37,811 nt of DNA, from positions 1 through 37,811 of the IMG/VR virus record IMGVR_UViG_3300036715_001581; one strand, 5' to 3'. Below are positions 1 through 37,811 of this stretch, in pieces (position 1 is the first letter of the stretch; each line of letters begins with the position of its first letter). Under the pieces are notes generated by a model that searched no databases, was not told where the DNA came from, and was given only the letters and a program-made list of their open reading frames with translations. The stretch comes from a virus. Position numbers and translations under genes: made by a program.

Positions 1-85
1 TATCAGAAGTTATTAATATAATTAATGCAAGAGATTTAAAAAATAAATTACAAAAAGATTTAAATAATAATAAAATAATTGTTAA
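1..85. repeat. Terminal direct repeat, left copy
   Basis: Bases 1-85 are identical to 37727-37811 at the other end of the window. The repeat lies in the 3' part of an ankyrin cassette. The internal paralogous stretch at 729-813 differs from it at two positions (TTGAAG instead of TTAAAA), so the exact end-to-end match is better explained by circular closure or terminal redundancy than by paralogy. Joining the ends restores one open reading frame. Confidence 0.85.
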
Positions 86-101
86 AAAAAGCAAAATATA
101 A
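1..101 (+). CDS. Ankyrin-repeat protein, C-terminal fragment (continues from the right end of the window)
   Basis: This is the last 33 codons of an ankyrin cassette gene, ending in TAA at 99-101. It encodes the conserved post-ankyrin tail (SEVINIINARDLKNKL, then a lysine/asparagine-rich end VKKSKI). If the window is circular, the gene starts at 37330. 37330-37811 plus 86-101 is 498 bases, exactly 166 codons, giving a 165-residue protein with four ankyrin units and this tail. The -35 box of the next cassette begins two bases after the stop. Confidence 0.85.
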   Translation, partial: SEVINIINARDLKNKLQKDLNNNKIIVKKSKI

Positions 102-102
102 G

Positions 103-130
103 TTGACAATATTTTAAATTGATTTAATAT
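103..130 (+). promoter_or_regulatory. Operator-type promoter of ankyrin cassette 2
   Basis: The -35 box TTGACA is at 103-108, followed by a 16-bp spacer and -10 box TAATAT at 125-130. A perfect inverted repeat, TTAAATTGATTTAA (114-127), spans the spacer and the start of the -10 box, so a bound protein would block RNA polymerase. The leader is short, and the ribosome-binding site is AGAGGAGA at 143-150. Confidence 0.8.
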
Positions 131-156
131 TATAATATAACAAGAGGAGAAATATA

Positions 157-831
157 ATGGATTTAAATTATGAGCTTATAATAGCATCAAATAATGGACA
201 TTTAGAGGTTGTTAAATATTTAGTAGAACAAGGTGATGATATTAATGTTAATAATAATTCATTAAGATGGAGTGCTGCAAATGGACATTTAGAGGTTGTT
301 AAATATTTAGTAGAACAAGGTGCTGATATTCATGCTGATGATGATTATGCATTAAGACATAGTGCATATAATGGAAATTTAGAGGTTGTTAAATATTTAG
401 TTGAACAAGGTGCTGATATTCATGTTTACAATAATTATTCATTAATGTATAGTGCAAACAATGGACATTTAGATGTTGTTAAATATTTAGTTGAACAAGG
501 TTCTGATATTCATTATGAGGATGAAGACGCATTAATACATAGTGCTTTGAATGGACATTTAGATGTTGTTAAATATTTAGTTGAACAAGGTGCTGATATT
601 CATTATGAGGATGATTATGCATTAATACATAGTGCTTTGAATGGACATTTAGATATTGTTAAATATTTAATTATTGATTGTAATATGAATATAAAAAAAG
701 AAATATTAGAATTTTTACAAGAAAATAATTTATCAGAAGTTATTAATATAATTAATGCAAGAGATTTGAAGAATAAATTACAAAAAGATTTAAATAATAA
801 TAAAATAATTGTTAAAAAAAGCAAAATATAA
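157..831 (+). CDS. Ankyrin-repeat protein (six 30-residue units)
   Basis: This 224-residue protein is almost entirely tandem ankyrin units with consensus NGHLEVVKYLVEQGADIH, a variable linker, then aL.hSA. The units are 30 residues (90 bp), shorter than the usual 33 and like those common in Mimivirus-type ankyrins. A charged tail follows from about residue 175 (IKKEILEFLQ..., ending VKKSKI). There is no signal peptide or membrane segment. Ankyrin arrays bind proteins; in endosymbiont phages they are suspected effectors or host modifiers, but the partner here is unknown. Start ATG 157 has a strong AGAGGAGA site. This is the second of three cassettes in a row, each with its own promoter and operator; the neighbour is offset by exactly 730 bp. 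Confidence 0.9.
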   Translation: MDLNYELIIASNNGHLEVVKYLVEQGDDINVNNNSLRWSAANGHLEVVKYLVEQGADIHADDDYALRHSAYNGNLEVVKYLVEQGADIHVYNNYSLMYSANNGHLDVVKYLVEQGSDIHYEDEDALIHSALNGHLDVVKYLVEQGADIHYEDDYALIHSALNGHLDIVKYLIIDCNMNIKKEILEFLQENNLSEVINIINARDLKNKLQKDLNNNKIIVKKSKI

Positions 832-832
832 G

Positions 833-860
833 TTGACAATATTTTAAATTGATTTAATAT
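833..860 (+). promoter_or_regulatory. Operator-type promoter of ankyrin cassette 3
   Basis: TTGACA is at 833-838, the spacer is 16 bp, and TAATAT is at 855-860. The inverted repeat TTAAATTGATTTAA is at 844-857. The -35 box starts two bases after the preceding stop codon. The promoter and leader repeat those at 103-156, consistent with duplication of the whole cassette. Confidence 0.8.
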
Positions 861-886
861 TATAATATAACAAGAGGAGAAATATA

Positions 887-1606
887 ATGAATTTGAATTA
901 TGAGTTTATAGTAGCATCAAGTAATGGAAATTTAGAAATAGTTAAATATTTAGTTGAACAAGGTGCTGATATCCATGCTAGAAATAGTAATGCATTAAGA
1001 TTGAGTGCAAATAATGGATGTTTAGAAATAGTTAAATATTTAGTTGAACAAGGTGCTGATATCCATGCTAGAAATGATTTAGCATTAATTTGGAGTGCTG
1101 CAAATGGACATTTAGAAACTGTTAAATATTTAGTAGAACAAGGTGCTGATATTCACACTGAGGAAGAAAAAGCATTAAGATGGAGTGCAAATAATGGAAA
1201 TTTAGAAATAGTTAAATATTTAGTTGAACAAGGTGCTGATATCCATGCCAACAATGATGAAATATTAGAAACAAGTGCAAATAATGGATATTTAGATATT
1301 GTTAAATATTTAGTAGAACAAGGTTCTGATATTCATGCAGATGATAATTATGCATTAATATTAAGTGCTAGATATGGACACTTAGAAATAGTTAAATATT
1401 TAGTTGAACAAGGTGCAGATATCCATGCAGATGATAATTATGTATTAAGATTAAGTGCTGCAAATGGACACTTAGATATAGTTAAATATTTTATTGTTGA
1501 TTGTAATATTACTATAAAAAAAGAAATATTAAAATTTTTACAAAAAAATAATTTAGTAGAAATTATTAATATAATTAATGCAAGAGATTTGAAGAATAAG
1601 TTATAA
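887..1606 (+). CDS. Ankyrin-repeat protein (seven units), tail truncated by a stop codon
   Basis: The 239-residue protein has seven 30-residue ankyrin units of the same type as its neighbour. It ends at ...RDLKNKL because the CAA codon found in the paralogue is TAA here (1604-1606). Downstream, the frame continues without interruption through 1607-1654 and still encodes the paralogues' tail (KDFNNNKIIVKKSKI) to a second TAA. The gene therefore seems to have recently lost its last 16 residues by a single C-to-T change. ATG 887 follows the same AGAGGAGA site. The ankyrin units differ in number and order from the 157 gene, as expected from unequal recombination. Confidence 0.88.
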   Translation: MNLNYEFIVASSNGNLEIVKYLVEQGADIHARNSNALRLSANNGCLEIVKYLVEQGADIHARNDLALIWSAANGHLETVKYLVEQGADIHTEEEKALRWSANNGNLEIVKYLVEQGADIHANNDEILETSANNGYLDIVKYLVEQGSDIHADDNYALILSARYGHLEIVKYLVEQGADIHADDNYVLRLSAANGHLDIVKYFIVDCNITIKKEILKFLQKNNLVEIINIINARDLKNKL

Positions 1607-1655
1607 AAAGATTTTAACAATAATAAAATAATTGTTAAAAAAAGTAAAATATAAG

Positions 1656-1684
1656 TTGACAATTATTTTAAATTGATTTAATAT
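1656..1684 (+). promoter_or_regulatory. Operator-type promoter for the 1711-2487 operon
   Basis: TTGACA is at 1656-1661, the spacer is 17 bp (one longer than its relatives), and TAATAT is at 1679-1684. The perfect inverted repeat TTAAATTGATTTAA is at 1668-1681. The same ACAAGAGGAGA leader follows at 1694-1704, so a non-ankyrin operon is under the same control as the ankyrin cassettes. Confidence 0.78.
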
Positions 1685-1710
1685 TGTAATATAACAAGAG
1701 GAGAAATATA

Positions 1711-1947
1711 ATGGAATATAGTTTAATAAATTTTAAAGCATTAGAAAAACAATATACAGAGATTGATTTAAGCCTTTATAAGTGTGAAGTAAAACAAATT
1801 GAGATGTTTAATTATTATGTAATTGATTTTGAGTATTCAGTAGGTCAAGAGTTTTTTATACAAGATCAATTTAAAGTTAAATGTACAGATAATATAAAAA
1901 AAGCTTTATTAAATAAAATATCACAAGTTAAAAGGGAGTATTTATAA
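1711..1947 (+). CDS. Hypothetical protein, first gene of a three-gene operon
   Basis: This 78-residue protein is not recognised. It is a mixed-charge soluble protein rich in tyrosine and phenylalanine in the middle (YKCEVKQIEMFNYYVIDF), with no membrane segment. ATG 1711 is preceded by AGAGGAGA. Its TAA overlaps the ATG of the next gene (TAATG at 1945-1949), so the two are probably translationally coupled. Its place behind an ankyrin-type promoter suggests an early accessory role. Confidence 0.7.
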   Translation: MEYSLINFKALEKQYTEIDLSLYKCEVKQIEMFNYYVIDFEYSVGQEFFIQDQFKVKCTDNIKKALLNKISQVKREYL

Positions 1948-2180
1948 TGCAATTATTTGTAAATAGAGATAAATTAAATAGATTAGTTTTAATATGTATT
2001 GACGATAATTTAAATAGATGTACTGGTATAATATCTAAAAAAGTTGAGAGAAATATAAATTTAACAGTAGTATTTAAAATGTTAATCAGTGAAAAAAATA
2101 TAAATAATATTTATATGGAAAAAATGGCTGGATTAGGTTTTAAAAATATAAAATATACTATTAATAATAAAGGCGAATAA
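1947..2180 (+). CDS. Hypothetical protein, second gene of the operon
   Basis: This 77-residue protein is not recognised. It has a predicted mixed alpha/beta pattern (RLVLICIDDN, then ISKKVERNINLTVVFKML) and no membrane segment. The start ATG overlaps the upstream stop by one base, and AAAGGGAG just upstream acts as ribosome-binding site. It is followed one base later by the next gene. It may encode a small host-modifying or partner protein, but nothing in the sequence says which. Confidence 0.65.
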   Translation: MQLFVNRDKLNRLVLICIDDNLNRCTGIISKKVERNINLTVVFKMLISEKNINNIYMEKMAGLGFKNIKYTINNKGE

Positions 2181-2181
2181 T

Positions 2182-2487
2182 ATGGATACACAAGATTTTG
2201 AAAGTGTTGTTAATAATGCAATAAAAGAAATAATAGAAGAAATAACAAGCAAAGAAGTAATTAATATAAAAAATGCAGTTGAAGAATTAGATATTTTAGA
2301 ATCTAAGATAAACGAAAGTATAAACTCATATCAAAATAATATTGATAAAATATTAGAATTACAAAAAAAATTACCAATTGAAGTTATTTATAGAGATTTT
2401 ACGTTAGATGATCTTTTTGGTATAGATAAAAGACATATAAATTTTTTATTAAATTATTATGAAACTGAATGTGAGAAAGTAAAATAA
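2182..2487 (+). CDS. Hypothetical coiled-coil protein, third gene of the operon
   Basis: The 101 residues are mostly acidic and helical, with heptad-like spacing of I/L residues from about 20 to 75 (IKEIIEEIT...LDILESKINES), suggesting a coiled coil or oligomerisation segment. No catalytic motif is visible and the family is unknown. It begins one base after the preceding stop and ends just before a clear hairpin terminator, so it closes the operon. Confidence 0.65.
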   Translation: MDTQDFESVVNNAIKEIIEEITSKEVINIKNAVEELDILESKINESINSYQNNIDKILELQKKLPIEVIYRDFTLDDLFGIDKRHINFLLNYYETECEKVK

Positions 2488-2494
2488 TATATAA

Positions 2495-2519
2495 AAACCT
2501 AATTAATTTTAGGTTTTTT
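2495..2519 (+). terminator. Rho-independent terminator
   Basis: The 8-bp stem AAACCTAA / TTAGGTTT (2495-2502 and 2509-2516) has a 6-nt loop and is followed by a T run. It lies directly between the 1711-2487 operon and the -35 box of the helicase promoter. Confidence 0.8.
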
Positions 2520-2521
2520 AC

Positions 2522-2549
2522 TTGACAATAAATTAAATTGATTTAATAT
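2522..2549 (+). promoter_or_regulatory. Operator-type promoter of the helicase gene
   Basis: TTGACA is at 2522-2527, the spacer is 16 bp, and TAATAT is at 2544-2549. The perfect inverted repeat TTAAATTGATTTAA is at 2533-2546. It starts three bases after the upstream terminator. Confidence 0.8.
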
Positions 2550-2574
2550 TAATAATAACAGAGGAGAATTAAAA

Positions 2575-4080
2575 TTGAATAATAAACATGAATTAAGACA
2601 ATATCAAAAAGATGCAATAACAAACTTATCAGAGTCTTTTAAAAATGGTAACAAGCATGTAATATTACAAGTTGCAACTGGTGGAGGTAAAACAAGTATT
2701 GCTAGCTCTATAATTAAAAAAAATCATGATAAAAATCCAGATTTTAAAGCAATGTTTATATGTGATAGAATAGAATTAATTAACCAAACAAGTAAAAGAT
2801 TTTTAGACGATGGTATTAATCATGGGGTTATCCAATCAGATCATCCATTGGAAGACCATCGTAAAAAAATACAAGTGTGTTCCATACAATCATTGGCAAG
2901 AAGAGAATATGCAAAACCTAATTTAATTTTTATTGATGAAGCTCATACTTTATATACAGAACATAAAAACATAATAGAAAGATGGCCAGATGTTCCTATT
3001 GTTGGATTAACTGCAACACCTTATACAAAAGGGTTAGGTAATTATTTTAAAAAATTAATAGTTGGAGCTAATACAAGACAATTAATTGATTTAGGGTTTT
3101 TAGTTAACCCAAGAGTATTTGCACCGTCAAAACCTGATTTAGAAAAAATTAAAATTGTAAAAGGTGATTATGATAATACAGAATTAGGTAATGTATCATC
3201 AGATCCAAAAATAATTGGAGATATAATAGAACATTGGTTAAAACTTGCATATAATAAGCCAACTATATGCTTTGCTGTTAATATAGCACATAGTAAAGCA
3301 ATAAGAGAAGCATTTTGGGAGGCTAATATACATTGTGAGCATTTAGATGCATATACAGACGATATAGAAAGAAAAAACATTATTAAAAAATTTAAGAATG
3401 GAGAAATTAAAATATTGACTTCTGTTGATATTTTAAGTAAAGGTTTTGACTATCCAGGTGCAGAAGTTGCTATATTGGCAAGACCAACAAAATCATTAAG
3501 TCTTTATATACAGCAAGTGGGTAGAGTATTAAGAATATCACCAGAAACTGGAAAAAAAGATGCTTTAATATTAGATCATAGTGGTAATACAGAGGTTCAT
3601 GGTTTCTGTGATGAAGAATTTACTGTTGAATTAGATACTACAACAAAAGGTAAAGCAAGTCAAACATATAAAAAAGTTAAAGAAGAAATTAATGCAGTAT
3701 GTCCATCTTGTTTTTTTGTAAGAAAAACTTTTAAATGTGAAAATTGTGGTTTTGAGCATCAACCTAAAAATACAATTACAAATACTGATGGTTATTTAGT
3801 TGAAATTGTAAAAGATGAAAATAATAATAAAATAGGTAAATTAAGTGCAAAAGACTTCTTATCAATTGATAAAATAGATTTATACAGTCAATTGTTGCAA
3901 ATGTGTGAATATAAAAAATGGAAAGCAGGAAGAGCATATTTTTTATATAAAGATATAGTTGGAGTATTCCCATCTAATGAAGTAAAATCAAAATCTATCA
4001 AAAAGAAAGTTACCGAAGAAGTATATAACATGGTTACTCACTTAAATATTAAAAATGCAAGAAGTAAATATAAAAAATAA
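2575..4080 (+). CDS. DEAH-box superfamily 2 helicase with C-terminal zinc finger
   Basis: This 501-residue SF2 helicase is probably used in phage DNA replication or recombination, like the T4 UvsW-type helicases. Visible motifs are LRQYQ at 7-11, Walker A ATGGGKT at 34-40, DEAH at 121-124, TAT at 146-148 and motif VI QQVGRVLR at 313-320. A four-cysteine zinc finger follows (C376, C379, C388, C391), likely for nucleic-acid binding. The start is TTG at 2575, supported by GAGGAG a few bases upstream and by the N-terminal fit to the family. It is the only obvious replication protein; no polymerase or primase is visible, so the phage presumably relies on the host replisome. It has its own operator-type promoter. 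Confidence 0.92.
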   Translation: MNNKHELRQYQKDAITNLSESFKNGNKHVILQVATGGGKTSIASSIIKKNHDKNPDFKAMFICDRIELINQTSKRFLDDGINHGVIQSDHPLEDHRKKIQVCSIQSLARREYAKPNLIFIDEAHTLYTEHKNIIERWPDVPIVGLTATPYTKGLGNYFKKLIVGANTRQLIDLGFLVNPRVFAPSKPDLEKIKIVKGDYDNTELGNVSSDPKIIGDIIEHWLKLAYNKPTICFAVNIAHSKAIREAFWEANIHCEHLDAYTDDIERKNIIKKFKNGEIKILTSVDILSKGFDYPGAEVAILARPTKSLSLYIQQVGRVLRISPETGKKDALILDHSGNTEVHGFCDEEFTVELDTTTKGKASQTYKKVKEEINAVCPSCFFVRKTFKCENCGFEHQPKNTITNTDGYLVEIVKDENNNKIGKLSAKDFLSIDKIDLYSQLLQMCEYKKWKAGRAYFLYKDIVGVFPSNEVKSKSIKKKVTEEVYNMVTHLNIKNARSKYKK

Positions 4081-4092
4081 AATTAAAAAGAC

Positions 4093-4121
4093 TTGATTTA
4101 TTAATAAAAGTATTATATAAT
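4093..4121 (+). promoter_or_regulatory. Promoter of the Cro-like gene, with a different palindrome
   Basis: TTGATT (4093-4098), a 17-bp spacer and consensus TATAAT (4116-4121) precede the Cro-like gene. This promoter lacks the TTAAAnnnnTTTAA element. Instead its spacer holds a perfect 12-bp palindrome, TTTATTAATAAA (4097-4108). That may be an autoregulatory site for the regulator it drives, but AT-rich palindromes also arise by chance. Confidence 0.55.
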
Positions 4122-4146
4122 TAAACTATATTAAAAAGGAATAAAA

Positions 4147-4335
4147 ATGAGAAAATATATTATCGAGCAACCTGATGCTAATTACATAATTGATAAATTA
4201 GGATCTAATAATAAAATAGCTGCTAAAATTGGAGTATCTGCTGCAGCAATTTCTTATTGGAGAGAAAATGGTATTCCTGAATTAAGATTAATACAATTAA
4301 AAGTATTGTTTCCAGAGGAATTAAAAGGGATATAA
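4147..4335 (+). CDS. Small Cro/YdaS-like helix-turn-helix regulator
   Basis: The 62-residue basic protein has a helix-turn-helix at about residues 22-44 (IAAKIGVSAAAISYWRENGIP), typical of Cro/YdaS-type DNA-binding proteins. There is no dimerisation or protease domain, so it is Cro-like rather than CI-like. It is the only HTH regulator I recognise apart from the small terminase and a weak HTH in the phosphoesterase. That makes it the leading candidate to bind either the palindrome in its own promoter or the operator shared by twelve phage promoters; which one cannot be read from sequence. ATG 4147 is preceded by AAAAAGGA. The next gene begins one base after its stop. Confidence 0.8.
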   Translation: MRKYIIEQPDANYIIDKLGSNNKIAAKIGVSAAAISYWRENGIPELRLIQLKVLFPEELKGI

Positions 4336-4336
4336 T

Positions 4337-4525
4337 ATGCCAATTTATGTTTATGTATGTAGTAAATGTAAAGAAGAATTAGAGGTTCTTCAATCTATAA
4401 AAGATGAACCTCTAAAATTATGCCATAAATGTAATATGAATACATTAGATAAAAAGGTAACTAATGCTTCCTTTAGTTTTAAAGGAACGGGTTATTATTG
4501 TACAGATTTTAAAAATAAAAAATAA
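4337..4525 (+). CDS. FmdB-like zinc-ribbon protein
   Basis: The 62-residue protein has two CxxC knuckles, C8/C11 and C29/C32, and the C-terminal GTGYYCTDF stretch characteristic of the FmdB putative regulatory family. The fold is a small zinc ribbon; members are suspected nucleic-acid or protein binders, but their function is unproven. It is paired with the Cro-like gene (one-base gap) and probably co-transcribed with it. tRNA-Pro begins immediately after its stop codon. Confidence 0.8.
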   Translation: MPIYVYVCSKCKEELEVLQSIKDEPLKLCHKCNMNTLDKKVTNASFSFKGTGYYCTDFKNKK

Positions 4526-4526
4526 T

Positions 4527-4601
4527 CAGTATATAGGAAAGTTTGGTTAATCCGCTTTGTTTGGAACGAAGAGATCGTAAGTTCGAATCTTACTATACTG
4601 A
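4527..4601 (+). tRNA. tRNA-Pro(TGG)
   Basis: This is a 75-nt cloverleaf. The acceptor stem CAGTATA / TATACTG is perfect (4527-4533, 4594-4600), with A73 at 4601. The anticodon stem CTTTG / CGAAG has one G-T pair, the loop is TTTGGAA, and the anticodon TGG is at 4562-4564. The T stem GTAAG / CTTAC is perfect with loop TTCGAAT. C1-G72 and A73 agree with bacterial proline identity elements. The D stem has only three pairs plus an A-A mismatch. CCA is not encoded. It reads CCA/CCN codons and lies at the junction with the late region. Confidence 0.92.
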
Positions 4602-4607
4602 CTAATA

Positions 4608-4901
4608 TTATTTTTCTAATCTATTTAATCTATTTGATAAATCGCTAATCTTAAAATTCATTAATTCTATATCTTTTGCTGCATCAATCTTGCTATAACT
4701 TTCTTGTTTTATATCTGACAATTGTGTTACTAAATTATCTAATTTATTTGTTAATGTTGCGGCCCACCAAATACCACCTGCTGTTTGTATTAGTATTGCA
4801 AAAATTAACATAATAGGTATTTCTTTACCAATATGCCAGTGTTCTCTTTGTACTTTTTTTGGTTCCGATTCAGTTACTATATCAATATGCTCACTCATCA
4901 C
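4608..4901 (-). CDS. Small membrane protein with one transmembrane segment (possible lysis or tail-associated protein)
   Basis: The 97-residue protein has a cytoplasmic-type N-terminus, one hydrophobic segment at about 29-50 (IPIMLIFAILIQTAGGIWWAAT) and a C-terminal coiled coil (LSNRLNRLEK). Small proteins of this layout are common beside tail and lysis genes of alphaproteobacterial phages, and some are treated as holins or spanin-like. Here it lies after the tail fibre, far from the main lysis cluster, so the role is uncertain. Two adjacent ATG codons allow a start at residue 1 or 2. The stop is six bases from the 3' end of tRNA-Pro, which is transcribed towards it. Confidence 0.65.
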   Translation of the reverse strand: MMSEHIDIVTESEPKKVQREHWHIGKEIPIMLIFAILIQTAGGIWWAATLTNKLDNLVTQLSDIKQESYSKIDAAKDIELMNFKISDLSNRLNRLEK

Positions 4902-4964
4902 TAAATACCTATATTATTATTATTATTTTAATTATAGTAAAAATATAAATATTAGTCAATATTT

Positions 4965-6671
4965 TTATGCAGATGTTATTGTTTCCCAAGCAGTTGCACC
5001 ACCAATTCTTAATTTATTTAATGTTGTATCAAAATACATTGCACCAATCCTATATGCAGGAGCTGTTGCTGTTGTAAATTGTGGTATATCTACTAAATCA
5101 CCAGTAAATGTCGCACCTTTATTTGCTTGTAAATGCCCAGCAAATCCACCAGAACCAGCTAAAAAGTTATTTCTTGCATATGGATAAAAACCACAATAAA
5201 CAAAATTATTATCTTTACTAATTAATAAATATTGAGAGAATCCAGCACCTAATACTAATGGTGTTAATATTTCTAATGTCCCAAAATTTTGATCTATTTT
5301 ACATATATTGATTGATCCAGAGCTTGTATAGTCTTTAAAGTATAAAAATTTACCAGTATTATCTATTGTTAAACTACTCATACTTGAATAAGTTCCAATA
5401 TCAGAACCTATTTTTGTAATATTTCCATTTGTTTTATTTATTGAAAATATTGAAATCCCATTTGTTCCAGCAGCATTACTAACATATAAAAATCTACCAG
5501 TTGGTTCTACTATTAGTTCATATGGAAATGAAAGTGTTGAAGCTGTTGTTTGTATTAATGTTAAAAAACCAGTTGTTTGATTTATTGAATAAACAAGTAT
5601 ATTACTTATATTTAAACCCAAACTATTTGTTAAATATAAATAACTACCAGTTGGATCAATAGTCATATAAGATAAGGAAGATCCACCAGGAGTAATATCA
5701 GTACCTGACGATGTTAATTCACCTGTTGTTTGATCTATTGAAAACATAGAAATAGTTGAGTTACTTGTATTTATAGCATATAAAAATCTACCAAATGGAT
5801 CAATAGTTAATGACTTTGCATATGAACTTATTAATGTATCTGAACTAATGCTTGTTAAAGAACCAGATGTATTTATTGTATATTTTATTATATGAGAATT
5901 TGGATTTAATTGATTTAGTTGATATAAAAATCTACCAAATGGATCAGTTACTACCTCAGTTGCAGAAGCACCATTATTATATTTAAAAGTTAATAACCCA
6001 TTTGTTTTATTAATTGAATATGTTTTTAAATTTCCACTATAATTCATAAAAACATAATTATTAGTTAATGCAAATGAACCATAACCTGAATATAAAGGTA
6101 TTCCATTTTGTGTTAATTGTCCATCATAAATATTTGTATCTTTTGTTGGAGCTAAAACTGGATATGATGATTGTAAAAAAGTTGAACCTCCACCACCAGA
6201 TGCACTAATTACACCAGCACCATTAATAGTTACTGTTGTTCCATCAACTTTAACACCACCTAATACTGTTGTTGATGCTGTTGGTAAAACATAACCACCT
6301 TTTGAAAAAAATGACCTATAATCTATATACGAAATAACAGATGCTGAACCTGTTATAATAGAATATAAGTTTGTATATCCAACACCTAAAAATCCAGTTG
6401 TATTTACATGTAATGTTAATGCTGTATTATCTAAATAAATATAATTTGTTGCTGATGGAGTTAATGTAATAGTTCCATTAGGAAAATTAGTAACAATTCC
6501 TGCTTCATTTATATTTCCACCATAATAACCCCATGTTAAAGATGAAGTAGTTGAAGAACGACGACCAAATAATGAAGCAGGTGACGATGCATCAAATAAA
6601 GCATTTGCTGTTATTTCTTTTTGTGCTTGGCTTGAACTTATTAAATCTAAATTTGTTGTGCTATTTGCCAT
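4965..6671 (-). CDS. Tail fibre / receptor-binding protein with beta-propeller domain
   Basis: The 568-residue protein follows the tail hub gene, the usual place for a receptor-binding protein. Residues 1-35 resemble the N-terminal adaptor of DUF2793-type tail proteins (SSSQAQKEITANALFDA). Residues about 200-500 contain six repeats of about 48 residues marked by D/E-P-x-G-R-F-L-Y (243, 291, 339, 389, 437, 485), each followed by a YSINxTxGxLT-like strand. This is the signature of lactonase/YVTN-type beta-propellers. The C-terminus (AMYFDTTLNKLRIGGATAWE) is a fibre-tip-like motif. The propeller probably binds a surface ligand. ATG 6671 has AAGGA upstream. Confidence 0.82.
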   Translation of the reverse strand: MANSTTNLDLISSSQAQKEITANALFDASSPASLFGRRSSTTSSLTWGYYGGNINEAGIVTNFPNGTITLTPSATNYIYLDNTALTLHVNTTGFLGVGYTNLYSIITGSASVISYIDYRSFFSKGGYVLPTASTTVLGGVKVDGTTVTINGAGVISASGGGGSTFLQSSYPVLAPTKDTNIYDGQLTQNGIPLYSGYGSFALTNNYVFMNYSGNLKTYSINKTNGLLTFKYNNGASATEVVTDPFGRFLYQLNQLNPNSHIIKYTINTSGSLTSISSDTLISSYAKSLTIDPFGRFLYAINTSNSTISMFSIDQTTGELTSSGTDITPGGSSLSYMTIDPTGSYLYLTNSLGLNISNILVYSINQTTGFLTLIQTTASTLSFPYELIVEPTGRFLYVSNAAGTNGISIFSINKTNGNITKIGSDIGTYSSMSSLTIDNTGKFLYFKDYTSSGSINICKIDQNFGTLEILTPLVLGAGFSQYLLISKDNNFVYCGFYPYARNNFLAGSGGFAGHLQANKGATFTGDLVDIPQFTTATAPAYRIGAMYFDTTLNKLRIGGATAWETITSA

Positions 6672-6775
6672 TATAATAATCCTTTTTAATTATTATATAT
6701 TATTTTAATAATTAAATCAATAAATTATTTGAATCTACTATTGCTATATTCTGAGTTGATATATTATATTTTCAT

Positions 6776-9700
6776 TTATATTATTCCATTACCAGCATAA
6801 CCACGACCTATTATTGAACTTATTTGATATACATTTAAATGTAAAATTGATTGATTAGAACCAAAATCAGTAACTTGATCTGCTGTTGTATATTCATAAG
6901 TTGGAGTTGTTAAACCATTTATTGTTCTTACAATAGTTGTACCATTCATTATATCTATGGAATATAACTCTGTTGTTTCACCTAATGATACATCAGTGTA
7001 GCTATTCCATGATCCATTTATTCTTGTTCTTCTTGTCCAATTTATAGTAATATTACCAGCTGAATCACGACCACCACCTATTTGAACTGGTGAATATGGT
7101 TTTTGTGCTACTCCAGTATTTGTAAAGTTATAAATAGTTGAGTCATTTAATAACATTCCAAAACTTACTCCTGTATACTCTCTTGGTAAATTATATTCAG
7201 AAGATGGGCTATTTTCAATATATGTTGTTTTGTTTGTTAAAAGAATAAATCTTTCACCAATAGCATGACTTATCATAGCCCATTCTGTACCAAATTTACC
7301 TCTTAATAAACCTGTTAATTTATATGTATTTGTTGCTATTAATGTTGCATTTTTAAATTGTATTATCTCGCTTCCTATTAAACAAACATTTGAACCATTT
7401 AAAACTGAAATTTCAGTAACAGAAGATAATATGTTATTAGTTTTTACAATTACATCATTAATTTCATCAAAAATATTTCCAGAAGTAAAATTATTTAATA
7501 CTGTTGTAGTATTTCCTAATGTTGCTTGATTATTTATTGGAGTGCTAAATTTATTAAATGAACCACCACCATCTATTGATTTATAAATTTGGCAACCATT
7601 CCATCCAGGTAGATAACCAGAAGCTGATATATAAAAACCAACTTGATCATCTTGATCTCTTAAAATAGGTATATCTAATAACTGTAAATTAGTTGGTGTT
7701 TTAGTGCTAATTGTTGCATCTGTAGTAGGTATAGAAGAACCAGTAGAATTTTGTAAATATATAGTAGAGTCTTCTTCTACTGCCGAGTAAGTTATTATAT
7801 TTCCTTGATAATCTTGATCTACTAATCTAATATTATAAGTTATATTATTTTTAGTTACATTTATTATATCAGTAGGATCTAAATATAAATACTTATTAGA
7901 TAATGTAAATTTAAATGTTGTTCTTGATTGCCAGTAATTATATAAAGTAATATCTGAAATTGATTTTGCTTTATTAGAAGTTAATGCAATTGGTAACTGT
8001 ATTGATGAAGTATTTAAAGTTTTAGCAATTAATCTTCTGCTATATTGAGAACCAGTTTGATAATCAGCATTTAAATCCATATATGCAACTGTTATTTCTT
8101 CTGGTAAATCTAATTGTTGCATTCTATTTATGAATAATTGGTCTGGTAAATTAGAACCATAATTACAAGCTGATAAATCATCTTCTGTTATTGATAATAT
8201 TGAGTTATTTCCTCTTTTTATAAATTTTATTTTATTATCAGACTCAATTGCATCAAAAAAATATGCTGACATTAAACCCTCTATTGCAGCTCTTGCCGTC
8301 ATTTTATTTGCTAGTAAATATCCGCTTACTTTTTCATTTGATAGGCTTGTGACATCAATATCAGACGGAGATAATCCAGAATTTAAACAAATTTTAGATA
8401 CAACTTGATCTAATGATAAATCTGTATTTGATATATATTGAGTTATAGCTTGAATAAAAATATTTGAATTATAAGGATATGATGGATTGCCATATTCACC
8501 ATTTGAATAATTACTTGTAAAAAACATTCCATTTTTATAAAAAAATCCTTGTGCATTTTGACTTGAAAAAACACACACATTCTGTAATGGATCATTGGTT
8601 GTTTTTAATTGATTTACATAAGTAATAAAAATAGGTGTTCCATTAGTAAAATCATAAATCATAGGTGTTGTTTTATAATAACTAGAAATAGAAGCTGGAT
8701 TTGATTTTACATAAAAACCGTATAATTTATGATTACTACATGTAATACTTAAAAAAGAATCAGTTGTAGGAGTTGTATATACAGTTGATATAAAATTTAA
8801 ATCTAAATCATATTTAGTTAAAATTCCATTAATATCTAATGTATATATAAAATCATCTAATATATCCATTGATATTATTTGATTTGTTACATTTATTGTT
8901 ATAGGTGAATAAAATGATTGACCAGAACATTTTAATGATGTTAATCTATGAGTGTGAGTTGATGTTATTGAATTATAATAATCTGTAGCTATAAATAAAT
9001 TATTACTATTTTTAACTGAACACTCATAAAAACCTAGTAAATTACCAATAGTATTATCTAATGGAGGTAATAAATTAGTAATATCAACTATTGACATATC
9101 ATTAAATATTACATAAAATGAATATATAAAACTAGAGGAAGCTCCAAAAGCAATAATAGATCCATCGTTTGTTTTACATTTTTTATAACTATTTAATAAA
9201 TAAATATTATTACTTGGATCTAACCTTATCATTTGTTGATTAGATAACTGATCTGTTCCATTAGGAAAAATATTATATAAAGCAATATGACGTATATTAT
9301 TAATAAAATCATCTTGAGTTAAATAACCCTGTATAAAAACTTGTTGTTTAGTAGTATTTATTGTTCCAAAATCATAACCAATAATACTATAAAATTCAGA
9401 AAATAATCCCGAATCATTTGGTATATTTAATGGTAATGGTATATTATAAAATGAATTAGTGTTATATGTATCAGCTCCGTTATTTACAATCTCAAATTCT
9501 AAATTAGGTGTTCTATTTCCATAATTTGCTAATTGTAAATTATTAAATACTATATATGCTGTTCCTCTATATGCAGATGTTTTATTAACTCCTGCATATG
9601 ATTGAATTAATGCATCTGGCATTTGAGATTCAGTACCAAGATAAATAGTTATTCCATTTGCTATTTGAATTGAAGCCAATCCAGTAACAACATCCGTTGT

Positions 9701-10117
9701 TCCAACATTATATATTAATTTACCATTAGCCCAAATTTTACGAATACCTGTAATTGGACCCTCACAAATAGCAACTGCAAAAGATTGAGAATATGTATAT
9801 GTTACTGTTTCTTGAATTGGTGCACCTTTATTTCCTTGTTCTTGTGTTTGACTATTTGCTTTTTCAATTATAGGTGTAGACCATATAATATTACCAGATA
9901 ATCTAATCGTAGAATAAACAGTTGGCAAAGTTGTACCATATGTTGATGTGATTACTTTTAAATCACCTAGTTTTGGCCCATATTGTGTTGGTAATTTTTG
10001 AGGATCAACTAATGAGCCGACAGCAGATCCAATAGCCCATCCCATTTGTGCTCCTGTTGGTCCTCCATATATACCACCAATTACTGCTCCAACTGCTCCT
10101 AATACCATTGATGCCAT
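6776..10117 (-). CDS. gpJ/GTA-like tail hub (host specificity) protein
   Basis: At 1113 residues this is the central baseplate hub of a siphovirus tail. The N-terminus (GAVGAVIGGIYGGPTGAQMGWAIGSA, then PKLGDLKVITSTYGTTLPTVYS) is typical of hub proteins next to NlpC/P60 genes in alphaproteobacterial phages and gene transfer agents. Residues about 565-800 match the Phage-tail_3 style region (LSNEKVSGYLLANKMTARAAIE). Between them, about residues 240-560 form a long beta-rich insertion without family motifs, possibly a host-recognition domain. The C-terminal part has fibronectin-like segments (PYSPVQIGGGRDSAGNITINW). ATG 10117 is preceded by AAAGGA, three bases after the NlpC/P60 stop. Confidence 0.85.
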   Translation of the reverse strand: MASMVLGAVGAVIGGIYGGPTGAQMGWAIGSAVGSLVDPQKLPTQYGPKLGDLKVITSTYGTTLPTVYSTIRLSGNIIWSTPIIEKANSQTQEQGNKGAPIQETVTYTYSQSFAVAICEGPITGIRKIWANGKLIYNVGTTDVVTGLASIQIANGITIYLGTESQMPDALIQSYAGVNKTSAYRGTAYIVFNNLQLANYGNRTPNLEFEIVNNGADTYNTNSFYNIPLPLNIPNDSGLFSEFYSIIGYDFGTINTTKQQVFIQGYLTQDDFINNIRHIALYNIFPNGTDQLSNQQMIRLDPSNNIYLLNSYKKCKTNDGSIIAFGASSSFIYSFYVIFNDMSIVDITNLLPPLDNTIGNLLGFYECSVKNSNNLFIATDYYNSITSTHTHRLTSLKCSGQSFYSPITINVTNQIISMDILDDFIYTLDINGILTKYDLDLNFISTVYTTPTTDSFLSITCSNHKLYGFYVKSNPASISSYYKTTPMIYDFTNGTPIFITYVNQLKTTNDPLQNVCVFSSQNAQGFFYKNGMFFTSNYSNGEYGNPSYPYNSNIFIQAITQYISNTDLSLDQVVSKICLNSGLSPSDIDVTSLSNEKVSGYLLANKMTARAAIEGLMSAYFFDAIESDNKIKFIKRGNNSILSITEDDLSACNYGSNLPDQLFINRMQQLDLPEEITVAYMDLNADYQTGSQYSRRLIAKTLNTSSIQLPIALTSNKAKSISDITLYNYWQSRTTFKFTLSNKYLYLDPTDIINVTKNNITYNIRLVDQDYQGNIITYSAVEEDSTIYLQNSTGSSIPTTDATISTKTPTNLQLLDIPILRDQDDQVGFYISASGYLPGWNGCQIYKSIDGGGSFNKFSTPINNQATLGNTTTVLNNFTSGNIFDEINDVIVKTNNILSSVTEISVLNGSNVCLIGSEIIQFKNATLIATNTYKLTGLLRGKFGTEWAMISHAIGERFILLTNKTTYIENSPSSEYNLPREYTGVSFGMLLNDSTIYNFTNTGVAQKPYSPVQIGGGRDSAGNITINWTRRTRINGSWNSYTDVSLGETTELYSIDIMNGTTIVRTINGLTTPTYEYTTADQVTDFGSNQSILHLNVYQISSIIGRGYAGNGII

Positions 10118-10120
10118 TAT

Positions 10121-10543
10121 TTAATCCTTTAAATTTTTAAATCTAAAACAAGCAACTAATCTACGCTCCCATATTTTATCAAAGTCATGCTCTACAACTT
10201 TATTTACTTGTTGATAAGCATGTATGATTTTAATATTAGGTTTAACTTCTGATACAAAAGCGATATGTTGAGGTTCTGATGTAAATTTAAATATCATCAT
10301 ATCTCCTTGTTGTAAATCTTCAAAATCAATTTTTATTAATTGATTAATTACTGTTTTTTCAAATAATCCTTGACTAGGTATATTTGAATAACCCTTAATA
10401 TCATAAACATCTATATTTAAATCTTTTGCAGTACATATAATTAAACCTGCACAATCAACACCTACTCCTTTTAATCTACCCTGATGATGAAAAGGAGTGT
10501 TTATGTATTCTCTTGCTTTATTTATTATATCTATATTATTCAT
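10121..10543 (-). CDS. NlpC/P60 family peptidoglycan peptidase of the tail tip
   Basis: The 140-residue protein matches the phage NlpC/P60 cell-wall peptidase family. The catalytic cysteine is C31 in the D-C-A-G motif, with a candidate histidine at H93 (QHIAF) and a second polar position near H108. The order DUF2460, DUF2163, NlpC/P60, hub is a conserved tail-tip module. The enzyme is thought to open peptidoglycan locally during DNA entry. Its ATG overlaps the upstream stop (TAATG), so translation is coupled. Confidence 0.9.
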   Translation of the reverse strand: MNNIDIINKAREYINTPFHHQGRLKGVGVDCAGLIICTAKDLNIDVYDIKGYSNIPSQGLFEKTVINQLIKIDFEDLQQGDMMIFKFTSEPQHIAFVSEVKPNIKIIHAYQQVNKVVEHDFDKIWERRLVACFRFKNLKD

Positions 10544-11757
10544 TATTGTCCACTCATCAATTTATCATTTCCTGGTACTAAATTAAAACCACGAAAATTT
10601 ATTATATTATTATATCTATTATTACAAGTTGAATCAACTTTATCACATCCTGCTTTTATAATATAAGTATCTCCATTTTGTATATTATATGGCATTTGTT
10701 GAGCTAAAAAAACATATCCAGGATAATAATTTTTTATCTCCATTTCTAATTTATCATTTAATCCAGATGTCCAAGTTATTAATCCACCTTGGAAATATTC
10801 ACTTATTACTGATAATGTAATTACACCACCACCAATATATGTTCCACCACCTGTATCCCAAGTTGAGCCTGAAAAAGTAGCAACAAAACCATTTGAATAA
10901 GAAGTATTTTTATATTCTACTGGTGAAGTTCCTGGTATTATATCTAAAAATAAAGATGAATCTATTGATACAGAAAAATTATTTAAATCTATATAACCAA
11001 CATTAGCTGTATGTCCATTTAAATAATTCATTGAACCAGATATACCAGAAAATGTAATTTCTGTTCCTGCTGTAAAACCATGACTATTACATTGAATATA
11101 TGTTGTACTTCCAGCAGCAATATTTTGTATTGATTTTTGCACTGTTGAAGTAGTTTGAGTTAAAGATCCATCAACCCAAGAATGATTGTTAATTACAGCA
11201 GTTACTGAGCCATTAAATGTATATGGTGTCATATTTACACCACATTTAGAATCTCCTAAATTAGCAGTGCATGATGGAGTAAATAAACGACCTATAAATT
11301 GTTGTAAATACTGTGTCATACCTCTTAACTCTGCTGTAAATTGAGATCTACCAGTTTTAACTTCACCAATAGTTCCTCTTCTCATTATTAAAGAACCCAT
11401 TGTTAAATCTTCATAATTAACTATAAAGATTTCAATTTTAGCTAAATCCCATAATCCTGCTTTTATGTCTAATTCTGTTAAAAATGGACTATCTATCACA
11501 TCAACATAAGAAATAGGAATACCACCTAAATTTGCTGATACTTCTAAATTATCAACATCTAGTTTTGAAGTTGTTTTTATATTACTAGAATTTTGACCAG
11601 TTGATGCATAATAAACTATATCGTTAATTATTAAATCATGTGAGCAATCAGTAAAACCAAAAATTAGATTATCTAAACGGGTTACTTTCCAACATGTTGC
11701 TAATGTTGTGCTGTCTTGCTGTAAATGTTCTTTTAATTGACTTGATATTGTTTTCAT
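10543..11757 (-). CDS. DUF2163 tail-tip protein with an internal insertion
   Basis: The 404-residue protein is a DUF2163 (BR0599-type) baseplate component. The N-terminal half carries the family features: QQDSTTLATCWKVTRLDN, the LEVSANL region and the SCTANLGDSKCGV metal-site-like cysteines. A C-terminal CDKVDSTCNNRYNNIINFRG follows, as expected. Residues about 190-350 are a glycine/serine/threonine-rich beta insertion longer than usual for the family. It starts two bases after the DUF2460 stop and ends overlapping the peptidase start. Confidence 0.88.
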   Translation of the reverse strand: MKTISSQLKEHLQQDSTTLATCWKVTRLDNLIFGFTDCSHDLIINDIVYYASTGQNSSNIKTTSKLDVDNLEVSANLGGIPISYVDVIDSPFLTELDIKAGLWDLAKIEIFIVNYEDLTMGSLIMRRGTIGEVKTGRSQFTAELRGMTQYLQQFIGRLFTPSCTANLGDSKCGVNMTPYTFNGSVTAVINNHSWVDGSLTQTTSTVQKSIQNIAAGSTTYIQCNSHGFTAGTEITFSGISGSMNYLNGHTANVGYIDLNNFSVSIDSSLFLDIIPGTSPVEYKNTSYSNGFVATFSGSTWDTGGGTYIGGGVITLSVISEYFQGGLITWTSGLNDKLEMEIKNYYPGYVFLAQQMPYNIQNGDTYIIKAGCDKVDSTCNNRYNNIINFRGFNLVPGNDKLMSGQ

Positions 11758-11759
11758 AT

Positions 11760-12623
11760 TTATGTTCTTATCTCTACAATTTTTATATTACTTAATTGAA
11801 TTAAACCACCTGTTGTTACTTCATACTTTAAATTATCCATATCAAAACGAGCAGCTATATCAAATTCACCCTCACATGTTAAAGTATCTGTTAATTGAGG
11901 ATATTTAGCAACTTGACCTGTTGTTATAGAAGCTAAATTAGTTGCTAATATTGAAAATGTAGTTGTTGACAATATAGAATTTACAACACATACTGTTTTT
12001 TCCAATGTATTTCCAGTATTTAATGAAGATAAATAAATAATTTCACCACCAATAAAAGAATGTGGTAATGTTGTTGTTACTTCTGGATTAATTCCAATAG
12101 TAATACTAGCAATATTATAAAGTAAATCAGGAACAAATGTAACTATTCCATTTGTATAGTCTATTGATATATTAGATGGTAAAATACCAATAGGAATTAA
12201 TGTTGCATTTCTATATACTTTAATTGTTCCAACAACTGGTTTTTTAATTGATTTTTTATCATACATTGTACCAGTTGTATATGTTTTATATAATTGGTAA
12301 GTTGGAAAACCAGTACCTATACCACTATCTAATGTGCCATTTAATACTGTTATTTTATAATCTTGGAAATCTTTAAATCTAAAACCAAAAGCACGACCTT
12401 TCATTGACCTAAAAAAAGCAATGGTATCAGATATTGCATATTGAGAAGTTTGTGTCTGTAATCCTGATGTTATATCATAAGTTGCTCTTGATTGATTCCA
12501 GTTTTGATTACGTTGCTCAAAACCAGAATTTAACTGTATAACAGTAGTATTGTAGTCTGCACCACCAGAAGCCCAATAAGCCATCTCATCTGGAAATCTT
12601 GGTGACTCAATAAAAGTTGACAT
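11760..12623 (-). CDS. DUF2460 distal tail-like protein
   Basis: The 287-residue protein has the DUF2460 (TIGR02217) N-terminal hallmarks: SPRFPDEMAYWASGG, the stretch converting NQSRATYDI, and FRSMKGRAFGFRFKDFQDYK. It has a mid-protein insertion and the C-terminal FDIAARFDMDNLKYEV motif. The family acts at the distal tail, analogous to the GTA tail ring. It is the first gene of the tail-tip operon, with AAGGA upstream of ATG 12623, and is separated from the tape measure by a plus-strand insert of small genes. Confidence 0.9.
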   Translation of the reverse strand: MSTFIESPRFPDEMAYWASGGADYNTTVIQLNSGFEQRNQNWNQSRATYDITSGLQTQTSQYAISDTIAFFRSMKGRAFGFRFKDFQDYKITVLNGTLDSGIGTGFPTYQLYKTYTTGTMYDKKSIKKPVVGTIKVYRNATLIPIGILPSNISIDYTNGIVTFVPDLLYNIASITIGINPEVTTTLPHSFIGGEIIYLSSLNTGNTLEKTVCVVNSILSTTTFSILATNLASITTGQVAKYPQLTDTLTCEGEFDIAARFDMDNLKYEVTTGGLIQLSNIKIVEIRT

Positions 12624-12692
12624 ATTTTTAATTCCTTATTTTTATTATTATAACGATATTTAAAAAATAAATCAAATTTATTAAAATAATAG

Positions 12693-12720
12693 TTGACAAT
12701 AATTTAAAGTAGTTTAATAT
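12693..12720 (+). promoter_or_regulatory. Operator-type promoter for the small-membrane-protein insert
   Basis: TTGACA is at 12693-12698, the spacer is 16 bp, and TAATAT is at 12715-12720. The operator variant TTAAAGTAGTTTAA is at 12704-12717. AAAGGAGA precedes the first gene. Confidence 0.78.
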
Positions 12721-12749
12721 ATATATATAAACAACAAAGGAGAATTAAA

Positions 12750-12848
12750 ATGATTGCAATTACATTAATAATGGATGTTTTATTTATTTATTCAGTGATA
12801 TATTTAAAGAGAGTTTTTGTAAGAGATAATAGTAAAGTTATATTTTGA
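12750..12848 (+). CDS. Tiny membrane protein (32 residues)
   Basis: This is an ATG start with AAAGGAGA upstream and an operator-type promoter in front. The peptide is one hydrophobic helix (about residues 2-19, IAITLIMDVLFIYSVIYL) followed by a basic end. No family is recognised. The stop overlaps the TTG start of the next gene. Its own promoter and strong ribosome-binding site make it a real gene despite its size. Confidence 0.65.
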   Translation: MIAITLIMDVLFIYSVIYLKRVFVRDNSKVIF

Positions 12849-13126
12849 TTGATGAAAATTTTAAACAATTATTAATTAAAATAGAAAAACATAAATGGAA
12901 TACTTCTACAATTAAAATAAGAGAGAACAATATGCAAAATATATTAGATAAAGAAATAAATAAAAAAGATATTGAAATTAAAAAAATAAATAGAGATATT
13001 AAAATTATAAATGATAAAATAAATATTTTTGAAGAATTTATTAAAAATAAAAAATTAGAAGATGAATTTCAACTATATTATTTAAATAAGTTAGCTGATA
13101 AAATTTTTAATAAAGTGAGTAAATAA
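12845..13126 (+). CDS. Hypothetical coiled-coil protein
   Basis: The 93-residue protein is lysine-rich and strongly helical, with a likely coiled coil at about residues 33-70 (DKEINKKDIEIKKINRDI). The proposed TTG start at 12845 overlaps the upstream stop by four bases and would depend on coupling; ATG 12932, with AGAGAG upstream, is an alternative that still keeps most of the coiled coil. The family is unknown. It sits in a plus-strand block inserted between two tail genes of opposite direction. Confidence 0.6.
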   Translation: MIDENFKQLLIKIEKHKWNTSTIKIRENNMQNILDKEINKKDIEIKKINRDIKIINDKINIFEEFIKNKKLEDEFQLYYLNKLADKIFNKVSK

Positions 13127-13127
13127 C

Positions 13128-13289
13128 ATGAATAATAAACCAGATTCACATTACGATAATCAATTTAATATAGTAAAAAAAGAAAACAATAAAATTAATT
13201 ATTTAATTAAAAATACTAACTATGAATTAAAGATATTATTAGTTTATATTTTTATGTTTGTAATAATATCTTTAATTACAGGAGTATAA
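13128..13289 (+). CDS. Small tail-anchored membrane protein (53 residues)
   Basis: ATG 13128 follows directly on the stop of the previous gene. The first 33 residues are hydrophilic, and residues about 34-52 form a C-terminal membrane helix (LKILLVYIFMFVIISLITGV). The layout is that of a C-tail-anchored protein facing the cytoplasm. No family is recognised. Confidence 0.6.
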   Translation: MNNKPDSHYDNQFNIVKKENNKINYLIKNTNYELKILLVYIFMFVIISLITGV

Positions 13290-13291
13290 CA

Positions 13292-13360
13292 ATGAGAATA
13301 TTATTAGTAAATACTATTACTGCATTAATTCTAATTTATGTTATCCATTTCTTTTCATAG
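13292..13360 (+). CDS. Tiny membrane peptide (22 residues) overlapping the tape measure 3' end
   Basis: ATG 13292 is preceded by GGAG at the right distance. The peptide is a single hydrophobic helix (ILLVNTITALILIYVIHFF). Its last 20 bases overlap the convergent end of the tape measure gene. It is likely the last gene of the insert, but at 22 residues chance cannot be excluded. Confidence 0.45.
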   Translation: MRILLVNTITALILIYVIHFFS

Positions 13361-16300
13361 CTCTTTGTAATTCAGCTCCTGCCATTGTGGCCATTTGTGA
13401 TTGAGTTCTTAAATCAGGAGCTTGATTCATTATAAAATTAATGCTAGAATGAACACTTCCTGATTGTTGATATTTTGGATTATTATATTTAGCAGGTACA
13501 ATAGCTTCACCTTTATGTATTTTTGCTATTTGGTCATTAGGTACATAATTAGTACCAACATCAAATGATGCTAAGCTACCAATCCATGATGCTGCACTAC
13601 TAACCATACTACCCATACCTCCACCTGAACCACCACCAGAGCTACTAAACATTGAACCTAATGAGCTAAATATAGAACTAAATGAGTCACCCAATCCACT
13701 AAAAAACTTACTAAACATACTACTTATAGAATCAAACATTGGAGATAATTTTGATATAATAGAAGTAGATAAATCAGCACCACCAGTTGCAGGTGTATCT
13801 GTACTTGATTTGCTTGATTTACCATTAATTAAATCACTAAAAAACCCACCAATTCCAGCACCAGAACCAGTTTTACCATCAACAGTTCCAAATAATCTTT
13901 CTGCTAGCTTTTGAGCAACCATTTTATTAAGCATTGCTGTAACACTACTAATCATTTCTTTAATACTATCTTTAAATGATTTTTTACCAGATTCTAAATC
14001 TTCAATAATAGTAGCAAAACTATTTTTAAATCCATCAGTAATTGTTTGTGCATCTTTGTTTGCTTCAACAGCTATACTATTATAAATCTCACCCATCTTT
14101 ACAGCATGTTCTCTTGATGCAGCTAAAATCTCATCATTTATTTTTAATTCTTCTTTTTCATTACCTTTCTCTAATGCAAGTTTACTATTTAAAGTATCTT
14201 TTAAAGCAGTATATTTTGCTTCTTCTGTCTTTAAATCCATTTGTAAAGATTCTTCATTACTTATTTTATGTAATGATAATAACCTTTCTTGATTTAATTT
14301 TTCTAATGAATATTTTAAATCTAAATCAGCTTGTTTGTTTTTTGCTTGTGATAATGCAATATTATCACTACGAGCGTCTTTTTCATTGTTTAATGCTCTT
14401 GTATTAGCTTTAATTGCATCAGTTTCTTGTAATTTAAGTAAATTAATTTGACCCTGTAAAGTAGCAACCTCAGCCATGTTTTTTGTTTTTTCAGCAGTAG
14501 TATCATATTTTTTACTTTGAGCAAAAGCTTTTTCTTTCTCTTTAATTTTAATTTGAGCTTCAAAATCTGCTGTTGTAATTTTTGCTTTTTCAGCATAATA
14601 CTCTTCTAATGTTATTTTATTATGTTTAAATAAGTCATCATTTACTTCCTGTTCTTGTTTAGCATTTTCTCTTTGTAAAGATAAATCACTCTCCATTTGA
14701 GCTTTTTGTAAAGCAAAATCAGCATCTGCTTGTGGTGATACTTTACCAGCTTTACCAGTTGTTTTATTTGGATGTTTAGGAATTATTAAATCAGAAGAAG
14801 ATTTCTTCTTTTTATAATCATCAGTTTTTTTTATTAATTCATCAATTGCTTTTTTATAATCAGCGTTTACTTTTTCACCTGCTTTTTTTATATCATCAGC
14901 ACCCTCTAATGCTGCCTCTTTTGTTTTTGTCCATTGTTCTAATGGTTTTCCTGATGCAGCTAAATTAATACCTCTTTGTTTTGCTTCTTCGTTTGCTTGT
15001 GCTCTATCCTCTAAACTTTTACCTAATGAATTTTTACCAAAAACCTGAACTGTACTAGCTAATGCTTTATCACTTACAGCTGCAACTTTATTAGTTAATG
15101 CAATTGTTCCACCAATAACAACTTTTAATGCATTAACAATATCATCAACTATATCTCTAATAGCAGAAAAAACAATTTTTAGTGCAGCAACAAAACCAGT
15201 AAAAATTTGCATTGCTGTACCCATTTTACTTATTTTGTCTTTTCCTTGGTCTATTCCACCATTTACATCATTTAATATAGCATGTGCTAGATCAAGTACT
15301 ATTACAATAATATCGCCAATTAAGCCAAAAACCTGACCTAAAAATCCTTTTGTTTCATTCCATAATGCAATCATACCATTTATAAAAGATTGGTCGCTAT
15401 CTAGGTATTCTCCCATTTTTATAACCCAAGAGATAACAGATTTTACACCATTAACTATCTCATCTCCTAATAATTTACCAATAGTATTTAATAATGCTAC
15501 AATAGGTCTAAATGAGTCAGTAAATTCACCAGTATCGATATTATATACAGATTTTAATAATTCCTTTAATTTTAATAGTGATCCATTTAGACCGTTTGAT
15601 ATTTCATACTCGAACATTTGAAAAACGTCATGTAAGGCATTAAACATACCTGCTAGCCCGTTTGCTTGTGCTTCACCAGATAAAGCAAATGCTTTAAATT
15701 GTTTCTCTAAAAATTCATAAGCTTTACCAGTTTTTATTGCAGTTAAATATTCTTCATGTAAAGCACTACCATGACCTAAACCTAATGCACTTGATAATGT
15801 ATTTGCTCTACCAATCAATACATCTTTATAATCTCGCATTAATTGATCTTGACCCATTCCCAAAGATTTACCAACAACAGATGCATATCCAGCCATTGTC
15901 CTTGCTTGATCTAAATTCATACCAGCACCAGCAGATGGAGCAATTGCCATTTTAAATGTTTCTGCTAATTCTTTTGTTGTTAAACCTAATCTTATAGCAT
16001 CTCTTTGTAATTTTTTAACTTGTTCGCTTGATATTTCAACAGATTTATTAAAAGCATCTTGTCCCTCTAATATTTTACCATTAGCATCTTTTATTGTATA
16101 CATATCAGATACAAGACCAGCTATACCATTTTTAGTGGTATCTATATCCATTCTTAACTCTAATGAATTTTTAAATAATTCAAATATACCCTCTCCTATT
16201 TTTTCTATTGCTTTTAATCCAACTTCTAATGCAACTAATTCTAATGCTGCATCTTTAATGGCGTGTTTCATTCCACTAAAAGAATCATGACTTACAGTGC

Positions 16301-16544
16301 TAATTGCTCTTGTATGAGAACTTACAGCAGATAGATGTGATGTCATACCTGATAATGAGCTTGATACACTACTTGCACCAGAAGAAGTTGTAGTTGATAA
16401 TCTCGCTATATCTGCTCTCATACTATCAATAGCAGTTTTAAATGATACTGATACTTGTGCAGATATATTAGCAATTTTTTTAATTTCTGCTATTGCTTGA
16501 CTTGCATCAGCTATAATACTAATTTTTATATCTTCGTTTGACAT
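13341..16544 (-). CDS. Tail tape measure protein
   Basis: The 1067-residue protein sets tail length and helps DNA ejection. It has an N-terminal helical segment (DIKISIIADASQAIAEIKKIA), hydrophobic stretches around 390-425 (FGLIGDIIVIVLDLAHAIL) and 445-490, long coiled coils at about 610-820, and the lambda-family C-terminal block (FKNSFATIIEDLESGKKSFKD, KMVAQKLAERLFG). A serine/glycine-rich tail ends with the common NQAPDLRTQSQMATMAGAELQRAM segment. It follows the G/GT chaperone gene, as in lambda, and overlaps its stop by one base. Confidence 0.92.
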   Translation of the reverse strand: MSNEDIKISIIADASQAIAEIKKIANISAQVSVSFKTAIDSMRADIARLSTTTSSGASSVSSSLSGMTSHLSAVSSHTRAISTVSHDSFSGMKHAIKDAALELVALEVGLKAIEKIGEGIFELFKNSLELRMDIDTTKNGIAGLVSDMYTIKDANGKILEGQDAFNKSVEISSEQVKKLQRDAIRLGLTTKELAETFKMAIAPSAGAGMNLDQARTMAGYASVVGKSLGMGQDQLMRDYKDVLIGRANTLSSALGLGHGSALHEEYLTAIKTGKAYEFLEKQFKAFALSGEAQANGLAGMFNALHDVFQMFEYEISNGLNGSLLKLKELLKSVYNIDTGEFTDSFRPIVALLNTIGKLLGDEIVNGVKSVISWVIKMGEYLDSDQSFINGMIALWNETKGFLGQVFGLIGDIIVIVLDLAHAILNDVNGGIDQGKDKISKMGTAMQIFTGFVAALKIVFSAIRDIVDDIVNALKVVIGGTIALTNKVAAVSDKALASTVQVFGKNSLGKSLEDRAQANEEAKQRGINLAASGKPLEQWTKTKEAALEGADDIKKAGEKVNADYKKAIDELIKKTDDYKKKKSSSDLIIPKHPNKTTGKAGKVSPQADADFALQKAQMESDLSLQRENAKQEQEVNDDLFKHNKITLEEYYAEKAKITTADFEAQIKIKEKEKAFAQSKKYDTTAEKTKNMAEVATLQGQINLLKLQETDAIKANTRALNNEKDARSDNIALSQAKNKQADLDLKYSLEKLNQERLLSLHKISNEESLQMDLKTEEAKYTALKDTLNSKLALEKGNEKEELKINDEILAASREHAVKMGEIYNSIAVEANKDAQTITDGFKNSFATIIEDLESGKKSFKDSIKEMISSVTAMLNKMVAQKLAERLFGTVDGKTGSGAGIGGFFSDLINGKSSKSSTDTPATGGADLSTSIISKLSPMFDSISSMFSKFFSGLGDSFSSIFSSLGSMFSSSGGGSGGGMGSMVSSAASWIGSLASFDVGTNYVPNDQIAKIHKGEAIVPAKYNNPKYQQSGSVHSSINFIMNQAPDLRTQSQMATMAGAELQRAMKRNG

Positions 16545-16816
16545 TATATCATTCTTACCTTTATTTTTTTATTTTTATTTACATCATGAGGTATATCTTT
16601 TAATAATTCGTGAATGCTTTCTTGTGTATTTTCTATTTTTTTCTTCTTTTTATTTTCAAATCCCATAAATCCTTTAACTAAAAGATGTAAAGGTGGATTA
16701 TCAGCAAAATATTCATTCATAGAGATAAGACGGGGTATATCCATACATTCCTCAATATACTCCCATGTCCATCCAGTGCAAACGATTAAATGAGAGTATA
16801 TTTCACCCCAATTTAT
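16544..16816 (-). CDS. gpT-like tail chaperone domain, read by -1 frameshift from gene G
   Basis: This frame has no independent role as a free gene. It continues in frame from the A-AAA-AAA site at 16822-16816 through a conserved segment (INWGEIYSHLIVCTGWTWEY, then IEECMDIPRLISMNEYFADN and PPLHLL) and ends beside the tape measure start. Fused to the 106 residues of G it would give a 196-residue GT protein. The WTWEYIEE...PRL...N.YFADNPP pattern is typical of T-domains of tail assembly chaperones. A start at ATG 16744 would lack this conserved part and has no good ribosome-binding site, which favours frameshifting. Confidence 0.82.
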   Translation of the reverse strand: MNWGEIYSHLIVCTGWTWEYIEECMDIPRLISMNEYFADNPPLHLLVKGFMGFENKKKKKIENTQESIHELLKDIPHDVNKNKKIKVRMI

Positions 16817-17133
16817 TTTTTTGCTTCTGCTGTACCAACCTCATCTTTATTAACATTTGTCATTCCAGAAGTTGACATAATATTTACAAAAATTGTTTGA
16901 ATATTTGATACATCAATTAAATCAGCAACATCATCTCTTGTTATATCTGGATAATTTCTTTTTAATGAAGCATGAGCTATATCAATAATTGCTGATATTT
17001 GGTTTGTTTGAGAATCGCTAGAAGTTACAGCATCAATTTTATCTTGTAATCTTTCAACAGCACCTAATGATAATGATGGGAATACATAACGAGTACCACC
17101 TAATTCAATTTCAAAACCTTTATATTTTGTCAT
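16813..17133 (-). CDS. gpG-like tail assembly chaperone with -1 frameshift signal at its end
   Basis: The 106-residue protein lies between the tail tube and tape measure genes, the position of lambda G. It starts TKYKGFEIELGGTRYVFPSL, has a helical C-terminal half, and ends GCA AAA AAA TAA. The seven-A slippery heptamer directly abuts the stop. A -1 slip enters the T frame, producing the GT fusion needed with G to coat the tape measure before tube assembly. ATG 17133 is preceded by AAGGAAAAAAAG. Confidence 0.88.
   Translation of the reverse strand: MTKYKGFEIELGGTRYVFPSLSLGAVERLQDKIDAVTSSDSQTNQISAIIDIAHASLKRNYPDITRDDVADLIDVSNIQTIFVNIMSTSGMTNVNKDEVGTAEAKK
16816..16822 (-). promoter_or_regulatory. 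Slippery heptamer A AAA AAA for programmed -1 frameshift
   Basis: In the zero frame the codons are GCA AAA AAA TAA. The heptamer ends one base before the stop. A -1 slip opens a 90-codon extension in the T frame. The frame arithmetic (16816 to 16544 is 91 codons with stop) and the protein similarity both fit. Confidence 0.82.
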
Positions 17134-17195
17134 TTCTTTTTTTCCTTGTAAAGTAAAGTTTATAATATATTATAAAGCATTAATAATAAAAATCA

Positions 17196-17229
17196 AATAA
17201 AAAGACATAATAATTTATGTCTTTTTATT
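17196..17229 (-). terminator. Strong hairpin terminator after the tail tube gene
   Basis: A perfect 15-bp stem (17196-17210 with 17215-17229) has a 4-nt loop, with A and T runs in the outer arms so it could act in both directions. It sits 23 bases past the tail tube stop and would let that protein be made in excess over the chaperone and tape measure. Confidence 0.85.
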
Positions 17230-17251
17230 TTTTACTTATTTATTTTAATTA

Positions 17252-18022
17252 TTATTCAGTTGTAGCCCATGACATAACATTACCAGCTGAATCAGCGAAA
17301 GCACTAAAATCTAATTCAGGCATCATAAAGTCATCTAATTTTGTTGATATTGATAATTTATTTGATATACATTTGTTTAATGTAAGAACCAAAGATTTAC
17401 CATCATAAGGCATATATAATTCAGTTGAAAATGATGGAGAATAACCCATTGGTATATTTTTTACAGTATTTTTAACAGCAGTTGTAGAAGTAGCTGTATA
17501 AGAATAGTTAATATAAACAACTAATAATGTATCAGCAGCAGCAAAAGTATAAATACCAGCATTAGATACTGAATATTGACCAGTTGTTGGAGCAGATGCA
17601 ACTTTTGTTAAAGGTAAACCGGTCGCTTGATATACAACACCTAAATCTGTTTGAAAAGTTCCAGATGATGGTGGTGTTACAGTAATTTGGTATGGAGTTG
17701 CAGGAATAGCAGCACCAACAGTATCATAAACAACTGAATTTATACCACTTGTTTGACCTTGACCAAAAAACAAACTATTAAATATAGCACCTTTAATAGT
17801 TCCCATAGATGCTTTACAATCAATTTTTCCCTTACCACGACCGACATATTTAGCAAATTGACTATCAGATCCATGTAATTCTTTTGTTTCAAAAGATATA
17901 TCTACTGATACATTTTGCAATATACCAATCATAATAGGTGTTGCATTAGCTACTGCTGCACCTGTTGAATCTTGTAATTGTGTTCCCCACATTATTCCTG
18001 CTCCAAAGACTGCTTGACTCAT
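17252..18022 (-). CDS. Major tail tube protein
   Basis: The 256-residue protein is beta-rich, with tail-tube features: an opening AVFGAGIMWGTQLQD, SVDISFETKELHGSDSQFAK near residue 40 and a closing KLSISTKLDDFMMPELDFSA. Residues about 105-175 look like an inserted Ig-like decoration domain (ITVTPPSSGTFQTDLGVVYQ onward). Genomic position (after the terminator-like protein, before G/T) and the dedicated strong terminator support it. ATG 18022 has AAAAGGA upstream. Confidence 0.85.
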   Translation of the reverse strand: MSQAVFGAGIMWGTQLQDSTGAAVANATPIMIGILQNVSVDISFETKELHGSDSQFAKYVGRGKGKIDCKASMGTIKGAIFNSLFFGQGQTSGINSVVYDTVGAAIPATPYQITVTPPSSGTFQTDLGVVYQATGLPLTKVASAPTTGQYSVSNAGIYTFAAADTLLVVYINYSYTATSTTAVKNTVKNIPMGYSPSFSTELYMPYDGKSLVLTLNKCISNKLSISTKLDDFMMPELDFSAFADSAGNVMSWATTE

Positions 18023-18058
18023 AATTTTATTCCTTTTTAAAGTTAGTTTTTGTTAATT

Positions 18059-18487
18059 TTATGCTACTGTTATTTCTAATGGTATTATTGCTATTGCTAT
18101 TGGACCTAATGCACCACCATCATTCTCTACTGTACCGTTTACTTTTACTGTATGAACTAATCCACCTAATGTTTGTTTTCCTTGCTGTAAATTTTTTGAA
18201 TCAAATAAATGTATAATATTATCTACAATAGGATTTAAAATACTATAAGGTACAACATTTGGATCACTTCCAGCATTTATATATACATAAACTTCTGCAT
18301 GTAAAGTCCATATATTAGGCATACCAGTTTTTACAGTAGATGTTTCTTTTCCTTGCATTAAGAACATAGCTGGCATATTACCATTACCCATGTCATCCCA
18401 ATGCCTTAATCTTCTTGATGTATAATTCAAATTAGGTACTGTTTTCAATAATGTAAATAAAGTACTATATATTAATTCTCTATTCAT
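18059..18487 (-). CDS. Tail terminator-like protein
   Basis: The 142-residue protein lies between a gp10-like protein and the tail tube gene, the usual place of the tail terminator (lambda U-like or DUF3168-like). It opens with a helical segment (RELIYSTLFTLLKTVPNLNY) followed by beta strands and RRLRHWDDM, consistent with the fold. Family assignment is by position and general pattern, not by a diagnostic motif. Its ATG overlaps the preceding stop (ATGA). Confidence 0.7.
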   Translation of the reverse strand: MNRELIYSTLFTLLKTVPNLNYTSRRLRHWDDMGNGNMPAMFLMQGKETSTVKTGMPNIWTLHAEVYVYINAGSDPNVVPYSILNPIVDNIIHLFDSKNLQQGKQTLGGLVHTVKVNGTVENDGGALGPIAIAIIPLEITVA

Positions 18488-18960
18488 AAATCTACCTTTA
18501 CAACTGCACCTTTTATTTTATTTAAAATCTCACTCTTCATATCAGCTAAAGAGCTACGCATAAAACTTCTTTCTGGCATATTTACTCTTCTTATATGAGA
18601 TTTTACATCTACTGTTTTTGGAGTTATACTTTTTCCAAAAGCTTGGCTTATTTTTCTTGTAAAACCATTTACATTAACTGAACCTTTAGAACCATATTCA
18701 TGTATTCTTGCATAAACAACATTTGTACTTACTATTCCTATAACTTGATTAGAATTTGAAGAAACATTATATTTTATACTATTTCTTAATCTACCAGTTC
18801 TTACATTTAGTACTGTTCCTGTTAGTTTATCAGTTCTTATGTGATTTGTCAACTTTATTGATAGTTTTGTAATTTCTTCTGTTAATGCTTTTCTTATATT
18901 AACTTCATAATTATTTATTTTATTTTGTAAAACACTATCATCAAATCTAACATATATCAT
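18484..18960 (-). CDS. HK97 gp10-like head-tail joining protein
   Basis: The 158-residue protein shows the gp10/Mu gpG-like layout: N-terminal helix, then VRTGRLRNSIKY near residue 50, VVYARIHEYGSKG around 82 and MPERSFMRSSL towards the end. The TGRLxxS...YxxxxEyG...PxRPFL-type pattern is well known for the family. It acts in head-tail connection or tail completion and lies in the expected order after the connector. Confidence 0.88.
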   Translation of the reverse strand: MIYVRFDDSVLQNKINNYEVNIRKALTEEITKLSIKLTNHIRTDKLTGTVLNVRTGRLRNSIKYNVSSNSNQVIGIVSTNVVYARIHEYGSKGSVNVNGFTRKISQAFGKSITPKTVDVKSHIRRVNMPERSFMRSSLADMKSEILNKIKGAVVKVDL

Positions 18961-18972
18961 AATAATATCCTT

Positions 18973-19521
18973 TTAAAAAGATATAACTTTTTTATAATTT
19001 TTTAATGTTACCTTTATAAATGCAGGTATATCAGAAGTTATAAAAGCAACAGTTTCACCAGCAACAACTTTACTTGATTGTTCTATATGTTCTATTTGTT
19101 TATATTTTGTTGCTATTAATTCTAAACATGCTTGCTCTATTTCAGGAGGAATTATTGAATAACCCGCTTGATAAGTTATTACACAATTTAAACGACCTCT
19201 TGCAAAAACATATCCCTGTAATGCTATTTGCTCATCATCATTAATATAACCAGCCGTATTTGTGTTTTGAGATAATGGTATAGATAAATCATTTACAACA
19301 ACACTAGTAATTGAAGTTATAGGATAATCTCCACAAATATGAAACTGATTTCCTGTACCACTAAATTTTTCAGTATATGTCTGAATTGATAATTCTTTAT
19401 TTAACCATGTTTGTATAAATTCACTACATGCAGTAACTAAACGAGTAATAAGAGCATCATCAGTTGTTCCAGTTATTCTTAAAAATTGTTTAGCATTTGA
19501 TAATGTAGTTAAATCAGCCAT
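18973..19521 (-). CDS. gp6-like head-tail connector protein
   Basis: The 182-residue protein is of the gp6-like/DNA-packaging connector type. LSNAKQFLRITGTTDDALITRLVTACSEFI-type residues at the N-terminus, a central YTEKFSGTGNQFHI beta stretch and PPEIEQACLELIATKYKQ near residue 132 match the family. It plugs onto the portal ring. Its ATG overlaps the preceding small gene's stop (TAATG). Confidence 0.88.
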   Translation of the reverse strand: MADLTTLSNAKQFLRITGTTDDALITRLVTACSEFIQTWLNKELSIQTYTEKFSGTGNQFHICGDYPITSITSVVVNDLSIPLSQNTNTAGYINDDEQIALQGYVFARGRLNCVITYQAGYSIIPPEIEQACLELIATKYKQIEHIEQSSKVVAGETVAFITSDIPAFIKVTLKNYKKVISF

Positions 19522-19688
19522 TATTTTTTACCTTTTACTTTTTCTACAAATACTTCAAAACCATGTGTTAAAGCAGTTTCTAAATGTACTAATTCTACTT
19601 CAATACAATTTTCTTCATTAACTATATATTCTTTTCCTGCTATAACTATTTTTAATAAGCTATCGCTTAATGCTTTTAATTTTATCAT
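19521..19688 (-). CDS. Small head-region protein (55 residues)
   Basis: ATG 19688 is preceded by AAAAAGGAT, and the stop overlaps the connector start. The peptide is MIKLKALSDSLLKIVIAGKE, then YIVNEENCIEVELVHLETAL, ending in a basic KVKGKK. No family is recognised. Small proteins between capsid and connector are common in this phage type and may be decoration or joining accessories. Confidence 0.7.
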   Translation of the reverse strand: MIKLKALSDSLLKIVIAGKEYIVNEENCIEVELVHLETALTHGFEVFVEKVKGKK

Positions 19689-19743
19689 ATAAAATCCTTT
19701 TTAATTATTATACATTATTTATATAAAAAAGCAAGTATAAAAT

Positions 19744-19770
19744 AAAAAACCCTTTTTTAAGAGGGCTTTT
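19744..19770 (-). terminator. Hairpin terminator after the major capsid gene
   Basis: On the minus strand, AAAAGCCCT pairs with AGGGTTTTT (one G-T pair), followed by T-rich sequence. It lies 15 bases past the capsid stop and would favour high capsid expression relative to the connector genes. Confidence 0.75.
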
Positions 19771-19784
19771 ATTTTTAATTACTA

Positions 19785-21305
19785 TTAAGCAGCAATATTA
19801 TAAATCAAACCAAAAGCTGGTGGGAAGTAATTTTTTAATACGCCATCAAAATAAACACCATACTCATATTTACGAGTTCTTAATGGCCATTCCATTTGAT
19901 AGTAATCACGTCTTAATGATTTTTCTAAAAGAACACCAGTATTACTTAATGGATAAGGTACTGATTGACTATAAAACATAATAGTACCAGGAGCAGCATT
20001 TGGATGAACTTCAATTTTAATCAAATCACCAGTTATTTTATTTAAATATGATCTAACACTTGTCCCTGCTTGTAAAGAGCTAGAACCATTGAAATCACCA
20101 GCAAATCTAACTAATGGAGCACCATTGTTTGCAATAACTAATTTTGTAATTAATGTTAATACAGAAGCACTTACATAAATTGTATCTGGACTTAAACGAT
20201 AATTTTGATAGAAAGAAATTAATGCATCTTCAATTTCTTGAACTCCACCAGCACCATCACTTGTTAAAGTTGTACCAACACCTGCTGTACCTGTTGCTAA
20301 TGCTTTAACATAAGAACCTGAACCAGGTTTTAATATTTGAGTCATTATACCGTCATAAACAGTTGAGTCAATTGAGTTATCATTAGTAAATAAAGAAGCA
20401 TTAACAGTTGAAGCTGATACATTATTAATTGTAACAGAGTTAATTGAAGTAACAGCCGTTAAAACTTCTGAACCAGCAACACCGAAGAACCAAGCATAAC
20501 CAATTGCACCAGCAACAGCTGTAACACTTGCTGTAACAGAGTTTGTAGAAGTAGCACCAGTTGTAATTGAAGTAGCTACCGATTTTCTAGCAACACCACC
20601 TGCTTTTGTATAAGAAGTACCAGAACCTTGGTCTACCACTGTATAAGTTGGTACCAAAGTAGCACTTGCTTGAATAAATGATTGATTAACAGTACCGTTA
20701 TTTAATCCAGCAACTTGTTCATAACCTTTTTTAGATAAAGCAACGCAGATTACATTATAAGTAATAGCAGTAGGTAAAAGTCCACCAGTAGTAGAAGTAG
20801 CAACAGTTGGAGTAGGAGTTGTTCCTAATGCCAAAGTAGCATTACCAGCCAAGTCTAATTGTTCTTCTTGAATCATGGTAGCTTGTAAAAGATTTTTAAC
20901 AGCAAGAGCTTTAACATCATCAAATCCTTTTGCAGCGAAATCAGCTTCAAATGTTACTGAGTTTTCTAATCCCATAAAGGCAAATTTAGCTAAATAATCA
21001 GCAGTTGTTTGAGCCATAACAGCACCACGAGCACCTTCAGCAACACCGATACCCATACCATTTGTATTAATACCTGTTATTGCTCTCCAGTTTGCTTGGA
21101 TACCCATTCCACCAACATTACGACTAATACGATTACGTAAAGGAGTCATAACTGGAAATAATAATTTTGCTCCAATTTCTAAATCGTAGTATGTAATACC
21201 AGAAATAGCAGATCCTGATTGTGTAAATGATTTAGACAATTCATCAGCAATTGGATTACTTTGAGCTGTTTTTAATGCATCAAGAGTTTTTTGTGTTTCA
21301 TTCAT
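19785..21305 (-). CDS. Major capsid protein (HK97 fold) with inserted domain
   Basis: At 506 residues it is longer than the usual 300-400 of HK97-type capsids. The N-terminal part (ISGITYYDLEIGAKLLFPVM, then TPLRNRISR) and the C-terminal LLEKSLRRDYYQMEWPLRTR fit the family. Residues about 160-310 are rich in threonine, valine and serine and resemble a bacterial Ig-like or surface decoration domain inserted in the loop region. The separate upstream protease and scaffold handle maturation. ATG 21305 has AAAAGGAAA upstream; a terminator follows. Confidence 0.9.
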   Translation of the reverse strand: MNETQKTLDALKTAQSNPIADELSKSFTQSGSAISGITYYDLEIGAKLLFPVMTPLRNRISRNVGGMGIQANWRAITGINTNGMGIGVAEGARGAVMAQTTADYLAKFAFMGLENSVTFEADFAAKGFDDVKALAVKNLLQATMIQEEQLDLAGNATLALGTTPTPTVATSTTGGLLPTAITYNVICVALSKKGYEQVAGLNNGTVNQSFIQASATLVPTYTVVDQGSGTSYTKAGGVARKSVATSITTGATSTNSVTASVTAVAGAIGYAWFFGVAGSEVLTAVTSINSVTINNVSASTVNASLFTNDNSIDSTVYDGIMTQILKPGSGSYVKALATGTAGVGTTLTSDGAGGVQEIEDALISFYQNYRLSPDTIYVSASVLTLITKLVIANNGAPLVRFAGDFNGSSSLQAGTSVRSYLNKITGDLIKIEVHPNAAPGTIMFYSQSVPYPLSNTGVLLEKSLRRDYYQMEWPLRTRKYEYGVYFDGVLKNYFPPAFGLIYNIAA

Positions 21306-21335
21306 TTTTTATTTCCTTTTTATAAAATTAAATTT

Positions 21336-22493
21336 TTAGTAGTTTTTTCTTATTTTTTGAGATTTCTTTATTGCTGTTGCAACTTCATCTATTTCATTTG
21401 AACCAGATTTATATATTACATCTTCAAATTCATTAGTAATACCTAATTCTTCATTTTTTGATATAGACATTAAAGAAGCTTTTGCAGGTTTAGGCATGTT
21501 TTCTAATTCATTTACTCTTTTTGCTAAATCTTCATTAATTTTTATTGTTTTTTGTAACTCTTCATTTAAAACTTCAAATTTGTTTAAATCTTCATTTACT
21601 TTTGATTTAACAACTTCTAAACCATAACCTTTTAACAAATTAATTATTTCTTCTGATTTATTTAAGTCTGTATTTTTTTCTGAATATGCAACACTATCAT
21701 CTTCATTATCAATATTAACATAATCATTTGAACTTGTCAACTCATCAGTTTCTTCTTTTGCAGAAGCTACTAATATATTACTTAATGTTTTAATTACTTC
21801 AATTAAATCAGATGGAAGTGTTGAGTTATCTTTTTCGTATTTTTCTTCATTTTCCATACATTCTTGCAAATATGCTAATTCTTGAACAATTGAAGCAAGC
21901 CAAGCTACATCTGATAAACCTTTTTTAATATCTGTATTATCTTCTGCTTTAATAACTTCTTCAACAACAACTTCTGCTTTAACAACTTCTTTATTATCCA
22001 TTATTTGTTCCTTTTCTTCATTATCTAATATATTAATATCTTTGTCAATAGTTTCAGCTTTAAACATTGTAAAAATGGCTTCTGGATTAGCAGGACGATC
22101 AACTAATGATATTTCTACTAATTTAATTTGTTTTATAACTGATTTATTTAAATTATCTCTTTCTAAAACTTTACCACCAATACTAAAACCTTTATATGTT
22201 CCTGTTTGAACTTTTAATACAGCAATTGGATCTACTATATGAGCACCAAACCAAGTTTTACCATCTTCACCAACTGATGCTTCAATTGCTGTACCTGCTG
22301 CATTATTACCATGCATTTCACGGACAGCACCAAATTTCATATAATCAGGTAAAGCATTTTTTAAAGCATCAGATGTTATAGTTTCCCCATCAGAGTCAAT
22401 AGAGTTAGAGCTAGCATAACCCCATACTTTAATTGTACCATCATCTTGTTGTTCTGTTTTATTAATCTCACCGTAAATTTGTTTCATTTTCAT
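21336..22493 (-). CDS. Prohead protease fused to a scaffold domain (XkdF/S78-like)
   Basis: Residues 1-145 form a capsid maturation protease with catalytic H61 (EMHG), S104 (KGFSIGG) and an acidic partner in EISLVDRPANP (127-136). The rest to residue 385 is acidic and helical, with a coiled coil at about 270-335 (scaffold/delta domain). Such fusions are processed during head maturation. Two ATG codons, at residues 1 and 3, both fit; AAAAGGG lies upstream. The long region before it holds structured RNA copy 1, so this gene may be read from that RNA's promoter. Confidence 0.88.
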   Translation of the reverse strand: MKMKQIYGEINKTEQQDDGTIKVWGYASSNSIDSDGETITSDALKNALPDYMKFGAVREMHGNNAAGTAIEASVGEDGKTWFGAHIVDPIAVLKVQTGTYKGFSIGGKVLERDNLNKSVIKQIKLVEISLVDRPANPEAIFTMFKAETIDKDINILDNEEKEQIMDNKEVVKAEVVVEEVIKAEDNTDIKKGLSDVAWLASIVQELAYLQECMENEEKYEKDNSTLPSDLIEVIKTLSNILVASAKEETDELTSSNDYVNIDNEDDSVAYSEKNTDLNKSEEIINLLKGYGLEVVKSKVNEDLNKFEVLNEELQKTIKINEDLAKRVNELENMPKPAKASLMSISKNEELGITNEFEDVIYKSGSNEIDEVATAIKKSQKIRKNY

Positions 22494-22504
22494 TTTTTAA
22501 CCCT

Positions 22505-22831
22505 TTTAGTTTGTTTTATAGTTATTTGTACTTCTTTTAATTCATCTATATTTGTATACCCTAGAGCTTAAAGACAAAGCAATCCTATAAGATTTTTCGC
22601 TTTATCTTTTAACAATCAAAATATATTTATTAAAATATACCCTGTCGCAATTGACTTTATTACAGACTTTATGCAATATAAAAGCTTGGCTAAATTCACA
22701 ATATCTTTTAATTACACCCTAGACCGGCTCTATAATTCGCACACCGTTGCATCTGTCCACATTCTTATGCATTACAAGTTATGTTCGTTTGGCGTTATCC
22801 TCTGTATTCCATAACCATTTACTACTCTTCT
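22505..22831 (-). ncRNA. Structured RNA of unknown family, copy 1
   Basis: This gene-free stretch is a diverged copy of 36306-36619. Helices shared by both copies are GGUUAUG/CAUAACU (22816-22810, 22783-22777), UGCAU/AUGCA (22771-22767, 22752-22748), a probable pseudoknot UGGAC/GUCUA (22759-22755, 22724-22720), closing UAGAGC/GCUCUA (22732-22727, 22567-22562) and an 11-bp 3' hairpin (22609-22599, 22580-22570). Several pairs are G-U on the minus strand and would be A-C on the plus strand, which fixes the orientation. A promoter lies just upstream. There is no own terminator, so it may also serve as a leader of the protease gene. I do not recognise it as tmRNA, RNase P RNA, 6S, SRP, or a group I or II intron. 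Confidence 0.72.
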
Positions 22832-22837
22832 TAATAG

Positions 22838-22866
22838 ATTATATGGTTATATTTTAAAAAAGTCAA
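22838..22866 (-). promoter_or_regulatory. Promoter of structured RNA copy 1
   Basis: On the minus strand, TTGACT (22866-22861), a 17-bp spacer and consensus TATAAT (22843-22838) are present. The predicted start near 22831 is 15 bases before the conserved RNA. The TTAAAnnnnTTTAA operator is absent. Confidence 0.75.
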
Positions 22867-22889
22867 TATTTATTTTAAATATATTTAAT

Positions 22890-23138
22890 TTATTTCTTTT
22901 CTTCATTTAAAATAAAATCTTTTTTTGCTTTATTTTGATTAACACATAAAGCATATATTTTTTTATTTTCTATAATAACATTTATAAATTCAGCAGGAGT
23001 TCCAACTTTTGGTTTAATATATTCTTGGCAATCTTCCATAATTTCATTTGGAGCAATTAAAGTAGCTGTATTTACAACTTTTGGCATATTTGCACAACTA
23101 GATAATAAAAGTGTTAATAATAGGCTAATTTTAATCAT
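22890..23138 (-). CDS. Rz1-like outer-membrane spanin lipoprotein
   Basis: The 82-residue protein has a short signal peptide and lipobox LLSSC, with lipidation cysteine C15, followed by a soluble domain ending in lysine-rich sequence. It overlaps the end of the Rz-like gene by four bases. Together they form the two-component spanin that fuses the inner and outer membranes at lysis, which also implies a Gram-negative host. Confidence 0.85.
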   Translation of the reverse strand: MIKISLLLTLLLSSCANMPKVVNTATLIAPNEIMEDCQEYIKPKVGTPAEFINVIIENKKIYALCVNQNKAKKDFILNEEKK

Positions 23139-23521
23139 TTTATAGCATCCAATGAGTCGTTTAATGTTTTTAAATCAGTATTATTAATAGAGCAATCTTT
23201 ACTATTTAATTGAGGATTGTCATGTATTAATTTATTAACTATTACAACCCTATCTTTATAAACTGTTTCAATCTGTTTCTCTGCTTTAACTACTTCAATT
23301 GCTTTTTGTTGAATTAAACCTTGTTTTAATGCTTGTTGTTTTAATTCTTTATCTAGTGCTATATTATCAATATTTTGTTGAAAAATAACGCCTTTATTAT
23401 AACCTAAATGATGAGAGTACATAATAGAACATATTAATAAAATTATAATAAGAATAATTTGACCTATTTTTGTTGAGAAAAAATCACTAATATATTTTAA
23501 AACTAATAAAATTATTGACAT
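23135..23521 (-). CDS. Rz-like inner-membrane spanin
   Basis: The 128-residue protein has an N-terminal membrane helix at about 17-36 (IGQIILIIILLICSIMYSHH) and a periplasmic coiled coil at about 50-105. This is the i-spanin architecture. Its position immediately before the lipoprotein gene with a 4-base overlap is classic for Rz/Rz1. AAAAAAGG lies upstream of ATG 23521. Confidence 0.83.
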   Translation of the reverse strand: MSIILLVLKYISDFFSTKIGQIILIIILLICSIMYSHHLGYNKGVIFQQNIDNIALDKELKQQALKQGLIQQKAIEVVKAEKQIETVYKDRVVIVNKLIHDNPQLNSKDCSINNTDLKTLNDSLDAIK

Positions 23522-23624
23522 ATTAAAACCTTTTTTATAATTATATACTATTTATATATAAAAAACAAATTTTTTTATTGTATTTTATATATTTTAATAT
23601 ATGATATAATAAAAAGGGTTATTT

Positions 23625-23894
23625 ATGTTTGATAATAAAATAATAGAAGCCATCACTTTATCAAGTCAAGCACATCATTTAAACTGTATGCTTGCTATAT
23701 GTGAAATATTTGATTTTGTTAAAGATGCAAATGCAAGATTTGAAAATACAATAATAAATTTTAATAAAGAAGAAGATGGCACTGTATCATTATATAATAA
23801 CACTCAATTAATAGTTAATTTAGATTTTTCATTTAGAACAAAAGAAGACATAGCAAAATTACGTCTTCTTTTAATATATTTAGATAAACTATAA
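23625..23894 (+). CDS. Hypothetical protein on the plus strand within the lysis region
   Basis: This 89-residue soluble protein is not recognised. It has a helical first half (MFDNKIIEAITLSSQAHHLN) and an acidic beta-like second half (EEDGTVSLYNNTQLIVNLDF). ATG 23625 has AAAGGG upstream, and TATAAT lies at 23605-23610 without a good -35 box. Unlike the other plus-strand inserts it lacks the operator-type promoter. It converges with the holin candidate, eight bases between stops. Confidence 0.6.
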   Translation: MFDNKIIEAITLSSQAHHLNCMLAICEIFDFVKDANARFENTIINFNKEEDGTVSLYNNTQLIVNLDFSFRTKEDIAKLRLLLIYLDKL

Positions 23895-23901
23895 ATAAAA
23901 A

Positions 23902-24189
23902 TTATTTAATAGGGTTTGTTGTATATTTTCTATTAATTATATTTAAGATGGCTATAATAATAATAGCAGTAATATAATAATTCATGTTTAATGATTTAAG
24001 ATATGACAATATATCTGATGTATTGTCTGATAATTGGTTATATAATTCAAACAAAACACCAGGAACTGCAACAATAGCATTACCTATAATGGTTTTACTT
24101 TTATACCAAGCTTTTATCATTTGATCTTCTAATTCTTGCGGTATTTCTTCTAGTGAATCTTCATTTGGTGTAACTTCATCATTTTCCAT
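23902..24189 (-). CDS. Holin candidate
   Basis: The 95-residue protein has an acidic N-terminus, a first hydrophobic region at about 35-50 (TIIGNAIVAVPGVLFELY) introduced by WYKSKTI, and a C-terminal membrane helix at about 70-87 (YYITAIIIIAILNII) followed by basic residues. WYKSKTI-type starts before membrane helices occur in several phage holin families. It lies between the endolysin and spanin genes, the expected location. AAAGGAT precedes ATG 24189. Confidence 0.72.
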   Translation of the reverse strand: MENDEVTPNEDSLEEIPQELEDQMIKAWYKSKTIIGNAIVAVPGVLFELYNQLSDNTSDILSYLKSLNMNYYITAIIIIAILNIINRKYTTNPIK

Positions 24190-24243
24190 AATTTATCCTT
24201 TTTTTATATTTTATTATAACGTGTAAAATATAAAAAATCAATA

Positions 24244-24681
24244 TTAAATTATTTCTTCTAATGTACCACCATTTCTAAAATGTTTAATTGCTTCTGTATA
24301 GTCATTAATTCTTCCAGTATATTGAAAGTGTGCCATCTCTTTAAAATGGATCCAATCATGACCCCAAAACAAACCTACCCCCCGACCAATTTGACCAATT
24401 TGACTCCATTTTGGAGAGTTCCAATCAGCTTTACCATCAACTAACGGTACAACGTCCATCGCTACTTTAAAATTATGGAAAGAATAACCAGCACGAGCAT
24501 TAGTTACTATATGTCCGGGTGTTGTTCTACCTTGGTTAAATAATGCATTTTGACTCTCAGCATCTCTATAAGTTGATGTTATTAATAAATCAATCCCTGC
24601 TTCCTTGCATTTTTCTAAAAAGTGATTAGCATATATTTGAACGATAGGATGTAAATCTTCTATTTTTCTACTGTTTATCAT
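24244..24681 (-). CDS. M15-family peptidoglycan endolysin (D-Ala-D-Ala or L-Ala-D-Glu peptidase type)
   Basis: The 145-residue enzyme has the M15 zinc site S-x-H-x(6)-D (H69, D76, in SFHNFKVAMD) and a later HF histidine, H118. STYRD at 36-40 is a typical substrate-site motif. It cleaves peptide stem bonds of the cell wall at lysis. I place the start at ATG 24681, which has AATAAGGAT upstream. The frame is open further to 24759, but that extension would be a hydrophobic segment lying in the promoter region of the divergent methyltransferase; if used it would act as a membrane anchor. The holin candidate follows. Confidence 0.88.
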   Translation of the reverse strand: MINSRKIEDLHPIVQIYANHFLEKCKEAGIDLLITSTYRDAESQNALFNQGRTTPGHIVTNARAGYSFHNFKVAMDVVPLVDGKADWNSPKWSQIGQIGRGVGLFWGHDWIHFKEMAHFQYTGRINDYTEAIKHFRNGGTLEEII

Positions 24682-24752
24682 TGTTTTTATCCTTATTTTT
24701 CCTATAATTAGTATAACATAAAAAAATAAATAAAACAAGTTTAAAATAATAC

Positions 24753-24780
24753 TTGACAATATTTTAAATTGGCTTAATAT
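24753..24780 (+). promoter_or_regulatory. Operator-type promoter of the DPPY methyltransferase
   Basis: TTGACA is at 24753-24758, the spacer is 16 bp, and TAATAT is at 24775-24780. The operator variant TTAAATTGGCTTAA (24764-24777) keeps the outer arms but has a changed centre. Confidence 0.78.
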
Positions 24781-24808
24781 ATATAATATAAAAAGAGGAA
24801 AAATAAAA

Positions 24809-25894
24809 ATGAGTAATAAATATAAATTAATAAAAGGTAACTCAATAGAAGAATTAAAGCAATTTCCAGATAACCATTTTGATAGTATAGTTACAGATCC
24901 ACCTTATGAACTTGGTTTTATGGGTAAATCTTGGGACTCAACTAAAATTGCTTATAATGAAGAATTATGGAGTGAATGTTTTAGAGTATTAAAACCAGGT
25001 GGTCATTTAATAGCATTTTCTGGTTCAAGAACTTATCATCGTATGGCAGTAGCAATTGAAAATAGTGAGTTTGAAATACGCGATCAAATGCTATGGTTAT
25101 ATGGTACAGGCTTTCCAAAAAATTTAAATATTAGTAAAGCAATAGATGGTAAATTACAAGAAGTTCAAGTATATAGAGATACAAATTATGATGAAATTGA
25201 TAAAAAAAGATTAGGAAAATTAAAACCATCAACAGAAGAAGCTAAACAATGGGATGGATGGGGGACAGCTTTAAAACCAGCACATGAGCCAATGGTATTA
25301 GCAAGGAAGCCTTTATCTGAAAAAACAGTTTCTGAAAATGTATTAAAATGGGGTGTTGGTGGATTAAATATAGATGATTGTAGAGTTGAATATAAAGATA
25401 TAAAAAACGATGTAACCAATCCAAATAATGATTTAGGTAGATGGCCAGCAAATTTAATTCATGATGGTAGTGAAGAAGTAAAAAAGATTTTTCCAAATGA
25501 CAATTCAAGATTTTTTTATTGTGCAAAAGCAAGTAAAAAAGATAGAAATGATGGGTTAGATAATTTTGAATTAAAAGGTAAAATATATAATGGAAATAAT
25601 ACACAATCAACAGTAGATGGATTTAAAAAATTAAGTGTAGAAGATAAATTTACTACTAAACCATCAGCTAATAATCATCCAACTGTTAAACCTACTAATT
25701 TAATGGCTTATTTATGTAGATTAGTAACTCCACCTGGTGGAATTATATTAGATCCTTTTAATGGTAGTGGTAGCACTGGTAAAGCAGCAATAAGAGAAAA
25801 TTTTAATTATGTTGGTATTGACTTATCACAAGAGTATTTAGATATAAGTAAATCAAGAATAGATAATGAATTAAATAAAACAAGTTTAAAATAA
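24809..25894 (+). CDS. DNA methyltransferase (DPPY type, beta-class order)
   Basis: The 361-residue enzyme carries catalytic DPPY at 30-33 and the AdoMet-binding DPFNGSGSTG at 315-324, so the catalytic motif precedes the cofactor motif. It methylates adenine N6 or cytosine N4; the target cannot be read from sequence. There is no cognate endonuclease nearby, so it is probably an orphan enzyme protecting phage DNA from host restriction. Its place between endolysin and head genes, on the opposite strand and with its own operator-type promoter, marks it as an accessory insertion. Confidence 0.92.
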   Translation: MSNKYKLIKGNSIEELKQFPDNHFDSIVTDPPYELGFMGKSWDSTKIAYNEELWSECFRVLKPGGHLIAFSGSRTYHRMAVAIENSEFEIRDQMLWLYGTGFPKNLNISKAIDGKLQEVQVYRDTNYDEIDKKRLGKLKPSTEEAKQWDGWGTALKPAHEPMVLARKPLSEKTVSENVLKWGVGGLNIDDCRVEYKDIKNDVTNPNNDLGRWPANLIHDGSEEVKKIFPNDNSRFFYCAKASKKDRNDGLDNFELKGKIYNGNNTQSTVDGFKKLSVEDKFTTKPSANNHPTVKPTNLMAYLCRLVTPPGGIILDPFNGSGSTGKAAIRENFNYVGIDLSQEYLDISKSRIDNELNKTSLK

Positions 25895-25897
25895 TAG

Positions 25898-25925
25898 TTG
25901 ACAATATTTTAAATTAGTTTAAAAT
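25898..25925 (+). promoter_or_regulatory. Operator-type promoter of the 25954-26794 small-gene block
   Basis: TTGACA is at 25898-25903, the spacer is 16 bp, and TAAAAT is at 25920-25925. The operator variant TTAAATTAGTTTAA is at 25909-25922. It begins four bases after the methyltransferase stop. Confidence 0.78.
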
Positions 25926-25953
25926 ATATAATATAACAAGAGGAAAAATAAAA

Positions 25954-26154
25954 ATGAGTAAAAAAGTAGAACTGTTACAAGAGATTAATGAATTAGTAAA
26001 ATTATTTGAATATACTAGGCATACAAAAGAATTACTTGGTTTGAAAAGAAGATATAAAATGTTAATGTGTGAATATGTTAGTGTTATAGATAAAGAAAAA
26101 CCTAAATCTAAAAAGTGTCCGTTTGATTATGAAATTAATATTCTTAAAAAATAA
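25954..26154 (+). CDS. Hypothetical protein (66 residues)
   Basis: This is an unrecognised, basic, helical protein (SKKVELLQEINELVKLFEYT, then GLKRRYKMLM). No membrane segment is present. ATG 25954 has AGAGGAAA upstream. It is the first of four small genes under one operator-type promoter. Confidence 0.62.
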   Translation: MSKKVELLQEINELVKLFEYTRHTKELLGLKRRYKMLMCEYVSVIDKEKPKSKKCPFDYEINILKK

Positions 26155-26166
26155 AGGAGTATCAAA

Positions 26167-26445
26167 ATGAATAAAATTAAAGAAATATACTTAAATTATA
26201 AAATATTAATTAAATTAATAAAATATTTATCGTTATTAAGAGATAGTGAAAGAATAGAAATTACAAAAATGTTAGATAATAAAGACTTTAATATAATTTT
26301 AAAAGAAATAAGAGATTGTATTAATTTAATTAAAGAAGATAATTACAAGTATAAAGATTTAGTGTTGGAGTCAATTAAACAATATATATATTCTGAGTTA
26401 ATTTATAAAAAATATTATAAAGGAATATATAATGAGTCAAATTGA
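26167..26445 (+). CDS. Hypothetical protein (92 residues)
   Basis: This unrecognised protein is highly helical and rich in I/L/K (IYLNYKILIKLIKYLSLLRD), probably a small helical bundle. AAAGGAGT precedes ATG 26167. Its end overlaps the start of the next gene by 14 bases, indicating tight operon packing. Confidence 0.6.
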   Translation: MNKIKEIYLNYKILIKLIKYLSLLRDSERIEITKMLDNKDFNIILKEIRDCINLIKEDNYKYKDLVLESIKQYIYSELIYKKYYKGIYNESN

Positions 26446-26638
26446 AGAAATAGTGAAAGAAAATAGTAAAGATAAAATAAATAAAGAAAAGGTATTAATT
26501 GATTTTGATTTATTTAAATCAATAATTCTTAATAAAACAAATTATAGAATAAAAGAAACCCAAACAGGTATTGGTAATAATATTACTTTAATTATAAATG
26601 GAATTGAAATAGATATTACTAACTATACAGATTGGTAA
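26432..26638 (+). CDS. Hypothetical protein (68 residues), N-terminus shared with the next gene
   Basis: This protein is unrecognised. It begins MSQIEEI, exactly like the gene at 26657, and even the ribosome-binding region (AAAGGAATATA) is shared, so the leader and first codons were duplicated. The rest is helical, then beta-like (IGNNITLIINGIEIDI). Confidence 0.6.
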   Translation: MSQIEEIVKENSKDKINKEKVLIDFDLFKSIILNKTNYRIKETQTGIGNNITLIINGIEIDITNYTDW

Positions 26639-26656
26639 ATTTAAAAGGAATATATT

Positions 26657-26794
26657 ATGAGTCAAATTGAAGAAATACTTAAAAATATTAAAGATGGTAG
26701 TGAAGATATAAAGGAGGTAAGTAAATTAAATGACTCTGAAAAAATAGATTATTATATTAAAAAATACAAAGAGTCAATTAAAGAAAATAAATAA
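26657..26794 (+). CDS. Hypothetical protein (45 residues)
   Basis: ATG 26657 follows AAAAGGAA. It starts MSQIEEI like the preceding gene and then diverges into an acidic/lysine-rich helical peptide (KNIKDGSEDIKEVSKLNDSE). The family is unknown. It is the last gene before a terminator that is shared with the convergent head gene. Confidence 0.6.
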   Translation: MSQIEEILKNIKDGSEDIKEVSKLNDSEKIDYYIKKYKESIKENK

Positions 26795-26798
26795 TAAA

Positions 26799-26827
26799 AT
26801 AGACCTAATTTAATAGGTTTATTCTTT
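26799..26827. terminator. Bidirectional hairpin terminator between convergent operons
   Basis: The 9-bp stem ATAGACCTA / TAGGTTTAT (one G-T pair) has a 6-nt loop at 26799-26822, followed by TCTTTTT on the plus strand and a T-rich run on the minus strand. It ends the small-gene block and the minus-strand head gene. Confidence 0.75.
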
Positions 26828-27598
26828 TTAATAATCTTCTATCTCTTTATTATCTAACTCATTACCATCAGCATCTAATAATACTGCTAATAATGTGCAT
26901 CTACATCTTGGATGTCCTGGTGGAGCATAACTACCTCCTGAAAACTCTTTATCTATATCAATTGATCCCTCACGTTCATTATGACGACATAATTGACTTA
27001 CTTTTGAATCATGAGCAGTCCACCATTTTTTCTTTTTGATACCAACAGCCTTATAACTTACTAGCCTAGCATCATTACTTGCTCTATTAGTTTCTGTTCT
27101 AGCTATCATTTCAGCACGATTAGGGCTAAAATTAAAAGAGTTTTCTAATTCTGTTGCTAATGTATCATTAGACCAACCCTCATCCATTGCTTTTTGTATT
27201 AAATCACCTAAACCAGAATTAGTACCAATAATTATATTCATATCACCAGCTTCAGCAAACATCTCATCAACTCTTTTTGTTGCATCTTTAACTGCTTGCT
27301 TTTTAACTTGATCTATTAAAAACTCATCGTTTTTATTTAAGCTTTTTAATGCTTCGTTTCCAGATTGTATATATACTTCCTCTAATGCTACCGTAACATC
27401 ATATTTAGTTATTGGTAAATTACTATAATCTAAAAGTAATGCTGTCAATATCCATTGGTTTGTATCGCTTACATCTTCATTATCTTCTGACTTATTAATA
27501 TTGCTATATTTACTTATAACATTATTAATTATATAATGTTTTTGACTATTTAAAAATGTTTGGATTGCTTTTTGTATTTTAGTACTACCATCTTCCAT
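26828..27598 (-). CDS. Mu gpF/SPP1 gp7-like minor head protein
   Basis: The 256-residue protein has the family core RAEMIARTETNRA (161-173), WWTAHDSKVSQLCRHN with C204/H206, and PPGHPRCRC (226-234). It helps head morphogenesis and DNA ejection. ATG 27598 has no clear ribosome-binding site. The frame is open upstream through ILLTNELPFDKKF into a run of ten A's at the end of the portal gene, so it may be made as a frameshift fusion to the portal or start upstream at a non-ATG codon. Confidence 0.85.
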   Translation of the reverse strand: MEDGSTKIQKAIQTFLNSQKHYIINNVISKYSNINKSEDNEDVSDTNQWILTALLLDYSNLPITKYDVTVALEEVYIQSGNEALKSLNKNDEFLIDQVKKQAVKDATKRVDEMFAEAGDMNIIIGTNSGLGDLIQKAMDEGWSNDTLATELENSFNFSPNRAEMIARTETNRASNDARLVSYKAVGIKKKKWWTAHDSKVSQLCRHNEREGSIDIDKEFSGGSYAPPGHPRCRCTLLAVLLDADGNELDNKEIEDY

Positions 27599-27627
27599 AA
27601 ACTTTTTATCAAATGGTAGCTCATTAG

Positions 27628-28980
27628 TTAATAGTATCTTTTTTTTTTAAGGTCAACACTATATGCTTTTTTAGAGTTATCGTCAACAATAGATTTAACA
27701 TCATTAGGTACAACAGTTGTGTCTTGTGTTAATTCTTCATCTGATAAAGGATCTAATGATAAATCTGCTCGTATTTCATTAATTTTTTTAATACCTGCTT
27801 CTACATATATTTTATCAATTTGAGCTTTAACCAATGGATCTGTTTCTAAATCTAAATTCCACTCAAATTTAATATCAGTATAACCAAAATAATTAATAAT
27901 AATGCTATCAATAAGACCTTTTACCCATTGCATGATTGGTAAAAGTCCCTCTTCTTCTGCTATTTCTTTTGAAGTTTCTGATGTTGCTCTATTCATCTCT
28001 TTAACAAAACCTTGTGGATTTATTGAGAAAGTATAGCATATAATACGGGCTAACCATTCATCAAATTCATTTTTTAAAGGCTCAGGCTTTGTATTAAAAG
28101 GTTGTACACCACTTGGAACAAATTTTGCTAATGATTTTGATTGATTTTGATTAATCTCATCCCAATATAATTGGAATTTTCTAATTTGATCTGGGTTCCA
28201 TTCATTAGGCGTTGAAAATATTAAATTTGGAGTATTACCCTCGCTATAATAAGATAGTTGCTGTAATGATTTACGGATCTGAGTATTTACAGTAACTAAT
28301 ATTTGCTCTACATGACTATAACCATATAATTTATTAGTTCTTATATTTCTTGGCTTATATATTAATTCTCTATATGTATAATCTACTGCTGGAACACCCT
28401 TTAAAATTTGCTGGTATGCTGGGGAAGTATCATCAATTGGAGTACGACCATTACTATCAATTACTTTTTTAATAGTTGAACCATCAATTAACTCTAATGA
28501 AAATAATTTACCACCATTAGTCATTCTTGGGTATAAAGTTGCTGCATCTATAACAAATAAATCTTCTAGTAAAGCACCTAACCATTCTTCAAATGTATGT
28601 TGTTTATCAGGTGAACTAAAAAAATTATTTAATTCTTCTGTTCTACTATCATAAATAACATCTTTATTATTTTTGTTATTAATTTTAAAATCATATTTTA
28701 ATTTTTTAATTTGGTCTTTACGTGTTTCAATTATAATTCTTAAGATATCACAATTATCAGCTAATAATCTTAATTCTTTAAAGCCGTGTACTTCTTCTGC
28801 ACGAGGTTGTATTTGTATATTTAATCCTGGTGTATAGTCATACTGTCTACCCTCTGCTTGTTGAGCCATTGGTTGAATTGGTTGTATTGGACTAAACCAT
28901 GTATCAGGTTTAACACCCTGAACAATATATTTTGTTGATTGAGTTAATCTTTTTAAAAAATTATCTTTCTTTTCACTCAT
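27628..28980 (-). CDS. Portal protein
   Basis: At 450 residues this is the dodecameric ring through which DNA enters and leaves the capsid. Features include the N-terminal GFKELRLLADNCDILRIIIE region, a wing with PLKNEFDEWLARIICYTFSI, and the downstream NRATSETSKEIAEEEGLLPI helix, typical of the portal crown/stem. It lies between terminase and the minor head protein, as expected. The last codons run through ten A's (27648-27639) before TAA. ATG 28980 has AAAAAGG upstream. Confidence 0.88.
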   Translation of the reverse strand: MSEKKDNFLKRLTQSTKYIVQGVKPDTWFSPIQPIQPMAQQAEGRQYDYTPGLNIQIQPRAEEVHGFKELRLLADNCDILRIIIETRKDQIKKLKYDFKINNKNNKDVIYDSRTEELNNFFSSPDKQHTFEEWLGALLEDLFVIDAATLYPRMTNGGKLFSLELIDGSTIKKVIDSNGRTPIDDTSPAYQQILKGVPAVDYTYRELIYKPRNIRTNKLYGYSHVEQILVTVNTQIRKSLQQLSYYSEGNTPNLIFSTPNEWNPDQIRKFQLYWDEINQNQSKSLAKFVPSGVQPFNTKPEPLKNEFDEWLARIICYTFSINPQGFVKEMNRATSETSKEIAEEEGLLPIMQWVKGLIDSIIINYFGYTDIKFEWNLDLETDPLVKAQIDKIYVEAGIKKINEIRADLSLDPLSDEELTQDTTVVPNDVKSIVDDNSKKAYSVDLKKKRYY

Positions 28981-29045
28981 TTTAATTAACCTTTTTATTT
29001 ATAATTATATACTATTATAATAAGTTTGTAAAGATTAAATAATAG

Positions 29046-29073
29046 TTGACAATAAATTAAATTAGTTTAAAAT
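29046..29073 (+). promoter_or_regulatory. Operator-type promoter of the 29099-30744 block
   Basis: TTGACA is at 29046-29051, the spacer is 16 bp, and TAAAAT is at 29068-29073. The operator TTAAATTAGTTTAA is at 29057-29070. The ribosome-binding site is AAAAGGAGA. Confidence 0.78.
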
Positions 29074-29098
29074 ATATAATAATAAAAGGAGAAATAAA

Positions 29099-29296
29099 AT
29101 GAACAGAGAAAAAAGCATTGATTACATAACACACTTATTCCCGTTAAATACTGAGATTGGTAAAGATATTGCATATGAAACAACTGGTAAAAGAGATAGT
29201 GACTATTCAAAATATAGTGACGACCAATTATTTAATATAGCATGTCAGCAATTGATTGAAGCTGGTGAAGAATTAAAGGATCATATTTATAAATAA
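29099..29296 (+). CDS. Hypothetical protein (65 residues)
   Basis: This unrecognised, acidic, soluble protein (NREKSIDYITHLFPLNTEIG, then DQLFNIACQQLIEAGEELKD) is mostly helical. It has a strong AAAAGGAGA site and its own operator-type promoter, and opens the second-largest plus-strand block, between terminase and portal. Confidence 0.65.
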   Translation: MNREKSIDYITHLFPLNTEIGKDIAYETTGKRDSDYSKYSDDQLFNIACQQLIEAGEELKDHIYK

Positions 29297-29348
29297 GCAC
29301 ACTAGCCAAATATATGAGAAATAAGATATTTTAAGAATAGGAGATATA

Positions 29349-29648
29349 ATGATAAAAGAAATTACAAAAGAAGATGCTATATTCTTTAAAAATTATTCAA
29401 AGGTAGTAAAATATAATAAAAATAGAACCGATAAAAATATTGAATTAATTAATGATATAGTTTTATGCACAAAAGATAAACACATAAATGAAATGATGGA
29501 TATAATGGAATATGCTATTTTAGAAAAAGATTATACTAAAAAATATTTAGATCTTTATAAGAGTAAATATGATAACATTATATTATATTTTAAATTAAAA
29601 GGTGAGTTATCTTTAAATACAGTAGAAAAAATTAAACATAAAATTTAA
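29349..29648 (+). CDS. Hypothetical protein (99 residues)
   Basis: This unrecognised protein is basic and helical, with aromatic residues towards the end (YLDLYKSKYDNIILYFKLKG). ATG 29349 is preceded by AGGAGA. A 7-bp hairpin begins right after its stop, before the next gene. Confidence 0.6.
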   Translation: MIKEITKEDAIFFKNYSKVVKYNKNRTDKNIELINDIVLCTKDKHINEMMDIMEYAILEKDYTKKYLDLYKSKYDNIILYFKLKGELSLNTVEKIKHKI

Positions 29649-29685
29649 GTTACTCTTATCGATTTAATAATTGAGTAACGGGGGG
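29649..29685 (+). promoter_or_regulatory. Hairpin followed by a G6 ribosome-binding site
   Basis: GTTACTC (29649-29655) pairs with GAGTAAC (29673-29679), starting immediately after a stop codon. It is followed by six G's (29680-29685) a few bases before ATG 29690. A G6 run is striking in this AT-rich sequence. Stem formation may affect access to this site or protect the mRNA end. Confidence 0.4.
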
Positions 29686-29689
29686 AAAC

Positions 29690-30007
29690 ATGACTATTGA
29701 AATAATTAACAACTATAATATAAAATATATAATGAAACAAATTATCAATACACAACATTTAATTTATTATAACAAATCAAATATTACAAATATAATAAAT
29801 GAATTAAATAATAATAATCTTATAGTTAATATAAGTTCTGATAAATATTGGAATACAATATTTTATGAAATTTTATTTACTAATAATTATATTTATATAT
29901 TATGTTTAGAAGATGATTTTTTAAATAAAATATTATTAAAATTAGAATTAGAAAAACAATTAAATAATAAAAATGAGGTAAAATATAATGGAAAAAGCAA
30001 GATATAA
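29690..30007 (+). CDS. Hypothetical protein (105 residues) with a degenerate KSKI tail
   Basis: This unrecognised protein is asparagine/isoleucine-rich (MTIEIINNYNIKYIMKQIIN, then NITNIINELNNNNLIVNISS), with a beta-like hydrophobic centre and a C-terminus LEKQLNNKNEVKYNGKSKI that resembles the tail of the ankyrin proteins. It has a G-rich ribosome-binding site. It overlaps the next gene by 20 bases. Confidence 0.6.
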   Translation: MTIEIINNYNIKYIMKQIINTQHLIYYNKSNITNIINELNNNNLIVNISSDKYWNTIFYEILFTNNYIYILCLEDDFLNKILLKLELEKQLNNKNEVKYNGKSKI

Positions 30008-30359
30008 TATATTAAATAGCAATCATAAGCAAGTATCAAAAATATATATTAACGATTTAGTTGAGTTTAAACAATTTTTTATTGATATTAATGCTGAGTC
30101 ATTTTATTACTTTGATTATGAAAATTATATTAGCATATTTGAAATACTAACAAAATCATATAATGAATATATTGTTATAGCAAGAATTAATATAGATTAT
30201 CATGTATCGTTATGCAATAATTATAATTATGAAGATGATTTTAATTTAATAAAAGATGAGCTAATTAAAAAAATAGAGATTAATCCAATTTATAGAAAAT
30301 GGTTATTGGAGCAAGAATTAAATAAAAATGAAATAGTAGTTAAAAAATCAAAAATATAA
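29988..30359 (+). CDS. Hypothetical protein (123 residues) sharing the ankyrin-cassette C-terminal tail
   Basis: No ankyrin repeats are present. The body is acidic and aromatic (NAESFYYFDYENYISIFEIL). The C-terminus ELNKNEIVVKKSKI is nearly the tail of the ankyrin proteins (LNNNKIIVKKSKI), so a tail has been shared between unrelated bodies. ATG 29988 has GAGG upstream, inside the previous gene. The function is unknown. Confidence 0.65.
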   Translation: MEKARYNILNSNHKQVSKIYINDLVEFKQFFIDINAESFYYFDYENYISIFEILTKSYNEYIVIARINIDYHVSLCNNYNYEDDFNLIKDELIKKIEINPIYRKWLLEQELNKNEIVVKKSKI

Positions 30360-30375
30360 CAAAAGGATAAACAAA

Positions 30376-30744
30376 ATGTACTTAGAATTTATTAATAAAT
30401 CAATAAAAAACGGTGAAAAAATTCACCCTAATAATGATTATGCTTTAATTTGGAGTGTTTCTAATGGACATTTAGATATTATTAAATATTTAGTAGAACA
30501 AGGGGTTAATATTAATATTAAAGATGATTTTGCGTTAAGATGGAGTGCTTATAATGGATATTTAGAAATTGTTAAATATTTAGTAATTGATTGTAATATA
30601 ACTATAAAAGAAGATGTATTACAATTTTTAAAAAAATATGATTGTCAAAAAACTCTTAAAATTATAAACACAAGAGATTTTAAAAATAAATTATGTAAAG
30701 AATTAAATAATAATCAAATAGTAGTTAAAAAAAGTAAGATATAA
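30376..30744 (+). CDS. Short ankyrin-repeat protein (two full units)
   Basis: The 122-residue protein has a divergent start (MYLEFINKSIKNGEKIHPNN), two full 30-residue ankyrin units (NGHLDIIKYLVEQGVNINIK and NGYLEIVKYLVIDCNITIKE) and the shared tail ending VVKKSKI. It is a diverged relative of the cassette genes near the window ends. AAAAGGA precedes ATG 30376. It belongs to the block begun at 29099 rather than having its own promoter, and the next promoter starts two bases after its stop. Confidence 0.85.
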   Translation: MYLEFINKSIKNGEKIHPNNDYALIWSVSNGHLDIIKYLVEQGVNINIKDDFALRWSAYNGYLEIVKYLVIDCNITIKEDVLQFLKKYDCQKTLKIINTRDFKNKLCKELNNNQIVVKKSKI

Positions 30745-30745
30745 G

Positions 30746-30773
30746 TTGACAATATTTTAAATTAGTTTAATAT
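30746..30773 (+). promoter_or_regulatory. Operator-type promoter of the EcoRI-type methyltransferase
   Basis: TTGACA is at 30746-30751, the spacer is 16 bp, and TAATAT is at 30768-30773. The operator TTAAATTAGTTTAA is at 30757-30770. As in the ankyrin cassettes, it follows the tail codons directly. Confidence 0.8.
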
Positions 30774-30792
30774 AATAATAGGAGAAAAAACA

Positions 30793-31674
30793 ATGAATTT
30801 AAATAGCAAATTAAGTAAAGCTAAAAAAAATAAAAATGATGAATTTTATACAAAGTTAATTTACATAGAAAATGAATTAAAACATTACAAACATCACTTT
30901 GAAAATAAAGTTGTATTTTGTAATTGTGATGATCCTGAATGGTCAAATTTCTATATTTTTTTTAAATCCAAATTAAATGAATATAAGATAAAAAAACTTA
31001 TATTTACTCACTACAAAGATAATAATTTATACGATCAATTATACAAATTAGAGTGTATAACCATAGTGAATAATAATGGACTGATTATAGAGAATAAAAC
31101 ATATTTGAAAGATAATGGAGATTTTAGAAGTGAAGAGTGCATTGAACTTTTAAAGCAGTCAGATATTGTTTGTACTAACCCGCCATTTTCTTTATTTAGA
31201 GAATATATGGATCAATTAAATAAATACAATAAAGAATTTTTAATAATTGGTAATATGAATTCGATTGCTTGTAAAGATATATTTAATTTAGTCAAAGACA
31301 ATAAATTATGGCTTGGTGTCAGTCCAAGAGGTATGTTTTTTAAAACAAAAGATGGTGGAGATAAGGAAGTTAATGCAGCATGGTTTACTAATTTAACACA
31401 TAATAAAAAAAATGAAGATATTTACTTAAATGCAAAGTATTCAACAGAAACTTATTCAAATTATGACAATCATACGGCTATTGAAGTATCTAAAACAAAA
31501 AATATACCTTGCGATTATAAAGGTATAATGGGAGTTCCACTTACATTTTTAGACAGATATAATCCAGAGCAATTTGAAATTGTTGGATTAAAAAAGGGGT
31601 TAGATGGTAAAGATTTAAGATTAAATAATAAAGTTTTATATACTAGAATTTTAATAAAAAACATAAAGATATAA
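30793..31674 (+). CDS. EcoRI-family adenine-specific DNA methyltransferase
   Basis: The 293-residue protein matches the EcoRI methylase family (PF13651-type): N-terminal KAKKNKNDEFYT, the CDDPEWSNF block at 45-53, catalytic NPPF at 129-132, and ISPRG-like plus AAWFTNL segments later. It would methylate adenine N6. No partner nuclease is visible, so an anti-restriction or epigenetic role is likely. AATAGGAGA lies upstream of ATG 30793. It converges on the large terminase, five bases between stops. Confidence 0.9.
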   Translation: MNLNSKLSKAKKNKNDEFYTKLIYIENELKHYKHHFENKVVFCNCDDPEWSNFYIFFKSKLNEYKIKKLIFTHYKDNNLYDQLYKLECITIVNNNGLIIENKTYLKDNGDFRSEECIELLKQSDIVCTNPPFSLFREYMDQLNKYNKEFLIIGNMNSIACKDIFNLVKDNKLWLGVSPRGMFFKTKDGGDKEVNAAWFTNLTHNKKNEDIYLNAKYSTETYSNYDNHTAIEVSKTKNIPCDYKGIMGVPLTFLDRYNPEQFEIVGLKKGLDGKDLRLNNKVLYTRILIKNIKI

Positions 31675-31679
31675 TAAAA

Positions 31680-32990
31680 TTATTTATTTTTATTTTTTTC
31701 CTGGTCTATAAAGTCAAGCCATCCACCGTTTTTATTTTCTGACAATTCAGTCATAGCCCATACCATAGCATCTAATCTATCTGGGCTTTTTTCTTTTGTA
31801 TCTAAACCAGTAAAATTACACATTTGATCCTCTAATTTACTAAAAGTACCAATATGATGTACCTTTTTTTGCTCGTATAATGCAGATATAGGCTCAGCTC
31901 TTATTATTTTACCTCTTGTAGCATGCACCTTTTTATATGATACATTATTATCAATATTTCTAATAACCTCTTCAATCATATCACCACCGTTATTTACTTC
32001 TGCTACTATTCTATCAGCTCTATGTTTATGATATGCATTAATAGCAACAGATGCCCATTCTGATGGCTTTCCTAACATCGTTAAATCTTCTATTATGTAA
32101 TAATGTCCATCTTCACCTTTACCAGCAACAATTATACCAGTTAAGTCGCTATTTTCATTTGATGTTGTTGCTGGATCTATTGCTACTATTATTCTACTAA
32201 ACGATGTATATTCTTTTACCCTTAATTCATCTAAAAGCTCTAAGTTCCATAAAGCATTTTCATTTTTATCTAATAACTCAGCGTTTAATTCTTGTCGACC
32301 AAGCCTTGTTCCCTCATATTTTGATATTATACTATTAAAAAAGGTTGGTGCTAGATTTGACTTATTATCATAAGTTGTACCAACTGTTATTATTGTACCT
32401 TTATCTTTTTGTAATTCTCTTATTAATTTTGTTGGCCTAGGAGTTGTTGTTATACATGCTTGTGGATTTTTACCTAATCTTAAACCAAATACCGCCTGAT
32501 CCCAAGAGTCTTGATACTTCCAAGCACCTAATTCATCAGCCCATAACTTCATATGTTGCTTACCCCTTAATCGCTCAGGTTCCTCAGCTGAAAAGATTAG
32601 AGATATTGCACCATTAGGCCAATATAAATTACCTTTTTTATATGTTGGACGGTCATATTTATTACATATAGCTAATATACCAGACTCACCCTCAATCATA
32701 ATATCAATAGCATCATCCTTGGTTGCTCCCATAAGATTACAATATTTATTAGTTTTAACTTGCTCTCTTATCCATTCTGCGCCAACACGAGTTTTACCAA
32801 AACCTCGACCAGCCATTACTAACCAATAAGTCCATTTTATATTATTATTAGGGAATCTTTGCTTATCACGAGCATACCAGTCCCAATCATGAGACAATAG
32901 CTCAGCTTCTTCATCTGATAATAAATTAATTCTTTTTATTTGTTCTTCTTTTGATAACTTTGCAAATAATTCAGCTTTACTAATTGACAT
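31680..32990 (-). CDS. terL: Terminase large subunit
   Basis: The 436-residue packaging motor has an ATPase with Walker A AGRGFGKT (60-67) and Walker B ending D152-E153 (KLWADELGAW), plus a C-terminal RNase H-like nuclease with D272 (IIVAIDPATTS) and a late acidic residue in SPDRLDAMVWAM. It belongs to the group common in alphaproteobacterial phages and GTAs. The packaging mode (headful or cos) is not determined by sequence alone. Its start overlaps the TerS stop (TAATG). Confidence 0.94.
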   Translation of the reverse strand: MSISKAELFAKLSKEEQIKRINLLSDEEAELLSHDWDWYARDKQRFPNNNIKWTYWLVMAGRGFGKTRVGAEWIREQVKTNKYCNLMGATKDDAIDIMIEGESGILAICNKYDRPTYKKGNLYWPNGAISLIFSAEEPERLRGKQHMKLWADELGAWKYQDSWDQAVFGLRLGKNPQACITTTPRPTKLIRELQKDKGTIITVGTTYDNKSNLAPTFFNSIISKYEGTRLGRQELNAELLDKNENALWNLELLDELRVKEYTSFSRIIVAIDPATTSNENSDLTGIIVAGKGEDGHYYIIEDLTMLGKPSEWASVAINAYHKHRADRIVAEVNNGGDMIEEVIRNIDNNVSYKKVHATRGKIIRAEPISALYEQKKVHHIGTFSKLEDQMCNFTGLDTKEKSPDRLDAMVWAMTELSENKNGGWLDFIDQEKNKNK

Positions 32991-33376
32991 TATTCATCTT
33001 TTTTATATTCGACAACTATTCCACTTAACAACCTTGATTTTGCATCACTTATTTCAATAGGGCCGTCATCTTTTCCAGTAATTTCTAATTTATCTGTTTC
33101 TTTCCATCTCATTTGAGTTTTGGCATAAAATATCAATAAAGCAGAATCTCCCGACATAGCCTTTTCAAATAATTTTTGAGATATACTACTATTTGCTTTT
33201 GCTTTACCTATTGTTATTTCATGTTGTAAATATTTAACCATTGTGTCAACAGAACATCCAATTGTTTCAGCTATTTGTTCTTGCGGAAGTCCTAAACCAG
33301 ACAATTTTTCAACTGTTCTTTTAGTTTCATCTGTTATTTTAAATTTTGGTCGCCCAACTTGTTTTTTAATAGTCAT
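32990..33376 (-). CDS. terS: Terminase small subunit
   Basis: The 128-residue protein has an N-terminal HTH for packaging-site recognition (GLGLPQEQIAETIGCSVDTM, about 31-50) and the typical helical oligomerisation region (FEKAMSGDSALLIFYAKTQM, then RWKE). It overlaps TerL by one base. tRNA-Thr lies 30 bases upstream on the same strand. Confidence 0.9.
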   Translation of the reverse strand: MTIKKQVGRPKFKITDETKRTVEKLSGLGLPQEQIAETIGCSVDTMVKYLQHEITIGKAKANSSISQKLFEKAMSGDSALLIFYAKTQMRWKETDKLEITGKDDGPIEISDAKSRLLSGIVVEYKKDE

Positions 33377-33406
33377 TTTATAATTCCTAATAATATATTA
33401 TTAAAG

Positions 33407-33479
33407 TGCTGATTGTAAGATTTGAACTCACGACCTACTGATTACAAATCAGTTGCTCTACCATCTGAGCTAAACCAGC
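33407..33479 (-). tRNA. tRNA-Thr(TGT)
   Basis: This is a 73-nt cloverleaf on the minus strand. The acceptor GCTGGTT / AATCAGC has one G-T pair and is followed by A73. The D arm GCTC...GAGC is complete, the anticodon stem ACTGA / TCAGT is perfect with loop TTTGTAA and anticodon TGT, and the T stem GTGAG / CTTAC has one G-T pair and loop TTCAAAT. CCA is not encoded. It would support ACA codons, which are frequent in the threonine-rich structural genes. Confidence 0.94.
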
Positions 33480-33502
33480 ATACTATTATTATAATTGAAT
33501 TA

Positions 33503-33832
33503 TTAACTTAAATCAATATCAGTATTACTTTCGCTTAAATTAATGTATATCTCATTGTCAATTGTCGTATTTGAGCTTAAATATTTATTAATAAATACAT
33601 CCAATAACTCCTCAGTTGTATATGATTTTAAATTAGATAATACACATACACAAGTTAATAAATCATAATACATGTTTATTTGATTATTATGAGGGTAATA
33701 TATAAAAGTAATATCATTATAGGTTAATTCATATATTGTTAAATTAACTCTATCATTATCAATAATTATAGTCTCACCATCATTTATAATCTTTTCTTTA
33801 ATTTCTTCTAATACTTTTTTAAATTGTTCCAT
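33503..33832 (-). CDS. Hypothetical acidic protein (109 residues)
   Basis: This unrecognised protein is acidic, with an N-terminal helix (EQFKKVLEEIKEKIINDGET) and a beta-rich centre (NDITFIYYPHNNQINMYYDL). It is followed by tRNA-Thr and terminase on the same strand. AAGGAAAA lies upstream of ATG 33832. Confidence 0.62.
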   Translation of the reverse strand: MEQFKKVLEEIKEKIINDGETIIIDNDRVNLTIYELTYNDITFIYYPHNNQINMYYDLLTCVCVLSNLKSYTTEELLDVFINKYLSSNTTIDNEIYINLSESNTDIDLS

Positions 33833-33843
33833 TTTATTTTTCC

Positions 33844-34161
33844 TTAAAGTTTATTTCTTATTTGTTTAACTTCATTTTTATTTATAATTTTAGAATTAAG
33901 AGAATTATATAATACTAATTTTTTAACTATATCTTTAATTTCTTCTCTCATTTCACTAAAAGAATTACCATATACATCTTTTTCTAACATATTTCTATAT
34001 AATTCAACTAAAGAATTTCCTGAGAATATACATATCTTTCTATCATTAGGAATAAAATTATAAATGTAAAAACCATTTTTATCAGTTTTAAATAAAAAGT
34101 TACCATAAATAAATCCATCTTCTATATTTGAAAGTAATACAATAAAATCATTTTTGTTCAT
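33844..34161 (-). CDS. Hypothetical protein (105 residues)
   Basis: This unrecognised protein's first half is beta-like and aromatic (FIVLLSNIEDGFIYGNFLFK), and the second half is helical and basic, ending in KNEVKQIRNKL. Its start overlaps the upstream 52-residue gene by 14 bases. It belongs to the operon read from the promoter at 34356. Confidence 0.62.
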   Translation of the reverse strand: MNKNDFIVLLSNIEDGFIYGNFLFKTDKNGFYIYNFIPNDRKICIFSGNSLVELYRNMLEKDVYGNSFSEMREEIKDIVKKLVLYNSLNSKIINKNEVKQIRNKL

Positions 34162-34306
34162 TTTTTAATTCTTTCTCTTTATTTACTAAATAAGAACATA
34201 CAGCAATAACTAATTTGTCATTTTTCTTTTTATATGATATAAATTCATATAATATATATAAGTTAAATGTAAAATCAATTGCCAAAATATTATATATTAT
34301 ATCCAT
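34148..34306 (-). CDS. Small hypothetical protein (52 residues)
   Basis: ATG 34306 has AAAGGAG at ideal spacing and lies just downstream of an operator-type promoter. The peptide begins MDIIYNILAIDFTFNLYILY, hydrophobic and possibly membrane-associated, and ends with a charged helix (NKEKELKNEQK). It overlaps the next gene by 14 bases. Confidence 0.62.
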   Translation of the reverse strand: MDIIYNILAIDFTFNLYILYEFISYKKKNDKLVIAVCSYLVNKEKELKNEQK

Positions 34307-34328
34307 AATTAACTCCTTTATACAACAT

Positions 34329-34356
34329 ATTTTAAACTATTTTAATTAAATGTCAA
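34329..34356 (-). promoter_or_regulatory. Operator-type promoter (minus strand) of the 34306-33503 operon
   Basis: On the minus strand, TTGACA is at 34356-34351, the spacer is 16 bp, and TAAAAT is at 34334-34329. The operator TTAAAATAGTTTAA occupies 34345-34332. The -35 box overlaps the last codons of the upstream methyltransferase. Confidence 0.78.
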
Positions 34357-35257
34357 CCTTATTTATTCGTTTAACAGCAATATTATAAAAATCTTTATCT
34401 AATTCTATTCCTATAAAGTTTCTATTAGTATTTACACAAGCAACACCAGTTGAACCTGAACCCATTGTTAAATCGACAACTAAATTATTCTCATTAGAAA
34501 AAGTTTTAATTAAGTCCTCTAATAACAAAATAGGCTTTTGAGTTGGATGATAATTGTTATTATCTTTTTTATATTCAAATATAGTTGATTTATGTTTTTT
34601 ACCTTGTAAATTAAATATTGATGGATAAAGTTTATTATAAATTTCTTTTAGTTTTTTATATTCAATAAATCCATCCATTTTATCTATATTATATAAATCA
34701 ATTAATTTACTATATGATTTCTCAGTACATAAATTAAATTGAGCACCATTATATTGGTAAAATTTACTTAATGAACAATTAAAATGTACATTTAATTCTT
34801 TTTTACTTATTCCAATAAAACTAAAAAGTAATTTACTATAATTTATTAAAGGATTTGTTAAACTAGTATCATATTTTTTGTTAAATAATAATATATCTTC
34901 ATGATATTTAACACATGCTTTTTTAGCAGATAAAGCATTAGCAAACTTATTTTTTTTCCATATCATAGAATAAGAATATGGAATATTTACATTTTTATTT
35001 ATTTTTAATTCTGTTGAAAATGGATCCTGTGCAAATAATAACATTTTACCATTTTTTCTTAAAATTCTATTAGCAATATCCATAATTTTTTTAGTATCAA
35101 TAACATTATCCCAATCAAGAGATTTACTACTATAACCACCACTATCATTCATACCTTTTATTGTTCCATAAGGTAAATCAGTTATTATTAAATCAACACT
35201 ACCTGATTCTATTTTATCACTTTCAAATAAACAATCTCCATTATATAACTTAATCAT
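34346..35257 (-). CDS. DNA methyltransferase with DLPY variant motif
   Basis: Using ATG 35257 the protein has 303 residues. The catalytic motif is DLPY (27-30), a variant of DPPY, and the AdoMet site is DLTMGSGSTG (262-271), in the same motif order as the 24809 enzyme. The frame opens four codons earlier (35269), but ATG 35257 overlaps the upstream TGA as ATGA and has GGGG before it, so coupling is likely. A middle insertion (about 120-230) replaces the usual target-recognition part. It is an orphan, probably anti-restriction. It is the third methyltransferase in the genome. Confidence 0.88.
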   Translation of the reverse strand: MIKLYNGDCLFESDKIESGSVDLIITDLPYGTIKGMNDSGGYSSKSLDWDNVIDTKKIMDIANRILRKNGKMLLFAQDPFSTELKINKNVNIPYSYSMIWKKNKFANALSAKKACVKYHEDILLFNKKYDTSLTNPLINYSKLLFSFIGISKKELNVHFNCSLSKFYQYNGAQFNLCTEKSYSKLIDLYNIDKMDGFIEYKKLKEIYNKLYPSIFNLQGKKHKSTIFEYKKDNNNYHPTQKPILLLEDLIKTFSNENNLVVDLTMGSGSTGVACVNTNRNFIGIELDKDFYNIAVKRINKVDI

Positions 35258-36231
35258 TTTACACCCCATTTTTTAACTAATCTACTTATTAATAATTGCT
35301 CTGGATCAAATACATCTTTTTTAATATCATTCATTGCCCATACTAATCTTGCATAATGGTTTCCTTGTTCTTTTAAATATTCCTCATTATGTATATATGA
35401 AGAGCCGGCAAATATACCATAAATTGGTGTTCCATCAGCTTTAACTTCTCTATGTATCTCAAATGATTGTCTATGTCCTTGCACACAATTCATTAACTTT
35501 TTTAATATTAATTGTCTAGCACTACATATAGCATTATTCATTCCACCAGAAGTAAAATAATGACAATAAGCTATTCCATCTATAATAACTGGAGTTAAAA
35601 ACGGTATTACTTCAAATCCATATCTGCTTAATTCTAAATCGTCTATACCCATTAAACCACCTAATGCTTTATAATTTAACTCCATTTTTGTTATTCTATC
35701 CTCATGGTTGCCTAATGTAAAAATAAATCTAGGTTTCCAATTTGTTATGTTATTTTTTGAATTAATAAAATTTATAATTGGTCGCATCAATTCTTCCATT
35801 GCATCTTTACCAGCCTTAATGTCATCTTTGTATTTTTTACCATCAAAAGTTTCTTTTGTTATTTTAAACATCGATTTCATATCCCAAAAATCACCTAAAA
35901 AAATAACAACATTAGGCAATCTACTTATTATTTCATTTGAAATAGAATAAAAATGAGAAGTATCAACACCAGGTGATATTTGCATATCACTTATAACAAA
36001 ATGGTTGATTTCTTTGATTATTTCATGAGTGTTTTTAATTATTACAGATGGTTGATATTTTGAATCTTCATATACTTTTTGATTAGGTTTAACATCTAAA
36101 ATACCAAATAAACTTCTTTTTCTATAAAGCTCTTTTCTATTAGTATTTAAATCTTTTGTTAATTTATTTAAACTTGTTGATGATTTAATTAGTTCCACTA
36201 ATTGTTCTTTTGTTATTTTATGTATATCCAT
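35254..36231 (-). CDS. Calcineurin-like metallophosphoesterase with N-terminal HTH-like segment
   Basis: The 325-residue protein shows metallophosphoesterase metal ligands in order: D82 (SDMQ), G113-D114, G174-N-H-E177, H224 (CHYF) and G252-H-R. Residues 1-45 look like a helix-turn-helix (TKEQLVELIKSSTSLNKLTK). Phage members of this superfamily are often nucleases or nucleotide phosphatases; the substrate is unknown. GAAGAGG precedes ATG 36231. It is the first gene of an operon with the DLPY methyltransferase, under an operator-type promoter. Confidence 0.85.
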   Translation of the reverse strand: MDIHKITKEQLVELIKSSTSLNKLTKDLNTNRKELYRKRSLFGILDVKPNQKVYEDSKYQPSVIIKNTHEIIKEINHFVISDMQISPGVDTSHFYSISNEIISRLPNVVIFLGDFWDMKSMFKITKETFDGKKYKDDIKAGKDAMEELMRPIINFINSKNNITNWKPRFIFTLGNHEDRITKMELNYKALGGLMGIDDLELSRYGFEVIPFLTPVIIDGIAYCHYFTSGGMNNAICSARQLILKKLMNCVQGHRQSFEIHREVKADGTPIYGIFAGSSYIHNEEYLKEQGNHYARLVWAMNDIKKDVFDPEQLLISRLVKKWGVK

Positions 36232-36260
36232 ATATTAACCTCTTCTTCTTATATGTATAT

Positions 36261-36288
36261 ATTTTAAATGATTTTAAATAATTGTCAA
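36261..36288 (-). promoter_or_regulatory. Operator-type promoter (minus strand) of the phosphoesterase-methyltransferase operon
   Basis: On the minus strand, TTGACA is at 36288-36283, the spacer is 16 bp, and TAAAAT is at 36266-36261. The operator TTAAAATCATTTAA occupies 36277-36264. It lies just past the 3' end of structured RNA copy 2. Confidence 0.78.
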
Positions 36289-36305
36289 GTAAAAATGATT
36301 TTATT

Positions 36306-36619
36306 TTATATTTAGTTTGTTTATAAAGCATCTATATTCTTATATTCCAGAGCTAAAAGACAAAGCAACCCTAATAAAAATCGCTTTATCTTTTGAAATC
36401 AAAATATATTATTAAAAAATATATTCCGTCGCATTTGACTTTATCACAGACTTTTAATCTTTATAAAAAGCTCGGCTAAATTCACGATATCTTTTTTAGA
36501 TTACCTCCCTACGCTCTATGATTCGCACACGTTTGTATCTAGGGTTCTTCTTATACACTACTAATTATGTTCGTTTGACGGTTTTCCCTCTGTATTCCAT
36601 AATCAACAATTTTACTTGT
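36306..36619 (-). ncRNA. Structured RNA of unknown family, copy 2
   Basis: This gene-free stretch is the diverged sister of 22505-22831. The matching helices are GAUUAUG/CAUAAUU (36604-36598, 36569-36563), UGUAU/AUACA (36557-36553, 36538-36534), pseudoknot CCCUA/UAGGG (36544-36540, 36511-36507), closing UAGAGC/GCUCUG (36518-36513, 36353-36348) and the same 11-bp 3' hairpin (36393-36383, 36366-36356). Unpaired blocks such as GGAAUACAGAGG, CAAACGAACAUAA, GUGUGCGAAU and UGUGAAUUUAGCC-like sequence are conserved. The downstream operon has its own promoter, so this copy need not be a leader. Confidence 0.74.
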
Positions 36620-36625
36620 ATTTAG

Positions 36626-36653
36626 ATATTAATATATTTTTAAAAAAAGTCAA
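36626..36653 (-). promoter_or_regulatory. Promoter of structured RNA copy 2
   Basis: On the minus strand, TTGACT is at 36653-36648, the spacer is 16 bp, and TAATAT is at 36631-36626, followed by about 20 bases to the conserved RNA. It has the same -35 box as copy 1 and no shared operator. Confidence 0.65.
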
Positions 36654-36675
36654 ACAATTTATTTTTGTAAAAAAC

Positions 36676-36704
36676 TTGACAAACTTATTATAGTATGTTA
36701 TATA
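36676..36704 (+). promoter_or_regulatory. Plus-strand promoter of a short RNA
   Basis: A consensus TTGACA (36676-36681), 17-bp spacer and TATATA (36699-36704) are present. It diverges from the promoter of structured RNA copy 2 and lacks the phage operator. Confidence 0.65.
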
Positions 36705-36710
36705 TATATT

Positions 36711-36785
36711 AATGTTTATTAAATAACAGATTTTCTCTCTTCTCTTGTGTGATGAAACTAGGACCCTCTGCCTAGTTTTGTTACA
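36711..36785 (+). ncRNA. Candidate small RNA with anti-Shine-Dalgarno-like stretch
   Basis: A transcript from the promoter at 36676 would be about 75 nt and end at a hairpin followed by TTTTGTT-like sequence. Its UCUUCUCUUGU (36738-36748) can pair over 11 bp (one U-G) with ACAAGAGGAGA, the leader at 140-150, 870-880, 1694-1704 and before 37330. It may repress translation of the ankyrin cassettes and the 1711 operon. Only tiny open frames are present, including one of seven codons at 36752. Read-through would be antisense to the GIY-YIG gene. Confidence 0.45.
36755..36781 (+). terminator. Hairpin terminator of the small RNA
   Basis: The 8-bp stem AAACTAGG (36755-36762) / CCTAGTTT (36771-36778) has loop ACCCTCTG and is followed by TGTT. 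The T run lies on the plus strand; the minus-strand side is followed by CATCAC, so it acts better for the plus-strand transcript than for the GIY-YIG gene. Confidence 0.55.
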
Positions 36786-36794
36786 TCTATACTA

Positions 36795-37217
36795 TCAATT
36801 AATAGTTTTATTTAATATATTCTTTTTATAAACCCTTGCAACGATATTTGCATTATACCAATTATCTGTTTCTACCACTTCATTTATAAATTGTAGTTTT
36901 GCTTCATAATAATTCAATTGAGCAACACTATTACAAAATAAAAGTATCTCCCTTTTGAAAAATTTTTTATCGCTATTATTTATATCTTCTGTTAATTCTT
37001 TACATGAACCATAATAAGTTTTCCAATTAGACTCTTTTCTTATTTTCTTTTTTTTACCTTTAATTGTTTTATATCCAGCCATTGTTAAAAGCTTTCTTCC
37101 TATATATTTTTTATTATTAACAGTATTAGTTATAATATAAATAAAACCTATCATATTAGGCTCAATTTCTTCACTATTTATTATATTGTTATTATATATC
37201 CATTCTTTAAAATTCAT
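36795..37217 (-). CDS. GIY-YIG endonuclease-like protein
   Basis: The 140-residue protein has the GIY-YIG core IGFIYIITNTVNNKKYIGRK (23-42), followed by a basic loop and KESNWKTYYGS near 66, as in a family of phage-encoded small endonucleases. The glutamate in YYEAKLQF (about 104-110) is the expected metal-binding residue. It may be a homing-type nuclease or act in phage DNA processing. It lies next to structured RNA copy 2, but no intron is apparent. ATG 37217 has AAAAGGAT upstream. Confidence 0.8.
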   Translation of the reverse strand: MNFKEWIYNNNIINSEEIEPNMIGFIYIITNTVNNKKYIGRKLLTMAGYKTIKGKKKKIRKESNWKTYYGSCKELTEDINNSDKKFFKREILLFCNSVAQLNYYEAKLQFINEVVETDNWYNANIVARVYKKNILNKTIN

Positions 37218-37276
37218 TGTATAAATCCTTTTATTTTAAGTATAACAAAATATTTTAAAAAAGATATAAATATAAG

Positions 37277-37304
37277 TTGACAATATTTTAAATTGATTTA
37301 AATT
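37277..37304 (+). promoter_or_regulatory. Operator-type promoter of ankyrin cassette 1
   Basis: TTGACA is at 37277-37282 and the spacer is 16 bp, with TAAATT at 37299-37304, weaker than in its relatives. The perfect operator TTAAATTGATTTAA is at 37288-37301. The shared ACAAGAGGAGA leader follows. Confidence 0.75.
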
Positions 37305-37329
37305 ATAATACAACAAGAGGAGAAACAAA

Positions 37330-37811
37330 ATGGATTTAAATGATAAACTTATAATAGTATCAAATAATGGACAACTAGAAATAGTTAAATATTTAGTTGA
37401 ACAAGGTGCTGATATTCATGCTGAGGATGAAAAAGCATTAATATATAGTGCTTTGAATGGATATTTAGAGGTTGTTAAATATTTAGTAGAACAAGGCGCT
37501 GATATTCATGCTAATAATAATAATTCATTAAGATGGAGTGCATATAATGGAAACTTAGAAGTAGTTAAATATTTAGTTGAACAAGGTGCTAATATTCATG
37601 TTGAGGATGATTATATATTAAGGAATAGTGCAAATAATGGACACTTAGAAATAGTAAAATATTTAATTATTGATTATAATATGACTATAAAAAAAGAAAT
37701 ATTAAAATATTTACAAAAAAATAATTTATCAGAAGTTATTAATATAATTAATGCAAGAGATTTAAAAAATAAATTACAAAAAGATTTAAATAATAATAAA
37801 ATAATTGTTAA
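37330..37811 (+). CDS. Ankyrin-repeat protein (four units), continuing past the right end into 86-101
   Basis: ATG 37330 follows AGAGGAGA. The protein has four 30-residue units (NGQLEIV, NGYLEVV, NGNLEVV, NGHLEIV), then the conserved tail (IKKEILKYLQ, SEVINIINARDLKNKL). The window ends within KIIV; continuation at base 86 adds KKSKI and a stop. It is the first of three consecutive cassettes in the circular map. No signal peptide or membrane segment is present. Confidence 0.88.
   Translation, partial: MDLNDKLIIVSNNGQLEIVKYLVEQGADIHAEDEKALIYSALNGYLEVVKYLVEQGADIHANNNNSLRWSAYNGNLEVVKYLVEQGANIHVEDDYILRNSANNGHLEIVKYLIIDYNMTIKKEILKYLQKNNLSEVINIINARDLKNKLQKDLNNNKIIV
37727..37811. repeat. Terminal direct repeat, right copy
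   Basis: Identical to bases 1-85. It marks closure of a circular map, with a unique length of 37726 bp if one copy is removed. Because it falls inside a repeated cassette, the number of cassettes at this point should be treated with caution. Confidence 0.85.

Follow-up and report, generated by a model that had tools for sequence, protein, structure and literature searches.

Why does one promoter-like element recur at dispersed sites on both strands of this phage genome, and do the genes behind it answer to a single DNA-binding protein, as a preliminary description of this DNA proposed? The window, the whole 37,811-nucleotide stretch analysed here, is a virus record that begins and ends with the same 100 bases, and it was therefore treated as a 37,711-bp circle. 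Reading back the sequence confirmed all twelve modules at the positions and on the strands originally reported. They are given below with the genes that they precede, together with a thirteenth operator outside the modules.

103-130, plus strand: module before the ankyrin-repeat gene 157-831; operator 114-127
833-860, plus strand: module before the ankyrin-repeat gene 887-1606; operator 844-857
1656-1684, plus strand: module with a 17-nt spacer before small genes 1711-2487; operator 1668-1681
2522-2549, plus strand: module before the DEAD/ResIII-type helicase gene 2575-4080; operator 2533-2546
12693-12720, plus strand: module before the plus-strand island 12750-13289; operator 12704-12717
24753-24780, plus strand: module before the N6/N4 DNA methylase gene 24809-25894; operator 24764-24777 (right half CTTAA)
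25898-25925, plus strand: module before small genes 25954-26794; operator 25909-25922
29046-29073, plus strand: module before small genes 29099-30359; operator 29057-29070
30746-30773, plus strand: module before the EcoRI-type adenine methylase gene 30793-31674; operator 30757-30770
37277-37304, plus strand: module before the ankyrin-repeat gene that starts at 37330 and spans the join; operator 37288-37301
34329-34356, minus strand: module before small genes 34306-33503; operator 34332-34345
36261-36288, minus strand: module before the metallophosphoesterase gene 36231-35254 and the DNA methylase gene 35269-34346; operator 36264-36277
22875-22888, no strand: thirteenth operator TTAAATATATTTAA, not part of a module, 8 nt upstream of the capsid promoter

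The module at 12693 heads an island (12750-13289, plus strand) that sits among minus-strand tail genes. Three DNA methylases (24809-25894; 30793-31674, EcoRI-type; 34346-35269) all lie behind modules and are probably anti-restriction functions.

Each module combines a promoter, an operator and a ribosome-binding site in one unit, in the order TTGACA, a 16-nt spacer, TAATAT, TAAAAT or TAAATT, and then GAGG or GGAG. The 14-bp operator, TTAAA-N4-(T/C)TTAA, lies inside the spacer between the -35 and -10 boxes. The initial account of boxes and spacer holds, with corrections at 24753 (right half CTTAA), 1656 (spacer 17 nt) and 37277 (TAAATT). Columns were compared across the eight sites with unrelated flanks, counting the first T of TTGACA as column 1. 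Columns 12-16 (TTAAA) and 22-25 (TTAA) are invariant in 8/8 of these sites, and column 21 reads T at seven sites and C at the eighth. The operator centre is variable except for an invariant T at column 18; columns 9-11, 17, 19-20 and 26 vary, and conservation in the flanks does not exceed background. GAGG or GGAG lies upstream of 12/12 module-headed genes or operons, versus 5 of ~41 other genes (Fisher p = 2e-8). At 30746 this Shine-Dalgarno sequence starts 6 nt past TAATAT, which fixes the -10 box as TAATAT, and a downstream TATAAT was rejected as the true -10. MerR-type activation requires a spacer of about 19 nt (19-20 nt), so that a MerR-type spacer operator is excluded by the module spacers of 16-17 nt.

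The signal resides in the spacer and not in the hexamers, since a scan with the sigma-70 consensus alone found no excess of promoters over shuffles. A weight matrix built from the sites recovers exactly the 12 modules in a genome scan, at 28.4-37.6 bits; the best separate non-module candidate scores 10.2 bits, and maxima in 8 simulated genomes reach 14.6 bits. On the circular map there are 10 occurrences of the pattern TTGACA-N3-5-TTAAA-N4-TTTAA, versus 0.0 in 30 fourth-order Markov genomes. The dyad TTAAR-N4-YTTAA, which is symmetric, occurs 13 times genome-wide and always in noncoding DNA (13/13), which makes up only 8% of the genome; 12 of these 13 dyads are located within promoters. One-mismatch dyads are mostly coding (28/32). 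The operator is AT-only in a genome of 26% GC, and a dyad of the broad type is present in about 1.2% of random 22-mers. Beyond this population, exact-pattern scans of 257 Gb of genomes returned 29 single matches on unrelated contigs, a chance-level yield, and a near-identity search in phages gave no match.

The modules had also been described as copied. This applies to two groups of sites with shared flanks, one comprising 103, 833, 1656, 30746 and 37277 and the other 24753 and 25898; the remaining five, whose flanks are unrelated, look as if they are maintained by selection. The sequence shared upstream of the five ankyrin-associated sites mostly encodes a tail, KKSKI*, or its remnant. Sister assemblies 3300037010 and 3300035181 (L011 1-868, L098 1-815) contain one more ankyrin gene (255 aa) and, with it, a thirteenth module, which is absent from the window and falls between window positions 37811 and 1. 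Thus, the window circle is closed across an identical 100-nt repeat, and the window has lost one ankyrin cassette, by assembly or by real recombination. A C-terminal IVVKKSKI or KIIVKKSKI is common to ankyrin and non-ankyrin proteins (29988-30359, 30376-30744, 157-831 and 37330 onward), possibly as a shared tag or as a by-product of cassette recombination. Two adjacent small genes at 26432-26794 are partial duplicates, both starting with MSQIEEI(V/L)K. A phage-like contig with ankyrin genes, 3300010412_000055 (L155, L156, L162-L164), which is unrelated in other respects, carries TTGCAAAAAATTAAAAATTAYGTTA, a promoter of its own, in three copies next to ankyrin genes and may be a parallel to the modules of the window.

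The candidate reader of the operator is a small protein encoded just behind the helicase gene, with no divergent CI neighbour among the proteins scanned.

4147-4335, plus strand: Cro-like repressor of 62 aa, recognition helix SAAAISYW, Pfam P22_Cro match
4121-4134, plus strand: one-mismatch operator TTAAA-CTAT-ATTAA (TTAAACTATATTAA) at the start of the Cro-like transcript

The protein scores 34.8 bits against Pfam P22_Cro (PF14549), above the cut-off of 30.2, and its PDB matches are P22 Cro 1rzs (E=0.0016), Cro 3bd1 and XPH1 5w8y; a single-sequence structure model was of low confidence and yielded no useful fold match. Among the window proteins scanned, no CI-type repressor, integrase or other HTH regulator was recognised. 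By sequence, the module has the P22-Cro operator layout, in which two half-sites TWAAx flank a 4-nt centre. The P22 operators are TTAAG-TCAT-CTTAA, TAAAG-ATTC-CTTTA and TTAAG-TGTT-CTTTA (P22 record), one of them inside the PR spacer, and the solved structure of the P22 repressor complex contains the site CATTTAAGATATCTTAAATA (PMC9976882). Across P22-Cro-family phages, Ala at helix residue 4 accompanies the half-site xAA in 6/6 cases and Ser or Thr accompanies xAG in 4/4, an association with a Fisher p of 0.005 among about ten other phages in which operators were assigned partly by eye and several phages lacked a clear site. Two further Ser cases agree, and Valp1 obeys the rule only when xAA is allowed to be AAA. 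A helix/half-site correlation has been described before (Hall 2005, as cited in PMC4997575). The Cro-like protein of the window has Ala4 and the module half-site is TAA, which fits the rule.

A capsid search led to the closest relative found, IMGVR_UViG_3300002461_000454 (35,830 bp), with a capsid 64% identical and structural genes largely syntenic with those of the window. Its Cro is 40% identical to that of the window, with a nearly identical helix (ASAAVSYWR versus SAAAISYWR), and the Tyr7/A variant of the half-site rule is seen only in these two phages. The relative carries seven modules, at 1307, 3210, 6258, 19323, 22594 and 34146 on the plus strand and at 318 on the minus strand, with the same dyad offset of 11 nt (7 observed versus 0 in 50 simulated genomes). 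They head mostly different genes from those of the window, and the module-headed plus-strand islands 19384-20043 and 22649-24324 lie between different late genes and hold genes unmatched in the window; the helicase-cro region is headed by a module in both phages. All exact operators are noncoding in both. A perfect operator, TTAAAGGAGTTTAA at 8049, covers the ribosome-binding site of the relative's cro and corresponds to the near copy at 4121-4134 in the window. A SegE-type GIY-YIG endonuclease (36795-37217, minus strand) is 58% identical to one in this relative.

Eight other relatives, several of them partial contigs, have neither Cro nor modules, and the expectation that more distant Cro-bearing phages would carry modules was rejected (0/5, Cro ~43% identity). 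A terminase search returned only the same population and relatives of at most 63% identity, and no repeated TTGACW modules outside the window emerged from a clustering scan of the loci from that search. The proposal of one regulon under one DNA-binding protein draws its support from comparison, that is, from an operator geometry of the P22-Cro type and from a relative carrying both Cro and modules.

The module had been reported as absent from the recognised structural and lysis genes, and this is borne out; these genes carry a second class of promoter (class II), consisting of a TTGATT-like box, 16-17 nt, TATAAT and then AAAAGG, without an operator. Class II promoters mark the minus-strand structural and lysis genes, and the Cro-like gene also has one.

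4093-4121, plus strand: class II promoter of the Cro-like gene, TTGATT-17-TATAAT
4931-4959, minus strand: class II promoter before 4901
6692-6720, minus strand: class II promoter before the tail-fibre-like gene 6671
12647-12675, minus strand: class II promoter for the tail gene 12623; module 12693 stands back to back with it
17169-17196, minus strand: class II promoter before 17133
19707-19734, minus strand: class II promoter before head-tail genes
22838-22866, minus strand: promoter TTGACT-17-TATAAT before the prohead protease and capsid genes
23540-23568, minus strand: class II promoter before spanin-like genes
24213-24241, minus strand: class II promoter before 24189
24710-24738, minus strand: class II promoter for the VanY-type endolysin gene; module 24753 stands back to back with it
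29004-29032, minus strand: class II promoter for the portal gene; module 29046 stands back to back with it
33488-33516, minus strand: class II promoter before tRNA-Thr, terS and terL

Module 34356 is less likely to be the terminase promoter, given the class II promoter at 33516. The tRNA genes are tRNA-Pro(tgg) at 4527-4602 (plus strand) and tRNA-Thr(tgt) at 33406-33479 (minus strand). A leader of ~340 nt (22494-22838, minus strand) separates a strong promoter, with an operator just upstream, from the prohead protease and capsid genes; its predicted folding is modest (z -1), and an Rfam search of it gave no match.

Modules and class II promoters stand back to back at four junctions, with -35 boxes about 9-17 bp apart, which is too close for two polymerases. 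The -35 starts are 13, 14 and 17 bases apart at 29046, 24753 and 12693, respectively, and the fourth junction, at 37277, is weaker. A single operator might thus serve as a two-way switch, in which the strong early promoter holds the late one off until Cro binding silences the early promoter and frees the late one, and Cro may also activate the capsid promoter at 22866 from upstream. We advance this only tentatively, as it is rather less than probable. If it were true, accessory genes would join the timetable simply by arriving with a module.

The reading that we favour, at a probability of about 0.72, is a CI-less regulon in which the Cro-like repressor shuts off dispersed early promoters in a lytic role, with late genes on class II promoters. 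The twelve modules would act as strong promoters of the host sigma-70 type, each with one 14-bp operator and a strong Shine-Dalgarno sequence close downstream, and the early and accessory genes would fire upon phage entry. The Cro-like protein would be made from its own class II promoter, the operator at its own start damping synthesis, and as a dimer it would bind the operator, for which TTAAATTGATTTAA is the proposed target DNA, and block RNA polymerase. It would then shut the module promoters, while late genes would run from the operator-free class II promoters. What the sequences themselves establish is the modules, the second promoter class, the protein family, the operator geometry and the pairing of Cro with modules in two diverged phages; binding, repression, autoregulation and timing are what we infer. 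Since no CI-type repressor was recognised among the proteins scanned, the role of the Cro-like protein is likely lytic. Counting against this reading are the AT-only operator in an AT-rich genome, the by-eye operator assignments in other phages, the five distant Cro-bearing phages that have no modules, the poor structure model and the greater distance of the operator from the -35 box than in P22.

The operator could also be real and yet have a different reader, be it a regulator of the host or some small, uncharacterised protein of the phage, with the Cro-like protein acting otherwise. The phage has many small proteins without a family; however, the modules and the Cro recognition helix are retained together in the relative, Cro-less relatives are without modules, and the operator geometry is of the P22-Cro type. 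Bacterial genomes yield only isolated, scattered matches to the exact pattern, and this speaks against a host regulon. We consider a different reader unlikely.

Modules that are merely strong promoters, spread by duplication and alike by descent, would need no regulator at all. Descent of this kind would explain the flanks shared in two groups (the five ankyrin-type copies and the pair 24753/25898) and the number of ankyrin cassettes, which differs between assemblies. It does not readily explain why, at the eight sites with unrelated flanks, the half-sites are constant and the adjacent spacer columns are not, or why the half-sites, and not the remaining spacer, are kept in a relative of 64% capsid identity; sigma-70 requires no fixed spacer sequence. 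The absence of any regulator is thus quite improbable. Very improbable, in our judgement, is that activation or antitermination acts on the modules, which would then mark middle or late genes. A protein bound at the thirteenth operator, just upstream of the capsid promoter at 22866, could activate, but the module operator overlaps the RNA polymerase site in a promoter with a perfect -35 box and normal spacing, and the structural genes use another promoter class.

The favoured Cro regulon has partial counterparts in known systems. T4-type mobile regulatory cassettes, reportedly described by Arbiol in 2010, are said to consist of a promoter and a stem-loop that move together between genes; the window is alike in repeating a promoter cassette before small accessory genes, possibly for use in shuffling. 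To our knowledge, no operator or dedicated repressor has been described for the T4-type cassettes. The window shows shared flanks and a variable cassette number but no general stem-loop; an AT-rich terminator-like stem precedes module 2522 and is seen only there. P22/lambdoid Cro with OR/OL is alike in protein family, in the half-site-N4-half-site layout and in an operator within the early-promoter spacer, and by analogy the proposed role, early shut-off during lytic growth, may be alike as well. Unlike the P22/lambdoid switch, the window has no divergent CI (among the proteins scanned) or triple-operator switch, and it has one operator per promoter at 12 dispersed promoters. Its half-site ends in A, whereas that of P22 ends in G, and the module operator lies 6 bp further from the -35 box than P22 OR2.

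Dispersed phage operators as such are already known. Phage P1 has 22 under one phage repressor, C1 (PMC8546580), and mycobacteriophage L5-type repressors have >20 operator/stoperator sites across one phage genome (PMC9283540). The P1 operators are asymmetric 17-bp sequences under a prophage repressor, C1; the L5-type stoperators are asymmetric 13-mers, oriented with transcription and in many cases off promoters. In contrast, the window sites are symmetric and lie in promoters. P1 C1 and the L5-like repressors maintain lysogeny, whereas the window protein is of the Cro type, with no recognised CI partner. The window sites would be a Cro-type, symmetric and promoter-embedded form of such dispersed operators.

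Thus, a Cro-family protein is apparently the master of a dispersed lytic regulon without a CI partner, and the half-site rule for P22-type Cro proteins is now testable. The promoter-operator-ribosome-binding-site unit lets non-homologous accessory genes enter one regulon, at differing positions in related phages.
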